A DNA stretch of 64,000 nt, from contig MCFL01000029.1 in assembly GCA_002102555.1 (NCBI GenBank), positions 265,736-329,735 on the forward strand. The letters run 5' to 3'. This stretch comes from Catenaria anguillulae PL171 (taxonomy: Eukaryota; Blastocladiomycota; Blastocladiomycetes; Blastocladiales; Catenariaceae). This document shows, piece by piece, positions 1 to 64,000 of the stretch; position 1 is the first letter of the stretch; each line of letters starts with the position of its first letter. The position numbers and the translations under genes were made by a program. Below the pieces are notes generated by a model. The model was not told where the DNA came from. It saw only the letters and a program-made list of their open reading frames with translations, and searched no databases.

Positions 1-3000
1 GTGCTTCCTGACAGTGGGGACATTGACAGGGCTGCCAGGTCGCAAACGGATTTTCTGGCGTGCGTCCCTCAACTGGTCCAACGAGCCTGCAACGCTCCTT
101 CCACAGCACAGTTTGGATGGTCGTGGAAGCAATTGAGACAATTCGCGCAAGGATAGACACGAGGCTGGGAAATTGTTGCCGCAGGCAAGCCTCAACTACG
201 CATGCTGCAGTTGCCCGTAATTTGGCTGGATCCATTAGCCGCTCTACGAGTGTCTTTGCTGCCGCTTGGTGCGCCGTCATCCTGCGACGCCATAACAGCT
301 CCACGACTTGCTCGTGCACATCCAGCCGGCACGTCCAGAGAGTGTTGGCAAGCGCCGGGCATCTGTACCAGTGCTGCTGGTTGTCAAAGGCGCCACATAG
401 TACGCAATTTGGGGATGGCACCTGGGTCGGCCAATACTTGTGGAGCTGAGCGCGAGTTGGCAGGCAGCCTGTCAAAACCTTGATGCGGAACGTGACTGAT
501 GAGTCGTCAGCAAATGATGCAAACATGGATGATGCCTTGCGACCATTGCGAATGGCTCCGTTGAACACCATCAAATCCGGCTGGCCGACCAGTTTGAGCA
601 TGTACGAGTACAACTCGATATGGGATTGCACCTGCACTTGATTCCGAATTGCGCGACCCACCTGTGCGTACACCAACTCATGGCCGATCTGCACTAGCGC
701 ACCAAAGTCGATCTTGCCCAGAAACTGTGGTGACAGGGCGCACACCTCGCGGCAATTTGCACCACAGCGAGCCAGCTCGTTTGCCTTCTCATTCTCCGCG
801 TTCCCATCATGGCCCTTGACCTTGACAAGCTCTAGCACAATACCCCTTTCTTTGACTAGTGCGCAAAGGACGAGTAGCAAATCGTGCAGTGGCGACAGGT
901 GACGTGGCGCAACTGCTTCTGTATCGGACAAGCCCAGAAACATTGGGATGATCTGCACAGCAACCGCTGAGTCGGAAAAGACACACGCACGCGACCCAAC
1001 GGGAAGTTTGTCAACAATTGCAAGAACAGCAGCAACCTCGGGGCGTGATGAGCTGGTCGGAGCAGGCGGCAGTCAGCCGAAGATTTCCAGGTTGAGCTGG
1101 GGGCAGTGAGCACCGAGTCCCATAACGGCATCAGCCGTATTTGTAGCGGGTTGCAGCGAGCTGTCGGTCCAACAGTCAAGGATTGTGCCATGGTGCATTG
1201 TGAGCGGTTGCGTGACATTCGCGAGAGGTGGAGCTGAGTAGGCTGAGCTTGAGTGGTGGCTGTCGTCATCACCGTCGCTATCGTCGCTGTCTACATCCAT
1301 GTCGTCTTGCACATACCCAGGGAAGAAACTGGACATGTACGGGCAGTCCTCGGGCAATTCGTGGTTGGGCGCGAGAACAACATACGCGTCCACACTGTCC
1401 TGACGCCTCGTGAGAGACTTGGCTGAGATGGGGTACGTGTACACAAGTGGGATGGTGACAAGGCAATTGGGCACGTCACACGTTGCTGACGACAATTGGC
1501 AGTTACCTGTATCACCACAGTCAAGGCATAAATGGAGTAGAGCGTGGTCGGGGGGCACAACACCCTCGTCAAGCATCAGGCAAGTGCATTCCACAAGATG
1601 GCGCAGCGTGACAAGAGGCCCGTGTACCGTGTCTCGCAGATCGACTGCAGCACACACACCAAAGGTTGGCAGCCGGTTTTCCCCCAAGAAGACCATGAGT
1701 TGGCCAACATGGTGTCGAGGCGCAAGGGCCAGGCGGGGCTGAACCGGCATCGCAGCAACTGGGCCGAGAGATGTGCACCAGTCGGAAACGGCGTTGGTCA
1801 AAGCAACCAGGGCATTGTGCAGGCGACCACAGCGAGGGCATCTCTTGGCAAGCAGATGTCGGACAGAGGCAAACGCGTTTGCATACCGTGCTGGAGTACT
1901 GTCTTGGTCATGAAAACAACAAAGGGAAACAAGGGGAGAAAGTGAGCAAACACCAGCATCATGGAGACAGGAGCGCAAGGTATGAAGAACAGGAGATGGA
2001 ATAATGGCTTCCAATGGGATGTCATCCACCGGGCAAACATGCAGAGGGTCAGCACGCCCAGCGAGGTGAATTGAGGTGAGAGAACTAGAAAGAAGGGGAA
2101 GAAGGTTCAGAAGCGGAGAGGCAGGGAGTCCTTGCGATGCAAGTCGGCACGGCGGGTGCGAGAGTGGGTTAACCCACCAACGGATTGCGCGTTGTGCAAG
2201 GCTGGACATGGCGCATGCGACTTGAAAGCGCTCGCTTTGCACGGGTTGGCTCAAACAGTAGCAAAGGTGCGAGACTCGAGCTGCAAGGATGGTGTGCTTG
2301 ATGGAGACGAGCCCGTATGTTGCTGCATCTTAGAAAATCGAGACTGGTGTGTTGGATGGCAATCTGGCCGCAGCTCGAACCACTGCACGGAGCTTTGCGT
2401 CGATCTGGTCAAGGAAAGTTGGTGATGGGATGTAACCGAATGCACGGTATGCAACCGTGGGGATGATTGCTGAGTTGATCACGTATACCACAATCCTGGC
2501 TGGGACCCGTTTCGTCCTCAGAATGTTGATCGCACTTGTCACGGCATCCCTCATCACTTTTTCCGTCGCCTTCCTTGGCCCCTATCCATCCACAAATACA
2601 CCCAGGTATCTCTTCATCTCGCCTGGGCCTGCGCGCGGCACCTCAACTCCTCTAGACGTCACACTCCCCACTCCACCGTCTCTCGTGTTGAACGCAAGCA
2701 CAAAGCCTTTGCTTGCATTTGCCCGGATCCGAGTGAGTAGGTTGAATGCATCGACCAAGTCCACCACCTGTTGGAGCAGCTCGCGCGACCTGGCGAAGAA
2801 GATTGCATTGTCTATATACCCAATCGCTACATATTGCCGACGGCCAATCACCCTCACACTTCCGAATGGCTGCCCATCACCTGCGTCCGGCACCTTGATC
2901 AGTAGCTCAACACCACCGCAACTCTCCTCCACTGCACACAACAGAATGTCATAGAATGCGTTCCATAGGAACGGCGATTCGACGCCACCCTGGGGTATAC

Positions 3001-4915
3001 TGCGATGGAGTTGGATCTGTCTTGTCAATCCAAACGCCGTGATCACCGACGCAGTGCGCCCCTCTAGGAAGTTGCGACAGTAGAAATCCACAAATCGCAC
3101 TGGCAAATGCAATCGCAAGAGCGCCAGGCGTACAAAGTGATGTGGTACAGTATCAAATGCTTTCGACTTGTCCTCTGAATACGCCCACCGCTCCTCCTCA
3201 GCGTCGGCTGCTTGCGCTTGGGCAATAAGACCATGGAGAATGTCAATCGGGAGACGTGTGTCAGTACCCTTGAGCGCTGAGAATCGAGCACCACGCAACA
3301 CTTGCTTTTCAACGGCCACATCCTGAATATGCCGCCACATGACCGCATTGAACAGCTTGGATGCGCATTCGAGTAGGGTGATGGGTCGCATGGCGTCAAC
3401 GTCGCCTGTGTAGCCCTCTGCCTTTTTTTGGCGTCAGGTAAATGACCCCATATTGCCACTCACACGGCACCCAGTCCGCCAAATACATGTCAGTGAACAA
3501 GCGCGCCAGGATTTGGTGCCCAATGGTTCCGAGTGCAGCGTAATGGTGGTGTCGAAGGCCTGTTGCACCTGGGGCCTTGTCAATGTCTATAGAACACAAG
3601 ACGTGAGCAATGTCCTTGGGTATAACCTCCTTCTCCACCCCATCCCACCACGATTCGTGGATCCAATGCAGTGGTTGCAATGCTCGGCGGATCAACGCTG
3701 GAGCCTGATCTACGTTCCCATGTTCCTCATGTCCGAAGCAACCTTGCCAGTTAGCGGCTGTCGCATCCATGACCTCGCTTGGAAGCAGCTTGATGCCGTC
3801 TGCAGTCACCACCAGATCCAGGCAGTTGGGTGGTCGTTTTCGCTCCATGACTGATTGCATGACAACCCTGGTCTTGACGCCAAACTTTTCCGTTCGCGAG
3901 GCCACTGCAGCGTCGATCTGCTCCCTTTTTGCCTGTGCCGACTCCGTTGCCACAATCTCAAGCAGTCGTTCTTTTTCACGCACCAGGTCATCATGCGAAG
4001 ATTCCGTACCAAACGCTGGCGCCACTCGGCTGAGCGCATCACGTTCTTTAACAGTCAAGTTAGTGGAAGGGTCGTCAAGCAAGCGTCACAGCGCACCAAG
4101 CGCCAATGCCGAATCCGTCTTGCTCTCTGGTGGCTTCAAAACAGATCCGTACGACTCGGAGGCACAACGCTTCTTGTGAGGCAATCGTGCACGGCTGGCA
4201 GCCAGCATGATGTTCTCATACAGGTACCATCTGTGCCCAATTGGCAGTGTTGGGTCGAGAACGGGCGGGAGTTGATTGTTGTTGCTGCTCCCGAGTGACT
4301 CGGCATCAACCCACAATGGGAAGGTGTCGGCGTTGTCGATTCGAATTCCCAGATCTGTGCACACTCTGGAGACGAACGCGGCCCATGACTTGCCAGTTAG
4401 ACGGTTCTCATCGAGTACGTACCTGGCAGCCTCTTGTCGGGCTTGTTGCCGTAGGTGAGCAAGGTCACGGTCCAGTTGGAGCGCAAGTGCCGTTTGAAGA
4501 ACAAGTCGCGCATGGTCAAAGCCCCGGGCGTTGACGATTGACATGGCAAGGACGTCATGTGTGATGGTTGGCAAGACAAAGACACGGTCCAGGCATCCAC
4601 CAGCCTCGTGCGTGCTCACAGCCATATCCAGATGCACTGCAAGGTCCAGGAGCCCGTTTCCAAGCGCGACCGCCTCCAACGGGCAGCTTGCAGCGTCCTC
4701 CTGCTCGTTTGTGTCACCCGCAATCAGTAGCAGCTCGCCCCTTGCATCCGCCATCTCTATCTCAACTTGTAGGTGTTGGACCAGCGACGCACGAATGGTT
4801 GGGTCTTGAGGTGGTGCATAAATGCCAATAATGCGCAGCCGGAAGTCGCCACGGCCCTGGAGTGTGAACGCCACCATGTACCTGTCGTAAACAGACCATC
4901 TGCCAACGTAGCTCT
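1..4915 (-). pseudogene. LINE-A ORF2, endonuclease to RNase H, decayed
   Basis: This piece encodes most of the LINE replication protein. In order along the minus strand it holds the second half of an APE-type endonuclease (4877-4400; GDTNE and GFDHARL motifs), a linker, the RT (about 3700-2600), a Cys-rich linker, RNase H (LDCW-type start near 1180) and a C-terminal region with CVLCG and CPHC Cys motifs near the left edge. Breaks seen: TGA at 4086-4088 where LINE-D has Arg; a frameshift at the T7 run near 3423-3429 (LTPKK region); TAG near 2580; a stop in SIF*DAAT near 2330; and TGA near 1073 where LINE-B has Arg. The catalytic YIDD of the RT reads YIDN (codon at 2807-2809). It could not work as it stands. 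Confidence 0.9.
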
Positions 4916-5125
4916 TGTTGGGGTTGTGTAGGAGAGTGTATGTGTATGTCGTTCACGTGTGTGCATGTGATGAGTTATCGAGTTGTTGTGTGTTTGTGTT
5001 TGTGATCCATGACCCAGCAGTTGGGCACCAACCCATGGTTAGCTCTCCAGATAATTCTGGGTCGTTTAGTATATACTACCCGTGCTTGATGACCTTCTAG
5101 TCTTACCTATGCAAGCACGCCAACA
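4916..5125 (+). repeat. 5' LTR of Gy1
   Basis: A 210-bp LTR starting TGTTGGGG and ending CGCCAACA. It contains a GTGT-rich first half and a TATA-like element (agtatatact, about 5068-5077) some 10-15 bp upstream of cttgatga (5085-5092), the likely transcript start region. It matches the 3' LTR at 11650-11859 without a difference that I could see. Confidence 0.95.
5066..5095 (+). promoter_or_regulatory. Candidate Pol II promoter in the Gy1 LTR
   Basis: The TATA-like agtatatact is followed by cttgatga. The same block is in the 3' LTR and in the remnant LTR at 25379-25588. A transcript starting here would have cttgatga near its 5' end, which matters for the self-priming suggestion below. Position inferred from motif only. 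Confidence 0.4.
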
Positions 5126-5145
5126 TTTTTTTCATCAAGTTCTGC
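5126..5145 (+). other. Candidate primer-binding site of Gy1, possibly self-priming
   Basis: The sequence directly after the 5' LTR is a T-run followed by tcatcaag (5132-5139), the exact complement of cttgatga in the LTR at 5085-5092. Tf1/sushi-type chromoviruses prime reverse transcription with the folded-back 5' end of their own RNA, and this would fit. The match is only 8 bp, and I found no convincing tRNA 3'-end complement. Confidence 0.35.
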
Positions 5146-5292
5146 CAACAGAATATCCCAGCACACAACAACCTGGCCGTCGTCGCTTAGCCCCATCCAT
5201 CGTCGCTTAGCTCCACTCATTGCTGACTCATTCCATCGGCCACAAATCCAACCACACTTTCGTCTCGCTCGACGCTGCACTTTCAAACAGCA

Positions 5293-7289
5293 ATGGCCGA
5301 CCTGACGGATCAGCAAATCGACGCTATCGGTGCCCTTGAGCCCCACGCCATCCTTGAATGGCTGCAATCGGCGGGCGACGCTGCCAGCGAGCGCTTCTTC
5401 GAGCGCCAAGCCATTAAGCTCACCAACACCGAACTGGTGACGCCCAACTCAACGGTCCTGCTGCGGGCCAAGCAATACTATGCCAGGCAGCAACAGCAAC
5501 TAGAGGAGCAGCAAGACCAACTTGAGCGCGACTACGAGGCGGACCCCACGATCGATGTGGATGCCCGCATCAAACCCTTGGAGCGAGGAGTCTCGCGCTA
5601 CCAGAAGTACCTCGACAAGCTTGCTCCGATCCTTGAGCAGCTCGCCGCCAAAGGCAAAACCCGCGACCCATTTGCTGCGCCGCCTAACAAGGATGCCGAC
5701 AAAGAGGCAACCAACAACCCGCTGGTGTATATTCCAGCTGGTCAATCGATTCCCTCGGCGCTCGCCCGCATGACCTTTGAGCGAGCCGAGACGGTCGCTG
5801 AGTTGGTGGCACAATTGCGTTTGCGGGCGGGTAACCACCAAGACACGATGGTGGCCAATCTCAAGCGCAGCATTCGGTACTTCTCCGAGCGCGCCCGCGC
5901 CGACATTTCACGTTTTCCGAACGATTTGGATGAGGGCGAGCTGTTCCGCCGCCTGTTGGACACTCTCGACTGGCCCAAGCGCCATGCGCAACGGATGGCG
6001 TTCCAGGATGTGTTGCCGGTGGAGGGCAAAACGGTCGCCGACTACATCATCGCTGTTTCACTGGCATTGCTCGTGTACTTGCCCCGAGGCACGCATCCTG
6101 AGGACAACCCCCTTTGGCGCTCGCCCATTGTCAAGAATATTGTCATTGGCGTCATTGCCTCGATCTGGCCGACCGAGGTCAAGACCACTTGGTTTGAGGC
6201 GGCCGACAACACCTCGACGGACATCCGCACTGTGCTCCGCGAACTCAACAACCGCGTATTCCCGCGCATCGAACCTTCCATGTTCCGCCACCTCATTGGC
6301 ACACCGATCGGGTTCTACCCCAAAGTACAAAACAATGCCAAGTCGAGCACCACGAGCTCGAGCAAGTCGCCGACCGACAACAAGGATGGTGCGCAGACGC
6401 AGAGCGCCAAGGATGGTTCGCAAAACCATTCAGGCTCATCATCCCGTGGTGGCGGATACCGTGGTGGGCATCGCGGTGGTTACCGTGGCGGCTACACCAA
6501 CAAGTACACTGCGCAGAACGGGCACACAAGTAGCGCGGCCGATCATGGCCATCAGCAGCAAGGCGCAGCAGCAAACTCAGCTCGCCCCGCCGACGTGTTG
6601 GTGCTTGAGGCTGGCAATGCCGGATCCGCCGCCGACAATGCGTCGGCCAATGCTGGCAACAAGCGCGCAAGCGAGGATGCCGCTGACGAGCAATTCTCCG
6701 TGCCGCCCAGCAAGAAGCGCAGGCAGGGCCGTGGTGCAGCAACGCCACGCTCACCAACCAAGGCCGAAGCCCAGCAAATGCGCATTCGTTTCATCGAGCA
6801 TGATTGTGCGGCCTGCTCCATGGCCTCGGATCTAGACGTGTCGGAAATTCCCAACCATCCGACTGTCAAGTGCAACAAGATAACAGCCTACAACAAGTTT
6901 GGCCGAGTGTTTGGCGACGCTCGTTTGGCCTTGCCCGAAAACGAGCACGACTTTGGCTCATTGGCCAAGATCATCGACGAGGGCACCGGCGCCGCATTCC
7001 TTGATGGCCTCATGGCCAAGTTTGAGAAGGCCGAGCTGTCCGAGCCGCTCGAGTACATGCGCCGTATCAAGGCATTCATGGACGCCGTGGCATGCGATCA
7101 GGATTTCGAGGGTGTACGAATGGCCACGGTGGCCGGTGCGTTCCTTTGCTCGTGGGCACGCTTGTCCCCATCATTTGCGCGAGGTTTCTCGGATCATTTG
7201 GATGCCGAGGTATTGGCCAGGATCAAGAGGAACGCAGTCTCTGTTGGCCGCCGCATTGTTTGGGTCTGTGAAGGGGGAGACGAGGTGCC
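5293..7289 (+). pseudogene. Gy1 Gag region with RGG box
   Basis: Gag forms the retrotransposon particle and binds its RNA. The ATG at 5293 begins MADLTDQQID. Residues about 60-90 are Gln/Glu-rich and likely coiled; residues 150-350 look like a Ty3-type capsid fold region. An RGG-rich stretch (RGGGYRGGHRGGYRGGY, encoded near 6450-6500) stands where many Gags have a CCHC zinc knuckle, and a basic nuclear-localisation-like run (PSKKRRQGR) follows near 6705. A CAAC-type Cys pair lies near 6810. A one-base deletion at about 7288, judged against Gy2, shifts the reading frame; in Gy2 Gag runs straight into Pol in one frame. The codons after 7289 in the Gag frame are therefore spurious. Confidence 0.85.
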
Positions 7290-10200
7290 GTGCAGAGTGC
7301 TTTGGAGGAGGCTGTTGGCAACAGGAACCCGGTCAGGGCTGGTCAAACCTCACCCTTGCCTGATCCGTCATCCTTGGATGGCGGTGAGGAGCAGCGTGGA
7401 ACGGAATTTGACCGAGTCTTGGCTGGCACGTCCAATTCGGTTGCCACCGCTGACAAGACCATGCATGATGCAATTGAATGTACGTGCAACACCATTGCAC
7501 CCGCGATTGTCATACGGACAAAAGCTGACGTCCCCTGTTGGCACTCTTGCAACGCACAGAGTTTTTGTCGAGTGGTATCGGGCAAGCTGCCAGCAAACCA
7601 CGACGAGCTCAAGGACCAATTGGTTGAGTCGCAGGACATTTGTGCAGTGGTATCGGGCAATCCGCCGGCTGACCAGCGCAAGCCCTCGGCTGCTGATCCG
7701 CCTGTGAACGTGTTGTTGCAAGATAATACACCAATTGTTGCACATGATACTCGTTCTGCTTCACCAAAGCGAATTGAGGTGAATGCCGAGCTGTCGCCAG
7801 TGATTGCAGTCCGCCGTTCGGGCCCGCGCCTCAACTGTCCACCCGACTCTGAGCTGCATGATCAGCTCCATGCGTCGACCGGCCGTTTACAATTCAAGGC
7901 ACTCACCCCGACCACACTCACGTGTCGCTTGGACACGGGCAGTGACCGCAATGTACTCCCAAAGCAATATGCCAACCATTTCCGCGACCACGTTCGACCG
8001 CCGCCCGAGCCCATGGCCATCCGTGGGATCGGCGGCCTGTCGCCATGCCTCGGCATTGTCGATACGCTCCTTCGCTTCAACGGTCGATCCGTCGTTTGTC
8101 GCTTTGGCATTTACGATTTGGATATCAACATTCCGCCTCTCATTGGCAACACCACGCTCCACACGCTCGGTATCAGCGTTGAAAACTTAGATCCCAAGCA
8201 GGGCAGGCAGCCGCGTCTCGATCCTGAGATTGACGAGCGACCTGCACTCTTCCCTGAGGATCAACCATCGCTCATCGCAGCGCTCCCGGACGACGTCCAG
8301 CGCCTAATTGACGAGAACGCGTCCATTCCAAAGGGCAATGCGTGCACCCACCCGCTGTCCACGGTCGATGTCGACATTCTACCAGGCAAAGAACGCCCCG
8401 TCCATGAGCGGGAGCGCCAATTCACGCACGAAAAGAAGGTTGTCGTGGAAGGGCAGGTGGGCACGTGGGTGGATGAGGATGTGATTGAGCGTAACGAGTT
8501 TGAGTCGCCGTGGAATTTGAATTTGGTGGTGGTAGAGAAGAAGGATGCGCGGGGTAACCACACTGGCTATCGCGTTTGCCTGGACCCGCGTGTCATCAAC
8601 AACATTACTCCCGACGACTCGCACGCTCTTCCGCTCATCTTTGACCACCTCGACGAGGCATGCGCCGCCAAGGTGTTTTCGTCCATTGATCTTTATGCGT
8701 CGTTCCACCAATTCCGCGTTTCTCGCCGCTCGCGCAAGTACCTTTGCTTCAAATGGCAAGGTGTGCAGTACCGCTTCAAGCGGGCGCCATTCGGCCTCAA
8801 GGCATTGTCGTCGCAATTCCAGCGGGTCATGCAGTCCATCTTTGCCGACTTGCCCTACGTGCGCGTGTACATTGACGATCTTGTCATTTTCAGCATGTCG
8901 GTCGAGGAGCACACGATTCATTTGATTGAAGTCATGCACCGCCTCAACCAGTTCAACCTCCGCATCAAACCGTCCAAGTGCCACTGGTACCGTCCCGAGA
9001 TCCATTACCTTGGCCATGTCATCGGCAACGGCGCGATTCGCCCTGCGCCGGCCAAGATCATTGACATCCAGGGTTTGGAACGCCCCACGACTGGCAAGCA
9101 GGTGCAGTCGCTCCTTGGAACAGTCAATTACCTGCGGCACTTTATGATCAACATGGCCACAGTCGCCGCTCCACTTGACGCTTTGCGATTCGCGACCGTT
9201 ATCACAGACGACGACTGGACGGTCGAGTGCGAGGATGCGTTCAACACGCTCAAGCACATGATTGCATCAGCGCCAGTGCTGCATGCACCCAAGTGGGACG
9301 AGCCATTCTTTGTCGCCACGGACGCCTCCAATGTGGGCGTTGGCGCTGTACTGTTCCAGGGATCGCGTGACGAACCCAGGTACATCACCATGGCCTCGAG
9401 GGCCCTCTCTAAGTCGGAGCGCAACTACTCTGCCACCCGCAAAGAGCTCCGTGCCATCATTTTCGCGCTCGATAAGTTCCGTTACTTTGTTTCGGGTCGC
9501 CGGTTCACCCTTTTCACAGACCACGAGGCGCTCCAACACATTTTTTCGCAGCCCAAGCTCACGCCCATGCTCGAAAACTGGCTCGACAAGTTGCTCGAGT
9601 TGCCGTTTGATGTTGTGCACATCCCCGGCATCCTCAATGTCCTGCCCGATTGCTTGTCACGCCTTTATCCGGTACCCACGGACGGCGTGGCTACGTACAG
9701 CGACTTCAAGACCCGTTTCGACATTCACTCGTCTCCGATTCGGGTGGACGCGAGCTCGGGAGGGGGTGGGGTTCAGGCTCAATCGCTCGACGAGCAGGTT
9801 CAAGAGTTTGTTTCGGCCATTGCCGAGGAGGTCAACGAGGATTTCATGGAGATTGACGACGAGGAGCAAGAGGGTTTGGAGCCTGTCGACATGCAAGTCG
9901 ACCAAGTGGCCGCCCTCCTGGCGGAGTCGATCATTTGGGACAACAAGTCGCCCGAGGAGACTCGTCGGGAGGCGAAAGCCATGGACACCATGTTGGATGC
10001 GCAAGAAGCGCGTGGAAGCAAAGCGGATTACTCGCTTGCCGCCGAGTTTGTCGAGCCACTCGACTGGTCCGAGGGAGCGTCTGGGATGTTGCAGCAAATC
10101 CTTGCCAGGGAAGCATTCGCGCACGAAGCATTGCCAATCAAGCTCGGCCCCATTCGCCCAGCATTTTGCAACGAGTACGCCGATCTCGTCCTGGCTGCCG

Positions 10201-10840
10201 TCGACGCAAACCAACAGCCACAGCTCACCGACGTGCTTGATGGGCAACATGACGGACCGATCACCCCGGTTGAGGAGCGCCAAGCCGCCCTTACGTCTGC
10301 CCATGCTCACGGTCATGCGTCGGGACTTGCGCTCAAGTCACGGCTCATTCACGATGGCAAGTACTGGCCAAACATGCTCCGCGACTGCCGCAACTATGCC
10401 CAGCAATGCATCGATTGTCAGCGGCACACAGTCCGGACCCGCGGCTACCACCCGCCGCAAATGATTCACGCCGCACTGCCCATGGATCATCTCGCGATCG
10501 ACCTGTTCACGTGCAACATGACTCCGGATGGTTTCAACTACGCTTTGCTCGTCATTGACATTGCCACCCGTTTCGCGTGGCTGTACCCGCTCAAGTCCAA
10601 GCGTGCCGAGGAGGTCGGTGACCGTTTGTACAAGCTCTGCTGTGACTTTGGGATTCCCGCCATCATCCAATCAGACAATGGCGGCGAGTTTGACAACGCG
10701 GTAATTGCCCACTTGTCCTCCAAACTGGGCTTTGAACACCGCAAGATTACGGCGTACAACGCAAAGGCCAATGGCGCCGCCGAGCGTCTTGTCCGGACCA
10801 TCAAGACCAAGCTCTTTGCCGAGGTCAAGGGCAATGTCCC
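7290..10840 (+). pseudogene. Gy1 Pol: protease, RT, RNase H, integrase
   Basis: This is the enzyme part of the polyprotein. Protease: LDTGSD near 7929. RT: the LDPRVINN region, the FSSIDL motif and YIDDLVIF with the catalytic YIDD at 8868-8879. RNase H: TDASNVGVG near 9317. Integrase: an HHCC zinc-binding region (HAHGH to CIDCQRH, about 10300-10430), then the catalytic Asp of LAIDLFT (about 10495), Asp of QSDNGGEF (about 10670) and Glu of NGAAERL (about 10775). The frame is -1 relative to Gag because of the deletion near 7288. A second one-base loss in a C run at about 10840 (compare Gy2) ends the correct frame; the codons beyond, up to 11264, are out of frame. Confidence 0.92.
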
Positions 10841-11599
10841 GAGTGGCCTGACCGCCTCAAGGCTGTCCAATTTTGGTACAACCAGACCGTGCACCGTCGC
10901 CATGGATCAACGCCATTCTCGCTCATGTTTGCGCGCGCACCAGTCCCGCCGTCCGCGTCATCCTGGCCGGACGCAAAGAAACCCGTCACCTTTGACGAGT
11001 TGGGCCGCTTGGCTGAGCACATGGCCCGTGTTGTTTGGCCCGCCGTTGCTGAGCGCTCACAGCATTACTCCAAGAGGGCATATGAGCAGTTCATCAAGTC
11101 GCATCGGATTGTGCATGAGGAATTCCCACCAGGCGCGCTCGTCATGCGCAAGGTCGTTGTCAAGGGAAGCAACATGGAGCCCAAGTTTGAGGGCCCGTAC
11201 ACGGTGGTTCGGCGGAATGCTGGCGGCGCATACCTGCTCAGGGATCGCACTGGTGACATTGTAGCACAGCGCGCTCCCGCCGACCAGCTGCGTTTGGTTT
11301 CTCTGGAAGGCAACATTTCCGCCGAGTCGTTTGTGGTCGAAAAGTTGTTGGACCACCGTGTGTGCAAGGACAAGTCGTACTCATACTTGATCAAGTGGGC
11401 AGGCTACCCACTCGAGGACGCTACATGGGAACACGCGTCGCAGTTTGATACTGAGGAAATCATTGTCAAGTACTGGGCGACTCAAGCTGCCAAGGACCGT
11501 CCGTTGCCAACACCAGGCAAGACCAAAGCGGGCGAGCCCGAGTCGGAACCAAAGAAGAAGACGCGTCGCGTCATGCTTGGTCGCCGGTTTGATTTATGA
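10841..11599 (+). pseudogene. Gy1 integrase C-terminus and chromodomain
   Basis: After the second frameshift, the third frame carries the end of integrase (HRRHGSTPFSLMFARAPVP, then a GPY-like module, FEGPYTVV, near 11187) and a chromodomain (FVVEKLLDHRV, YLIKWAGYP, ATWEH) at about 11330-11470. The chromodomain of chromoviruses directs integration to chromatin with particular histone marks. A basic tail (KKKTRRVMLGRRFDL) ends at the stop 11597-11599. The polypurine tract and 3' LTR follow. Confidence 0.9.
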
Positions 11600-11637
11600 T
11601 TGGAAGAGTTCTTCACCTCCAGAGTATCGCTACCGCT

Positions 11638-11649
11638 GGGAGGGGGTGA
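11638..11649 (+). other. Polypurine tract of Gy1
   Basis: The purine run gggagggggtga lies directly before the 3' LTR and would prime plus-strand DNA synthesis. The same run precedes the remnant LTR at 25379. Confidence 0.8.
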
Positions 11650-11859
11650 TGTTGGGGTTGTGTAGGAGAGTGTATGTGTATGTCGTTCACGTGTGTGCAT
11701 GTGATGAGTTATCGAGTTGTTGTGTGTTTGTGTTTGTGATCCATGACCCAGCAGTTGGGCACCAACCCATGGTTAGCTCTCCAGATAATTCTGGGTCGTT
11801 TAGTATATACTACCCGTGCTTGATGACCTTCTAGTCTTACCTATGCAAGCACGCCAACA
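11650..11859 (+). repeat. 3' LTR of Gy1
   Basis: 210 bp, TGTTGGGG to CGCCAACA, matching the 5' LTR along its length. It is followed by the duplicated target gctct (11860-11864) and then by LINE-A sequence in the same frame as before the insertion. Confidence 0.95.
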
Positions 11860-11864
11860 GCTCT

Positions 11865-12303
11865 CAAGTCTTGGGTCTATCGCAACCAATACACCAGATC
11901 CCTGTGCACGTGAGTCGTCATGTGTGACCTTGATCATCCATTCTTGGTCGAGCGCCGCACAGTTCAGCCTGCGGGCTCCCTTGTCGGACAATTTGGTCTC
12001 TGTAGTTATCACAATGCCCACACGTTGTTGCTGTGCGTAGTTGAGGGTCTCAACAAGTCGGTCGTGCGCTTGGGAGCCGCGGATGTTGGCGACTAGGATG
12101 TTGACAGGGTATTCGGTGTGTGTTGAGTGGGAATCAGCATTGGTGTTGTTGTAACTTGGTCGGAGTCTTGCAGTCTGTGGTTGCCGCCAACGCGGTTTCC
12201 GTCTATTAGTAAAGATATTCTGCGATGAAGGTGAAGCAGTACCAAAAGCCATTGCCCAATTCAGTAAATCTGAGGAGCCGTTAGGTCGGTTGGGTGCGAT
12301 CAT
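11865..12303 (-). pseudogene. LINE-A ORF2 N-terminus (APE endonuclease start)
   Basis: The ATG at 12303-12301 begins MIAPNRPNG. The endonuclease start (NILVANIRGSQ, then VITTETKL with the catalytic Glu) is visible and continues without a frame change on the far side of Gy1 at 4915. This ATG overlaps a TGA in the ORF1 frame (12302-12300) as ATGA, the same arrangement as in LINE-D, -F and -G, which is why I chose this start. The protein would nick target DNA for target-primed reverse transcription. Confidence 0.85.
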
Positions 12304-13597
12304 GATTGAGCTCGGGGAATGTCAGCCATTTGGTCGCCAGACTCCCTTGTCTCGCCAATCATGTCATGCGCTCCATGCTGCCGCGGTCGCAGTCAGTCTC
12401 AGCTTCTTGCAATGGCTCCGGTTCTGTCTGTACGGTGAGCTGGTGGGACTGGCGTTAATTCGTGGTCACGTCTCGAACTTTCTTCCCCATCATCCGCCGC
12501 TGTCCCTGTTTTCTGGCGCTTGCGTCCGCGCGGATCCTTGTCAGGCGAGTGCGAGTCAACCAACTCTGACCTGTGTGTGGTCATTGATCTCGCAGCCTTC
12601 TTCGTCCACGTATCCCTTGGCTCGCCGGGTAACTCCATGTCAATGTCCATTGTTTCCTCCTCACCGCCGGAAAATCCGCTCTGCTCCTTTTCTCGCGCTA
12701 CCTGCACCAAGGCGAGGAACGCCACCGCTTTCGCCTTGGCCTCCTCCATTCGCCCGTCTGCCATTGCTGACACCATCGCCGCAAGCATAGACATCATGTC
12801 TCTTTGCTCCTTCTGCATGACTGCCATCTGCGCGACTAGAACACTTGTCTGCGTCGCCGACTCTTCCCTTGTTGCGCGCAAGGCTGCCTTAAGCTTGGCA
12901 TTTTCCGCTTCAAGTGCGGCGACTCGGTCGACTCCACCCTCACAACCTCCAACTTGTCTGAAGACTGGTCCAGCGGGCGTTGCACAATCCCGTCCACCCA
13001 ACGCTGCAGCGTATGACTGGCCCGGTTGCACCTGGGCGTTGTTTCCTTGATGAGCACCACGTTGCACTGCCTGTTCTTTCTTGGCGTGCTCATTCGCACG
13101 CCAGTCTTTGAGCGCCTTGCATAGCACTCGGGTGTGCTCCTGCGAGCCACACGCAAAGCAGAGCCGCGCAGTCCGCAGGTAAAGGAGCGCGGGCACTCCA
13201 TTCACATTGACCTTGTTCCTGGCTTGCGACATGTTCCGGAACTCCTCGGCGTCTGCTGCACGCCGCACGACGAAAGAGAAATCACGCGTGCGGGCGTTGT
13301 CGACAGCCACTACTTTGCCAATCGGGCCCATGGTAGTGAGGACCGCCAGATCGTCCTTGCCACAAACCATCTTGATGCCCAGGTCCTTATCCATGTACTG
13401 GTTCTTGAAGTCTTCAAGGGACTTGTAGAACGAGGTGTGTTGGCGCTTGAAAACAAGTGGGGAGGTGGACAGTGTCGCTTGCATGTCGGTCTCTGTGAGA
13501 AAGGTGACCTTGGCAAACCTCCAACAATACACCTCAGTGAAGCCGCAAATGCCGTGTACAGCGGTGTGGGCCTTGAAGAGGTCGCGCAATTCCTTGG
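12300..13597 (-). pseudogene. LINE-A ORF1, C-terminal two thirds (RNA-binding protein)
   Basis: LINE ORF1 proteins bind the element RNA. Visible here are the continuation of the N-terminal domain (RDLFKAHTAVHGICGF), a conserved block with SFYKSLEDF and VVAVDNAR, a CCHC zinc knuckle (CFACGSQEHTRVLC, C-x2-C-x4-H-x4-C, about 13170-13130), a coiled-coil-like stretch (VAALEAENAKLKAALRA), and an acidic then basic tail (GRKRQKTG). Two stops, at 12401-12399 and two codons further on, interrupt the frame, which otherwise reaches the TGA overlapping the ORF2 ATG. The N-terminal third is at 24715-25264, beyond the LINE-B insertion. Confidence 0.88.
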
Positions 13598-13946
13598 TTT
13601 TTTTTTGAATCGCTACCACATGTATTGAAGCTGAAAACCAACACAGAAGTCTTGAAAGAAGGTACAAGAGCAGGAAGGTCACAGTTCCAAGACACTCAAT
13701 GAATGACAAAAGCAAGCAGAGAGAATGGCAAGCAATTGGTGGTAGGGGCATTTGGCCACGGGGTCAAAGGAGAGGGTAAGAAGGAGAGGGAAAAGAGAAT
13801 GTAAACGGAAGAGGAGTAACAAAACCCAAAGTCAACACTCAACCATATCGCAGTTGCACAACATAAACAATTTGCAAAAATAAACCAAGAAAGTTCAAGC
13901 ACAAACGAGGGGAAACTGTGTCAAATGAAAAGCAAACCACAAAGGA

Positions 13947-14289
13947 CTAGAGAAGATTACGCCACGAGCGCAGAGACAGCAGTAGGGGAGAGCGAGGGGA
14001 CAAAGACAGAATGAGTACCTGACTGTACCCCAACACGGGTAGCAAAGCGTTGCTGTGAATGATCGAATCCGAACTGGGGGGTCGAGAGCCCTGGGAGGTG
14101 CCGTGGAACCGCCATTCGCTAAAGGAAACAGGCACAGGCGAGGTGGCCAAGGAGCCAACAAGTGGCGAGCGACCAGCGTGACATTCGTAGATGTAGTGTG
14201 CGGCAACGAGCGCAGAGTTCATGGGCGACCGCTGGGGTCTCGAGACGCGCTCCTCTTGGCAGTGGGCGCATGGACAGGGTTGTCGAGCC
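13947..14289 (-). pseudogene. LINE-B ORF2 C-terminal tail
   Basis: This piece holds the extreme C-terminus of ORF2 with a CPCAHCQEE Cys motif (CxCxxC) also found in LINE-D, -C' and -G. Compared with LINE-H the frame is lost shortly after the WRFHGT block, so the real C-terminus is disrupted. It joins 15835 once the inserted element is removed. Sequence from 13607 to about 13950 is the LINE 3' UTR. Confidence 0.75.
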
Positions 14290-15819
14290 AAAGCCAAATC
14301 AATGAATGTAGTTCTTTAACTCCAAGCAATACATCGAGCTACTCGCCTTGACCCCAATACAAGTGTCATCGGCCCGCCTACCATGACCGACCCCATGATT
14401 GTTGATGCCCAAGCATTGGCGATCACAGGTTGGGTTGGGCCCGTCCCATTTTCCGTCGATCCACAGGCAGTAATCGCCCGCCTCAAGCCGCACTACAATG
14501 TCGTCACGCTGCTCAACCAGCGTACTGTCGCTGGAATCAAGTTCCTGGAAGTCACCTACAACAGCCATGACGATTTGGCCTTGGCCATAAGCAAGCCCTC
14601 AACTTTTTTCCGAGGCCAGTACGTCCATGCCATGACTAGCATCAAGGAGTGGCTTGACCGCCGTGCCGACCACGCCAAGAATGTGCAGATTCTTTGCACA
14701 TATGACACTGTCCGTCAGCTTCCCGGTTTGCTGGCCAAGGGCCATGCCCTGCTGGTCGACAACTGCCGCGCTCGCTCGTTCTCCCGCGTCCTGTGGCAGT
14801 ACGAGTCCAAAGAGGATGCCGATGCCGCAGTTGGCCTTGGCGAGTATGCTCTTAATGGCCATGATTTGCGCTTCTTTGCCGGTTCAGCCAGGTTGTGTTT
14901 CTCTTGTGGTTCTTTGGATCACTTGAGAACCACTTGCCCCACACGCCCTTGTGCCAAGACCTCCCTCCCCTCGTTCTCGCTCCCTGCGCCCGCGCCAACG
15001 AGTGCTGGTGGTGTTAGCTATGCTGATGCCGCCAAGCAAGCAGTCAACAAGGTCAATGACCTCGAAAAGGATTTGCGCGGCAAGGTTGACGACTTGACTG
15101 ACAAGGTGTCAGTGATGCAAGCACAATTGGCCACGTTTGTGGCCAACCAAGAAGCCCTGCTGGTGGCGTTCAAGTCGGACATGACCAAGCAGGTGGTTGC
15201 CAAGGTCGACAGCTTCGAGGAAAAGTTGATGGCAACCAACAAGAAGATCGAGGTGTTTGAGGAACGTTTGGAGTCTCTTGTTGGCTCAGTGAAGGGGTTC
15301 TTGGCAGACTTTGAGGCCCTCAAGCCTGAGTTGGAGATGACAATGGAGGACGTGGCCGAGCTCAGGTCCCACCGGGCCAAGACCTCGGAACGTTACATGC
15401 GGGTCAACCGTGATCTTGCCATCGTTGAGGTAGATCTCAAGGTTGCTTTGGACGAGCTTCGCTTGTACGACAACTTTGAGGAACGCTTGGCGGCTGCGCG
15501 GGAGAAGAGTTGGGCCCATTACGCAAAGGAGCAGGGTTCCATCGCGTACCCCGACTCCTTCCTCAGCAAGTCGTAGTTGTTGTGTTTGTTGCGCCCCCCC
15601 CCTCCCTCACTTTCCTTCCCCCCTCCCTCACTTTCCTTCCCCCCCTCCCTCAGGTCGTAAATGACCCCTACTGCCACTCGCCTGCCTTCTCTTGCTTGCC
15701 TGTGCCTCCTTTTTGGGTGCTTAAGACCCCATCCCAGTTGCTCTTGTTTCTTGACCTTGAGCTTTCCGTGTTGGATTCACGTCTTAATGCATGCAGTAGC
15801 GATTGGAAAAAAAAAAAAA
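14290..15819 (+). mobile_element. ORF1-only retroelement, copy 1 (HAL1-like)
   Basis: This 1530-bp element ends in a 13-A tail (15807-15819) and is flanked by the 15-bp duplication cagggttgtcgagcc (14275-14289, 15820-15834). The empty site is visible in LINE-H near 51015-51035. It has a 93-bp leader, one open reading frame, and a 3' UTR related to those of LINE-B, -H and -D. There is no room for an RT, so it must be moved in trans. Mammalian HAL1 elements have this half-a-LINE layout. Confidence 0.88.
14383..15576 (+). CDS. Gag-like ORF1 protein of ORF1-only element, intact
   Basis: This is a 397-aa protein, open from ATG to TAG. Residues 1-165 form an RNA-recognition-like N-terminal region without an assigned family. 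A CCHC knuckle (CFSCGSLDHLRTTC) is at about residues 171-184, a Ser/Pro/Ala linker (SAGGVSYADAAKQ) follows, and about residues 215-390 are heptad-rich and probably a long coiled coil for multimerisation. The order (N-domain, knuckle, YADA motif, coiled coil) resembles LINE ORF1, which has the same knuckle spacing. The likely role is binding its own RNA and recruiting a LINE RT. Copy 2 at 31788-32906 is a diverged relative with one stop. Confidence 0.85.
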   Translation: MTDPMIVDAQALAITGWVGPVPFSVDPQAVIARLKPHYNVVTLLNQRTVAGIKFLEVTYNSHDDLALAISKPSTFFRGQYVHAMTSIKEWLDRRADHAKNVQILCTYDTVRQLPGLLAKGHALLVDNCRARSFSRVLWQYESKEDADAAVGLGEYALNGHDLRFFAGSARLCFSCGSLDHLRTTCPTRPCAKTSLPSFSLPAPAPTSAGGVSYADAAKQAVNKVNDLEKDLRGKVDDLTDKVSVMQAQLATFVANQEALLVAFKSDMTKQVVAKVDSFEEKLMATNKKIEVFEERLESLVGSVKGFLADFEALKPELEMTMEDVAELRSHRAKTSERYMRVNRDLAIVEVDLKVALDELRLYDNFEERLAAAREKSWAHYAKEQGSIAYPDSFLSKS

Positions 15820-15834
15820 CAGGGTTGTCGAGCC

Positions 15835-17325
15835 GGTAACTCTTCTGGTGCGCGTCGCGCAATCGGTCCAACTAGCTTGCAGCGCTCCTTCCACAACACA
15901 GTCTGGACGGTCGTGGAGGCGATCGCAACAACTTGTGCCAGGATGGATGCAAGATCGGGGAACTGTTGCCGCAGATGCACATCAACCACACATGCCGCCG
16001 TTGCTCGGATCTTGGCCGTACTCATGAGCCGCTCGACAAGGGTCTTTGCCAGTCCACAGTGCGCTGACATCTTTCGGCGCCGTAGCAGCTCCACCACTTG
16101 GTCGTGCACATCCAACCGGCACGTCCAGAGAGTGTTGGCAAGCGCCGGGCATCTGTACCAGTGCTGCTGGTCGTCAAAGGCGCCACATAGTACGCAATTC
16201 GGGGATGGCACCTGGGTCGGCCAATACTTGTGGAGCTGAGCGCGAGTTGGCAGGTGGCCTGTCAAAACCTTGACGCCGAACGTGACTGATGAGTCGTCAG
16301 CAAATGACGCAAACATGGATGATGCCTTGCGACCATTGCGAATGGCTCCGTTGAACACCATCAAATCCGGCTGGCCAACCAGTTTGAGCATGTACGAGTA
16401 CAACTCGATACGGGATTGCACCTGCACTTGATTCCGAATTGCGCGACCCACCTGTGCGTACACCAACTCATGGCCGATCTGCACTAGCGCACCAAAGTCG
16501 ATCTTGCCCAGAAACTGTGGTGACAGGGCGCACACCTCGCGGCAATTTGCACCACAGCGAGCCAGCTCGTTTGCCTTCTCATTCTCCGCGTTCCCATCAT
16601 GGCCCTTGACCTTGACAAGCTCTAGCACAATACCCCTTTCTTTGACTAGTGCGCAAAGGACGAGTAGCAAATCGTGCAGTGGCGACAGGTGACGTGGCGC
16701 AACTGCTTCTGTATCGGACAAGCCCAGAAACATTGGGATGATCTGCACAGCAACCGCTGAGTCGGAAAAGACACGCGCACGCGACCCAACGGGAAGTTTG
16801 TCAACAATTGCAAGAACAGCAGCAACCTCGGGGCGTGATGAGCTGGTCGGAGCAGGCGGCAGTCGGCCGAAGATTTCCAGGTTGAGCTGGGGGCAGTGAG
16901 CACCGAGTCCCATAACGGCATCAGCCGTATTTGTAGCGGGTTGCAGCGAGCCGTCGGTCCAACAGTCAAGGATTGTGCCATGGTGCGTTGTGAGCGGTTG
17001 CGTGACATTGGCGAGAGGTGGAGCTGAGTAGGCTGAGATTGAATGGTGGCCGTCGTCATCACCGTCGCTATCGTCACTGTCAACATCCATATCATCCTGG
17101 ACATACCCAGGGAAGAAGCTGGACATGTATGGGCAATGCTCAGGCAGTTCGTGGTTAGGCGCTAGGACGACATACGCGTCTACACCGTCCCGACGCATCG
17201 TGAGAGACTTGGCTGAGATGGGATATGTGCAAGCAAGTGGAACGGTGACAAGGCAGTCGGGCACGTCACGAGTTGTCGGTGCCAGTCGGCAGTTACCTGT
17301 ATCGCCGCAGTCGAGGCACAAGTGG
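15835..17325 (-). pseudogene. LINE-B ORF2: Cys-rich linker, RNase H, zinc finger
   Basis: The frame is open through this whole piece. In order it shows the conserved HLCLDCGDTGNC block of the Cys-rich linker, an acidic spacer (DDMDVDSDDSDGDDD), RNase H (DCWTDGS, RPEVAAV, SDSAVAV, KGHDGNAENEK), a region conserved in all LINEs here (DFGALVQIGHELVY), and a C-terminal zinc finger (CVLCGAFDDQQHWYRCP). The hAT insertion cuts it at 17325, and LINE-B continues for only 30 bp at 24670-24699 before its truncated end, so no RT is present. Confidence 0.9.
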
Positions 17326-17640
17326 TAGACTTGCCACATGACGTGACGCATTTAGGTACATGTACTATCATTTTCCTCTTCTGATGATACTTGTACAGGT
17401 TGCTGGACTCAATATGTTTTACCAATACTTGCCCCATGCAAACGCGGTATTTTTGCAAGAGTCAGGGCAATACTGGTACTGGCTCATGATTCCAAGAATC
17501 ACTGATACTACCTGTCAGTGTGGTGAGGATATACAGATACTGATTGGTATGGGCTGCGTGGACAGACATGTACCAATACTGGTCAGTTCTGATGCAAAAT
17601 ACTGCTATTGGCCTGTGGATTGAGGATACTGTTGGCCACC
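17326..17640 (+). repeat. hAT left end: inverted repeat and subterminal motifs
   Basis: The terminal TAGACTTGCCAC is followed by many short motifs built on CCAATACT, GATACT and TACTGG (for example near 17422, 17469, 17508, 17573 and 17628) in both orientations. Subterminal arrays of this sort are transposase binding sites in hAT elements such as Ac. No coding sequence is seen up to 17727. Confidence 0.7.
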
Positions 17641-17727
17641 ATTGACAGAAATGAATGATGCTGTTACTGGAAAATGCCTTTACTATAGAAAACATGGATA
17701 CATTAGACAAAATACACTACAAGATTC

Positions 17728-19840
17728 TCACCACCAGGCAGGCACATCCGGGCACTTCACAAGGGAATGCTTGTCTAGCGACTCTGCAACAAGCTGCATC
17801 ACCTTCTTTCCTTCCAAAGACACACCGCCAAAGCCAAGCTCCTTCAGCTCATCTTCTGGTACTGCTGACGACAATTGTGCACGGATTGCCTTAATCTCCT
17901 CCTTGGACAAGTGGCACAATGTCTCATGGATTTCAGTGATCTTGCCCTGAAATCCCGAACGGCCAGAGTCTGGGCGGGCAGCAAGCACACAAAACAACAC
18001 AGGGCCAAAGACCATGTACAAGTGCATGAGGCACCGGCAGTACGACACATAGTTTGCCTTTTGGCATTCTGGCACGGCCTTCAAAGCTGAAAGTTTGACT
18101 TTGCGGGGAATGTTGACCTTGACCTGATGTTGTTTCTGTGCATTTGTTAGCTCAAGGTCAAAGGAGCTTGCCACCATTGTGGCAACGACCAAGCTTGCCG
18201 GCACAGTGTGATTCGGCTTGCTGGTCAACACATCCACCTCACCCTCGGGAGCAACGCGATTGGATACTTCGGACAGCATCCACAAGAAGTCGGTCAAGGC
18301 ACCCATGGCAGACAAAACAGCCGCCGTTCCTTGTGCCGACTCAGCAGCCTTCCACCCACTTTGCCGGCCAATGCCTGCATTCAACACCCCCTTCAACTGC
18401 TCCCAGACCGTAACACCATTGCTTGCCTTCATACGTTTGTGCCCCTCCTTGGCCCAAGCGACGTACTCGGAGATCCTGTTCCCCAGGATCATCTGCAAAA
18501 AGAAGAAGAAAAAAAGTCCGTTAGCATGAAGTCTTCGGCAGCCGAAGACTTTGCCTCGGTGACGTGGTGGATCAGCACGCGATCGGCCATGACGATCGAC
18601 AGCCCGTGAAGCGGTGAAGCAGGCTCAATGAGATGTGGCAGCGGCTGACACGGAGGCCGAGGCAAGTGATAAACAAGCTAAATATACATACCTTGCTCGC
18701 AATGGAGTCACCACTGCCAACCACCCCATCACCGGCAACGATAGCCTTACGCCGCCGCTTGGGCACCGGCGCCACCATGGCCTCAGACGCGACATCCTCC
18801 TCTCCGTCGACATCGCCAATAGACCGCTTCTTGGACTCTTGAGGGTCCTGCTTGACAGCGCCAGCAACTTGGCGCTCGCCCACAAACACGATATCTGGTG
18901 TGTGCAGGTCCTCGCCCTTGTCCTTGCCCTCGCCCTTGCCCTCGTCCTCGCCCTCGTCCTTGTCAGCAAGTAAGGACAAGGACTGCACAATGGTTTCGAT
19001 TGCGGCATTGTCCTTACCGATCTTGGCTGTCGAAGCGAGCTGCTTGTACAGGCCGACTACGCATCTACACAAAAGAGCAGCATGAGTACAACCAGTCGTT
19101 TGCAGATTGATACAGAAGTTGAAAGCCACGTACTTGGCCACAATTTCGGGTGTCACCTCGTCCAGCGCAATGGGCAAATGGACCTTGTACCTGGAAGGGA
19201 CTTGATCAAGGCCAGCCGACATGGCGCCAGGCGAGGCGGGCGGGCCATCGGTGGTAGTGGTCTTGGCCGACATGGCGCCAGGCGAGGCGGGCGGGCCATC
19301 GGCAGTAGTGGGCTTGGCCGACATGGTGCTGGGCGAGGCGGGCGGGCCATCGGTGGTAGTGGTCTTGGCCGACATGGTGCTGGGCGAGGCGGGCGGGCCA
19401 TCGGCAGTAGTGGGCTTGGTCGACATGGCGCCAGGCGAGGCGGGCGGGCCATCGGTGGTAGTGGTCTTGGCCGACATGGTGCTGGGCGAGGCGGGCGGGC
19501 CATCGGCAGTAGTGGGCTTGGTCGACATGGCGCCAGGCGAGGCGGGCGGGCCATCGGTGGTAGTGGTCTTGGCCGACATGGTGCTGGGCGAGGCGGGCAG
19601 GCCTTCGATGGTCAAAGAAGTGGTCATTCTGTCAGGGGTGTCTGTGATCTTTGATAGCATGATATTCGCCAGGGGAGAATGAAACAAGCTGTTGCTTTCA
19701 ACTGTGCCCCAGTCAATTGAACCTGTCATGATGCGTTTAGAACTCGAGCTGGATTGCTGGCAACATGAATGGAGATTCTGTCTCAGGACGTCATGTTCAT
19801 TTAGCTCAGTCGGTTCGCATCTGCAATCAATACAGAACAT
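17728..19840 (-). CDS. Second gene of the hAT element, unknown function
   Basis: I do not recognise this protein. Exon 1 (19840-18692) and exon 2 (18492-17728) join in phase 0 across a 199-bp intron with donor GTATGT and acceptor TTTTGCAG. From the first ATG it is about 637 aa, but the start is uncertain: ATGs at 19840 and 19626 are both possible. Exon 1 carries eight 17-aa Pro/Thr/Ser repeats (DGPPASPGAMS core), a Cys-containing segment, an acidic-Lys stretch (GEDEGKGEGKDKGED) and a basic nuclear-signal-like VPKRRRKA. Exon 2 is helical-looking with no motif I can name. A further 69-bp intron (19133-19065, GTACGT to GTGTAG) is possible; the frame stays open with or without it. It is transcribed away from the transposase gene. 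It could be an accessory factor or captured host sequence. Confidence 0.65.
18529..18551. repeat. Palindrome in the intron of the second hAT gene
   Basis: A perfect 23-bp dyad, AAGTCTTCGGC then its complement around a single base, lies in the intron between the two exons. Its arms match the three palindromes in transposase intron 2. Confidence 0.85.
19217..19590 (-). repeat. 51-bp coding tandem repeat, eight units
   Basis: Eight units start every 51 bp (19217, 19268, 19319, 19370, 19421, 19472, 19523, 19574); the last is diverged. Two unit types alternate (ggtggtagtggtcttg against ggcagtagtgggcttg endings), so the array probably grew in 102-bp steps. Each unit encodes 17 residues of the minus-strand gene without breaking frame. 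Confidence 0.95.
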
Positions 19841-20210
19841 CAGTGTATCGAACCTGACCGTTATTGTTTTGGTTAGCCGGGCAATGTCACATGGTTTTTT
19901 TGAAAGGTGTCAGGCAACAGAAAACAAGCAACTTGCTGTCAAGGCAGTGTTTTTTTTTTTCTCTGGCGGCGATGGAAGATCGTTCAGTCTCACTCTCCAC
20001 CATTATGTACACTGACCATGATGTACCCGATAACCTATTGAGCAAGCCAGATGTTACCATGCACAAATGCCGCTGACAACACCGCAAATCACTCGAAAAC
20101 TTGGCACATACAACTGAATGGCTCACAATGTCAGTGCATGTCGGCAAACTCGCATAAAATGAAAACCCTCTGACACATTCTGTAATGTGCGATTGGCTGC
20201 GACACACGGA
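19841..20210. other. hAT intergenic spacer, left of the tandem array
   Basis: No coding sequence could be supported here. This stretch lies upstream of the minus-strand gene and should contain its promoter. It includes a T10 run near 19950. Confidence 0.5.
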
Positions 20211-20893
20211 CGGCACTCACCTTTCGACAAGCTATTCACGGGCAAACCAATTGCTGCGAATCTTTTGATACCATTGGTATGTCGGCGGCATGCCGGCAAG
20301 TGGTCGAAATCGCATTGTCTCACGACTAGCACCATGTCACGTCCGTTCATGTGCATGTTTCCCGACATGAACACTTGGCGGGAAATGGACTGCGGCACAT
20401 GAGCGGCACTCACATTTCGACAAGATATTCACCGGGAAACCAATTGCTGCGAATCTTTTGATACCATTGGTATGTCGGCGGCATGTCGGCAAGTGGTCGA
20501 AATCGCATTGTCTCACGACTAGCACCATGTCACGTCCGTTCATGTGCATGTTTCCCGACATGAACACTTGGCGGGAAATGGACTGCGGCACATGAGCGGC
20601 ACTCACATTTCGACAAGATATTCACCGGGAAACCAATTGCTGCGAATCTTTTGATACCATTGGTATGTCGGCGGCATGCCGGCAAGTGGTCGAAATCGCA
20701 TTGTCTCACGACTAGCACCATGTCACGTCCGTTCATGTGCATGTTTCCCGACATGAACACTTGGCGGGAAATGGACTGCGGCACATGAGCGGCACTCACA
20801 TTTCGACAAGATATTCACCGGGAAACCAATTGCTGCGAATCTTTTGATACCATTGGTATGTCGGCGGCATGCCGGCAAGTGGTCGAAATCGCA
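20211..20893 (+). repeat. 193-bp tandem repeat between the two hAT genes
   Basis: Units start at 20211, 20404, 20597 and 20790, exactly 193 bp apart, giving three full copies and a 104-bp partial. Units 2-4 are almost identical and unit 1 is slightly diverged. Each unit contains small dyads such as the region around catgtttcccgacatg. The array sits in the shared upstream region of two divergent genes, so a regulatory or transposase-binding role is plausible but unproven. From 20894 to 21098 I see no feature beyond the transposase leader. Confidence 0.95.
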
Positions 20894-21098
20894 ACGATGA
20901 CTCTGACTCGCAATTGGCCGTTTGCACCAGGCAGCAGATCATGTGTGACCATGTGATGGATAAATCGATATCAGAATCAGCTCCCTGCATTTCCCATGTG
21001 CCCTTGTCAGCGGTGTCGGCAGAGTGTTTGCCTCACATGGCTGTGACCTGGCTCCCTTTGGCAATTACTAGTCAGCCATCCACATTCGCAGGACAAAC

Positions 21099-24000
21099 AT
21101 GACAACCACCACCTCCTCAGGCTCAGCGGGTCGCAAGAGACAAGCTTCTCGCTCCCCGGACCGCCAGCCAGCAGTCAACAAGCGGCCCAACATGAGCGAT
21201 GACGTGATTTCACTCGATGACAGCGACCATGGTATGTTGGCCCTTCCCTTCTTCATGCCCCACTCCAGTTTCTGAGTCCCATTTCGCTTTCTGCCAAAGC
21301 AGAATCAACCGATCAATCCACCACCACCACCTCCACCAACACATCGCATCAGCCCAAACCTTCAACCAAATTGGGGGCATACGGCAAGTACTTCTTCCCT
21401 CCGAACCAGAGCCCAGATCCTGCCGAGTACGCCGACGTCCTCCACCGCCTCGCAACTGTTCTGGGTATGACTGGGGCCACTCTGCCAATGGCCGCAACTT
21501 TTGAAACTGCCGACAACCTCTACCTTTGCCGCCTTTGCATGGCCAAGGTTGTCAACAGCACGCACACGACCACCAACCTTGCCTCCCACCTCTTCCACCA
21601 CCATGAAAAGTTCATGAGCAAGCAAGAAGATTTGAAAGACGCATTCGCTTCCGCCAAAAAGACCAAGAACAAGGAACCTGGCCGAGGGCAAACTGACATC
21701 CGTGCCGCCATGGCTGGGCCAGCTGCAGGTGCTCGGCGGCCCAGCCCTGCACAACAGGCCAAATTTGACGAGGCGGTGGTTCGGTTCTTGGTTGGGACGA
21801 ATCAGTCAATCCGGGTTGTGGACGACAAAAACTTCCGCGAGCTTATTGAATTGGCTGGGGGCAAGTTCCGTTTGTTTGGGCGCACAACGATGACCAAACG
21901 GATTGTTGCGTCGTCTCAAAAGGTGATTGAAGAGCTCCAAACGCTCGTCAAGGGCTCGTCGTCCAAGTTTAACATCATCATGGATGGGTGGACTGCGGGG
22001 AATCAAGTGCAATTTTTTGGTATGTTCATTTTCACTGCCCATCACGATCCTTCCCTACGCGTTTGCAAAGTCTTCAGGATCCGAAGACTTTTTGCTGTCC
22101 ATGTCTCTCTCCCTGCCTACCTCCCAAAGTCTTCAGGACCTGAAGACTTTTAATATTGCCTCAAAACTCCCCTTCTCTACCTCTACCGCCATCTCGCCCA
22201 GCAAAGTCTTCAGGATCCGAAGACTTTCACCCTGTGCTGCTTAACGCGTTCCTGTCTCATCAACTGTGCCGCTGTCTCACTTGATCAAACAGCAATCACC
22301 GCGTCCTTCCTCACGATCGACGATCAACATGCAATCCACCACCAAGCTCTCCTCGACTTTGTCCCAACCAATGCCAAGACTGGTGACGAAATTGCTCATC
22401 TAATCAAGAACGTGCTTGCTACATACAACATCACACTTGAGCAAGTTGTTGCGCTGACAATGGACAATGCCTCATCGAACACAAAAGCCCTTGATACCCT
22501 CAACGGCGTGCTTCGCAGGGAAGGCTCGTCCCACAAAATTGAGGGCGTGTACTGCCTGCAGCACAGCACCAACCGAGCTGCGCAACGGGTCATTGACATT
22601 CTCCACTGGCTTGTACCTGGGGTATGTGATTAAACTTGCACTGGTTTTCTGTCTGCATCAGTTTGACTCTGACTAACACACCACTTGCATTACCAGCTGA
22701 GGAAACTCCTGTCGGCACTCTACTACAGCCCAACCATCCGCACAGCGCTTGAAAAGGCGTGCAATGCAGCAGGTATTCAATACAAGGTCCCTCGACATGA
22801 TGTCCGGACACGTTGGAACAGCACCTGGGAAGCCCTCAATCGACTACTGGAATTGAAGCCAGCCATCCTTCTTGCGTCCACTTGGGTTAACGATGAACGT
22901 CTTGGGTTGCTTGAAAAGCACCATTGGGACTACGTTGGTTTGTGCCCTTCATTTGTTTTGCATCCTGCCAGTGATCCACCTGCTGACTTCATTCTTTTGC
23001 TAGAGGAATTTGTGGAACTGCTTTGCCCTTTCTGGGAGTACACACAGTTCACCGCTGCTGGTGTTGATACATGGACTTTGCCGTGGGTCTTACCATGCTA
23101 CGATGGACTGATGGACACCTTGGACGAGTTTGTTGCCTCCCGTTTGCACCCATCAGATTTTGCTCGCGTTGATCAAGAAGATGTGCTCAGCGCTATCAAC
23201 CTCAAGCAGGCACCAGCAGATTTTGCTGCGAATCCTTTGTTGGGCGATGATGCAGCTGGCTATGTCATTGGCGAGTTTGATCAAGATGAGGAGGAGGACG
23301 AGGAAGGCAAGGTAGCCGAGGATGGCCTTGAGAGCGAGAGGGCCAAGGAAATCGAAATGGCGTTTGGCGGTGTTCATGATTCACAGGCAACCAAGGATTC
23401 CAGTGCACCTGACATCATTGGTGGGCAAGAATCCGTCTTTGCACTGATTAGCGAGGATGATGACGACGAGAATCAGCTCATCTTGGATCTGGTTTCAGTG
23501 CAAGGCCGGGTCAAGGAAAAGGTTGACAAGGAAAAGGTCCCCAAGGACAAGCTTGCCAGTAAAATGGCTGGTGCTGGTACACTGTCCCTTGCCGGATTGA
23601 CGCCAAAGCAAGCCGCTGCTGTTGCAGCAATTGCTTGCTATGGGCTCATCCTCAAGCACTTTAACAACACCAGCGACCTGCACAGTTTGTCGACATTGTT
23701 GGATCCAGAAACCAATGGCGGTGACACGGTCAAGCGCTGGGAAAACGACCAGAGTTACTTCCAAGTGTATCTCCAGGAACCGTATGTTTGAGCTGTTTGC
23801 CATTTGCCCGCGCAACTGTTTGCTAACCTCAAGACGGATTTTGCTCTGGCAGACTTGAGCAGCGTGTCAAAGCACTCTTGCCCGAGCCTGCATCAACAGA
23901 AAAACAACAGCAAGCAAGCATCGTGAGTGCCAAGAAAGGCGTCAGCGGCCTTGCCAAGGCAAAAGCAAGGATCCTCGGCTCAGGCAGGAACCAGCAGAAC

Positions 24001-24321
24001 CCGAGGCCGGCTGGCATTGACGCCATTCAAGTTGAGCTGGGTTTGCTGAAGTCTGAGGCACTACGTGCAAGTGCATATGCTGAGGAAGATGGGAAAGGTG
24101 TTGACTCGTTTGCCTTTTGGCATGGGCAAAGGGATCGGTTCCCAATGCTGCATTCGGTGGCAAAGGACCTGCTCCCCATCGCAGGTACATCCACCAGTGT
24201 CGAGCGCATCTTCTCTGTCTGCCGCAACATCCTGCGGCATACTCGTGGTCGCATGTCAGCTCAGCTGTTCCGGGCGACCGTGTTGAAGAAAATGGCCATG
24301 TTGTCTGAGGCCGAGGAATGA
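21099..24321 (+). CDS. hAT transposase, five exons, apparently intact
   Basis: Exons 21099-21231, 21300-22019, 22293-22621, 22697-23781 and 23853-24321 join in frame to a 911-aa protein. All four introns begin GTATGT and end AG; intron 1 has a second acceptor 3 bp on (21302). Domains: a basic N-terminus (GRKRQASRS, VNKRPN), a BED-type zinc finger at about residues 118-150 (CRLC, HLFHHH), the conserved FLVGTNQSIRVVDDKNFRELI block, the first catalytic Asp in IIMDGWT (about 272), the second in TMDNASSN (about 340), VRTRWNSTW, an acidic insertion (DEEEDEEG), and the C-terminal dimerisation region with FAFWHGQRDRFP and the TSVERIFS Glu (about 841-870). It cuts and pastes the element. No stop or frameshift was seen. 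Confidence 0.92.
22067..22227. repeat. Three 25-bp palindromes in transposase intron 2
   Basis: Near-perfect dyads with arms AAAGTCTTC and GAAGACTTT lie at 22067-22091, 22126-22150 and 22203-22227, within the 273-bp second intron (22020-22292). The other three introns are 68-75 bp, so the repeats account for much of the extra length. Confidence 0.9.
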
Positions 24322-24661
24322 TGTGGTGTGTGTTCGTCAGATGTTGCTCCATTTTAGCTTTATTGTACGCATAATGTATTCTCCCAATTTTTATGATCAG
24401 ACTATTTTACAAATACTGCCCATTTAAATGCTGATACTATGCCAACATCAGATTCCTGAATACCAATACTGCCTGAGTACCAGACTCTGAAATACCAATA
24501 CCACCCACCAATATACTGAAAAATGGTGAAAAAATGCCCAAAAACCAATACTGGTTCTCAAAAAAATCTCGCAAGCGACAGATACCAATACAGCAGTATC
24601 ACCATTTTTGAGTATATACTATGTGGAAGGCAAACCCAGTATTGAGCACGTGGCAAGTCTA
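24322..24661 (+). repeat. hAT right end: 3' region, subterminal motifs, inverted repeat
   Basis: After the transposase stop there is an AT-rich stretch with TACCAATACTG-like motifs near 24409, 24430, 24460, 24493, 24544 and 24583. It ends in GTGGCAAGTCTA, the complement of the left terminus. A polyadenylation signal could lie in the A/T-rich 24350-24380 part. No other gene is seen. Confidence 0.75.
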
Positions 24662-24714
24662 ACAAGTGGAGTAGAGCGTGGTCGGGGGGCACAACACCCC
24701 GCGCAATTCCTTGG

Positions 24715-25264
24715 TGGACGCCCCGCGGCTCACAGGGCCAGCCCAAGCGGTGAGGCGTTTGGCTTGACCATCCACCTCAATCCAGGCGTGTTTTTTGATG
24801 CGGCATGATCCAATGCCACGGACGTTAAGAACGTTGGGGGGAAGGGCGCTAGTACTGAACACCATCTTGTAGATCGCTTCCTGCGGCAAGTCGGGTTTGG
24901 GGAAATTGTGGAGGGGGTAGAGCCCAATGAACAGAAGCTGCGTCATTTGGAGCGCCAGTCGGACAGCTTGCCCAATGGATCCAACAGCCAGGTCGCCAGG
25001 GGGGATCGGAATGACAACCGCGTATTCCTTGTACTCATCGCTGTTGGATCCAATATCAACCTGCTGACCACCATGGCGCTGCGCGAGAGCCTCATTGCGA
25101 ATCTTCTTGTCACGCCTACGGACTAGGGTGAAGCCATCGTTGGTGGTAGCGTCGGGTTGTTGGTGATAGCGTTGCTGATCGGCGTCTGGCATTTCAACGT
25201 CGCCGGCTGTCGATCCAGGCGGCGGCGGGTCACCAGCGCTTGTGGTGGCGGCGTTGGTGGCCAT
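24715..25264 (-). pseudogene. LINE-A ORF1, N-terminal third
   Basis: The ATG at 25264 begins MATNAATTSAGDPPPPG; I chose it because sequence further upstream is leader and then LTR. A low-complexity Pro/Asp/Gln start is followed by FTLVRRRDKKIRNE and the conserved VRGIGSCRIKKHAWIEVDG and GPVSRGASTKELR blocks, which recur in the ORF1 fragment at 28121. The frame continues at 13597 after LINE-B is removed. About 100 bp upstream (25265-25363) appears to be the LINE 5' UTR. Confidence 0.85.
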
Positions 25265-25363
25265 GGTGGGCAGTAAGAGTCGGTGTACAGATGTTGTTGA
25301 AGTAATTGCACAAGCTTTCAATTGTGTATTCATAGATTTTTCCATTTCCCAACACAGTGTTAT

Positions 25364-25588
25364 GCTGGGAGGGGGTGATGTTGGGGTTGTGTAGGAGAGT
25401 GCATGTGTATGCCGTTCATGTGTGTGCATGTGATGAGTTATTGAGTTGTTGTGTGTTTGTGTTTGTGATCCGTGACCCAGCAGTTGGGCACAAACCCATG
25501 GTTACCTCTTCAGATAATTCTGGGTCGTCTAGTATATACTACCCGTGCTTGATGACCTTCTAGTCTTACCTATGCAAGCACGCCAACA
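25364..25588 (+). repeat. Remnant 3' LTR of a Gy1-family element
   Basis: The purine tract gctgggagggggtga (25364-25378) is followed by a 210-bp LTR (25379-25588) with TGTTGG and CCAACA ends, matching the Gy1 LTRs with scattered differences. No internal coding region remains on the left, where LINE-A begins. LINE-C sequence follows directly at 25589. Confidence 0.9.
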
Positions 25589-26554
25589 CAGCGTGCTCTG
25601 CGCTGGTGGACCTCCCTGCCAGCATACCCACCATTGAGCATCTGCTCCCAGGTCGCCCAAAGAACCCCATCATCCGTTATCAACCTCTTGCCCCTTCTCT
25701 CGCGGTTGTTTCTGTCCATCCACCTTGTCGGTCGCGCTGATCTGTTCCTTGTCTCACCCTCTGATGACATCCCCCTTGCCAGTGGTTTTGGCATAGTGGC
25801 ACCACTCCCGCCTTGCAAGGCGAAGGTTGTGGGTTCGAACCCCACCCAAGTCATCTGGTGCACATGTGGCTGCTTGGTCTCTGCTCCACATTGCCTCCTT
25901 CTGTCCCCTCGCCTTCCGGCCCCTGCACCTGCATTGCATGCACTCTTGCTTTGCCCACCCTCTGTTGGTGGATGTACAAGATTGGAATCAAGCCAAAGGC
26001 CCAAGGCCCCAAGCAAGTACCCAAGTGCCAAGTCCAAGGAGTTGTGTGTTTGTGTGTATGAGCTTGTGTCTTTGTGTATCAATGGTAAGATCTCCCTCAG
26101 TACATAGGCTGCTTGTATTTTTAAAAAAAAAACTCTGATGACATCCCCCTTGAGTCGGTTATTCCTTTCGACGTTTTGCACATTCTCAGACCCCACCTGC
26201 TCCGTTCTTGTGTTTTTACCCTTTCCCCTCTGATCTCTACCATTTTTTTTTACAACCAAGACAGCACCACGACCCGGTTTGCAAACGCCGTAGCATCCAC
26301 TCATCGCCTCCTTGCACCTTGGTGCCAAAGAAATGGGTGTGTTTTTCAAGCGCTCCAACGCCTTGTTGATTGTGTCGCCACGCGGTGTGCATCGCTTGGT
26401 CGCACGCTCCACCCGCTCACCACGCCGCGCCATGTCAGGCAACCGTACTATCATGTCGGCCAGCTTTTTGTCTGGGAGAGCAACGGCGCTGTTGTCTTTG
26501 GTCTCTGCGCCAATGTCGACCGCCGAAGTGACCCCAATGACACAATCCTCTTTG
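25589..26554 (+). mobile_element. LINE-C fragment, split by a SINE
   Basis: Pieces 25589-25777 and 26152-26554 match LINE-F (43575-44160) and LINE-G (58860-59450). They cover the region after the RT (ALRWWTSPL, LLPLLSRLFLSIHLVGRAD) into the Cys-rich linker. A SINE separates them with a 19-bp duplication. The fragment stops at 26554 where another SINE begins; the RNase H part is missing. Not translatable as one frame. Confidence 0.85.
25778..26132 (+). mobile_element. tRNA-derived SINE, copy S1
   Basis: This 355-bp element has Pol III A-box (tggcatagtgg, 25789-25799) and B-box (ggttcgaaccc, 25832-25842) motifs in a degenerate tRNA-like head and an A-rich tail (26121-26132). It is flanked by the perfect 19-bp duplication ctctgatgacatccccctt (25759-25777, 26133-26151). 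The empty site is visible in LINE-F near 43737. The acceptor stem no longer pairs, so it is not a tRNA gene. Confidence 0.93.
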
Positions 26555-26850
26555 TTTTTTTTTAAATACAACCATCTTTGCATTTAGTGGAGACACAAGT
26601 ATTTACACAAGTAACATAGACTCACACATGCCACCTACACACAACTCCCAAGGACTTGATGCATAATGCGTGCTTGTTAACTTGATGCTTGGCTTGGCTA
26701 AAGCAACCACACACATTGGTGGACCAGGGCCTCGACTCACAAATGGAGGTGGACAAGATAGATGGAGGGCCAAGCGACTTGAGTGGGGTTTGAGCCCACA
26801 ACCTTCGTCTTGCAAGACAGAAGTGTTACCACTGTGCCAAAACCATTGGC
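26555..26850 (-). mobile_element. tRNA-derived SINE, copy S2
   Basis: The minus-strand copy has its A-tail as T at 26555-26563 and a head with B-box (ggtttgagccc) and A-box complements near 26795-26845. The body and tail differ from S1. No matching duplication was found at the two ends, because the LINE sequences either side are not contiguous. Confidence 0.8.
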
Positions 26851-27515
26851 TTCCAAGACGCACTCTGGGAATGTGGTGTTGCCGTTCATGACCAAGTTGA
26901 GACATTGCTCTGCAAGCACGGCCTGACAGCCCATGCCCAGATGGCACGTGCCCTTGTGGACTTGCTGTTGACCAAGCAATCACTCTGTGCCACGGCAGCG
27001 TGCGTCATTCATCTCTCCGTCCGCCAACGATTCCCTCGGCTGGCGCCACTCCTGCCACACAGTGTCATGTGCACATCAGCCACTGTTTGGCAGGTGGTCT
27101 GGAAAAGATGGTGTGAGCTCTTCAGCCCGATTGGAGATGAGGATCCAGACGCCACCCAGTGCCTCTGCAACATTTGTCAGCAAGCACGTCCGGCGGCTGA
27201 GCAGCAGGTTTTGTTGGGCGATGACGTGTCCCTTGTTGCCGCGCACTACCTCCATGAGTGCCAAGCAGGCCTTCCCCCCTCCTTGGCAAGCAGTCGGTGG
27301 CTCTCCACCTGGTTCCCCTTGGCATTAGGCAGGCGCATTCAGCGTTTCCTGGCTTGGCAGCCCGACAATTTGGCTTTGTGCACTCTCGACAACGGTTTGC
27401 ATTGCATGTTGGTATGTTGTCTGGTACCCACCTTGTTTTTCCCCCTATCCTCTCTGTGGTCAGCAGTTCTTGTTGATATCACAATTATTGCATAGCTCAG
27501 AAAGAAAAAAAAAAA
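26851..27515 (+). pseudogene. LINE ORF2 C-terminal fragment
   Basis: The frame from about 26860 to 27495 encodes the C-terminal region after the zinc finger (ATAACVIHLSVRQRFPRL-like block and CLCNICQQ Cys motif) and ends TAG before an A-tail at 27504-27515. It is a distinct subfamily from LINE-A/B and LINE-C'. Its 5' side is the SINE S2. Confidence 0.75.
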
Positions 27516-27888
27516 ACTGGTTCTTGTTGTGCATGGATTGGTGTGGTGTTGGTTCCTTGCGATGTTGTTCCCCCCCTCCCCCCACCACTGCCTGTGTGAC
27601 ATTGTGTCCCTGCCCTCACGCTTCCTTGTCCTAGTTGCCCCTCTGCCCTGCTCTTGTGTTTCGTTTCTTTCTCTCTTTTTTCCTTGTGGTAATTGTTTTG
27701 TTCCAACATCCCTACCCCCCTCTGTATTTGTTTTCCCCTGCCGGTCTTTCTTTGACCCCTACTGCCACTCGCCTGCCCTTTCTTGCTTGCCTGTGCCTCC
27801 TCTTATGGGTGCTTAAGACCCCAGCCCAGTTGCTCTTGTTTCTTGTTCCTGAGCTTCCTTTGTTGGCAGTAGCGACTGGAAAAAAAAA
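27516..27888 (+). mobile_element. ORF1-only element, 3' fragment (copy 3)
   Basis: Sequence from about 27738 matches the 3' UTR of copy 1 (15660-15806) closely and ends gcagtagcgactgg plus nine A (27880-27888). No coding sequence of the element is kept; the C/T-rich 27540-27735 part is probably also its 3' UTR. No clear target duplication. Confidence 0.7.
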
Positions 27889-28085
27889 GTGTCCAGTTGG
27901 TCAGTCTGTTGTTTGTTTCACAGGTTTCTTGAACATCCACCTGCAGCTGCGGCGATGACTGGCCTGGCAGTTTTTTTTTTATAATACAAGCAGCCAGTGG
28001 TTTTGGCACAGTGGTAACACTCCTGTCTGTCCAGAGTAGAAAAGGCAGTCTGAAAAATCTATGTAAAGCACCTCAAGCAAAGTCC
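27889..28085. repeat. Fused SINE pieces and unassigned sequence
   Basis: 27889-27968 is unassigned. A T-run and ataatacaagcag (27969-27992) resemble the tail of a minus-strand SINE. Directly after it, cagtggttttggcacagtgg (about 27993-28012) is the head of a plus-strand SINE that loses similarity by about 28030. No gene is seen. Confidence 0.55.
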
Positions 28086-28120
28086 TCAACACTTAACCTT
28101 CCAACGAATTCCGCCAAACA

Positions 28121-28591
28121 TGGCCACGCTTGCCGAGCCCCCTGCCATGGGCGGCCTGGCTGCCCCAGGTCGCACCCCACCCAAACTGATTGACGCCGAA
28201 ATGCGAGACAACGGGTGAGTCATCTTGGGCAACAATGAAAACGACAAGTACCTGGTCAAAGTCCCCAAGCACAAGATAGTCAATGGGGCCACCGGGATTG
28301 CCATGAAGATGCTGGCCGACGCCATGGACATGCAGCGGATCCCATACCGCGACCTCAGGAAGTGCCCTGGCCAGATTGGCGACTTTGTCAAGTTTACGTT
28401 CTCTCTCGCCGTCATGCCGCCAGATGCCATCAAAGTCAAGGGCCTTGGCAGGATGCGCATTGAGAAGCGTGGATGGGATGAGGTGGATGGCGAGAAGCGC
28501 CAGTTTGTTGGATTTGCTGGGCCACTGAGCAGGGGTGCCAGTCTGGGCGAGGTGAGGGAGTTTTTGTCAAAGCAGTGGGGCAAGCTGCAGG
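28121..28591 (+). pseudogene. LINE-E ORF1 N-terminal fragment
   Basis: The ATG at 28121 begins MATLAEPPAM. The conserved ORF1 block (VKGLGRMRIEKRGWDEVDG, GPLSRGASLGEVREF) is shared with LINE-A ORF1. An in-frame TGA lies at 28217-28219. The frame ends where SINE S3 is inserted (28592); the same sequence resumes at 31537 for a short distance before jumping to ORF2-derived sequence. Confidence 0.8.
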
Positions 28592-28646
28592 TTTTTTTTT
28601 TTTTTAAAAGTTTAACCTCAGACAATTGCACTTATATGACATTCAA

Positions 28647-30881
28647 CCCCCTCTGATCTCTACCATTTGTTTTTACGACCAAGACAGCACCACGACCCGG
28701 TTTTCAAACGCCGTAGCATCCACTCGTCGCCTCCTTGCACCCCGGTGCCGAAGAAATGGGCGTGTTTTTCACGCGCTCCAACGCCTTGTCGATTGTGTCG
28801 CCACGCGGTGCGGATCGCTCGGTCGCACGCTCCACCCGCTCACCACGCCGCGCCATGTCAGGCAACCGTACTATCATGTCGGCCAGCTTTTCGTCTGGGA
28901 GAGCGACGGCGCTGTTGTCTTTGGCCTCTGCGCCAATGTCGACTGCCGAAGTGACCCCAACAAGACAATCCTTTTATTTCGACACCTCCGGCCATGCTGT
29001 TGCCCACTGGCCCACCAAGTAGCGCCCAAGCCTGGCGGCACTCTGCTACACCTCTGCCTCGATTGTGACGACCCGCTCCAATGCAAATTTGCACATGACC
29101 GCCTGTTGCAACAGGCCAGACTGCACCACCGCAGTACCGCTTTCGCTCGCCCGGCCAGTCTCCGCTCTTCAATCAGTAGATCGACAGGATGGCCCAGTTG
29201 CCTTTTTGGTCCACGCTCCAGATTCTGCCCACCCACACCTGTGCCCATATGTCCAGCTGCTGCGAGAACCAGTGTTTGGCGATCCCAATCACGACGCGTC
29301 AGACTCCGGGGACCGCTCAAGCGCGGCGACGATGACGACCCACTACATGCCAGCGAGCTGGCTATTTTCAAGTACCTGCCAACGTCGAATCGTGGCCCGT
29401 TCACGCGGGCGACGCGGAAGGTGCTTGATTGTTGGACCGATGGCTCACTCCAGCCTGCCACCAGCGCCTCGGTAACGCTTATGGGTTTTGGCGCACACTG
29501 CCCCACACTTGGCATTGAGCTTTTTGGCCGCCTCCCCACGGCACCAGCCAGCTCGACTCGTGCTGAGCTTTACGCTGTCTGCGCGCTCGCTGCATACCTG
29601 CCTCCAAGTTCTCGCGCCCGCGTCCACTCTGACTTGGCAGCAGCGTGTCTCCTTGTCACCACCACACTCTCTGAACCCACCACGATCACTGCCAAAATGC
29701 GCTCGCCGCCCACGCTGCTCGATCTCCTCCTTGTTTTGAGGGCAATTGTGTGCTGCCGCAACCTGAGCATCACCATAGTCAAGGTCAAAGGCCACTCAGG
29801 GGACTGCAACAACGACAAGGCTGATCAGCTTGCGTCGCGGGGGGCATCGGTGCCTCGGGCATGCAGGTTTAGCAAGGAATTCCTCGCAGAGATCGACTTT
29901 GGCGCACTGTTGCAGCTTGGGCACTTGCCAGTGTACACCAGCCTTGGCAAGGCGCTCCAGGCGGCATCTCGGGCAGAAGCAAGGGTGCAGCTCACGAGCC
30001 ATGTGTACAAGCTCATCCCGGAGCCCGACATGCTCATATTTGCAAAGGCCATTCGCAGTGGCCGCAAGCCCGCCTCGCGTGTCGCATCATTCTCCCTTGA
30101 CTCTCTGGTCACTTTCCGCGTCAAGGTGCTCACGGGACGGCTCCCAACGCTTGCCCAATTGCACATGTACTGGCCAGATCGCGCCCCGTCACCGCTCTGC
30201 ACGCTGTGTGGCTCTTTGGATGACCAGCAGCATTGGGTGGTGTGTCCAAGGCTGGCTGACGAGCGGTGGGAGCTTGGTGTGGCGGCCCATGAGTGCGTTG
30301 AGCAACTTTTGCCAGGTGCTGACACAACTCTCGCAGTCCAGGCAAGAAGTGTGCTTGCCCACTTGTTGCACCCAAGTCGCCTGCGCGCAACAGCGGCGTG
30401 TGTAGTAGACTTGGCACTACGCAGAAGGTTCCCCGGACTTGCATCCCAGCTCCCGCGGATTGTGGCAAGTGTTTCGTTGCTCATCTGGTGCACGGTGTGG
30501 AAGCCCCGGTGTGAGAAGGTTGGCTCGATTGCTCCACCGGGCCAAGACAACCGAGGCGCGACCAATTGCCTCTGCCAAGTATGCAGGACCAAAGGTCAAC
30601 AACAACGTCAAGTAACGGCACCTGTGTCTGCAGCTGAAATTGCATGCCACTTCACGCACGAGTTGGCTGTTGGTGCCCCACCCCTCCTTGGTGCTGCCCA
30701 AGACGACATCAGGCCGCTTCCGTGGGCATTCTGGCATCACCTTGGTGCCATGCCAGGCCTGGCACAACCGCTATTCGGACTTCAGCCATCAACAAAACGT
30801 TTCGTAAACCGGGTTGTGGTGCGCAGCTTGTCTGGGCCCCACACGACTTTTGTTCCTGTCCTCTCCCTGCCACAAACCTAG
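28647..30881 (+). pseudogene. LINE-C' ORF2 C-terminal half (RNase H, zinc finger)
   Basis: The frame is open to the TAG at 30879-30881. It includes the end of the Cys-rich linker (LLHLCLDCDDPLQC), RNase H (LDCWTDGS near 29430, RAELYAV, KGHSGDCNNDKAD), the DFGALLQLGHLPVY block, the zinc finger (CTLCGSLDDQQHWVVCP near 30200) and the CLCQVC C-terminal motif. One catalytic RNase H Asp reads Leu (HSDLAAA where copies F and G have HSDSAAA; the Asp itself is kept). Between about 29105 and 29340 the homologous protein lies in another frame, so two shifts cancel out. Confidence 0.85.
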
Positions 30882-31329
30882 CCCCCCGACAGTCACCCCG
30901 CCCGCCTCACTCCCTCTTCTGAACTTGCGTTGGAAAAATGAAAACCACCGCAAAAAAAAAAAAAAAAAAAGATCGGATGTCTCACATGGACTGTTTGTTT
31001 CCCCCGCTCCCCTGCATCGATTGTCATACGCCCGTGCCTCGACCCCCCCCCCCCAACCTGCACTCTTGATGCTGCCTTTGCCCTCACCTTGATTTCTTGC
31101 CCTTATCACCATTGGCTTACATATTCTTCCTTCCCCCTCCCCCCTCCCCCCCCCCCGCCCCACTGTTGCCAACCGCTCCTTCCATTGTGTTGTGTGCCTG
31201 TTGCTGCCTCTGGCAGGTGTATTCTGAGTGTCTGTCTGAATTATCCACCCTTTCCCTTCCTCTTTGGGTGTTCAGAGCTGATACGATTTTATAAATACAT
31301 GCAACGTGGTTAACAAAAAAAAAAAAAAA
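30882..31329 (+). other. 3' UTR of LINE-C' with internal A-run
   Basis: A 19-nt A-run at about 30952-30970 is followed by C-rich sequence ending tacatgcaacgtggttaac plus the terminal A-tail. LINE-G has the same layout at 61355-61793. No coding sequence is seen. Confidence 0.75.
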
Positions 31330-31683
31330 TGACATTCAAGGACACACAACCACACAACACAATGTCTTGATGGAGATGGGAGGGAACTTGGGAAGTCTTG
31401 TGCTTTGACATAGGCATGACCACAGAGGGACATGCGATGCTTGTCTTGAGAGGACCAAGCGACTTGGGTGGGGTTTGAACCCACAACCTTCACCTTGTGA
31501 GGTGGGAGTGTTACCACTGTGCCAAAACCACTTGGCGGCAAGCTGCAGGTCGAAGGTTCTATTGATATCCTCGGATCGGCCATTCGTAATGGTCGCAAGG
31601 CATCGGCCATGTTTGCATCATTTGCCGACGACGCATCAGCGTCAAGGTTTTGACAAGTCGCCTGCCAACTCGTGCTCAACTCC

Positions 31684-33156
31684 GGTAGCCCAACACGCAA
31701 ATCGGTGAATAAAAGCAATTATCACTCTCAGCAATAGTCTTTAGAGCACCAAGCCACCCCAAAACAGTCACCATCTCGCTGCCTGCCATGACCGACGCCA
31801 TGGATGTTGATGTTGAGGCATCAGCATTTATGGCCTGGGTGGGACCAATCCCCCATTCTGTCCTCCAAGAACCTGCCCTGGCGCACCTCCAACGCACATA
31901 CAAGGTCCTGTCCATCCTCAATCAACGCCTCCTCAGCGGAAATCGTTTCTACAAGGTCAAATTCAACAACCAACAAGATTTGGCTGATGCCACCAGCAAG
32001 TCCCCCACGTTTTTCCGCGGCCAGTTTGTCCATGTCCTCAAGGATCTGCAGACTTGGCTTGACCAAAGGAGCGCCATGGAGAAGAATATCCAGGTGCTAT
32101 GCAACTACAAGTCTGTGCACCATCTCCCCGCCCTTCTTGCCAAAGGCCATGTGCTCTTGGTTGACAACTGCTGAGCTCGCCCATTTTCGCAAGTGCTTTG
32201 GCACTACACGGACCAAAAAGATGCAGCAGATGCTGTCTCGCTTGGCAAGTTGGCTGTCAACAGCCACGATTTGTGTTTTGCCGCCAGTTCCGCAAGGCTT
32301 TGCTACTCATGTGGCGAGCCTGGCCACTACAAGGAGGCTTGTCCCACCAGGCCCATTGCCAAGTCGCCTCCCTCTGGGCCACGCCCCTTTGCCACGCCAA
32401 CAAGTACCAGCAGTGTTAGCTATGCTGATGCTGCAAAAATGGCGGTCGAAAAGGTGGATAGGGTTGACAAGGATTTACGTGCAGAGGTGGCCGGCCTGTC
32501 GGCGCAGATTGGACGCATGCAAGAGCAACTCAACAAGTTTTGTGCCCAGCAGGATGTGCTGCTTGCGGCGCTTAAGCTGGGACTCGACAAGACAAACAAG
32601 GCAGTTGAGGAGGTTGAGGAACGCCTTGAGTCACTCTCTGGTTCAGTTGAGGGGCTTTTGGCTGACTTTAACACCCTCAGCACCAAGTTTGACCTTGTTA
32701 AGGCCAAGGCCGAGGGCAACGTTTCGCCCAAAATTGACCTGGACCCGGACAGCCCACTTGTGCAGTTCATTGAGAACAGGATCATGCAGGTTGTTTACAA
32801 GGAGACCAAGGATTTGGAAGCCTGTGTTAACGACCTCTTTGAGAATGTCTTTGATCTTGAGAGGAAGTTGGAGAGGAGGTCACATGTGTCACCTCGCAAG
32901 AGGTGAGCTGTTGCACTCTGCTCTTCCCTTTTTGGTTGTTTTTGTTGTTCCTTCCCTTCCTTGCCCTCTTCCTTCCCCTTCCCAAGGTCTTAAGTGACCC
33001 CTACCACCACTTGCTTGCCTCTTTTCTTCTTGCTTGTGCCACATCAGTGGGTGTTTTGTATAATGAGCCTTCCTGTCTTCTCATGTCGCTGTGACTGGAG
33101 CCTTGTGTTGGGTTAATTGTCCAAATATATGTGGTAGTGACTCAAAAAAAAAAAAA
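31684..33156 (+). mobile_element. ORF1-only retroelement, copy 2 (HAL1-like)
   Basis: This 1473-bp element has a 13-A tail (33144-33156) and the 15-bp duplication ctcgtgctcaactcc (31669-31683, 33157-33171). The layout is as in copy 1: short leader, one gag-like frame, C/T-rich 3' UTR ending atgtggtagtgactc plus A. The overall sequence is diverged from copy 1, so this is a separate subfamily and not a recent duplicate. Confidence 0.9.
31788..32906 (+). pseudogene. Gag-like ORF1 protein, copy 2, one stop
   Basis: 372 codons in one frame with a single TGA at 32172-32174, where copy 1 has Arg (LLVDNC followed by RARSFS). It has a CCHC knuckle CYSCGEPGHYKEAC, the SYADAAK motif and a long coiled-coil-like C-terminus ending VSPRKR. 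The N-terminal region matches copy 1 in order and spacing (FFRGQ, WLDQR, LLAKGH). Confidence 0.85.
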
Positions 33157-33249
33157 CTCGTGCTCAACTCCACAAGTATTGGCCAGAGCGGGTACCGTCC
33201 CCGAATTGTGTGCTCTGCGGTGCTCTCGACGATCAACAGCATTGGCTCA

Positions 33250-33526
33250 AGTAACCCAACCAGCCGCCCCAAGGGACAAGGGACAAAGATCGAGGACGGC
33301 TGTCAACCACTCGCCATCGCCATCAGCAACTTCTTCCGGTGCAGATCACGATGGTCGTGGAAGGCAAAAGCAGAAGACAGCGGATGAACGCAACAACCAA
33401 GGCATCTAGTCGCGGTCACGCGATGCAACGCCGGTCCCAGCAGCTGGACGGTCGCTTCCCCTATTGGGTGGTGCAGCGGAAGCTGCCACAAGCCGCTCGG
33501 GTGAAACCTCGCAAGATCAACAATGA
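33250..33526 (+). pseudogene. LINE-D ORF1 C-terminal remnant
   Basis: The frame shows the basic ORF1 tail (GRGRQKQKTADERNN), matching LINE-F and LINE-A tails. A TAG at 33407-33409 interrupts it; the frame otherwise reaches the TGA at 33524-33526, which overlaps the ORF2 ATG as ATGA. Confidence 0.7.
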
Positions 33527-36500
33527 TACGCTTTGGACGAGTAGATGACCATGTTGGCAATGATTCACGGACTACGGCTCACAACATTTCTCCCCAATTA
33601 GACCCGGCTACGAATGGAATTAACAAAACTCGTTTTTACCGACAGAAACAGATTACAGCTCGCCTTACGGGTAACAAGAACAACAACAACGCTTCCATCG
33701 ATGTGGACCAACACAAAAATCTCTCGCAATTCCCAGTCAACATTGTTATTGCAAACGTTCGCGGATCCCAAGCTCAAGACCAACTTGTTTCCACCCTCAA
33801 CTACGCCCAGCAGCAAGACGCAGGTATTGTGATCACGACAGAAACCAAGCTATCCAAAAAAGCAGCCCGCAACTTGGACTGCGCGACCCTCCTTCAGGAC
33901 TGGATCATCAAGATTGCGCATGATGACAAAAGGGTACAGGGGTCGGGCCTGCTGGTGGCCATCGATCCGAAACTGGCCAGCTACGTTGGCCGCTGGGCGA
34001 CTTTTGGTGGGTACATCGTGGCATTCACACTCCAGGGCCAGGGAAATTTCCGACTTTGTGTAATTGGCGTGTACGCGCCACCACAGGAACCAAGCTTGCG
34101 TGCGGAGTTAGTCGACTGGATAAACACGGACAAGCGGCAAGCAGATGCAAGAGGGGAGCTCATTGTGGTTGCGGGAGACATGAACGAGCGTGACGACACA
34201 CCATCCCAGCCGATTGGGACAGCCATGGAGGCAGGTGGACTACTCGACCTTGCGGTACACCTTGACAAGGCTGTCGCAACGCATGAAGCGGGTGGACGAC
34301 TCGATCGGGTGTACGTGTCGCCTGCAGCAACTTATGAGGTACTTGACATGTCAATTGTGCAAGCGCATGGATTTGATCATAGTCGACTTGTGCTTCGGAC
34401 GGCTTTGGCGTTGAGGATGGACCGTGATTTGGCCCGGTTGCGACAGCAGGCGAGGAAACAGGCGGCGCGGTACGTCCCTGATGAGAGCAAAGTGAACAGC
34501 AAGGTGTGGGCATCGTCCATGTCCGGTGTGTTGGCTGACCTCGGCATTTCAATCGGCAACGGCGACAATTTTCCTGCTTGGGTCGACCAGGATTCCCTGG
34601 AAGGTGGCGATGGCACCCTAGAAACGCTCATGGACCCGTCAATACCGATTCAACGTCGATGGTACACTTTCCAAAATGCCGTGCTAATGAACAAACGCAC
34701 CAAGCTGCCGCACAAGAAACGATCCGCCGCGGAGTCACTTGGGTCCACCTTGAAGTCACCGGAAAGCAAGTCTTCTGCTGCACATGCTCTCAACACAGTT
34801 CGACGCCTCCTGGACAATCCGTTCTGCCAAATCAACCAAGACGAACGATCAGCACTTGATATTGCGGCGCCAGAGGTTGGTTCAAACATTTCGCACGACA
34901 ATCTCACTCGTGTGCGTGAGCGCCTTTTGGAGGTTGTAGGAAAGGAATCAGCCGAGGAAAAGCGACGCAAGATCGACGAAAGTGTTGACGAGCGTGCAAA
35001 GCGCTTCAGCACCAACCTTGGGTCCGTTGTACACTCGACACTGGAGCGTCGCCGCCCACCAAACAGTGTGGATCGGGTTGTGTCGGAAGAAGACGTCAAA
35101 CTGCATCCAGATGAAATCAAGCAGGCTGTGGCGGCACATGTCCAAGGTTGGTATGGATACGAGGAGCTAGGGAATGTAGCGCAGGCACCGGAACCAATTA
35201 AGCGTGCATTCAAGACACTCGGGTGGATCCGCCGGTTATGGTGGGGCGGGGTAGAGAAGGAAATTGCCACGGCGGATGTTGCAGATGCACTAGCACGGGT
35301 CGAACTTGACAAAGCGCCAGGCAAATCGCAGCTGCAGTATCGACACTACGCGGCCCTAGGGTCGATTGGCCACAAGATCTTGGCTCGGTTGTTCACGGAC
35401 ATGTATGTGGCAGAGTGGGTGCCCAACGAGTGGCGAAACGGCGTGATATTCCTGACACCCAAAAAGGAGGAAGGATATACCGGCGATGTTGACGCCATGC
35501 GCCCAATCACGCTGCTCGACTGTGCATCCAAACTGTTCAATGCAATCATGTGGCGCCGAATACAAGACGTGGCGGTAGAGAAGCAAGTGCTGCGTGGGGC
35601 GCGGTTTTCGGCGCTGAAGGGTACAGACACACGCTTGCCAATTGACATTCTGCATGGACTCGTTGCACAGGCTCAGGCAAAGGACAGCAAGGAGGAACTT
35701 TGGGCGTATTCTGAAGACAAGTCAAAAGCCTTTGACACAGTGCCGCACAGATTCGTCCGGGCAGCGCTGCTCCGATTGCGTTTACCCGACCGTTTTGTCG
35801 ACTTCTACCGCCGCAACTTCCTGCAAGGGCGAACGGCAACCATTATTACAGCCTTTGGATTGACAGATCGCGTGTACTTGCACCGCGGCATACCTCAAGG
35901 AGCTGTGGAGTCGCCATTCCTTTGGAATTCATTCTACGACATTTTGCTGTGTGCCGTGCAAGACGAGTGCGAGGGTGTCGACTTGGAGATCAGAGTACCG
36001 GATATTGGCGATGGCACAACGTTTGGAAGTACAAAGGTGGTTGGTAGACGACGGTATGTGGCGATAGGGTACATCGACGACGCAATCTTCTTTGCCAGGT
36101 TGCAAGAGCTCCTCCAGCAAGTCGTTGATTTGGTTGATTCCTTCAATGTGCTCGCCCGAGTTAAGGCAAACGCAAAGAAGGGCTTTGTCCTTGCGTTCAA
36201 CACGAAGGATGGCGGCACTGGGACGGTCATCTCACAAGGAGTATCAGTACCAAGGGCGGGTCCAGGAGAGGTCAAGCGATACCTCGGTGTTTTCATTGAT
36301 GGTTCTGGTCCTCGAAAAGCAACTGAGAGAGCAATGTTGTCCTCGGTTGACAGCGCGCTCAACGTGCTTCGGACAAAGCGAGTGCCAGCAAGGATCGCCA
36401 TCTACCTCATCAACGCAGTCATCATCCCCTCGGTCGCTTACCGTGCCTACGGTTACATCCCATCCGCCTCATTCCTCGACAAGCTCGATGCAAAACTCCG

Positions 36501-38736
36501 CGCCTCAGTCCGGGCAATTGCTCGTCTACCCACCAACACGCCAGTAGCCGTCTTTTACGACACTGCCACTTATGCGCTCAACTCGATCAAGACAACCATC
36601 CTGACCACCTGGGTCGCCGACCTTCGCTACAACCTCAGCCAGCCACCATCGAGCGAGCGTTTCCATGTTGCCTGTGCCATCACCAGCATCGCTCAGTGTG
36701 CCGTTCGCTGGTGGGTCAACCCGCTGTCTCACCCGCCCTCCACGATCATCGCGCGCGGCCTGGCCGCCTCCCCAGTACTCAACCTTCTCCCCATACTGAA
36801 TCAGTCCCTTGTATCCATCCACCTTGTTGGCCGATTTGACCCATTGAATGTTGCTCCAGAGAAGGATACCCCACTCGAGGCTGTAGTACCTCACCCTACC
36901 CTCCACCGTTTACGTTCTCACCTTTTCCGTGCCTCTGTTTTCTCTGTCTCTCCACTTGTTTCTCTTGTTTGCTTTCAGGATCAAAACAGCACCCCCTCGC
37001 GATATGCAAATGCGTTTGCCTCGGTTCGCCACCTACTAGCCAAGACTTGCCCACGCCGAGGCCGCCTCCACAATGCTTTGGCCGACGCCACTGAATCCAT
37101 TGCCACCTGGTGCACATCGCTCGGTCCGCTTGACCATCTCCCTTTACAACCAAGTCTTGCCCTTACGCCCAAGCACCATTTGGGGCAGCTGATGGTGTTT
37201 CTGGACCATCACGGCCGACCTGCTTTTGGTGTCTGCACGCTTGTTGACAAGAAATCGGACCCGGCTGACCCACTCATCACCCTGCGCCATACCACCAAGT
37301 GCACTTGTGCAGCCATGGACCGTTTCGACGTGCCGGAGGATTGCATACTGCTCCACCTTTGCCTAGATTGCAGTGATCCTCGCAGCTGCCAGTATGCGCC
37401 GGTTGGGGCTGACTCGCCTGACTGTGTGATAACTCTACCGCTCCATTGCGCACGCCGTATCTCTGCCCGCCAAGTGATTTCACGACGCGACGGATCCAAT
37501 GCCTACATTGTGGACGCGCCCAACCATTGTCTCCCGGAGCACTGCCCCTACTTCACCACATTCCACCCGTTTCAGGTTGACATGGATGTAGATGACGAAG
37601 TGGAACACGCTCAGCATGAGCAGGCATTTGCATTTTTGCCATCCACTTGCACCGCACCGCCTACCACGTTGCATCGACTCAATCTAGCCCTTGACTGCTG
37701 GACGGATGGGTCCCTGCGTCCTGCCACCGATACTTTGGCTGCATCCATGGGTTTTGGGGCACACTGTCCTGAGCTCGGACTGGAACTGTTTGGCCGCCTA
37801 CCACCTGCTTGTACCAGCTCCACTCGCCCGGAACTGGCCGCAGTCATTGCGCTCGTTGACAAACTCCCGGATGGCTCCAAGGCAAGGGTTCATACGGATT
37901 CCGCAGCCGTCACGGTTGTTGCGCCAACGTTTTTGGCCCTATCCGACATCGAGGCCGTTGCAACGCGGCGACCGTCGCCACTCCATGACTTATTGCTCAT
38001 CCTCCGGGCCATCTCAAGGCGGAGAGACATCCAGTTAGAGTTCGTCAAGGTCAAGGGCCATGCGGGCGACGTGGGAAACGAGAAGGCGGATGTACTCGCC
38101 AACCGTGGCGCAAGCCAACGACAAATCTCGAACCTGCGACAGGATTTCTTGAACACGGTAGATTTTGGTGCAGTTGTGCAGGTCGGTCATGAGCTTGTGT
38201 ATGCAGGTGTAGGGCGGGCGGTGCGCGAATTGCAGCGTGTTGGAGCGCGCATCAAGCTTTTTGGGTACATGTGTCAACTGGTGGACCAACCAGATCTTGT
38301 CACATTCGACAAAGCAATTCGTAATGGCCGCAAGGCAACAGGCTTCTTTGCATCATTCGCCAACGACGCTTCAGTCACTTTCCGGTGCAAGGTGCTCACT
38401 GGGCGCCTACCCACTCGTGCCCAACTACACAAGTACTGGCCCAACAGGGTTCCGTTCAGCTCGTGCCCCCTTTGTAGTGCCATGGACGATCAGGATCACT
38501 GGTATGCGTGTCCAGAGCTCGCACTCCATCTTTGGACGACCAAGGTGGACACACATGCACATGTACAAGCACTTTTGCGCCGCCACCGACTTCAACCATC
38601 ATCCGAGTGTGCAACGTTGCTGGTTGAGCACATCATGGCTGCCCAACGGATCCGGGCAACTGCAGCGTGCGTAGTTGATGCAGGTTTACGTCGCGATTTT
38701 CCTACGCTGGCCCAGTCCTTGCGCAAATTGTCATGA
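33523..38736 (+). CDS. LINE-D ORF2: endonuclease, RT, RNase H polyprotein
   Basis: 1737 aa from the ATG at 33523. Endonuclease (about 80-300): Glu107 in TETKL, Asp219 in GDMNE, Asp285-His286 in GFDHSRL. RT (about 620-920): KAPGKSQLQYRHYAALG, MRPITLLDCASKLFN, SEDKSKAFDTVPHR, GIPQGAVESPF and catalytic YIDD at 850-853. A Cys-rich linker follows (about 1150-1370; CTCAAMD, LHLCLDCSD, CPYF). RNase H (about 1390-1530): Asp1395 in TDGS, RPELAAV, HTDSAAV, HAGDVGNEKAD. The zinc finger is CPLCSAMDDQDHWYACP near 1647. The domain order resembles I/Tad1-group LINEs. A one-base shift near 38712 ends the frame early; homologous C-terminal sequence (CCPVRAAP and following) continues in another frame to 39149. 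It would copy the element RNA into nicked target DNA. Confidence 0.93.
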   Translation: MIRFGRVDDHVGNDSRTTAHNISPQLDPATNGINKTRFYRQKQITARLTGNKNNNNASIDVDQHKNLSQFPVNIVIANVRGSQAQDQLVSTLNYAQQQDAGIVITTETKLSKKAARNLDCATLLQDWIIKIAHDDKRVQGSGLLVAIDPKLASYVGRWATFGGYIVAFTLQGQGNFRLCVIGVYAPPQEPSLRAELVDWINTDKRQADARGELIVVAGDMNERDDTPSQPIGTAMEAGGLLDLAVHLDKAVATHEAGGRLDRVYVSPAATYEVLDMSIVQAHGFDHSRLVLRTALALRMDRDLARLRQQARKQAARYVPDESKVNSKVWASSMSGVLADLGISIGNGDNFPAWVDQDSLEGGDGTLETLMDPSIPIQRRWYTFQNAVLMNKRTKLPHKKRSAAESLGSTLKSPESKSSAAHALNTVRRLLDNPFCQINQDERSALDIAAPEVGSNISHDNLTRVRERLLEVVGKESAEEKRRKIDESVDERAKRFSTNLGSVVHSTLERRRPPNSVDRVVSEEDVKLHPDEIKQAVAAHVQGWYGYEELGNVAQAPEPIKRAFKTLGWIRRLWWGGVEKEIATADVADALARVELDKAPGKSQLQYRHYAALGSIGHKILARLFTDMYVAEWVPNEWRNGVIFLTPKKEEGYTGDVDAMRPITLLDCASKLFNAIMWRRIQDVAVEKQVLRGARFSALKGTDTRLPIDILHGLVAQAQAKDSKEELWAYSEDKSKAFDTVPHRFVRAALLRLRLPDRFVDFYRRNFLQGRTATIITAFGLTDRVYLHRGIPQGAVESPFLWNSFYDILLCAVQDECEGVDLEIRVPDIGDGTTFGSTKVVGRRRYVAIGYIDDAIFFARLQELLQQVVDLVDSFNVLARVKANAKKGFVLAFNTKDGGTGTVISQGVSVPRAGPGEVKRYLGVFIDGSGPRKATERAMLSSVDSALNVLRTKRVPARIAIYLINAVIIPSVAYRAYGYIPSASFLDKLDAKLRASVRAIARLPTNTPVAVFYDTATYALNSIKTTILTTWVADLRYNLSQPPSSERFHVACAITSIAQCAVRWWVNPLSHPPSTIIARGLAASPVLNLLPILNQSLVSIHLVGRFDPLNVAPEKDTPLEAVVPHPTLHRLRSHLFRASVFSVSPLVSLVCFQDQNSTPSRYANAFASVRHLLAKTCPRRGRLHNALADATESIATWCTSLGPLDHLPLQPSLALTPKHHLGQLMVFLDHHGRPAFGVCTLVDKKSDPADPLITLRHTTKCTCAAMDRFDVPEDCILLHLCLDCSDPRSCQYAPVGADSPDCVITLPLHCARRISARQVISRRDGSNAYIVDAPNHCLPEHCPYFTTFHPFQVDMDVDDEVEHAQHEQAFAFLPSTCTAPPTTLHRLNLALDCWTDGSLRPATDTLAASMGFGAHCPELGLELFGRLPPACTSSTRPELAAVIALVDKLPDGSKARVHTDSAAVTVVAPTFLALSDIEAVATRRPSPLHDLLLILRAISRRRDIQLEFVKVKGHAGDVGNEKADVLANRGASQRQISNLRQDFLNTVDFGAVVQVGHELVYAGVGRAVRELQRVGARIKLFGYMCQLVDQPDLVTFDKAIRNGRKATGFFASFANDASVTFRCKVLTGRLPTRAQLHKYWPNRVPFSSCPLCSAMDDQDHWYACPELALHLWTTKVDTHAHVQALLRRHRLQPSSECATLLVEHIMAAQRIRATAACVVDAGLRRDFPTLAQSLRKLS

Positions 38737-39149
38737 TTGCATCGTCCACAATCAGAATGGTCCTCTGGAAACAGCGGTGCAAGCTGGTTGGACCCATAGA
38801 CGCCGCCACTGATGATGCAACCTCGGACAGCCCACGTTTACGATGCCGCTGCTGCCCAGTGCGGGCTGCACCAATTCAAGAGCCCCCAACGCTTCGTTTG
38901 TCACATGCAGCCTCACACTTTGTCCACGAGGTGCATGTAGGATCGCGTCCACTGCTTGGCTCTGCATCAGACTCAATTGCACCTGTATCGCTTGGCGAAT
39001 GGCGAGCCCACTGCGCATTCCCTGGATTGGCAACCCCCAGATTTGGCTTCTCAGAGTCTCGGCATCACTTTGCAACCCGCCTTGGGGTACAAATGGGTCC
39101 CCACCACGCTTTTGTTCCATCTCTTTCACCTGCTGCTCTTCATTACTGA

Positions 39150-39691
39150 CCTGATTGGCAACCTTTCCAACCCTTGCTCCAAGAGACGATCCATTCCCTA
39201 TCGGTTTATCCTTGTCCCGCTTCTGCAACTCTCTTTTCTCTGATTTGATTAACCTCCTTTTCACAGTCTTCTGTATCTCTCGTGTCTGATTGTTGAGGCT
39301 ATGTCCCAGTTGGCTTTTCCTCTTCTTGTTCATTGAATTTTGAGCAGTCTCAATGTGGCTCCATCTGTATTCCCTTGATCTTATCCTTCTTGCTTTTCCC
39401 CCTCATCCCACGTTCCCCTCTCCTATGCCTCATCCCACATTCCTTTTATCACCCTTTCTCTCCCTTTCGCTCATCTCATTTCCCATCCCATTTCCCATTC
39501 CATTGTCCCCACTCCCCAACCACACCATGGCCTTGTGCCCCTATTACCAATTGCTTGCACTCTATCCTACTTGCTTTTGCCATTTCTTTGGGTGTATTTG
39601 GACCTCTATCCTCCCAGCTTCTGTAATTTCACAAAGCACAAAGCGTTGATTATGTCCAGCATAATACATGTAATAGTGATTTAAAAAAAAA
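39150..39691 (+). other. 3' UTR of LINE-D
   Basis: C/T-rich non-coding sequence. Its last 200 bp (cccctattaccaattgcttg, a tttgggtgt block, then acatgtaatagtgattt) are related to the 3' UTRs of LINE-B, LINE-H and the ORF1-only elements. Confidence 0.8.
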
Positions 39692-40122
39692 TGCAAGAGC
39701 AAAATCAAGTCATTGGATCGCTTTTGTCGGTGGTGGAATCACTGGCCAGGGGTGACAATGGCGCGGCCATGGAGGCTGCAGTTGCTATTCGGGAGGACAT
39801 GGAAGCGACTACGCAAGGCCAAGAGGACGGAGGAGAAGACATGGAGGTCGATCAAGAACTGGTGGCCAGGAGGCGACCACAAACCCAGCCGCACGAGGAC
39901 GTTTCACAGTCACCAACGGATCAAGGCAGGAACAAGCGCCAGAAGACAACCGACACGACGAGCGACAAGCAAGCGGAGACGAGCAAGGTTGACAGGGAAA
40001 GAACGCCCATGCCATCAACGGACTCTGCAAGAGCCCACCGCCCGCTGACAGCCGGTCAGTCTGAGCCAAGCACGGACAGTCGCACACAAAACGCAGGAAC
40101 TGACAGCCCCAACCCACAATGA
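39691..40122 (+). CDS. LINE-F ORF1 C-terminal part
   Basis: An open frame of 143 codons whose native start is missing; the ATG at 39691 is just an internal Met (MQEQ in LINE-G). It encodes the acidic/basic tail of ORF1 (DMEVDQELVARRRP, GRNKRQKT). Its stop TGA (40120-40122) overlaps the ORF2 ATG (40119). Confidence 0.7.
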   Translation: MQEQNQVIGSLLSVVESLARGDNGAAMEAAVAIREDMEATTQGQEDGGEDMEVDQELVARRRPQTQPHEDVSQSPTDQGRNKRQKTTDTTSDKQAETSKVDRERTPMPSTDSARAHRPLTAGQSEPSTDSRTQNAGTDSPNPQ

Positions 40123-43100
40123 TGCCAACGACACCCACGACTACAGCCAGCCAAGGACAAAACCACGCTCGAGCGATTCATTTTCATTCAAGACAACCCA
40201 CAAGATCAAGGGCGAATACTAACCAGAATTATCGGACAAACGTTCTTGTGGCAAATGTAGGGGGTTCACAGGCAAACGACTGTCTCATCGCAACACTTAA
40301 CCATGCAGCAGAAAGCGGGGTGGGCATTGTAATAACAACAGAAACAAAACTCTCACACAAATCGTCCCGAGCACTGGATTGCCGCATGTTAAGCCAGGAA
40401 TGGATCGTGCACCTTGCGCATGACCAAAACAAACCCCAAGGATCAGGTGCTCTTGCGCTGTCGAACCGGCGCTTGCCCGCCACACTTGCCACTGGACCGA
40501 TATGGCGGCTACGTTATTGCTTTCAGCATCCAGGGGCGATACCAGTACAGATTGTGTGTTGTAGGAGTCTACGCGCCGCCGCAAGACGCTGATGCCAGAG
40601 CAGTGGTACTAGAGGCGCTAAAACAGGAGACAGAGCGCTTAAATCGCGCGGGCGATTTGCTGTTGGTGGCAGGTGATATGAACGAGCTGGACAATGCGCC
40701 AAGCCGGCCGATTGAAAGGTTCTGCCTGGGAAACGGTTTGGTGGACGTGGCTTTACACCTTGACGCAAACGGCCCAACACACGTAGCCGGTGGCCGCCTG
40801 GATCGCATCTACGCATCACCGGGACTCCTGCACGACGTACACGCCTTGCTAGTGCAACCAGCCGGTGGCTTTGACCACTCCCGCCTCCTGCTACTGTCAT
40901 CGCTGGCAGTCCGTTTGGACCGTAGCATTGCCCGCGCACAAGCAGAAGCCCGCCGAGCGGCAGCCCGATACGTCCTTGACACCAAAAAACTGACACCACA
41001 ATCCTGGGCCAAGTATAGCAGCCGGGTAATCATCGATCTTGGCTTGACTCTGGCCGACGATGACACATTCCCTTCGTGGGTAGAAGCAGATGCGGTCCAA
41101 GCAACACCCATCCAGCCCGAAATCGATATTCTTGACTCGTCAATCCTGGTTCAGACCCGGTGGGAGAAATTCCACAGAGTAACCGTGCAGGCATTGGAAA
41201 CAGAACTGCCAAGACGTAAACGTGGTCTGGCACCAAGGCCCAATCACACCCTGCGACCGAATCAGGACAAGTCGGACGCTTGCGTGGCGCTCATGGCACT
41301 AGATAAATTGTTGCGCGACCCGGAAGCGACGTTGAACGACGACGAGCGACGACGAATCGAGGCGGTGCTGCCCGGAGTGGTGCTCCCTCTGGGTAATGTT
41401 GCGCTCATGGACGCACGGGCCCGTCTGGCGGAGCGAGTAATGCAAGAGGCGGGTCGGCGACGCCGCGAGGCCATAGATACAGCGGTCAAAAGGCGGGTAG
41501 AGCGCTTTGCGACGAATCTGGGGTCCGTGGTGAGCTCGGTTCTGGACCGGCAACGACCGGTGAGTTGCGTCAATTGTATCTTCGATGGGGACGAGCTGGT
41601 ACTTGAGCCAAACGCTGTCAAGCAAGGTGTAGCAAGTGCAGTATCGGCCAACTTCAACTTTCAGCAACCAGGTGACCCGCTCAATGCGTCAGATCCGATT
41701 CGGCAAGCTTGCCAACCGCTGCAACACGTGGCGGCAACAGTTTGGGATGGCGTCGAGCATGAGATCTCTGCGGTGGACGTCGCAGGAGCGCTCAACCGGG
41801 TGGATCAGGACAAAGCGCCGGGAGAATCGCAACTTGGGTACCGCCACTACGCAGCGCTAGGTACGGTGGGACACAAGGTACTTGGGCGACTGTTCACTGA
41901 CATGTACCAGGAAGGTTGGACCCCCAACGAGTGGCGCCACGGTGTCATATTCCTCACGCCGAAGAAACCCGAAGGGTATACCGGCGACGTCAACAACATG
42001 CGGCCAATCACGCTGCTCGAGTGCGCGTCCAAACTCTTCAACTCGATTGTGTGGAACCGCATCCAATTGGCAGCCGCAAAGCACAAGGTACTACGAGGTG
42101 CAAGGTTCTCGGCGCTCCCAGGTACGGACACGAGGCTACCAGTGGACGTGTTGCATGGTTTAGTGGCGCAGGCGCAAGCGGCGGACTCGGACGACGCGTT
42201 GTGGGCGTACTCGGAAGACAAGTCAAACGCCTTTGACACGGTCCCGCACCGACTGTGCGACTGGCACTTGAGCGCCTACGATTGCCAGACCGGTATATCG
42301 ACTTTTACTGTCGCAACTTCTTGCAAGAAAGTACAGCCTCCGTCATCACGGCCTTTGGAAAGACAGACAAGTTCAACCTTTACCAAGGCATACCGTGTTG
42401 GAATATGGCGCCTAGTGCATATATACTATATTAACGGCCATTAGTACAGGCGGCAGTTCACATAAGAAGCAACATGGAATGCGAACAGGATCAGCGGTGG
42501 TAGGATCAGTGGGCTATCACCGATCCGACTCATGAACACATGGCCCTATGCGACCAGGGACCGGAACAAAAAAGGGAGGGAGCAACGAGAAGAAGAATAA
42601 GAAGATTGTATGTATTTGATTAGCAACATCGCGCAATTGCAACTGACCGGGGGAGCATGCCAGCGAGCCCGGCCGGTCCAATGCCAAACCGACCTCGCCT
42701 TCCTCTCCTCGACCTTCATCCCTTCCCAACTGTACCATCTTGCTATTTCAGGGCGAATACCCAACATACCGCAAGGTGCCGTCGAGTCGCCGTTCCTCTG
42801 GAACGCGTTCTATGACATTTTGTTGTGCGCAGTCGAGGACGCTTGTGAAGGCGTGCATCTCGAAGTGCGATTGCCAAAAGTTGACGTGGGGTCGCGGGTG
42901 TGCGACTCGGAGGTGGTGGCAACGCGCAAGTACGTCGCAATTGGGTACATTGACGACGCCATCTTCTTCGCCAAGTCGAAAGAGGATCTGCAGCGGGTGG
43001 TCAATTTGGTCGACAAGTTCAACGAATTGGCTCGCATTAAGGCAAATGGGAGCAAAGGATTTGTGCTGGCATTCAATGCTCGCGACGGTGGGGAAGGCAC

Positions 43101-44933
43101 AGTAATGGCGCAAGGTGTGGCGGTGCCCCGGGTGGGTGTAGGAGACGTGCGTCGGTACCTGGGTGTCTTCATTGATGGTACAGGGCCGAGGAAAGCGACC
43201 AAAGAGCAATGCTCAGCTCGGTCACTGGCGCCCTCAACGCGTTGCGATTGAAGCGCATTCCCGCGCAGATCGCCGCCTACGTGATCAACGCGGTGATCGT
43301 TTCATCGGCAGCCTACCGCGCCAGCGGTTTCATTCCTTCACCCTAGTTCCGCAACCGTCTTGACGCTAAACTACGCAATGCACTCAGACATGTAGCTCGT
43401 CTCCCATCCAACACCCCAGCCTCGGTCCTGTACAACGAGTCTACGTACGGCCTGAAATCAATCGCACGTGCCTTGCTCTCCTCGAAGGCCTCCTGGCTCA
43501 GGTTTTGCCTGTCTCAGCCGACGACATGTGAACACTTCCACGTGGCTTGCGCCCAGGTTGCTCAAGCCCAACGTGCTCTGCGCTGGTGGACCTCCCCGCT
43601 AGCATACCCGCCATTGAACATCCACTCCCAGATCGCCCAAAGAACCCCATCACCCGTCATCAACCTCCTGCCCCTTTTCTCGCGGTCGTTTTTGTCCATC
43701 CACCTTGTCGGTCGCACTGATCCGTTCCTTGTCTCACCCTCTGACAACATCCCCCTTGAGTCGGTTATTCCTTTCGACGTTTTGCACATTCTCAGACCCC
43801 ACCTGCTCCGTTCTCGTGTTTTTACCCTTTCCCCTCTGATCTCTACCATTTGTTTTTACGACCAAGACAGCACCATGACCCGGTTTGCAAACGCCGTAGC
43901 ATCCACTTGTCGCCTCCTTGCATCTCGGTGCCGAAGAATGGGCGTGTTTTTCAAGCGCTCCAACGCCTTGTCGATTGTGTCGCCACGCGGTGCGGATCGC
44001 TCGGTCGCACGCTCCACCCGCTCACCACGCCGCGCCATGTCAGGCAACCGTACTATCATGTCGGCCAGCTTTTCGTCTGGGAGAGCGACGGCGCTGTTGT
44101 CTTTGGCCTCTGCGCCAATGTCGACCGCCGAAGTGACCCCAACAAGACAATCCTTTTATTTCGACACCTCCGGCCATGCTGTTGCCCACTGGCCCACCAA
44201 GTAGCGCCCAAGCCTGGCGGCACTCTGCTACACCTCTGCCTCGATTGTGACGACCCGCTCCAATGCAAATTTGCACATGACCGCCTGTTGCAACAGGCCA
44301 GACTGCGCCACCGCGGTACCGCATTCGCTCGCCCAGCCAATCTCTGCACTTCAATCAGTAGATCAACGGGACGGCCCAGTTGCCTTTTTTGTCCACGCTC
44401 CAGATTCTGCCCACCCACACCTGTGCCCATATGTCCAGCTGTTGCAAGAACCAGTGTTTGGCGATCCCAACAGTGGTGTGTCGGACTCCGTGGACCGCTC
44501 AAGCGACAGCGACAACAACAACCTAGTACATCCCGGTGAGCTGGCCATCTTCGAGTACCCGCCAACCTCGAATCGTGGCCCGTTCACGCGGGCGTCATGG
44601 AAGGTGCTTGATTGTTGGACCGATGGCTCACTCCAGCCTGCCACCAGCGCCTCGGTAACGCTCATGGGCTTTGGCGCACACTGCCCCACACTTGGCATTG
44701 AGCTTTTTGGCCGCCTCCCCGCGGCACCAGCCAGCTCGACTCGTGCTGAGCTTTACGCTGTCTGCGCGCTCGCTGCGTACCTGCCTCCAAGTTCTCGCGC
44801 CCGCGTCCACTCCGACTCGGCAGCAGCGTGTCTCCTTGTCACCACCACACTCTCTGAACCCACCACGATCACTGCCAAAATGCGCTCGCCGCCCACGCTG
44901 CTCGATCTCCTCCTTGTTTTGAGGGCAATTGTG
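40119..44933 (+). pseudogene. LINE-F ORF2, interrupted
   Basis: The endonuclease begins at 40119 (NVLVANVGGSQ, TETKLSHK). It loses one base near 40445, continues at 40450-42250 through the endonuclease and the first RT motifs (MRPITLLECASKLFN, SEDKSNAFDTVPHR), and loses another base near 42248. The solo LTR is inserted in the RT at the HRGIPQG motif (42396-42766). RT sequence resumes at 42772 (PQGAVESPF, YIDDAIFF near 42945). Further stops and shifts follow after 43200. Cys-rich linker (LLHLCLDCDD) and RNase H (LDCWTDGS near 44610) end at 44933. Confidence 0.88.
42396..42766 (+). repeat. Solo LTR of another retrotransposon
   Basis: 371 bp with TGTTGG start and CCAACA end and a perfect 5-bp duplication taccg (42391-42395, 42767-42771), inserted in LINE-F RT. 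It contains a TATA-rich stretch (tatatactatattaacgg). The orientation is arbitrary because the ends are mutually inverted. A related copy lies at 63252-63579. Solo LTRs arise by recombination between the two LTRs of a full element. Confidence 0.93.
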
Positions 44934-44983
44934 GCCAGTTTGTTTGTGATTGGAAGAGTTCTTCACCTCCAAACAAACTGGCC
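44933..44983. repeat. Inverted repeat with flipped loop at the Gy2 edge
   Basis: Arms ggccagtttgttt (44933-44945) and its exact complement (44971-44983) flank 25 bp. Compared with Gy1 (11594-11620) the loop (gattggaagagttc and on) is inverted relative to the rest of Gy2. Confidence 0.85.
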
Positions 44984-46341
44984 ACCAAGCATGACGCGAC
45001 GCGTCTTCTTCTTTGGTTCCGACTCGGGCTCGCCCGCTTTGGTCTTGCCTGGTGTTGGCAACGGACGGTCCAGTACTTGACAATGATTTCCTCAGTATCA
45101 AACTGCGACGCGTGTTCCCATGTAGCGTCCTCAATTGGGTAACCTGCCCACTTGATCAAGTACGAGTATGACTTGTCCTTGCACACACGGTGGTCCAACA
45201 ACTTTTCGACCACAAACGACTCGGCGGAAATGTTGCCTTCCAAAGAATTTTTTTTAAAATTTAACCTCAGACAATTGCACTTACATGACATTCAAGGACA
45301 CACAACCACACAACACAATGACTTGATGGAGGAGGGAGGGAACTTGGGAAGTCTTGTGCTTTGACATAGGCATGACCACAGAGGGACATGCGATGCTTGT
45401 CTTGAGAGGACCAAGCGACTTGGGTGGGGTTTGAACCCACAACCTTCGCCTTGCGAGGCGGGAGAGTTACCACTGTGCCAAAACCACTTGGCGCCTTCCA
45501 AAGAAACCAAACGCAGCTGGTCGGCAGGAGCGCGCTGTGCTACAATGTCACTGGTGCGATCCCTGAGCAGGTATGCGCCGCTAGCATTCCGCTGAACCAC
45601 CGTGTACGGGCCCTCAAACTTGGGCTCCATGTTGCTTCCTTTGAAAACGACCTTGCGCATGACAAGCGCGCCTGGTGGGAATTCCTTGTGCACAATCCGA
45701 TGCGACTTGATGAACTGCTCGTATGCCTTCTTGGAGTAATGCTGCAAGCGCTCAGCAACAGCGGGCCAAACAACACGGGCCATGTGCTCGGCCAAGCGGC
45801 CCAACTCGTCAAACGTGACGGGTTTCTTTGCGTCCGGCCAGGACGACGCGGACAGCGGGACTGGTGCGCGCGCAAACATGAGCGAGAATGGCGTTGATCC
45901 ATGGCGACGGTGCACGGTCTGGTTGTACCAAAACTGGACAGCCCTGAGGCGGTCAGGCCACTCGGGGACATTGCCCTTGACCTCGGCAAAGAGCTTGGTC
46001 TTTATGGTCCGGACGAGACGCTCGGCAGCGCCATTGGCCTTTGCATTGTACGCCGTAATCTTGCGGTGTTCAAAACCCAGTTTGGAGGACAAGTGGGCAA
46101 TTACCGCGTTGTCAAACTCGCCGCCATTGTCTGATTGGATGATGACGGGAATCCCAAAGTCACAGCAGAGCTTGTACAAATGGTCACCGACCTCCTCGGC
46201 GCGCTTAGACTTGAGCGGGTACAGCCACGCGAAACGGGTGGCAATGTCAATGACGAGCAAAGCATAGTTGAAACCGTCCGGGGTCATGTTGCACGTGAAC
46301 AGGTCGATTGCAAGATGATCGATCCATGGGCAGTGCGGCAT
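44984..46341 (-). pseudogene. Gy2 integrase core and chromodomain, split by SINE S4
   Basis: 46341-45506 encodes the integrase catalytic core (LAIDLFT, QSDNGGEF, NGAAERL) and the GPYTVV module in one open frame, including KGNVPEWPDRLRAVQFWYNQ where Gy1 has its deletion. After the SINE (45248-45492) the chromodomain continues (FVVEKLLDHRV, YLIKWAGYP, ATWEH) at about 45235-45080, followed by a shifted tail ending near 44984. A frameshift near 46325 separates this from the RT frame upstream. Confidence 0.9.
45248..45492 (-). mobile_element. tRNA-derived SINE, copy S4
   Basis: 245 bp with the A-tail as a T-run at 45248-45255, flanked by the 13-bp duplication gccttccaaagaa (45235-45247, 45493-45505). 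Gy1 shows the empty site near 11295. The head has B-box (ggtttgaaccc strand complement) and A-box motifs near 45425-45490. Same subfamily as S3. Confidence 0.93.
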
Positions 46342-49300
46342 GAATCATTTGTGGCGGGTGGTAGCCGCGGGTCCGGACTGTGTGCCGCTGACAATCGATG
46401 CATTGCTGGGCATAGTTGCGGCAGTCGCAGAGCATGTTTGGCCAGTACTTGCCATCATGAATGAGCCGCGACTTGAGCGCTAGTCCCGACACATGACCGT
46501 GAGCATGGGCAGATGTAAGGGCGGCTTGGCGCTCCTCAACCGGGGTGATCGGTCCGTCATGTTGCCCGTCAAGCACGTCGGTGAGCTGTGGCTGTTGGTT
46601 TGCGTCGACGGCAGCCAGGACGAGATCGGCGTACTCGTTGCAAAATGCTGGGCCAATGGGGCTGAGCTTGATTGGCAATGCTTCGTGCACGAATGCTACC
46701 CTGGCAAGGATTTGCTGCAACATCCCAGACGCTCCCTCGGACCAGTTGAGTGGCTCGACAAACTTGGCAGCAAGCGAGTAGTCCGCCTTGCTTCCACGCG
46801 CTTCTTGCGCATCCAACAAGGTGTCCATGGCTTTCGCCTCCTGACAAGTCTCCTCGGGCAACTTTTTGTCCCAAATGATTGACTCCGCCAGGAGGGCGGC
46901 CACTTGGTCGACTTGCATGTCGACAGGCTCCAAACCCTCTTGCTCCTCGTCGTCAATCTCCATGAAATCCTCGTTGACCTCCTCGGCAATGGCCGAAACA
47001 AACTCTTGAACCTGCTCGTCGAGCGATTGTGCCTGAGCCCCACCCCCTCCCAAGCTTGCGTCCACCCGAATCGGAGACGAGTGAATGTCAAAACGGGTCT
47101 TGAAGTCGCTGTATGCGGCTGCGCCGTCCGTGGGTACTGGATAAAGGCGTGACAAGCAATCGGGCAGGACATTGAGGATGCCAGGGATGTGCACAACATC
47201 AAACGGCAACTCGAGCAACTTGTTGAGCCAGTTTTCAAGCATGGGCGTGAGCTTGGGCTGCGAAAAAATGTGTTGGAGCGCCTCGTGGTCTGTGAAAAGG
47301 GTGAACCGGCGACCCGAAACAAAGTAACGGAACTTATCAAGCGCGAAAATGATGGCACGGAGCTCCTTGCGGGTGGCAGAGTAGTTGCGCTCCGACTTGG
47401 AGAGGGCCCTCGAGGCCATGGTGATGTATCTGGGTTCGTCACGCGATCCCTGGAACAGTACGGCACCAACGCCCACATTGGAGGCGTCTGTGGCAACAAA
47501 GAATGGCTCGTCCCACTTGGGTGCATGCAGCACTGGCGCCGATGCAATCATGTGCTTGAGCGTGCTGAACGCATCCTCGCACTCGACCGTCCAGTTGTCG
47601 TTTGTGATGACGGTCGCGAATCGTAACGCGTCAAGTGGAGCGGCGACAGTGGCCATGTTGATCATAAAGTGCCGCAGGTAATTGACGGTTCCAAGGAGCG
47701 ACTGCACCTGCTTGCCAGTCGTGGGGCGTTCCAAACCCTGGATGTCAATGATCTTGGCCGGCGCAGGGCGAATCGCGCCGTTGCCGATGACATGGCCAAG
47801 GTAATGGATCTCGGGACGGTACCAGTGGCACTTGGACGGTTTGATGCGGAGGTTGAACTGGTTGAGGCGGTGCATGACTTCAATCAAATGAATCGTGTGC
47901 TCCTCGACCGACATGCTGAAAATGACAAGATCGTCAATGTACACGCGCACGTAGGGCAAGTCGGCAAAGATGGACTGCATGACCCGCTGGAATTGCGACG
48001 ACAATGCCTTGAGGCCGAATGGCGCCCGCTTGAAGCGGTACTGCACACCTTGCCATTTGAAGCAAAGGTACTTGCGCGAGCGGCGAGAAACGCGGAATTG
48101 GTGGAACGACGCATAAAGATCAATGGACGAAAACACCTTGGCGGCGCATGCCTCGTCGAGATGGTCAAAGATGAGCAGAAGAGTGTGCGAGTCGTCGGGA
48201 GTAATGTTGTTGATGACACGCGGGTCCAGGCAAACACGATAGCCAGTGTGGTTACCCCGCGCATCCTTCTTCTCCACCACCACCAAATTCAAATTCCACG
48301 GCGACTCAAACTCGTTACGCTCAATCACATCCTCATCCACCCACGCGCCCACCTGCCCTTCCACGACAACCTTCTTTTCGTGCGTGAATTGGCGCTCCCA
48401 CTCATGCACGGGGCGTTCTTTGCCTGGCAGAATGTTGACATCGACCGTGGACAGCGGGTGGGTGCACGCATTGCCCTTTGGAATGGACGCGTTCTCGTCG
48501 ATCAGGTGCTGGACGTCGTCCGGGAACGCCGCGATGAGCGATGGTTGATCCTCAGGGAAGAGTGCAGGTCATTCGTCAATCTCAGGATCAAGACGCGGCT
48601 GCCTGCCCTGCTTGGGATCCAAGTTTTCAACGCTGATACCGAGCATGTGGAGCGTGGTGTTGCCAATGAGAGGCGGAATGTTGATATCCAAGTTGTAAAT
48701 GTCAAAGCGACAAACGACGGATCGACCATTGAAGCAAAGGAGCGTATCAACAATGCCGAGGCATGGCAACAGGCCGCCGATCCCACGGATGGCCATGGGC
48801 TCAGGCGGCTGTCGAACGTGGTCATGGAAATGGTTGGCATATTGCGTTGGGAGTATATTGTGGTCCCTGCCCGTGTCCAAGCAACACGTGAGCGTGGTCG
48901 GGGTGAGCGCCTTGAATTGTAAACGGCCGGTCGATGCATGGAGCTGATCATGCAGCTCAGAATCAGGTGGACAGTTGAGGCGCAGGCCCGAACGGCAGAC
49001 CGCAATCACTGGCGACAGCTTGGCATTCACCTCAATTCGCTTTGGTGAAGCAGAACAAGTATCATGGGCAACAATTGGTGTATTATCTTGCAACAACACA
49101 TTCACAGGTGGATCAGCAGCCGAGGGCTTGCGCTGGTCAGCCAGCGGATTGCCCGATACCACTGCACAAATGTCCTGCGACTCAACCAATTGGTCCTTGA
49201 GCTCGTCGTGGTTTGCTGGCAGCTTGCCCGATACCACTTGACAAAAACTCTGTGCGTTGCAAGAATGCCAACAGGGGACGTCAGCTTTTGTCCACATGAC

Positions 49301-49611
49301 AATTGTGGGTGCAATGGTGTTGCACGTACATTCTTCAATCGCATCATGCATGGTCTCGTCAGCAGTGGCAACCAAATTGGACGTGCCAGCCAAGACTCGG
49401 TCGAATTCCGTTCCACACTGCTCCTCGTCGCCATTCAAGGATGACGGATCAGGCAAGGGTGAGGTTTGACCAGCCCTGACCGGGTTCCTGTTGCCAACAG
49501 CCTCGTCCAAAGCACTCTGCACTGGCACCTTGTCTCCCCCCTCACAGACCCAAACAATGCGCCGGCTAACAGAGACTGTGTTCCTCTTGATCCTGGCCAA
49601 CGCCCAGGTAT
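46247..49611 (-). pseudogene. Gy2 Gag end, protease, RT, RNase H, integrase start
   Basis: One frame runs from the Gag C-terminus (ARIKRNTVSVSRRIVWVCEGGD) through protease (LDTGRD near 48890), RT (YIDDLVIF near 47945), RNase H (TDASNVGVG) and the integrase zinc-binding region (CIDCQRH near 46390), broken only by TGA at 48571-48569, where Gy1 reads CGA. Gag passes into Pol without a shift (GDKVPVQSALDEAVGNRNP), which shows that Gag-Pol is one ORF in this family. Confidence 0.9.
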
Positions 49612-50335
49612 CCAAGGGGCTGTCGTGGCCCAGTGGTTAAGGCGCCAGGCGTCCACTGTGGAGGTCGTGGGTTCGAACCCCACAGGTGGCGCTTCTGGTA
49701 TAGTATTTCTATAGTCCTTGCCACTCGCTTGTGCGTGGATTTGGTTTGGTTGCTAAGCACAAGTTAAAATTCAATTTTTTTTTATATTTTTTTTTAAAAA
49801 TACAAGCAGCCTATGTACTGAGGGAGATCGAACCATTGATACACAAAGACACAAGCTCACACACACAAACACACAACTCCTTGGACTTGGCACTTGGGTA
49901 CTTGCTTGGGGCCTTGGACCTTTGGCTTGATTCCGGTCTTGTACAACCACCAACAGAGGGTGGGCAAAGCAAGAATGCAAGCAATGCAGGTGCAGGGGCC
50001 AGAAGACCAGGGGACAGAAGGAGGCAATGTGGAGCAGAGACCAAGCAGCCACATGTGCACCAGATGACTTGGGTGGGGTTCGAACCCACGACCTTCGCCT
50101 TGCAAGGCGGGAGTGTTGCCACTATGCCAAAACCACTGGCACAAGTTAAAATTCAAGTTGCTTCAGGTCCAAGCCGTCTGGGGTGGATCCCGCCTGCTCA
50201 ACTTCAATCTGAGCCCCTCTTGGCAAGCACCGCGTGTCCCTCTGTGTTCCCGCCTGTGTCAAAGTACAAGACCCAAGTCCAAGTCCTCCAAGCTTCAAGT
50301 CTGTGTTGTGTATTTGTTCATGGATTGTCACCATA
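49612..50335 (+). mobile_element. Second kind of tRNA-derived SINE, split by S5
   Basis: The head has A-box tggcccagtgg (49626-49636) and B-box ggttcgaaccc (49670-49680) and differs from the S1-S5 head. The body continues to 49774, is interrupted by S5, and resumes at 50157 to about 50335, where LINE-H begins. The acceptor arms pair only weakly, so a working tRNA is unlikely. The exact ends are unclear, and no duplication was identified for this element. Confidence 0.6.
49775..50140 (-). mobile_element. tRNA-derived SINE, copy S5, inserted in another SINE
   Basis: 366 bp, tail as T-rich sequence at 49775-49795, flanked by the 16-bp duplication acaagttaaaattcaa (49759-49774, 50141-50156). Body and tail match S1 (tacaagcagcctatgtactgag in reverse sense), so S1 and S5 form one subfamily. 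A-box and B-box complements lie near 50078-50135. Confidence 0.93.
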
Positions 50336-53300
50336 TTTTTTTTTTTGAATCGCTACCACATGTATTGAAGCTGAAAACCAACACAGAAGTCTTGAAAGAA
50401 GGTACAAGAGCAGGAAGGTCACAGTTCCAAGACACTCAATGAATGACAAAAGCAAGCAGAGAAAATGGCAAGCAATTGGTGGTAGGGGCATTTGGCCACG
50501 GGGTCAAAGGAGAGGGTAAGAAGGAGAGGGAAAAGAGGATGTAAACGGAAGAGGAGTAACAAAACCCAAAGTCAACACTCAACCATATCGCAGTTGCACA
50601 ACATAAACAATTTGCAAAAATAAACCAAGAAAGTTCAAGCACAAACGAGGGGAAACTGTGTCAAATGAAAAGCAAACAACAAAGGACTAGAGAAGATTAC
50701 GCCACGAGCGCAGAGACAGCAGTAGGGGAGAGCGAGGGGACAAAGACAGAATGAGTACCTGACTGTACCCCAACACGGGTAGCAAAGCGTTGCTGTGAAT
50801 GATCGAATCCGAACTGGGGGGTCGAGAGCCCTGGGAGGGTGCCGTGGAACCACCATTCGCTAAAGGAAACAGGCACAGGCGAGGTGGCCAAGGAGCCAAC
50901 AAGTGGCGAGCGACCAGCGCGACATTCGTAGTGTAGTGTGCGGCAACGAGCGCAGAGTCCATGGGCGACCGCTGGGGTCTCGAGACGCGCTCCTCTTGGC
51001 AGTGGGCGCATGGACAGGGTTGTCGAGCCGGTAACTCTTCTGGTGCGCGTCGCGCAATCGGTCCAACTAGCTTGCAGCGCTCCTTCCACAACACAGTCTG
51101 GACGGTCGTGGAGGCGATCGCAACAACTTGTGCCAGGATGGATGCAAGATCGGGGAACTGTTGCCCAGATGCACATCAACCACACATGCCGCCGTTGCTC
51201 GGATCTTGGCCGTACTCATGAGCCGCTCGACAAGGGTCTTTGCCAGTCCACAGTGCGCTGACATCTTTCGGCGCCGTAGCAGCTCCACCACTTGGTCGTG
51301 CACATCCAGCCGGCACGTCCAGAGAGTGTTGGCAAGCGCCGGGCATCTGTACCAGTGCTGCTGGTCGTCAAAGGCGCCACATAGTACGCAATTCGGGGAT
51401 GGCACCTGGGTGGCCAATACTTGTGGAGCTGAGCGCGAGTTGGCAGGCGGCCTGTCAAAACCTTGACGCGGAACGTGACTGATGAGTCGTCAGCAAATGA
51501 GCAAACATGGATGATGCCTTGCGACCATTGCGAATGGCTCCGTTGAACACCATCAAATCCGGCTGGCCGACCAGTTTGAGCATGTACGAGTACAACTCGA
51601 TACGGGATTGCACCTGCACTTGATTCCGAATTGCGCGACCCACCTGTGCGTACACCAACTCATGGCCGATCTGCACTAGCGCACCAAAGTCGATCTTGCC
51701 CAGAAACTGTGGTGACAGGGCGCACACCTCGCGGCAATTTGCACCACAGCGAGCCAGCTCGTCCGCCTTCTCATTCTCCGCGTTCCCATCATGGCCCTTG
51801 ACCTTGACGAGCTCTAGCACAATACCCCTTTCTTTGACTAGTGCGCGAAGGACGAGTAGCAAATCGTGCAGTGGCGACGGGTGACGTGGCGCAACCGCTT
51901 CTGTATCGGACAAGCCCAGAAACATTGGGATGATCTGCACAGCAACCGCTGAGTCGGAAAAGACACGCGCACGCGACCCAACGGGAAGTTTGTCAACAAT
52001 CGCAAGAACAGCAGCAACCTCGGGGCGTGATGAGCTGGTCGGAGCAGGCGGCAGTCGCCGAAGATTTCCAGGTTGAGCTGGGGGCAGTGAGCACCGAGTC
52101 CCATAACGGCATCAGCCGTATTTGTAGCGGGTTGCAGCGAGCCGTCGGTCCAACAGTCAAGGATTGTGCCATGGTGCGTTGTGAGCGGTTGCGTGACATT
52201 GGCGAGAGGTGGAGCTGAGTAGGCTGAGATTGAATGGTGGCCGTCGTCATCACCGTCGCTATCGTCACTGTCAACATCCATATCATCCTGGACATACCCA
52301 GGGAAGAAGCTGGACATGTATGGGCAATGCTCAGGCAGTTCGTGGTTAGGCGCAGACAACATACGCGTCCACACCGTCCCGACGCCTCGTGAGAGACTTG
52401 GCTGAGATGGGATATGTGCAAGCAAGTGGAAGGTGACAAGGCAGTCGGGCACGTCACGAGTTGCTGCGCAGTCGGCAGTTACCTGTGTCGCCGCAGTCAA
52501 GGCACAAATGGAGTAGAGCGTGGTCGGGGGGCACAACACCCTCGTCAAGCATCAGGCAAGTGCATTCCACAAGATGGCGCAGCGTGACAAGAGGCCCGTG
52601 TACCGTGTCTCGCAGATCGACTGCAGCACACACACCAAAGGTTGGCGACCGTTTTCCCCCAAGAAGACCATGAGTTGGCCAACATGGTGCTCGGCGTGAG
52701 GGCCAGGCGGGGCTGAATCGGCATGCAGCAACTGGGCCGAGAGATGTGCACCAGTCGGAAACGGCGTTGGTCAAGGCAACCAGTGCATTGTGCAGGCGAC
52801 CACGGCGAGGGCTCTCTTGGCAAGCAGATGTCGGACAGAGGCAAACGCGTTTGCATACCGTGCTGGAGTACTGTCCTGGTCATGAAAACAACAAAGGGAA
52901 ACAAGGGGAGAAAGTGAGCAAACACCAGCATCGTGGAGACGGGAACGCAAGGTATGAAGACAGGGATGGAATAACGGCCTCCAATGGGATGTCATCCACG
53001 GGCAAACGCGTAAGGGTCGCACGCCCAGCAAGGTGAATCGAGGTGAGAGAACCAGAGAGAAGGGGAAGGAGGTTCAGAAGCGGAGAGGCAGGAAGCCCTT
53101 GTGATGTAAATTGGCTTGGCGGGTGCGAAAGTGGGTTGACCCACCAACGGATCGCACGTTGGGCAAGACTGGTCATGGCGCATGCGACTTGAAAGCGCTC
53201 GCTTGCACGGGTTGGCTCAAACAGTAGCAAAGGTGCGAGACTCGAGCTGCAAGGATGGTGTGTTTGGTGGAGGCGAGACCATATGTAGCTGCATCATAGA

Positions 53301-54693
53301 AAAGCGAGACTGGTGTGTTGGACGGCAATCGGGCCGCAGCTCGAACCGCTGCACGAAGCTTAGCGTCAAGCTGGTCAAGGAATGTCGGTGACGGGATGTA
53401 GCCGATGCACGGTATGCAACCGGGGGACAATTGCTGAATTGATCACATATACCACAATCCTGGCAGGGACCCGTTTCGTCCTCAGGACGTTGATCGCACT
53501 TGTCACGGCATCCCTCATCACTTTTTCTGTCGCTTTCCTTGGTCCCGAGCCATCCACAAACACGCCCAGATACCTCTTCATCTCACTTGGGCCTGCGCGT
53601 GGTACCTCAACTCCTCTGACGTCACACTCCCCACTCCGCCGTCTCTCGTGTTGAACGCCAGTACAAAGCCTTTGCTTGCGTTTGCCCGGATCCGGGTGAG
53701 TAGATTGAATGCGTCGACCAAGTCCACCACCTGCTGGAGCAGCTCACGCGAGCGGGCAAAAAAGATAGCATCGTCAATATACCCAATTGCCACGTACCGC
53801 CGACGGCCAATCACCCTCACACTTCCAAATGGCTGCCCATCACCTGCATCCGGCACCTTGATCAGTAGCTCAACACCACCGCAACTCTCCTCCACTGCAC
53901 ACAACAGAATGTCATAGAATGCGTTCCATAGGAACGGCGATTCGACGCCACCCTGGGGTATACTGCGATGGAGTTGGATCTGTCTTGTCAATCCAAACGC
54001 CGTGATCACCGACGCAGTGCGCCCCTCTAGGAAGTTGCGACAGTAGAAATCCACAAATCGCACTGGCAAATGCAATCGCAAGAGCGCCAGGCGTACAAAG
54101 TGATGTGGTACAGTATCAAATGCTTTCGACTTGTCCTCTGAATACGCCCACCGCTCCTCCTCAGCATCGGCTGCTTGCGCTTGGGCAATAAGACCATGGA
54201 GAATGTCAATCGGGAGACGTGTGTCAGTACCCTTGAGCGCTGAGAATCGAGCACCACGCAACACTTGCTTTTCAACGGCCACATCCTGAATATGCCGCCA
54301 CATGACCGCATTGAACAGCTTGGATGCGCATTCGAGTAGGGTGATGGGTCGCATGGCGTCAACGTCGCCTGTGTAGCCCTCTGCCTTTTTTTGGCGTCAG
54401 GTAAATGACCCCATATCGCCACTCACACGGCACCCAGTCCGCCAAATACATGGCAGTGAACAAGCGCGCCAGGATTTGGTGCCCAATGGTTCCGAGTGCA
54501 GCGTAATGGTGGTGTCGAAGGCCTGTTGCACCTGGGGCCTTGTCAATGTCTATAGAACACAAGACGTGAGCAATGTCCTTGGGTATAACCTCCTTCTCCA
54601 CCCCATCCCACCACGATTCGTGGATCCAATGCAGTGGTTGCAATGCTCGGCGGATCAACGCTGGAGCCTGATCTACGTTCCCATGTTCCTCAT
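50336..54693 (-). mobile_element. LINE-H, 5'-truncated LINE with many small deletions
   Basis: The A-tail appears as T at 50336-50346, and the 5' end is about 54693, inside ORF2 just upstream of the RT. It aligns with LINE-B (3' end and RNase H) and LINE-A (RT). Near 51015-51035 it preserves the empty target of ORF1-only copy 1. Compared with A and B it has many one- and two-base losses. Confidence 0.9.
50687..54693 (-). pseudogene. LINE-H ORF2 (RT to C-terminus), many frameshifts
   Basis: RT: 54354-53620 is open and has GIPQGG-type and intact YIDDAIFF motifs near 53770, unlike LINE-A. The SEDKSKAFDTVPHH block is present. The same frameshift at a T7 run as in LINE-A occurs at about 54387-54393. 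Linker, RNase H (DCWTDGS near 52145), zinc finger (CVLCGAFDDQQHWYRCP near 51385) and the CPCAHC tail follow in several frames, split by small deletions near 51165, 51410, 51500, 52056, 52355 and 52465. It ends FVPSLSPTAVSALVA at about 50697. 50347-50690 is 3' UTR. Confidence 0.88.
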
Positions 54694-55793
54694 CAGGCAA
54701 TGATGCGCCGCTGTTTTTCCGCCGTCAGTACACATCGCTCTACGCCTCGCTTGAAGACTTTAGAGCCCAGGTAAAGGACAAGGATTTGACGCTACAAGTG
54801 GTCGTTCACAAGGATGCGGTCAACCAGATCGCCTTCATTGAATTTGACGGATTGGGTGGCGGTCGTGCCATCGCAGTCGACAACAACCGCCTCCGTGAAT
54901 TTTCGATTGTGTTGTGGCAGGCGGGCAACAAGGAGGTCCGCGAGGCCATGCTCCAGGATGGAGGACGTCTCGTCATCAACGGTGCACGAGCCCAGGTTTA
55001 CCCGGCCGGTATCAAGCTCTGCTTCTCATGTGGTGAACCTGACCACATTCAAACCCAGTGTGCGGCGAGGAAGGAGTGGAAGGAGAGACAAGAGGCGCCA
55101 GAAACAGCAAGCTGCACAAAGACAGGGCGCAAGCCCTGACAGAGCGCGGGTGGTCAACGGCCAATCATACGCTTCTGCAGCTGGTGGGCAGGTCGACAGG
55201 TCGTGATGCTGCTGGACAGGAGGAGGATCGCCGTGTGGCCGAGTTGGAGGCCGAGAACGCTGCGCTCAGGAAAGAGAACGAGCAGCTCAAGTCTACTGTT
55301 GGCAGATTGGAAGCGACGGTGGAAGGTTTGAAGGGCAGCGAGCGCCGGGTCGATGCGCAGATGCAAGAGCAAAAACCAGCTTATTGGATCGCTTTTGTCG
55401 GTGGTCGAATCGCTAGCCAAGGGTGACAATGGCGCGGCCATGGAGGCGGCAGTTGCTATTCGGAAGAACATGGAGGCGACTACACAAGGCCAAGAGGATG
55501 AGGGAGACGAGATGGAGGTCGATCAAGAACCAGTGGCCAGGCGGCGACCACAAACCCGGCCGCACGAGGACGTTTCACAGTCACCAACGGATCGGGGCAG
55601 GAACAAGCGTCAGAAGACAATCGACACAACAGACGACAAGCAAGCCGAGACGAGCAAGGTTGACAGGGAAAGAACACCCATGCCATCAACGGACTCTGCA
55701 AGAGCCCACCGCCCGCTGACAGCCGGTCAGTCTGAGCCAAGCACGGACAGTCGCACACAAAACGCAGGAACTGACAGCCCCAACCCACAATGA
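54694..55793 (+). pseudogene. LINE-G ORF1, C-terminal two thirds
   Basis: It begins in the conserved block FRRQYTSLYASLEDF and continues with AVDNNRLREFSIVLW and a CCHC knuckle CFSCGEPDHIQTQC near 55020-55060. The frame shifts near 55090 and again near 55380 (compare LINE-F), then ends in the acidic/basic tail. The stop at 55791-55793 overlaps the ORF2 ATG at 55790. Confidence 0.82.
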
Positions 55794-58700
55794 TGCCAAC
55801 GACACCCACGACTACAGCCAGCCAAGGACAAAACCACGCTCGAGCGATTCATTTTCATTCAAGACAACCCACAAGATCAAGGGCGAATACTAACCAGAAT
55901 TATCGGACAAACGTTCTTGTGGCAAATGTAGGGGGTTCACAGGCAAACGACTGTCTCATCGCAACACTTAACCATGCAGCAGAAAGCGGAGTGGGTATTG
56001 TAATAACAACAGAAACAAAACTCTCACACAAATCGTCCCGAGCACTTGATTGCCGCATGTTGAGCCAGGAGTGGATCGTGCACCTCGCGCATGACCAAGA
56101 CAAACCCCAAGGATCAGGTGCTCTTGTCGCCGTTGAACCGGCGCTTGCCCGTCACACTTGCCACTGGACCCGATATGGCGGCTACGTTGTTGCGTTCAGC
56201 ATCCAGGGGTGGTACCAGTACAGATTGCGTGTTGTTGGAGTCTATGCGCCGCCGCAAGACGCCGATGCCCGAGCGGTGGTACTAGAGGCGCTGAAACAGG
56301 AGACAGAGCGTTCGAATCGCACGGGCATTTGCTGTTGGTGGCAGGTGATATGAACGAGCGGGATGATGCGCCGAGCCGGCCGATTGAAAGGTTCTGCCTG
56401 GGAAACGGCTTGGTGGACGTGGCTCTACACCTTGACGCAAACGGCCCAACACATGTCGCCGGTGGCCGGCTGGATCGCATCTACGCATCGCCGGGATTCC
56501 TGCACGACGTACACGCCCTACTTGTGCAACCAGCCAGTGGCTTTGACCACTCCCGCCTCCTGCTACTGTCATCGCTGGCAGTCCGTTTGGACCGTAGCAT
56601 TGCCCGCGCACAAGCAGAAGCCCGCCGAGCGGCAGCCCGATACGTTCTTGACACCGAGAAACTGACACCACAATCCTGGGCCAAGTATAGCAGCTGGGTA
56701 ATCAGCGATCTTGGCCTGACTCTGGCCGACGACGACACGTTTCCGTCATGGGTGGAAGCAGACGCGATCCAAGCAGCAAGCACCCAGCCCGAAATCGATA
56801 TTCTTGACTCATCATCCCGATCCAGACCCGGTGGGAGAAATTCCACAGAGTAGCCGCGCAAGCATTGGAAACAGAACTGCCAAGACGCAAACGCGGACCG
56901 GCACCAAGGCCCAATCACGCCCTGCGACCGAATCAGGACAAGTCGGACGCTTGCGTGGCGCTCATGGCACTAGATAAATTGTTGCGCGACCCGGAAGCGA
57001 CGTTGAACGACGACGAGCGACGACGAATCGAGGCGGTGCTGCCCGGAGTGGTGCTCCCTCTGGGTAATGTTGCGCTCATGGACGCACGGGCCCGTCTGGC
57101 GGAGCGAGTAATGCAAGAGGCGGGTCGGCGACGCCGCGAGGCCATAGATACAGCGGTCAAAAGGCGGGTAGAGCGCTTTGCGACGAATCTGGGGTCCGTG
57201 GTGAGCTCGGTTCTGGACCGGCAACGACCGGTGAGTTGCGTCAATTGTATCTTCGATGGGGACGAGCTGGTACTTGAGCCAAACGCTGTCAAGCAAGGGT
57301 GTAGCAAGTGCAGTATCGGCCAACTTCAACTTTCAGCAACCAGGTGACCCGCTCAATGCGTCAGATCCGATTCGGCAAGCTTGCCAACCGCTGCAACACG
57401 TGGCGGCAACAGTTTGGGATGGCGTCGAGCATGAGATCTCTGCGGTGGACGTCGCAGGAGCGCTCAACCGGGTGGATCAGGACAAAGCGCCGGGAGAATC
57501 GCAACTTGGGTACCGCCACTATGCAGCACTGGGTACGGTGGGACACAAGGTACTTGCGCGACTGTTCACTGACATGTACCAGGAAGGTTGGACCCCCAAC
57601 GAGTGGCGCCACGGTGTCATATTCCTCACGCCGAAGAAACCCGAAGGGTATACCGGCGACGTCAACAACATGCGGCCAATCACGTTGCTCGAGTGCGCGT
57701 CCAAACTCTTCAATTCGATTGTGTGGAACCGCATCCAATCGGCAGCCGCAAAGCACAAGGTACTACGAGGTGCAAGGTTCTCGGCGCTTCGAGGTACGGA
57801 CACGAGGCTACCAGTGGACGTGTTACATGGTTTAGTGGCGCAGGCGCAAGCGGCGGACTCGGACGAGGCGTTGTGGGCGTACTCAGAGGACAAGTCAAAA
57901 GCCTTCGACACGGTCCCGCACCGACTTGTGCGACTGGCACTTGAGCGCCTACGTTTGCCCAATCGATTCATCAATTTTTACTGCCGCAACTTCTTGCAAG
58001 ATCGTACAGCCTCGGTCATCACAGCCTTTGGCAAGACCGACAAGTTCAACCTTCACCGAGGCATACCGCAAGGTGCCGTCGAGTCGCCGTTCCTCTGGAA
58101 CGCGTTCTACGACATTTTGTTGTGCGCGGTCGAGGACGCCTGCGAGGGCGTGAATCTCGAAGTGCGAGTGCCGAAGGTCGACGTGGGGTCGCGGGTGGGC
58201 GACTCGGAGGTGGTGGCAACGCGAAAGTACGTCGCGATTGGTTACATTGACGACGCCATCTTCTTCGCCAAGTCGAAAGAGGATCTGCAGCGGGTGGTCA
58301 ACTTGGTGGACGAGTTCAATGAATTGGCTCGCATCAAGGCAAATGGGAGCAAAGGATTCATGCTGGCATTCAATGCTCGTGACGGTGGGGAAGGCACAGT
58401 GATGTCGCAAGGTGTGGCGGTGCCCCGGGTGGGTAAAGGAGACGTGCGTCGGTACCTGGGGTCTTCATTGATGGTACAGGGCCGAGGAGAGCGACCAAAG
58501 AGCAATGCTCAGCTCGGTCACTGGCGCCCTCAACGTGCTGCGGTCAAAGCGCATTCCAGCGCAGATCGCCACCTACGTGATCAACGCGGTCATTGTTCCA
58601 TCGGCGGCCTACCGTGCCAGCGGCTTCATTCCTTCACCCTCGTTTCTCGACCGCTTGACGCTAAACTACGCAATGCACTCAGACATGTAGCTCGCCTCCC

Positions 58701-61354
58701 GTCCAACACCCCACCTCGGTGCTTTACGACGAGTCTACGTACGGCCTGAAATCAATCGCATGTGCCTTGCTCTCCTCGAAGGCCTCTTGGCTCAGGTTTT
58801 GCCTGTCTCAGCCGACAACAAGTGAACACTTCCACGTGGCTTGCGCCCAGGTTGCTCAAGCCCAGCGTGCTCTGCGCTGGTGGACCTCCCCGCTAGCATA
58901 CCCACCATCGAGCATCCGCTCCCAGGACGCCCAGAGAACCCCATCACCCATCATCAACCTCCTGCCCCTTTTCTCGCGGTCGTTTTTGTCCATCCACCTT
59001 GTCGGTCGCGCTGATCCGTTTCTTGTCTCACCCTCTGACGACATCCCCCTTGAGTCAGTTATTCCTTTCGACGTTTTGCACATTCTCAGACCCCACCTGC
59101 TCCGTTCTCGTGTTTTTACCCTTTCCCCCTGATCTCTACCATTTGTTTTTACGACCAAGACAGCACCATGACCCGGTTTGCAAACGCCGTAGCATCCACT
59201 TGTCGCCTCCTTGCATCCGGTGCCGAAGAAACGGGCGTTTTTTCACGCGCTCCAACGCCTTGTCGATTGCGTCGCCGCGCGGTGCGGATCGCTCGGTCGC
59301 ACGCTCCACCCGCTCACCCGCCGCGCCATGTCAGGCAACCGTACTATCACGTCGGCCAGCTTTTCGTCTGGGAGAGCGACGGCGCCGTAGTCTTTGGCCT
59401 CTGTGCAGATGTCGACCGCCGAAGTGACCCCAACGACACAATCCTTTTATTGCGACACCTCCGGCCATGTTGTTGCCCACTGGCCACCAAGTAGCGCCCG
59501 AGCCTGGCTGCACCCTGCTACACCTCTGCCTCGATTGCGACGACCCGCTCCAATGCAGGTTTGCGCACGACGCCTCAACAGGCCAGACTGCACCACCGCG
59601 GTACCGCTTTCGCTTGCCCGGCCAGTCTCTGCTCTTCAATCAGTAGACCGACGGGACGGCCCAGTTGCCTTTTTGGTCCACGCTCCAGATTCTGCCCACC
59701 CACACCTGTGCCCATATGTCCAGCTGCTGCGAGAACCGATGTTTGGCGATCCCAACCGCGACGTGTCGGACTCCGAGGACCGCTCAAGCGACAGCGACGA
59801 CGACGACCCATTACATGCCAGCGAGCCGGCTATTTTCGAGTACCTGCCAACGTCGAATCGTGGCCCATTCACGCGGGCGATGCGGAAGGTGCTTGATTGT
59901 TGGACGATGGCTCACTCCAGCCTGCCACCAGTGCCTCGGTAACGCTCATGGGATTTGGCGCACACTGCCCCGCACTTGGCATTGAGCTTTTTGGCCGCCT
60001 CCCCGCGGCACCAGCCAGCTCGACTCGTGCCGAGCTTTACGCTGTCTGCGCGCTCGCTGCGTACCTGCCTCCAAGTTCTCGCACCCGTGTCCACTCTGAC
60101 TCGGCAGCGGCGTGTCTCCTTGTCACCACCACACTCTCGGAACCCACCACAATCACCGCCGTAATGCGCTCGCCACCCACGCTGCTCGATCTCCTCCTTG
60201 TTTTGAGGGCAATTGTGCGCCGCCGCAACCTGAGCATCACCATCGTCAAGGTCAAAGGCCACTCAGGAGACCGCAACAAGGACAAGGCTGATCGACTTGC
60301 ATCGCGGGGGGCATCTGCGCCTCGGGCGTGCAGGTTTAGCAAGGAATTTCTCGCAGAGATTGACTTTGGCGCACTGTTGCAGCTTGGGCACTTGCCAGTG
60401 TACACTAGCCTTGGCAAGGCGCTCCAAGCGGCATCTCGAGCAGAAGCGAGGGTGCAGCTCGCAAGCCATGTGTACAAGCTCGTCCCGGAACCCGACATGC
60501 TCATATTTGCAAAGGCCATTCGTAGTGGCCGCAAGCCCGCCGCACGTGTCGCATCATTCTCCCTCGACTCTTTGGTCACTTTTCGCGTCAAAGTGCTCAC
60601 GGGGCGGCTCCCAACGCTCGCCCAATTGCACATGTACTGGCCGGATCGCGCCCCGTCACCGCTCTGCACACTGTGTGGCTCTTTGGATGACCAGCAGCAT
60701 TGGGTGGTGTGTCCAAGGCTGGCTGACGAGCGGTGGGAGCTTGGCGTGGCGGCCCACGAATGTGTTGAGCAACTTTTGCCAGGCGCTGACACGACTCTCG
60801 CAGTCCAGGCAAGAAGTGTGCTTGCCCACTTGTTGCACCCGAGTCGCCTGCGCGCAACAGCGAACAGCGGCGTGCATAGTAGACTTGGCACTACGCAAGA
60901 GGTTCCCCGGACTTGCATCCCAGCTCCCGCGGATTGTGGCAAGTGTTTCGTTGCTCATCTGGTGCATGGTGTGGAAGCCGCGGTGTGAGAAGGTTGGCTC
61001 GATTGCTCCACCAGGCCAAGACAACCAAGGCGCGACCAATTGCCTCTGCCAAGTATGCACGACCAAAGGTCAACAACAACATCAAGTAGCGGCCCTGTGT
61101 CTGCAGCTGAAATTGCATGCCACTTCACACACGAGTTGGCTGTTGGTGCCCCACCCCTCCTTGGTGCTGCCCAAGACGACATCAGGCCGCTTCCTTGGGC
61201 GTTCTGGCATCACCTTGGTGCCATGCCGGGCCTGGCACAACCGCTTTTTGGACTCCAGCCATCGGCAAAACGTTTTGCAAACCGCGTTGTGGTGCGTAGC
61301 TTGTCCGGGCCCCACACGACTTTTGTTCCTGTCCTCTCCCTGACACAAACCTAG
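55790..61354 (+). pseudogene. LINE-G ORF2, several frameshifts
   Basis: Endonuclease from 55790 (NVLVANVGGSQ, TETKL, GDMNERDD, GFDHSRL), with shifts near 56330, 56815 and 57297. RT 57310-58450 is open, with KAPGESQLGYRHYAALG, SEDKSKAFDTVPHR, RGIPQGAVESPF and YIDDAIFF near 58245. A base is lost near 58460 and more in 58680-59920. RNase H (ARVHSDSAAA equivalent, KGHSGDRNKDKAD) and zinc finger (CTLCGSLDDQQHWVVCP near 60670) are in the frame 59897-60860. A small duplication in the ATAAC block near 60860 shifts it, and the C-terminal tail ends at 61354. Confidence 0.87.
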
Positions 61355-61793
61355 CTCCATGGCCTTCAACCCGCCTACCTCACCCCTCCTTCAAACTTCC
61401 TTTTAAAACAGAAACCGCGGAAAAAAAAAAAAAAAAAAAAAAACGAACTGATTGGATGTCCCACATGGACTGCTTCTTTCCCCCACTCCCCTGCATCGAT
61501 TGTCTTGCGCCCGTGCCTTTACCTCCCCCCCACCTACATTCTTGATGCTGCCTCCTTTGTCCTCACCTTGATTACTTGCTCTCACCACCATTGGCTTACA
61601 TACTCTCCCTTTCCCCCTCCCTCCCCACTGTTGCCAACCACTCCTTCCATTTTGTTGTGTGCCTGTTGCTGCCACTGGCAGGTGTATTCTGAGTATCCGT
61701 TTGAATTATCCCCCTTCCCATCCTCTTTGGGTGTTCAGGTCTGATATGATTTTATAAATACATGCAACGTGGTTAACAAAAAAAAAAAAAAAA
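61355..61793 (+). other. 3' UTR of LINE-G with internal A-run
   Basis: An internal run of about 24 A (61420-61443) is followed by about 335 bp and the terminal A-tail, matching the LINE-C' layout at 30882-31329. No coding sequence. Confidence 0.75.
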
Positions 61794-63188
61794 TTCTCCT
61801 CCAGCACAGCATCCGAGTACGCATGGCTGGGGTCAAACGCGCCAGGAACCCCATATCCACACTTGGTAAACAGATCACGGAAGTCGTACTCGGAAAACTG
61901 TTGGATGACATTTGTAATGTGCCAAAGCATGTTCTTGTTGGTCAATGCTGTCCCATGCAACTGACGCTTCATGTGGCGCTTGGACATGCCAAACATGAGC
62001 TCAATTGGGTTGAAGAAAGGGCAATACGGAGGCCAAGAAGATGAGCTCGATTCCTGTGTAAAACAGTGGAAGGGAGATCCATGAATGAAAGCACCCACGG
62101 AAAACACGCACATGTTCCGACACCAGAGGTTAACGCACCCATGGAACACAAATAGGCAATCAGCTTGCGATCGCAGTGGATCTTGGCCCCATCCAAAATC
62201 CAAATGGATCCGGGACCAGGCTTGGCAAAGCAATGGCGCGACTTGGCGAATTTGACGCAGCAGTCAAGAAATTTGTGACGAGTAAAGGTGTCCTTGGTCT
62301 GAAAGGTTTTGAGAAGCCCCTGCACACCAATAAAGCAGAGAAGACTGACACGTTGGACGCGGTTGAAATGACCACGAATACGCAAAGGAACGCCAATTGT
62401 GCCATATCCGTGCGTACGGTGAGCACCAGAGTTGTCAAACGACACCTCATCGAGAAAGACAAGGTTGGCGAGAGTCCAATCGTGACTGTTGAGCTCGTTA
62501 ACAAAGTCAATGATTGCCTCGTCACGGATGAGGACAACACGCCGCTCAAGGACCTGCATGAAAGTGCAGACAAGCAAGTCAGCAGTCAAAACAGGCGCAA
62601 CACAATGGTGTCAGAATGCCAAACCTTGCGGGTGAGCCCTTTATTGTGAATGATAGTTCACACGTAATGGGCAATCCCCAGTACTCTTCAAACGCCCCGC
62701 TGCCTCGTCAAGGTAACTGGTCGGGTTTTGGAGATAGAAGTTGTACAGCCAATCATGCTGCTCGGGCATGAACTTGTGATAGGCTTCTTCCCGATCCTTC
62801 CTGGTTCGGCCTCAAATTGTTGCACCCAGCGCAAAATTGTAGATGCGTTCTTGGCAAAGATCTCCGCAATCAAACGAAGCGAGAAACAGACGAAGTAATC
62901 GGCGTACAACGCATGGAGGTAGACCTCTGCGGTTGCGTGAGCGTTCTTGACGGACTCAAGGTGCTCAATCGCCTCGGGTGTGAGTTTGCTCAGGGCACGT
63001 TCCGGCACAGTTGAATTTTTCATTGCGTAGGCTTCATTGAGGTTACATGGGCGTCCTTTGATGGGGACTGAGGTCAGATTTTGAGCTATATGTGCAGCTA
63101 TGATATTTATATGTGTTTGTCTGACGAGGCAGTGAGGTGTAGATGCCCGTGGAAGCACGTAGAATTGAGACGCGTGGCTTGCCACCAC
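61794..63188 (-). pseudogene. Tc1/mariner-like (IS630 superfamily) transposase, decayed
   Basis: On the minus strand, 63188-62780 encodes an N-terminal DNA-binding region (LRLIAEIFAKNASTILRWVQ helix-turn-helix-like). 62770-62690 continues in another frame (MPEQHDWLYNFYLQNP), and 62589-62110 holds the first catalytic Asp (NLVFLDEVSFDNSGAHR) and second (SIWILDGAKIH). 62040-61794 holds the third motif (PPYCPFFNPIELMFGMSKRH). Frameshifts separate the parts. The C-terminus stops at the A-tail of LINE-G, so it may have been cut by that insertion. No terminal inverted repeats were recognised. Confidence 0.82.
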
Positions 63189-63251
63189 TTTTGTTCAGGT
63201 CTGGTGTGGAAGGCTGTGTTCATACCAACGTTGCATTTTGGAGTGAAACGA

Positions 63252-63579
63252 CAATATACTATATTAACGGCCATTAGTACAGGCGGCAGTTCACATAAGA
63301 TGCAACATGCGGTGGTCGGATCAGTGGACTATCACTGATCCGACTCATGAACACATGGCCCTACGCGGCCAGGGACCGGAACGGAGAAGAGAGGGAGAGA
63401 AGAAGAAGAACAAGAAGATGGTATGTATTTTGGTTAGCAACATCGCGCAATTGCAACTGACCGGGGGAGCATCCCAGCGAACCCAGCCAGTCCAACGCCA
63501 ATCAGACCTCGCCTTCCTCTCCTCGACCTTCATCCCTTCCCAACTGTACCATCTGCTATTTCAGGGCGAATACCCAACA
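63252..63579 (+). repeat. LTR related to the solo LTR at 42396
   Basis: It matches 42421-42766 from atatactatattaacgg to the terminal CCCAACA. The first 25 bp of the LTR are missing or replaced on the left. Copia polymerase sequence starts directly on its right, so it is either a truncated insertion in that fragment or the partner LTR of a rearranged element. 63190-63251 is unassigned. Confidence 0.8.
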
Positions 63580-64000
63580 CAAGCCGGACAGCGACATGAT
63601 GGATTGAGCAGGGGATCCCATCTCCATCTGTGAGCGCAATAGCCGCTTTGTTGTCGCAGTTAATGCAGATGGATTCTGGTGGGAGTCACCAATGAGCTCG
63701 GCAAGGAAGCGGACCAGCCATGTCCCATCCGGACAGCCTCAACAGCAGCATTCACCTCTGCCTCTGCTGTAGATGTTGCAACCCATGGTTGTCGCGGCTT
63801 GACCATGACACAAGTTCCTTGTCCAATGCGAGGCAGAAACCTGAGGTCGAGCGTTGCGTTTGGGGTCGTCGGCATATGACAGTTGCAGTGCCCATCAACT
63901 GTGTCCCAGAAAGAGGAGCGGTGGCGATCTTTGGGTACCAGATGCCCAGGTCAGGATACCGCTGGAGATAGCCGACGATCGTGAGTAGGTCAGCTAGTTG
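63580..64000 (-). pseudogene. Ty1/copia RT-RNase H fragment
   Basis: Reading leftward from the window edge, the minus strand shows YLQRYPDLGIWYPK, then RRPQTQRSTSGFCLAL and ELVSWSSRDN, VATSTAEAEVNAAVEAVRMG, and finally CDNKAAIALT, the ordered motifs of the copia RNase H region. At least two frame changes occur, and the sequence stops at the LTR boundary (63579/63580). It continues beyond the window. Confidence 0.85.

What the first reader, a model, noticed from the sequence alone, without database searches (positions are those of the whole stretch)
14290..33156. ORF1-only retroelements (half-a-LINE) in a fungus-like genome
Two elements (14290-15819 and 31684-33156) have a short leader, a single gag-like CCHC/coiled-coil ORF, a 3' UTR, an A-tail and 15-bp target duplications. 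A third is a 3' fragment (27516-27888). None has room for an RT. The two longer copies are clearly diverged yet share domain order, which argues for a persisting family and not a one-off deletion. Mammalian HAL1 has this layout. I am not aware of such a family described in fungi, but cannot check.
Basis: partly seen in the sequence, partly recalled or inferred. Interest (0 to 1): 0.82.

Follow-up and report, generated by a model that had tools for sequence, protein, structure and literature searches.

The report
Gag-only jumping genes swap LINE tails
A fungus carries a long-lived family of jumping genes that make an RNA-binding-type protein but no copying enzyme; they appear to be copied by full-size retrotransposons whose end sequences they share, and seem to have exchanged those ends.

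Summary
The two elements are real and the class is genuine. The window lies in the 41-Mb Catenaria anguillulae PL171 assembly. The ORF1 protein has 110 matches there. Of 31 copies examined with flanks, 21 have a poly-A run and a target duplication; 20 of the 30 fetched loci have an unbroken ORF of 363 aa or more. dN/dS is 0.15-0.45 in 11 pairs. Two copies at different sites have no mismatch over 1447 aligned bp. Two-ORF LINEs (ORF1, then endonuclease-RT-RNase H) exist in the same genome, but their ORF1s are only about 18-35% identical and those sampled lie across a 100/100 branch, so these are not recent internal deletions of them. The "third copy" (27516-27888) is a LINE 3' end, not an ORF1-only fragment; it shares 90% of 114 bp with the tail of copy 1. 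Relatives with 91-97% identical ORF1 starts carry different tails (62-69%), and a pair with 61% identical starts has tails 92% alike. Best reading: an old ORF1-encoding parasite of LINEs, copied in trans through a shared 3' tail, that has swapped tails. It works like HAL1 but is not shown to derive from L1. My searches listed no such family in fungi.

The parts
14275..14289 (+). 5' target-site duplication of copy 1 (CAGGGTTGTCGAGCC)
   Evidence: identical to 15820-15834
14290..14382 (+). leader (5' UTR) of copy 1
   Evidence: matches nearly the whole leader of nine other S1 hits at 95.7-98.9%; L005 lacks its first 34 bases
14383..15576 (+). ORF1 of copy 1, 397 aa: two RRM-like folds, CCHC knuckle, long coiled coil (predicted)
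15577..15819 (+). 3' UTR and poly-A of copy 1; the last ~150 bp are the LINE-A-type tail
   Evidence: 90% over 114 bp to the LINE end at 27753-27866
15820..15834 (+). 3' target-site duplication of copy 1
31669..31683 (+). 5' target-site duplication of copy 2 (CTCGTGCTCAACTCC)
   Evidence: identical to 33157-33171
31684..33156 (+). copy 2, a diverged subfamily (47% aa identity to copy 1); its ORF frame 31788-32906 is broken by TGA at 32172-32174
33157..33171 (+). 3' target-site duplication of copy 2
26849..27888 (+). 3' end of a LINE-A copy: end of ORF2, internal A-run, 3' segment and the tail shared with copy 1
   Evidence: no target duplication was found for it
33523..38736 (+). LINE-C ORF2 (endonuclease below its Pfam cut-off, RT, RNase H), a candidate type of helper; its 3' end is near 39691
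   Evidence: tail similarity to copy 2
12402..13751 (-). ORF holding a 5'-truncated LINE ORF1 part on the minus strand, followed by ORF2 pieces 12228-11860 and 4913-2, split by a Gypsy element

Best explanation
These are non-autonomous, poly-A-ended, non-LTR retrotransposons that encode only an ORF1 protein (two RRM-like domains, a zinc knuckle, a coiled coil). They form one old lineage, separate from the ORF1s sampled from two-ORF LINEs of the same genome. The likely cycle: full-length RNA is made from the short leader; its own ORF1p coats it, preferentially in cis; the RT-endonuclease of a LINE recognises the shared 3' tail and poly-A and copies the RNA into the genome by target-primed reverse transcription. 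Exchanges of the 3' part, probably by template switching between element RNAs, gave related bodies different tails. Shown by sequence: structure, target duplications, selection on ORF1, recent copies, tail sharing, mosaicism. Inferred: which LINE supplies the RT, cis action of ORF1p, template switching as the cause.
For: 110 ORF1 matches in the genome. Duplications in 21 of 31 copies; control 2 of 180, both from one shared site. L020/L021 have 0 mismatches in 1447 aligned bp (14 gap columns) and L020/L023 have 3 in 1447 (25 gap columns), at three sites with different duplications. dN/dS 0.15-0.45 in 11 pairs, two regions each, dS 0.04 to 1.7. None of 98 ORF1-only-type matches has an RT in LINE layout once the 9 with a nearby RT are looked at, against 17 of 32 hand-chosen LINE ORF1 matches with RT 1.9-2.8 kb downstream. 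ORF1-only 21 rows and LINE 5 rows are separated by a 100/100 branch. Tail sharing: copy 1 tail with LINE-A 87-90% over 114-146 bp; L020 tail best with LINE-B; copy 2 best with C21/LINE-C; 7 of 7 tails scored above the best of 20 shuffles. Swaps: L016/L018 ORF1 start 97%, tail 67%; L011/L018 61% and 92%; L009/L020 91% and 62%.
Against: No expression or movement data. RNAalifold found no common structure over 17 tails, so recognition of a folded tail, as in stringent-type pairs, is not supported. The LINE match is strong only for tail A. The LINE-B match of L020 is 66-79%; copy 2's tail scores 55 and 51 with C21 and LINE-C but also 47 with LINE-A, a small margin; the L011, L016 and L018 tails score 37-51 with no clear LINE partner, and no LINE was firmly found for the S3 tail. 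Only 5 LINE ORF1 rows were in the tree, and long branches meet at the split, so its root and depth are unsure. One of 22 dN/dS bootstrap intervals includes 1 (L001-L006, codons 1-200).
Confidence: 0.78

Rival explanations
1. Ordinary half-LINEs: each subfamily is an internal deletion of a LINE that lost ORF2, formed several times, as stated for HAL1.
For: Layout is the same, and HAL1s are said to have originated independently several times (PMC5753468, passages). The tails do match LINEs.
Against: All 21 ORF1-only rows in the tree sit on one side of a 100/100 branch, with 18-35% identity to LINE ORF1; they lack about 170 aa of the LINE ORF1's N-terminal part.
Confidence: 0.1
2. An autonomous parent with this ORF1 type and an ORF2 once existed and is extinct or missing from the assembly; today's elements are its orphaned ORF1 half. 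This concerns origin and is compatible with the best explanation.
For: The origin must be some LINE-like ORF1; the search scores only the best candidates (104 of 219), and the assembly has 457 contigs.
Against: No such copy among 98 matches; the fused ORF1-RT pieces on C165 and C13 are joins to a different RT, decayed on C165 (C13 by coordinates only).
Confidence: 0.3
3. The ORF1-only elements help the LINEs by supplying ORF1p in trans (a split, mutually dependent system).
For: ORF1 is under purifying selection in elements without RT.
Against: LINEs of this genome carry their own ORF1 (C21, C101, C223, C357), and selection is explained by cis benefit.
Confidence: 0.05
4. Retrocopies of a host gene encoding an ORF1-derived protein (in the manner of L1TD1).
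For: Poly-A, duplications and intact ORFs would look alike.
Against: 18 of 20 bounded copies keep their subfamily's leader start (by eye), and subfamilies hold different LINE-type tails. I did not search for an intron-bearing source gene.
Confidence: 0.04

Closest known systems
HAL1 (half-L1) of mammals
   Same: Encodes only ORF1p, no RT, non-autonomous (PMC5753468, passages).
   Different: HAL1 derives from L1 and arose several times (same passages). Here one clade in the tree, predicted order RRM-RRM-CCHC-coiled coil, a specific 3' tail shared with LINEs, tail exchange, a fungus.
HeT-A of Drosophila (its gag-only layout is recalled; abstracts in the listing)
   Same: A gag-type ORF without RT that depends on another element.
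   Different: HeT-A maintains chromosome ends; these insert internally with duplications of 13-21 bp.
Tail-sharing SINE/LINE pairs (eel UnaL2 and its SINE; SINE name recalled)
   Same: The 3' tail is common to the non-autonomous element and the LINE, taken as RT recognition (PMC3747384, passages).
   Different: SINEs have a Pol III head and no protein; these encode a selected ORF1.
Chimeric retroelements of Magnaporthe grisea
   Same: Fungal LINE machinery joining different RNAs by template switching, one with 14-bp direct repeats (PMC2104539, abstract).
   Different: Those fuse a non-coding RNA, a SINE and a LINE; here exchanged parts are found in subfamilies with intact ORFs and several copies.
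Sadhu elements of Arabidopsis
   Same: Diverged, old non-autonomous elements with target sites consistent with LINE mobilisation (PMC2848041, abstract).
   Different: No conserved ORF1-type protein (recalled).

Membership tests
HAL1 / half-LINE in the broad sense | Encodes ORF1 only, no ORF2 or RT | tested here: met
HAL1 / half-LINE in the broad sense | Retroposed copies with poly-A and target duplications | tested here: met
   21 of 31 copies; control 2 of 180, both from one shared site
HAL1 in the strict sense | ORF1 derived from a contemporaneous L1 (close ORF1 identity to a two-ORF LINE) | tested here: not met
   18-35% identity and a separate branch against 5 LINE ORF1 rows; not all LINE ORF1s were sampled
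HAL1 in the strict sense | Helper belongs to the L1 clade | not tested
   no RT tree was built
SINE | Pol III-type head and no long ORF | tested here: not met
   ORFs of 363-450 aa under selection; ARAGORN called no tRNA in the two window copies, no other Pol III test was made
Stringent-type LINE/non-autonomous pair | 3' tail sequence shared with a LINE | tested here: met
   strong for tail A, weaker for the others
Stringent-type LINE/non-autonomous pair | Conserved stem-loop in the shared tail | tested here: inconclusive
   RNAalifold gave 0 pairs on 17 rows; a 4-6 bp GGTC...GACC hairpin is seen by eye only
HeT-A type | Attached to chromosome ends, no target duplication | tested here: not met
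   insertions with duplications on both sides

The most novel reading that the evidence does not exclude
A single ORF1-encoding lineage without RT has persisted for a long time as a parasite of several LINE families at once by swapping its 3' tail, so that it can move from one helper LINE to another when the first dies out, while its own ORF1 is kept by selection because it acts in cis.
Probability: 0.45. Interest if true: 0.75.

Novelty: new variant of a known kind. Interest (0 to 1): 0.62.

Why it matters
It would show that ORF1-only retrotransposons can be a lasting, diversifying lineage and not only short-lived LINE deletions, and that they can exchange the sequence that binds them to a helper. 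Selection on ORF1 in an element that has no RT is a natural test that ORF1p acts in cis on its own RNA. Because nearly identical bodies occur with different tails in one genome, helper choice by the tail is directly testable. In my searches I saw no ORF1-only family listed for fungi; those searches cover open-licence papers only.

Tried and rejected
Internal deletion of known LINEs: rejected on ORF1 distance and adjacency counts. A two-gene split system in which LINEs lack ORF1: rejected, since C21, C101, C223 and C357 have ORF1 directly upstream of ORF2. An ORF1-RT element on C165 and C13: C165 was read and is a decayed join to a divergent RT; C13 was judged by coordinates only. Consensus tail structure: none found; DNA alignment on a short piece was mis-registered and not used. 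Pfam on ORF1: no family above its cut-off; zf-CCHC 13.3 bits against 20.8. Relatives elsewhere: 11 of 11 and 13 of 13 protein hits are C. anguillulae; the LINE ORF1 search gave none; each search scored only about 8000 candidates. A target duplication for the LINE-A fragment in the window was sought and not found. The structure rows are common RRM matches and show a fold, not a function; Foldseek TM-scores for the whole model are low (0.15-0.29 by query in the rows shown). The viral structure library was not searched.

Rows left out. Target-duplication work covers the 30 best ORF1 loci plus copy 2, so weaker fragments are not represented. Of the 31, 10 gave no duplication: L004, L010, L014, L015, L024, L025, L026, L028, L029, L030. 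One search scanned minus-strand loci in the wrong orientation and was replaced; it did find a duplication for L028, outside the range, the same as L022's. L027 and L030 overlap as one locus; L022, L025 and L028 look like copies of one insertion. The swapped-flank control drew the same six 3' flanks for every 5' flank. The tree used 26 rows; L002, L004, L005, L007, L008, L013, L015, L027, L029, L030 were left out as broken, partial or near-identical, and only the C-terminal piece of the L070 LINE ORF1 was used. The adjacency count used ORF1 matches of 41% identity or more, 32 of the 74 rows chosen by hand (mostly longer ones, so the 17 of 32 is not a random sample), and RT rows typed by hand: at least 14 of the 150 were left out, on contigs without ORF1 matches or (two on C13) over 370 kb away. 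The dN/dS pairs were chosen: 11 of the 55 possible among 11 sequences. Tail tables use chosen copies; the shuffles were compared with 3 LINE tails, the real tails with 7.

Full report
What is there. The window is C212:265736-329735 of a 41,071,450-base, 457-contig assembly; the matching public proteins are all named Catenaria anguillulae PL171, and contig lengths agree. A search with the 397-aa ORF1 gave 110 matches, a lower bound (104 of 219 candidates scored), from 100% down to about 28% identity. The 98 of 41% or more are the ORF1-only type, some being pieces of one copy; of the 12 at 28-36%, 11 overlap LINE ORF1 matches.

Retroposition is well supported. Of 31 copies examined with flanks, 21 show a duplication of 13-21 bp next to a poly-A run, 18 exact and 3 with 1-2 mismatches. 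Pairing 31 5' flanks with the 3' flanks of six other copies gave 2 of 180, both from a site shared by L022, L025 and L028, which look like copies of one insertion. Of the 30 fetched loci, 20 start with an unbroken ORF of 363 aa or more. L020, L021 and L023 have different duplications and differ pairwise by 0, 3 and 6 bases in about 1450 aligned, with 11-25 gap columns. By eye, 18 of 20 bounded copies begin at or upstream of their subfamily's leader start; L005 and L011 begin inside it.

Selection. Between 11 chosen pairs dN/dS was 0.15-0.45 in both regions tested (codons 1-200; whole ORF), with dS from 0.04 to 1.7. Of 22 bootstrap intervals 21 lie below 0.8; the exception is L001-L006 over codons 1-200, with only 11 differences and an interval up to 2.49. 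The estimates are simple NG86 counts, and recombination between copies makes whole-ORF values approximate.

The LINEs. The same genome has LINEs with ORF1 and then ORF2 carrying endonuclease-like, RT and RNase H parts: on C21:7328-14382 the matches span nearly all of both ORFs without stops; C101, C223 (L063) and C357 are others. Of 32 hand-chosen LINE ORF1 matches, 17 have an RT match on the same strand 1.9-2.8 kb downstream. Of 98 ORF1-only-type matches, 9 have any within 5 kb, and I count none as LINE layout: C196, C167:7562 and window copy 2 are closed by poly-A and duplications before the RT; C436:16358 is followed by an S3-type tail and a separate LINE ORF1; four are the C165/C13 joins; C379:5849 is a 61-aa fragment. 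Identity between ORF1-only and LINE ORF1 is 18-27% over full alignments and up to 35% over the best 185 or so residues. A tree puts 21 ORF1-only rows and 5 LINE rows on opposite sides of a 100/100 branch; the program warns that long branches meet there.

The tails. Its last part matches the copy 1 tail at 90% over 114 bp, while LINE-A ORF1 and copy 1 ORF1 are 24-31% identical. Copy 2's tail is nearest C21 and LINE-C (69-73%), with a small margin over LINE-A (scores 55, 51 and 47); tails like it (71-73%) lie 605 and 640 bp past LINE ORF2 matches at C212:265878 and C433:109824. L020 carries a LINE-B-like tail (66-79%), and that tail is found at 100% over its length in L021 and L023 only. Seven of seven tails tested scored above the best of 20 shuffles. 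Of 17 aligned tails of both kinds, 16 keep AAT-A/G-C/T-ATG near the end and 14 a following TAG-C/T-G. No common fold was predicted.

Exchange. ORF1 starts (codons 1-200) and tails disagree: L009/L020 91% and 62% (98 bp), L020/L011 94% and 68% (81 bp), L016/L018 97% and 67%, but L011/L018 61% and 92%. Sliding identity shows abrupt changes inside the elements, and also a shared ORF1 C-terminal part between L001 and L016 (up to 98%), whose first parts are 47-73% alike. Template switching by the RT is the likely cause; such switching is reported for a fungal LINE (PMC2104539, abstract). Gene conversion between genomic copies is not excluded.

How it probably works. Own ORF1p packs its own RNA, a LINE ORF2p in trans recognises the tail and poly-A, and insertion follows by target-primed reverse transcription. 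Cis action of ORF1p is inferred from selection: an ORF that served any RNA equally would not be kept in a non-autonomous element. Sharing of tails as a recruiting device is the established idea for SINEs and stringent-type LINEs (PMC3747384, passages).

Known or new. HAL1 encodes only ORF1p and arose several times from L1 (PMC5753468, passages; the primary HAL1 paper was not held). The present family works in a similar way but is one separate clade in the tree, has a tandem-RRM ORF1 by prediction, and shares and appears to swap specific tails. Literature searches listed no fungal ORF1-only family; several returned mostly unrelated papers, one search returned none, and Repbase itself was not searched.

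Noticed in passing
window 27505-27516 with 27880-27888; 30952-30970 with 31315-31329; 61421-61443 with 61778-61793: Two LINE families (A, B) have a double 3' end: an internal A-run, then about 335-365 bp, then the terminal poly-A; for family A the arrangement is kept in seven places as one unit.
   Followed up: partly
window 4916-11859: A Gypsy-type LTR element, whose two LTRs agree at both ends in the 20 bases compared, inserted in a minus-strand LINE; its part 8168-11859 is 99% identical to one on C112.
   Followed up: partly
window about 26768-26847, 27990-28035, 31452-31535: A dispersed tRNA-like stretch near LINE copies, seen by eye; ARAGORN called none of them. It could be a SINE.
   Followed up: no
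L002, L006, L007, L021, L022, L023 (5' ends): Up to about 24 extra bases of varying sequence between the target duplication and the conserved leader.
   Followed up: no
L069 (C165:14601-17400); C13:519758-521113: A decayed ORF1 fragment fused at residue 267-268 to a divergent LINE RT fragment, in inverted pairs at two places.
   Followed up: partly
L061, L062, window 14290 and 31684: Several ORF1-only copies sit inside LINE ORF2 sequence, so the islands are nested; no shared target sequence was evident by eye.
   Followed up: partly
window 31804-32997: An open 397-aa frame overlapping copy 2 in another frame than the homologous ORF1; probably chance.
   Followed up: no
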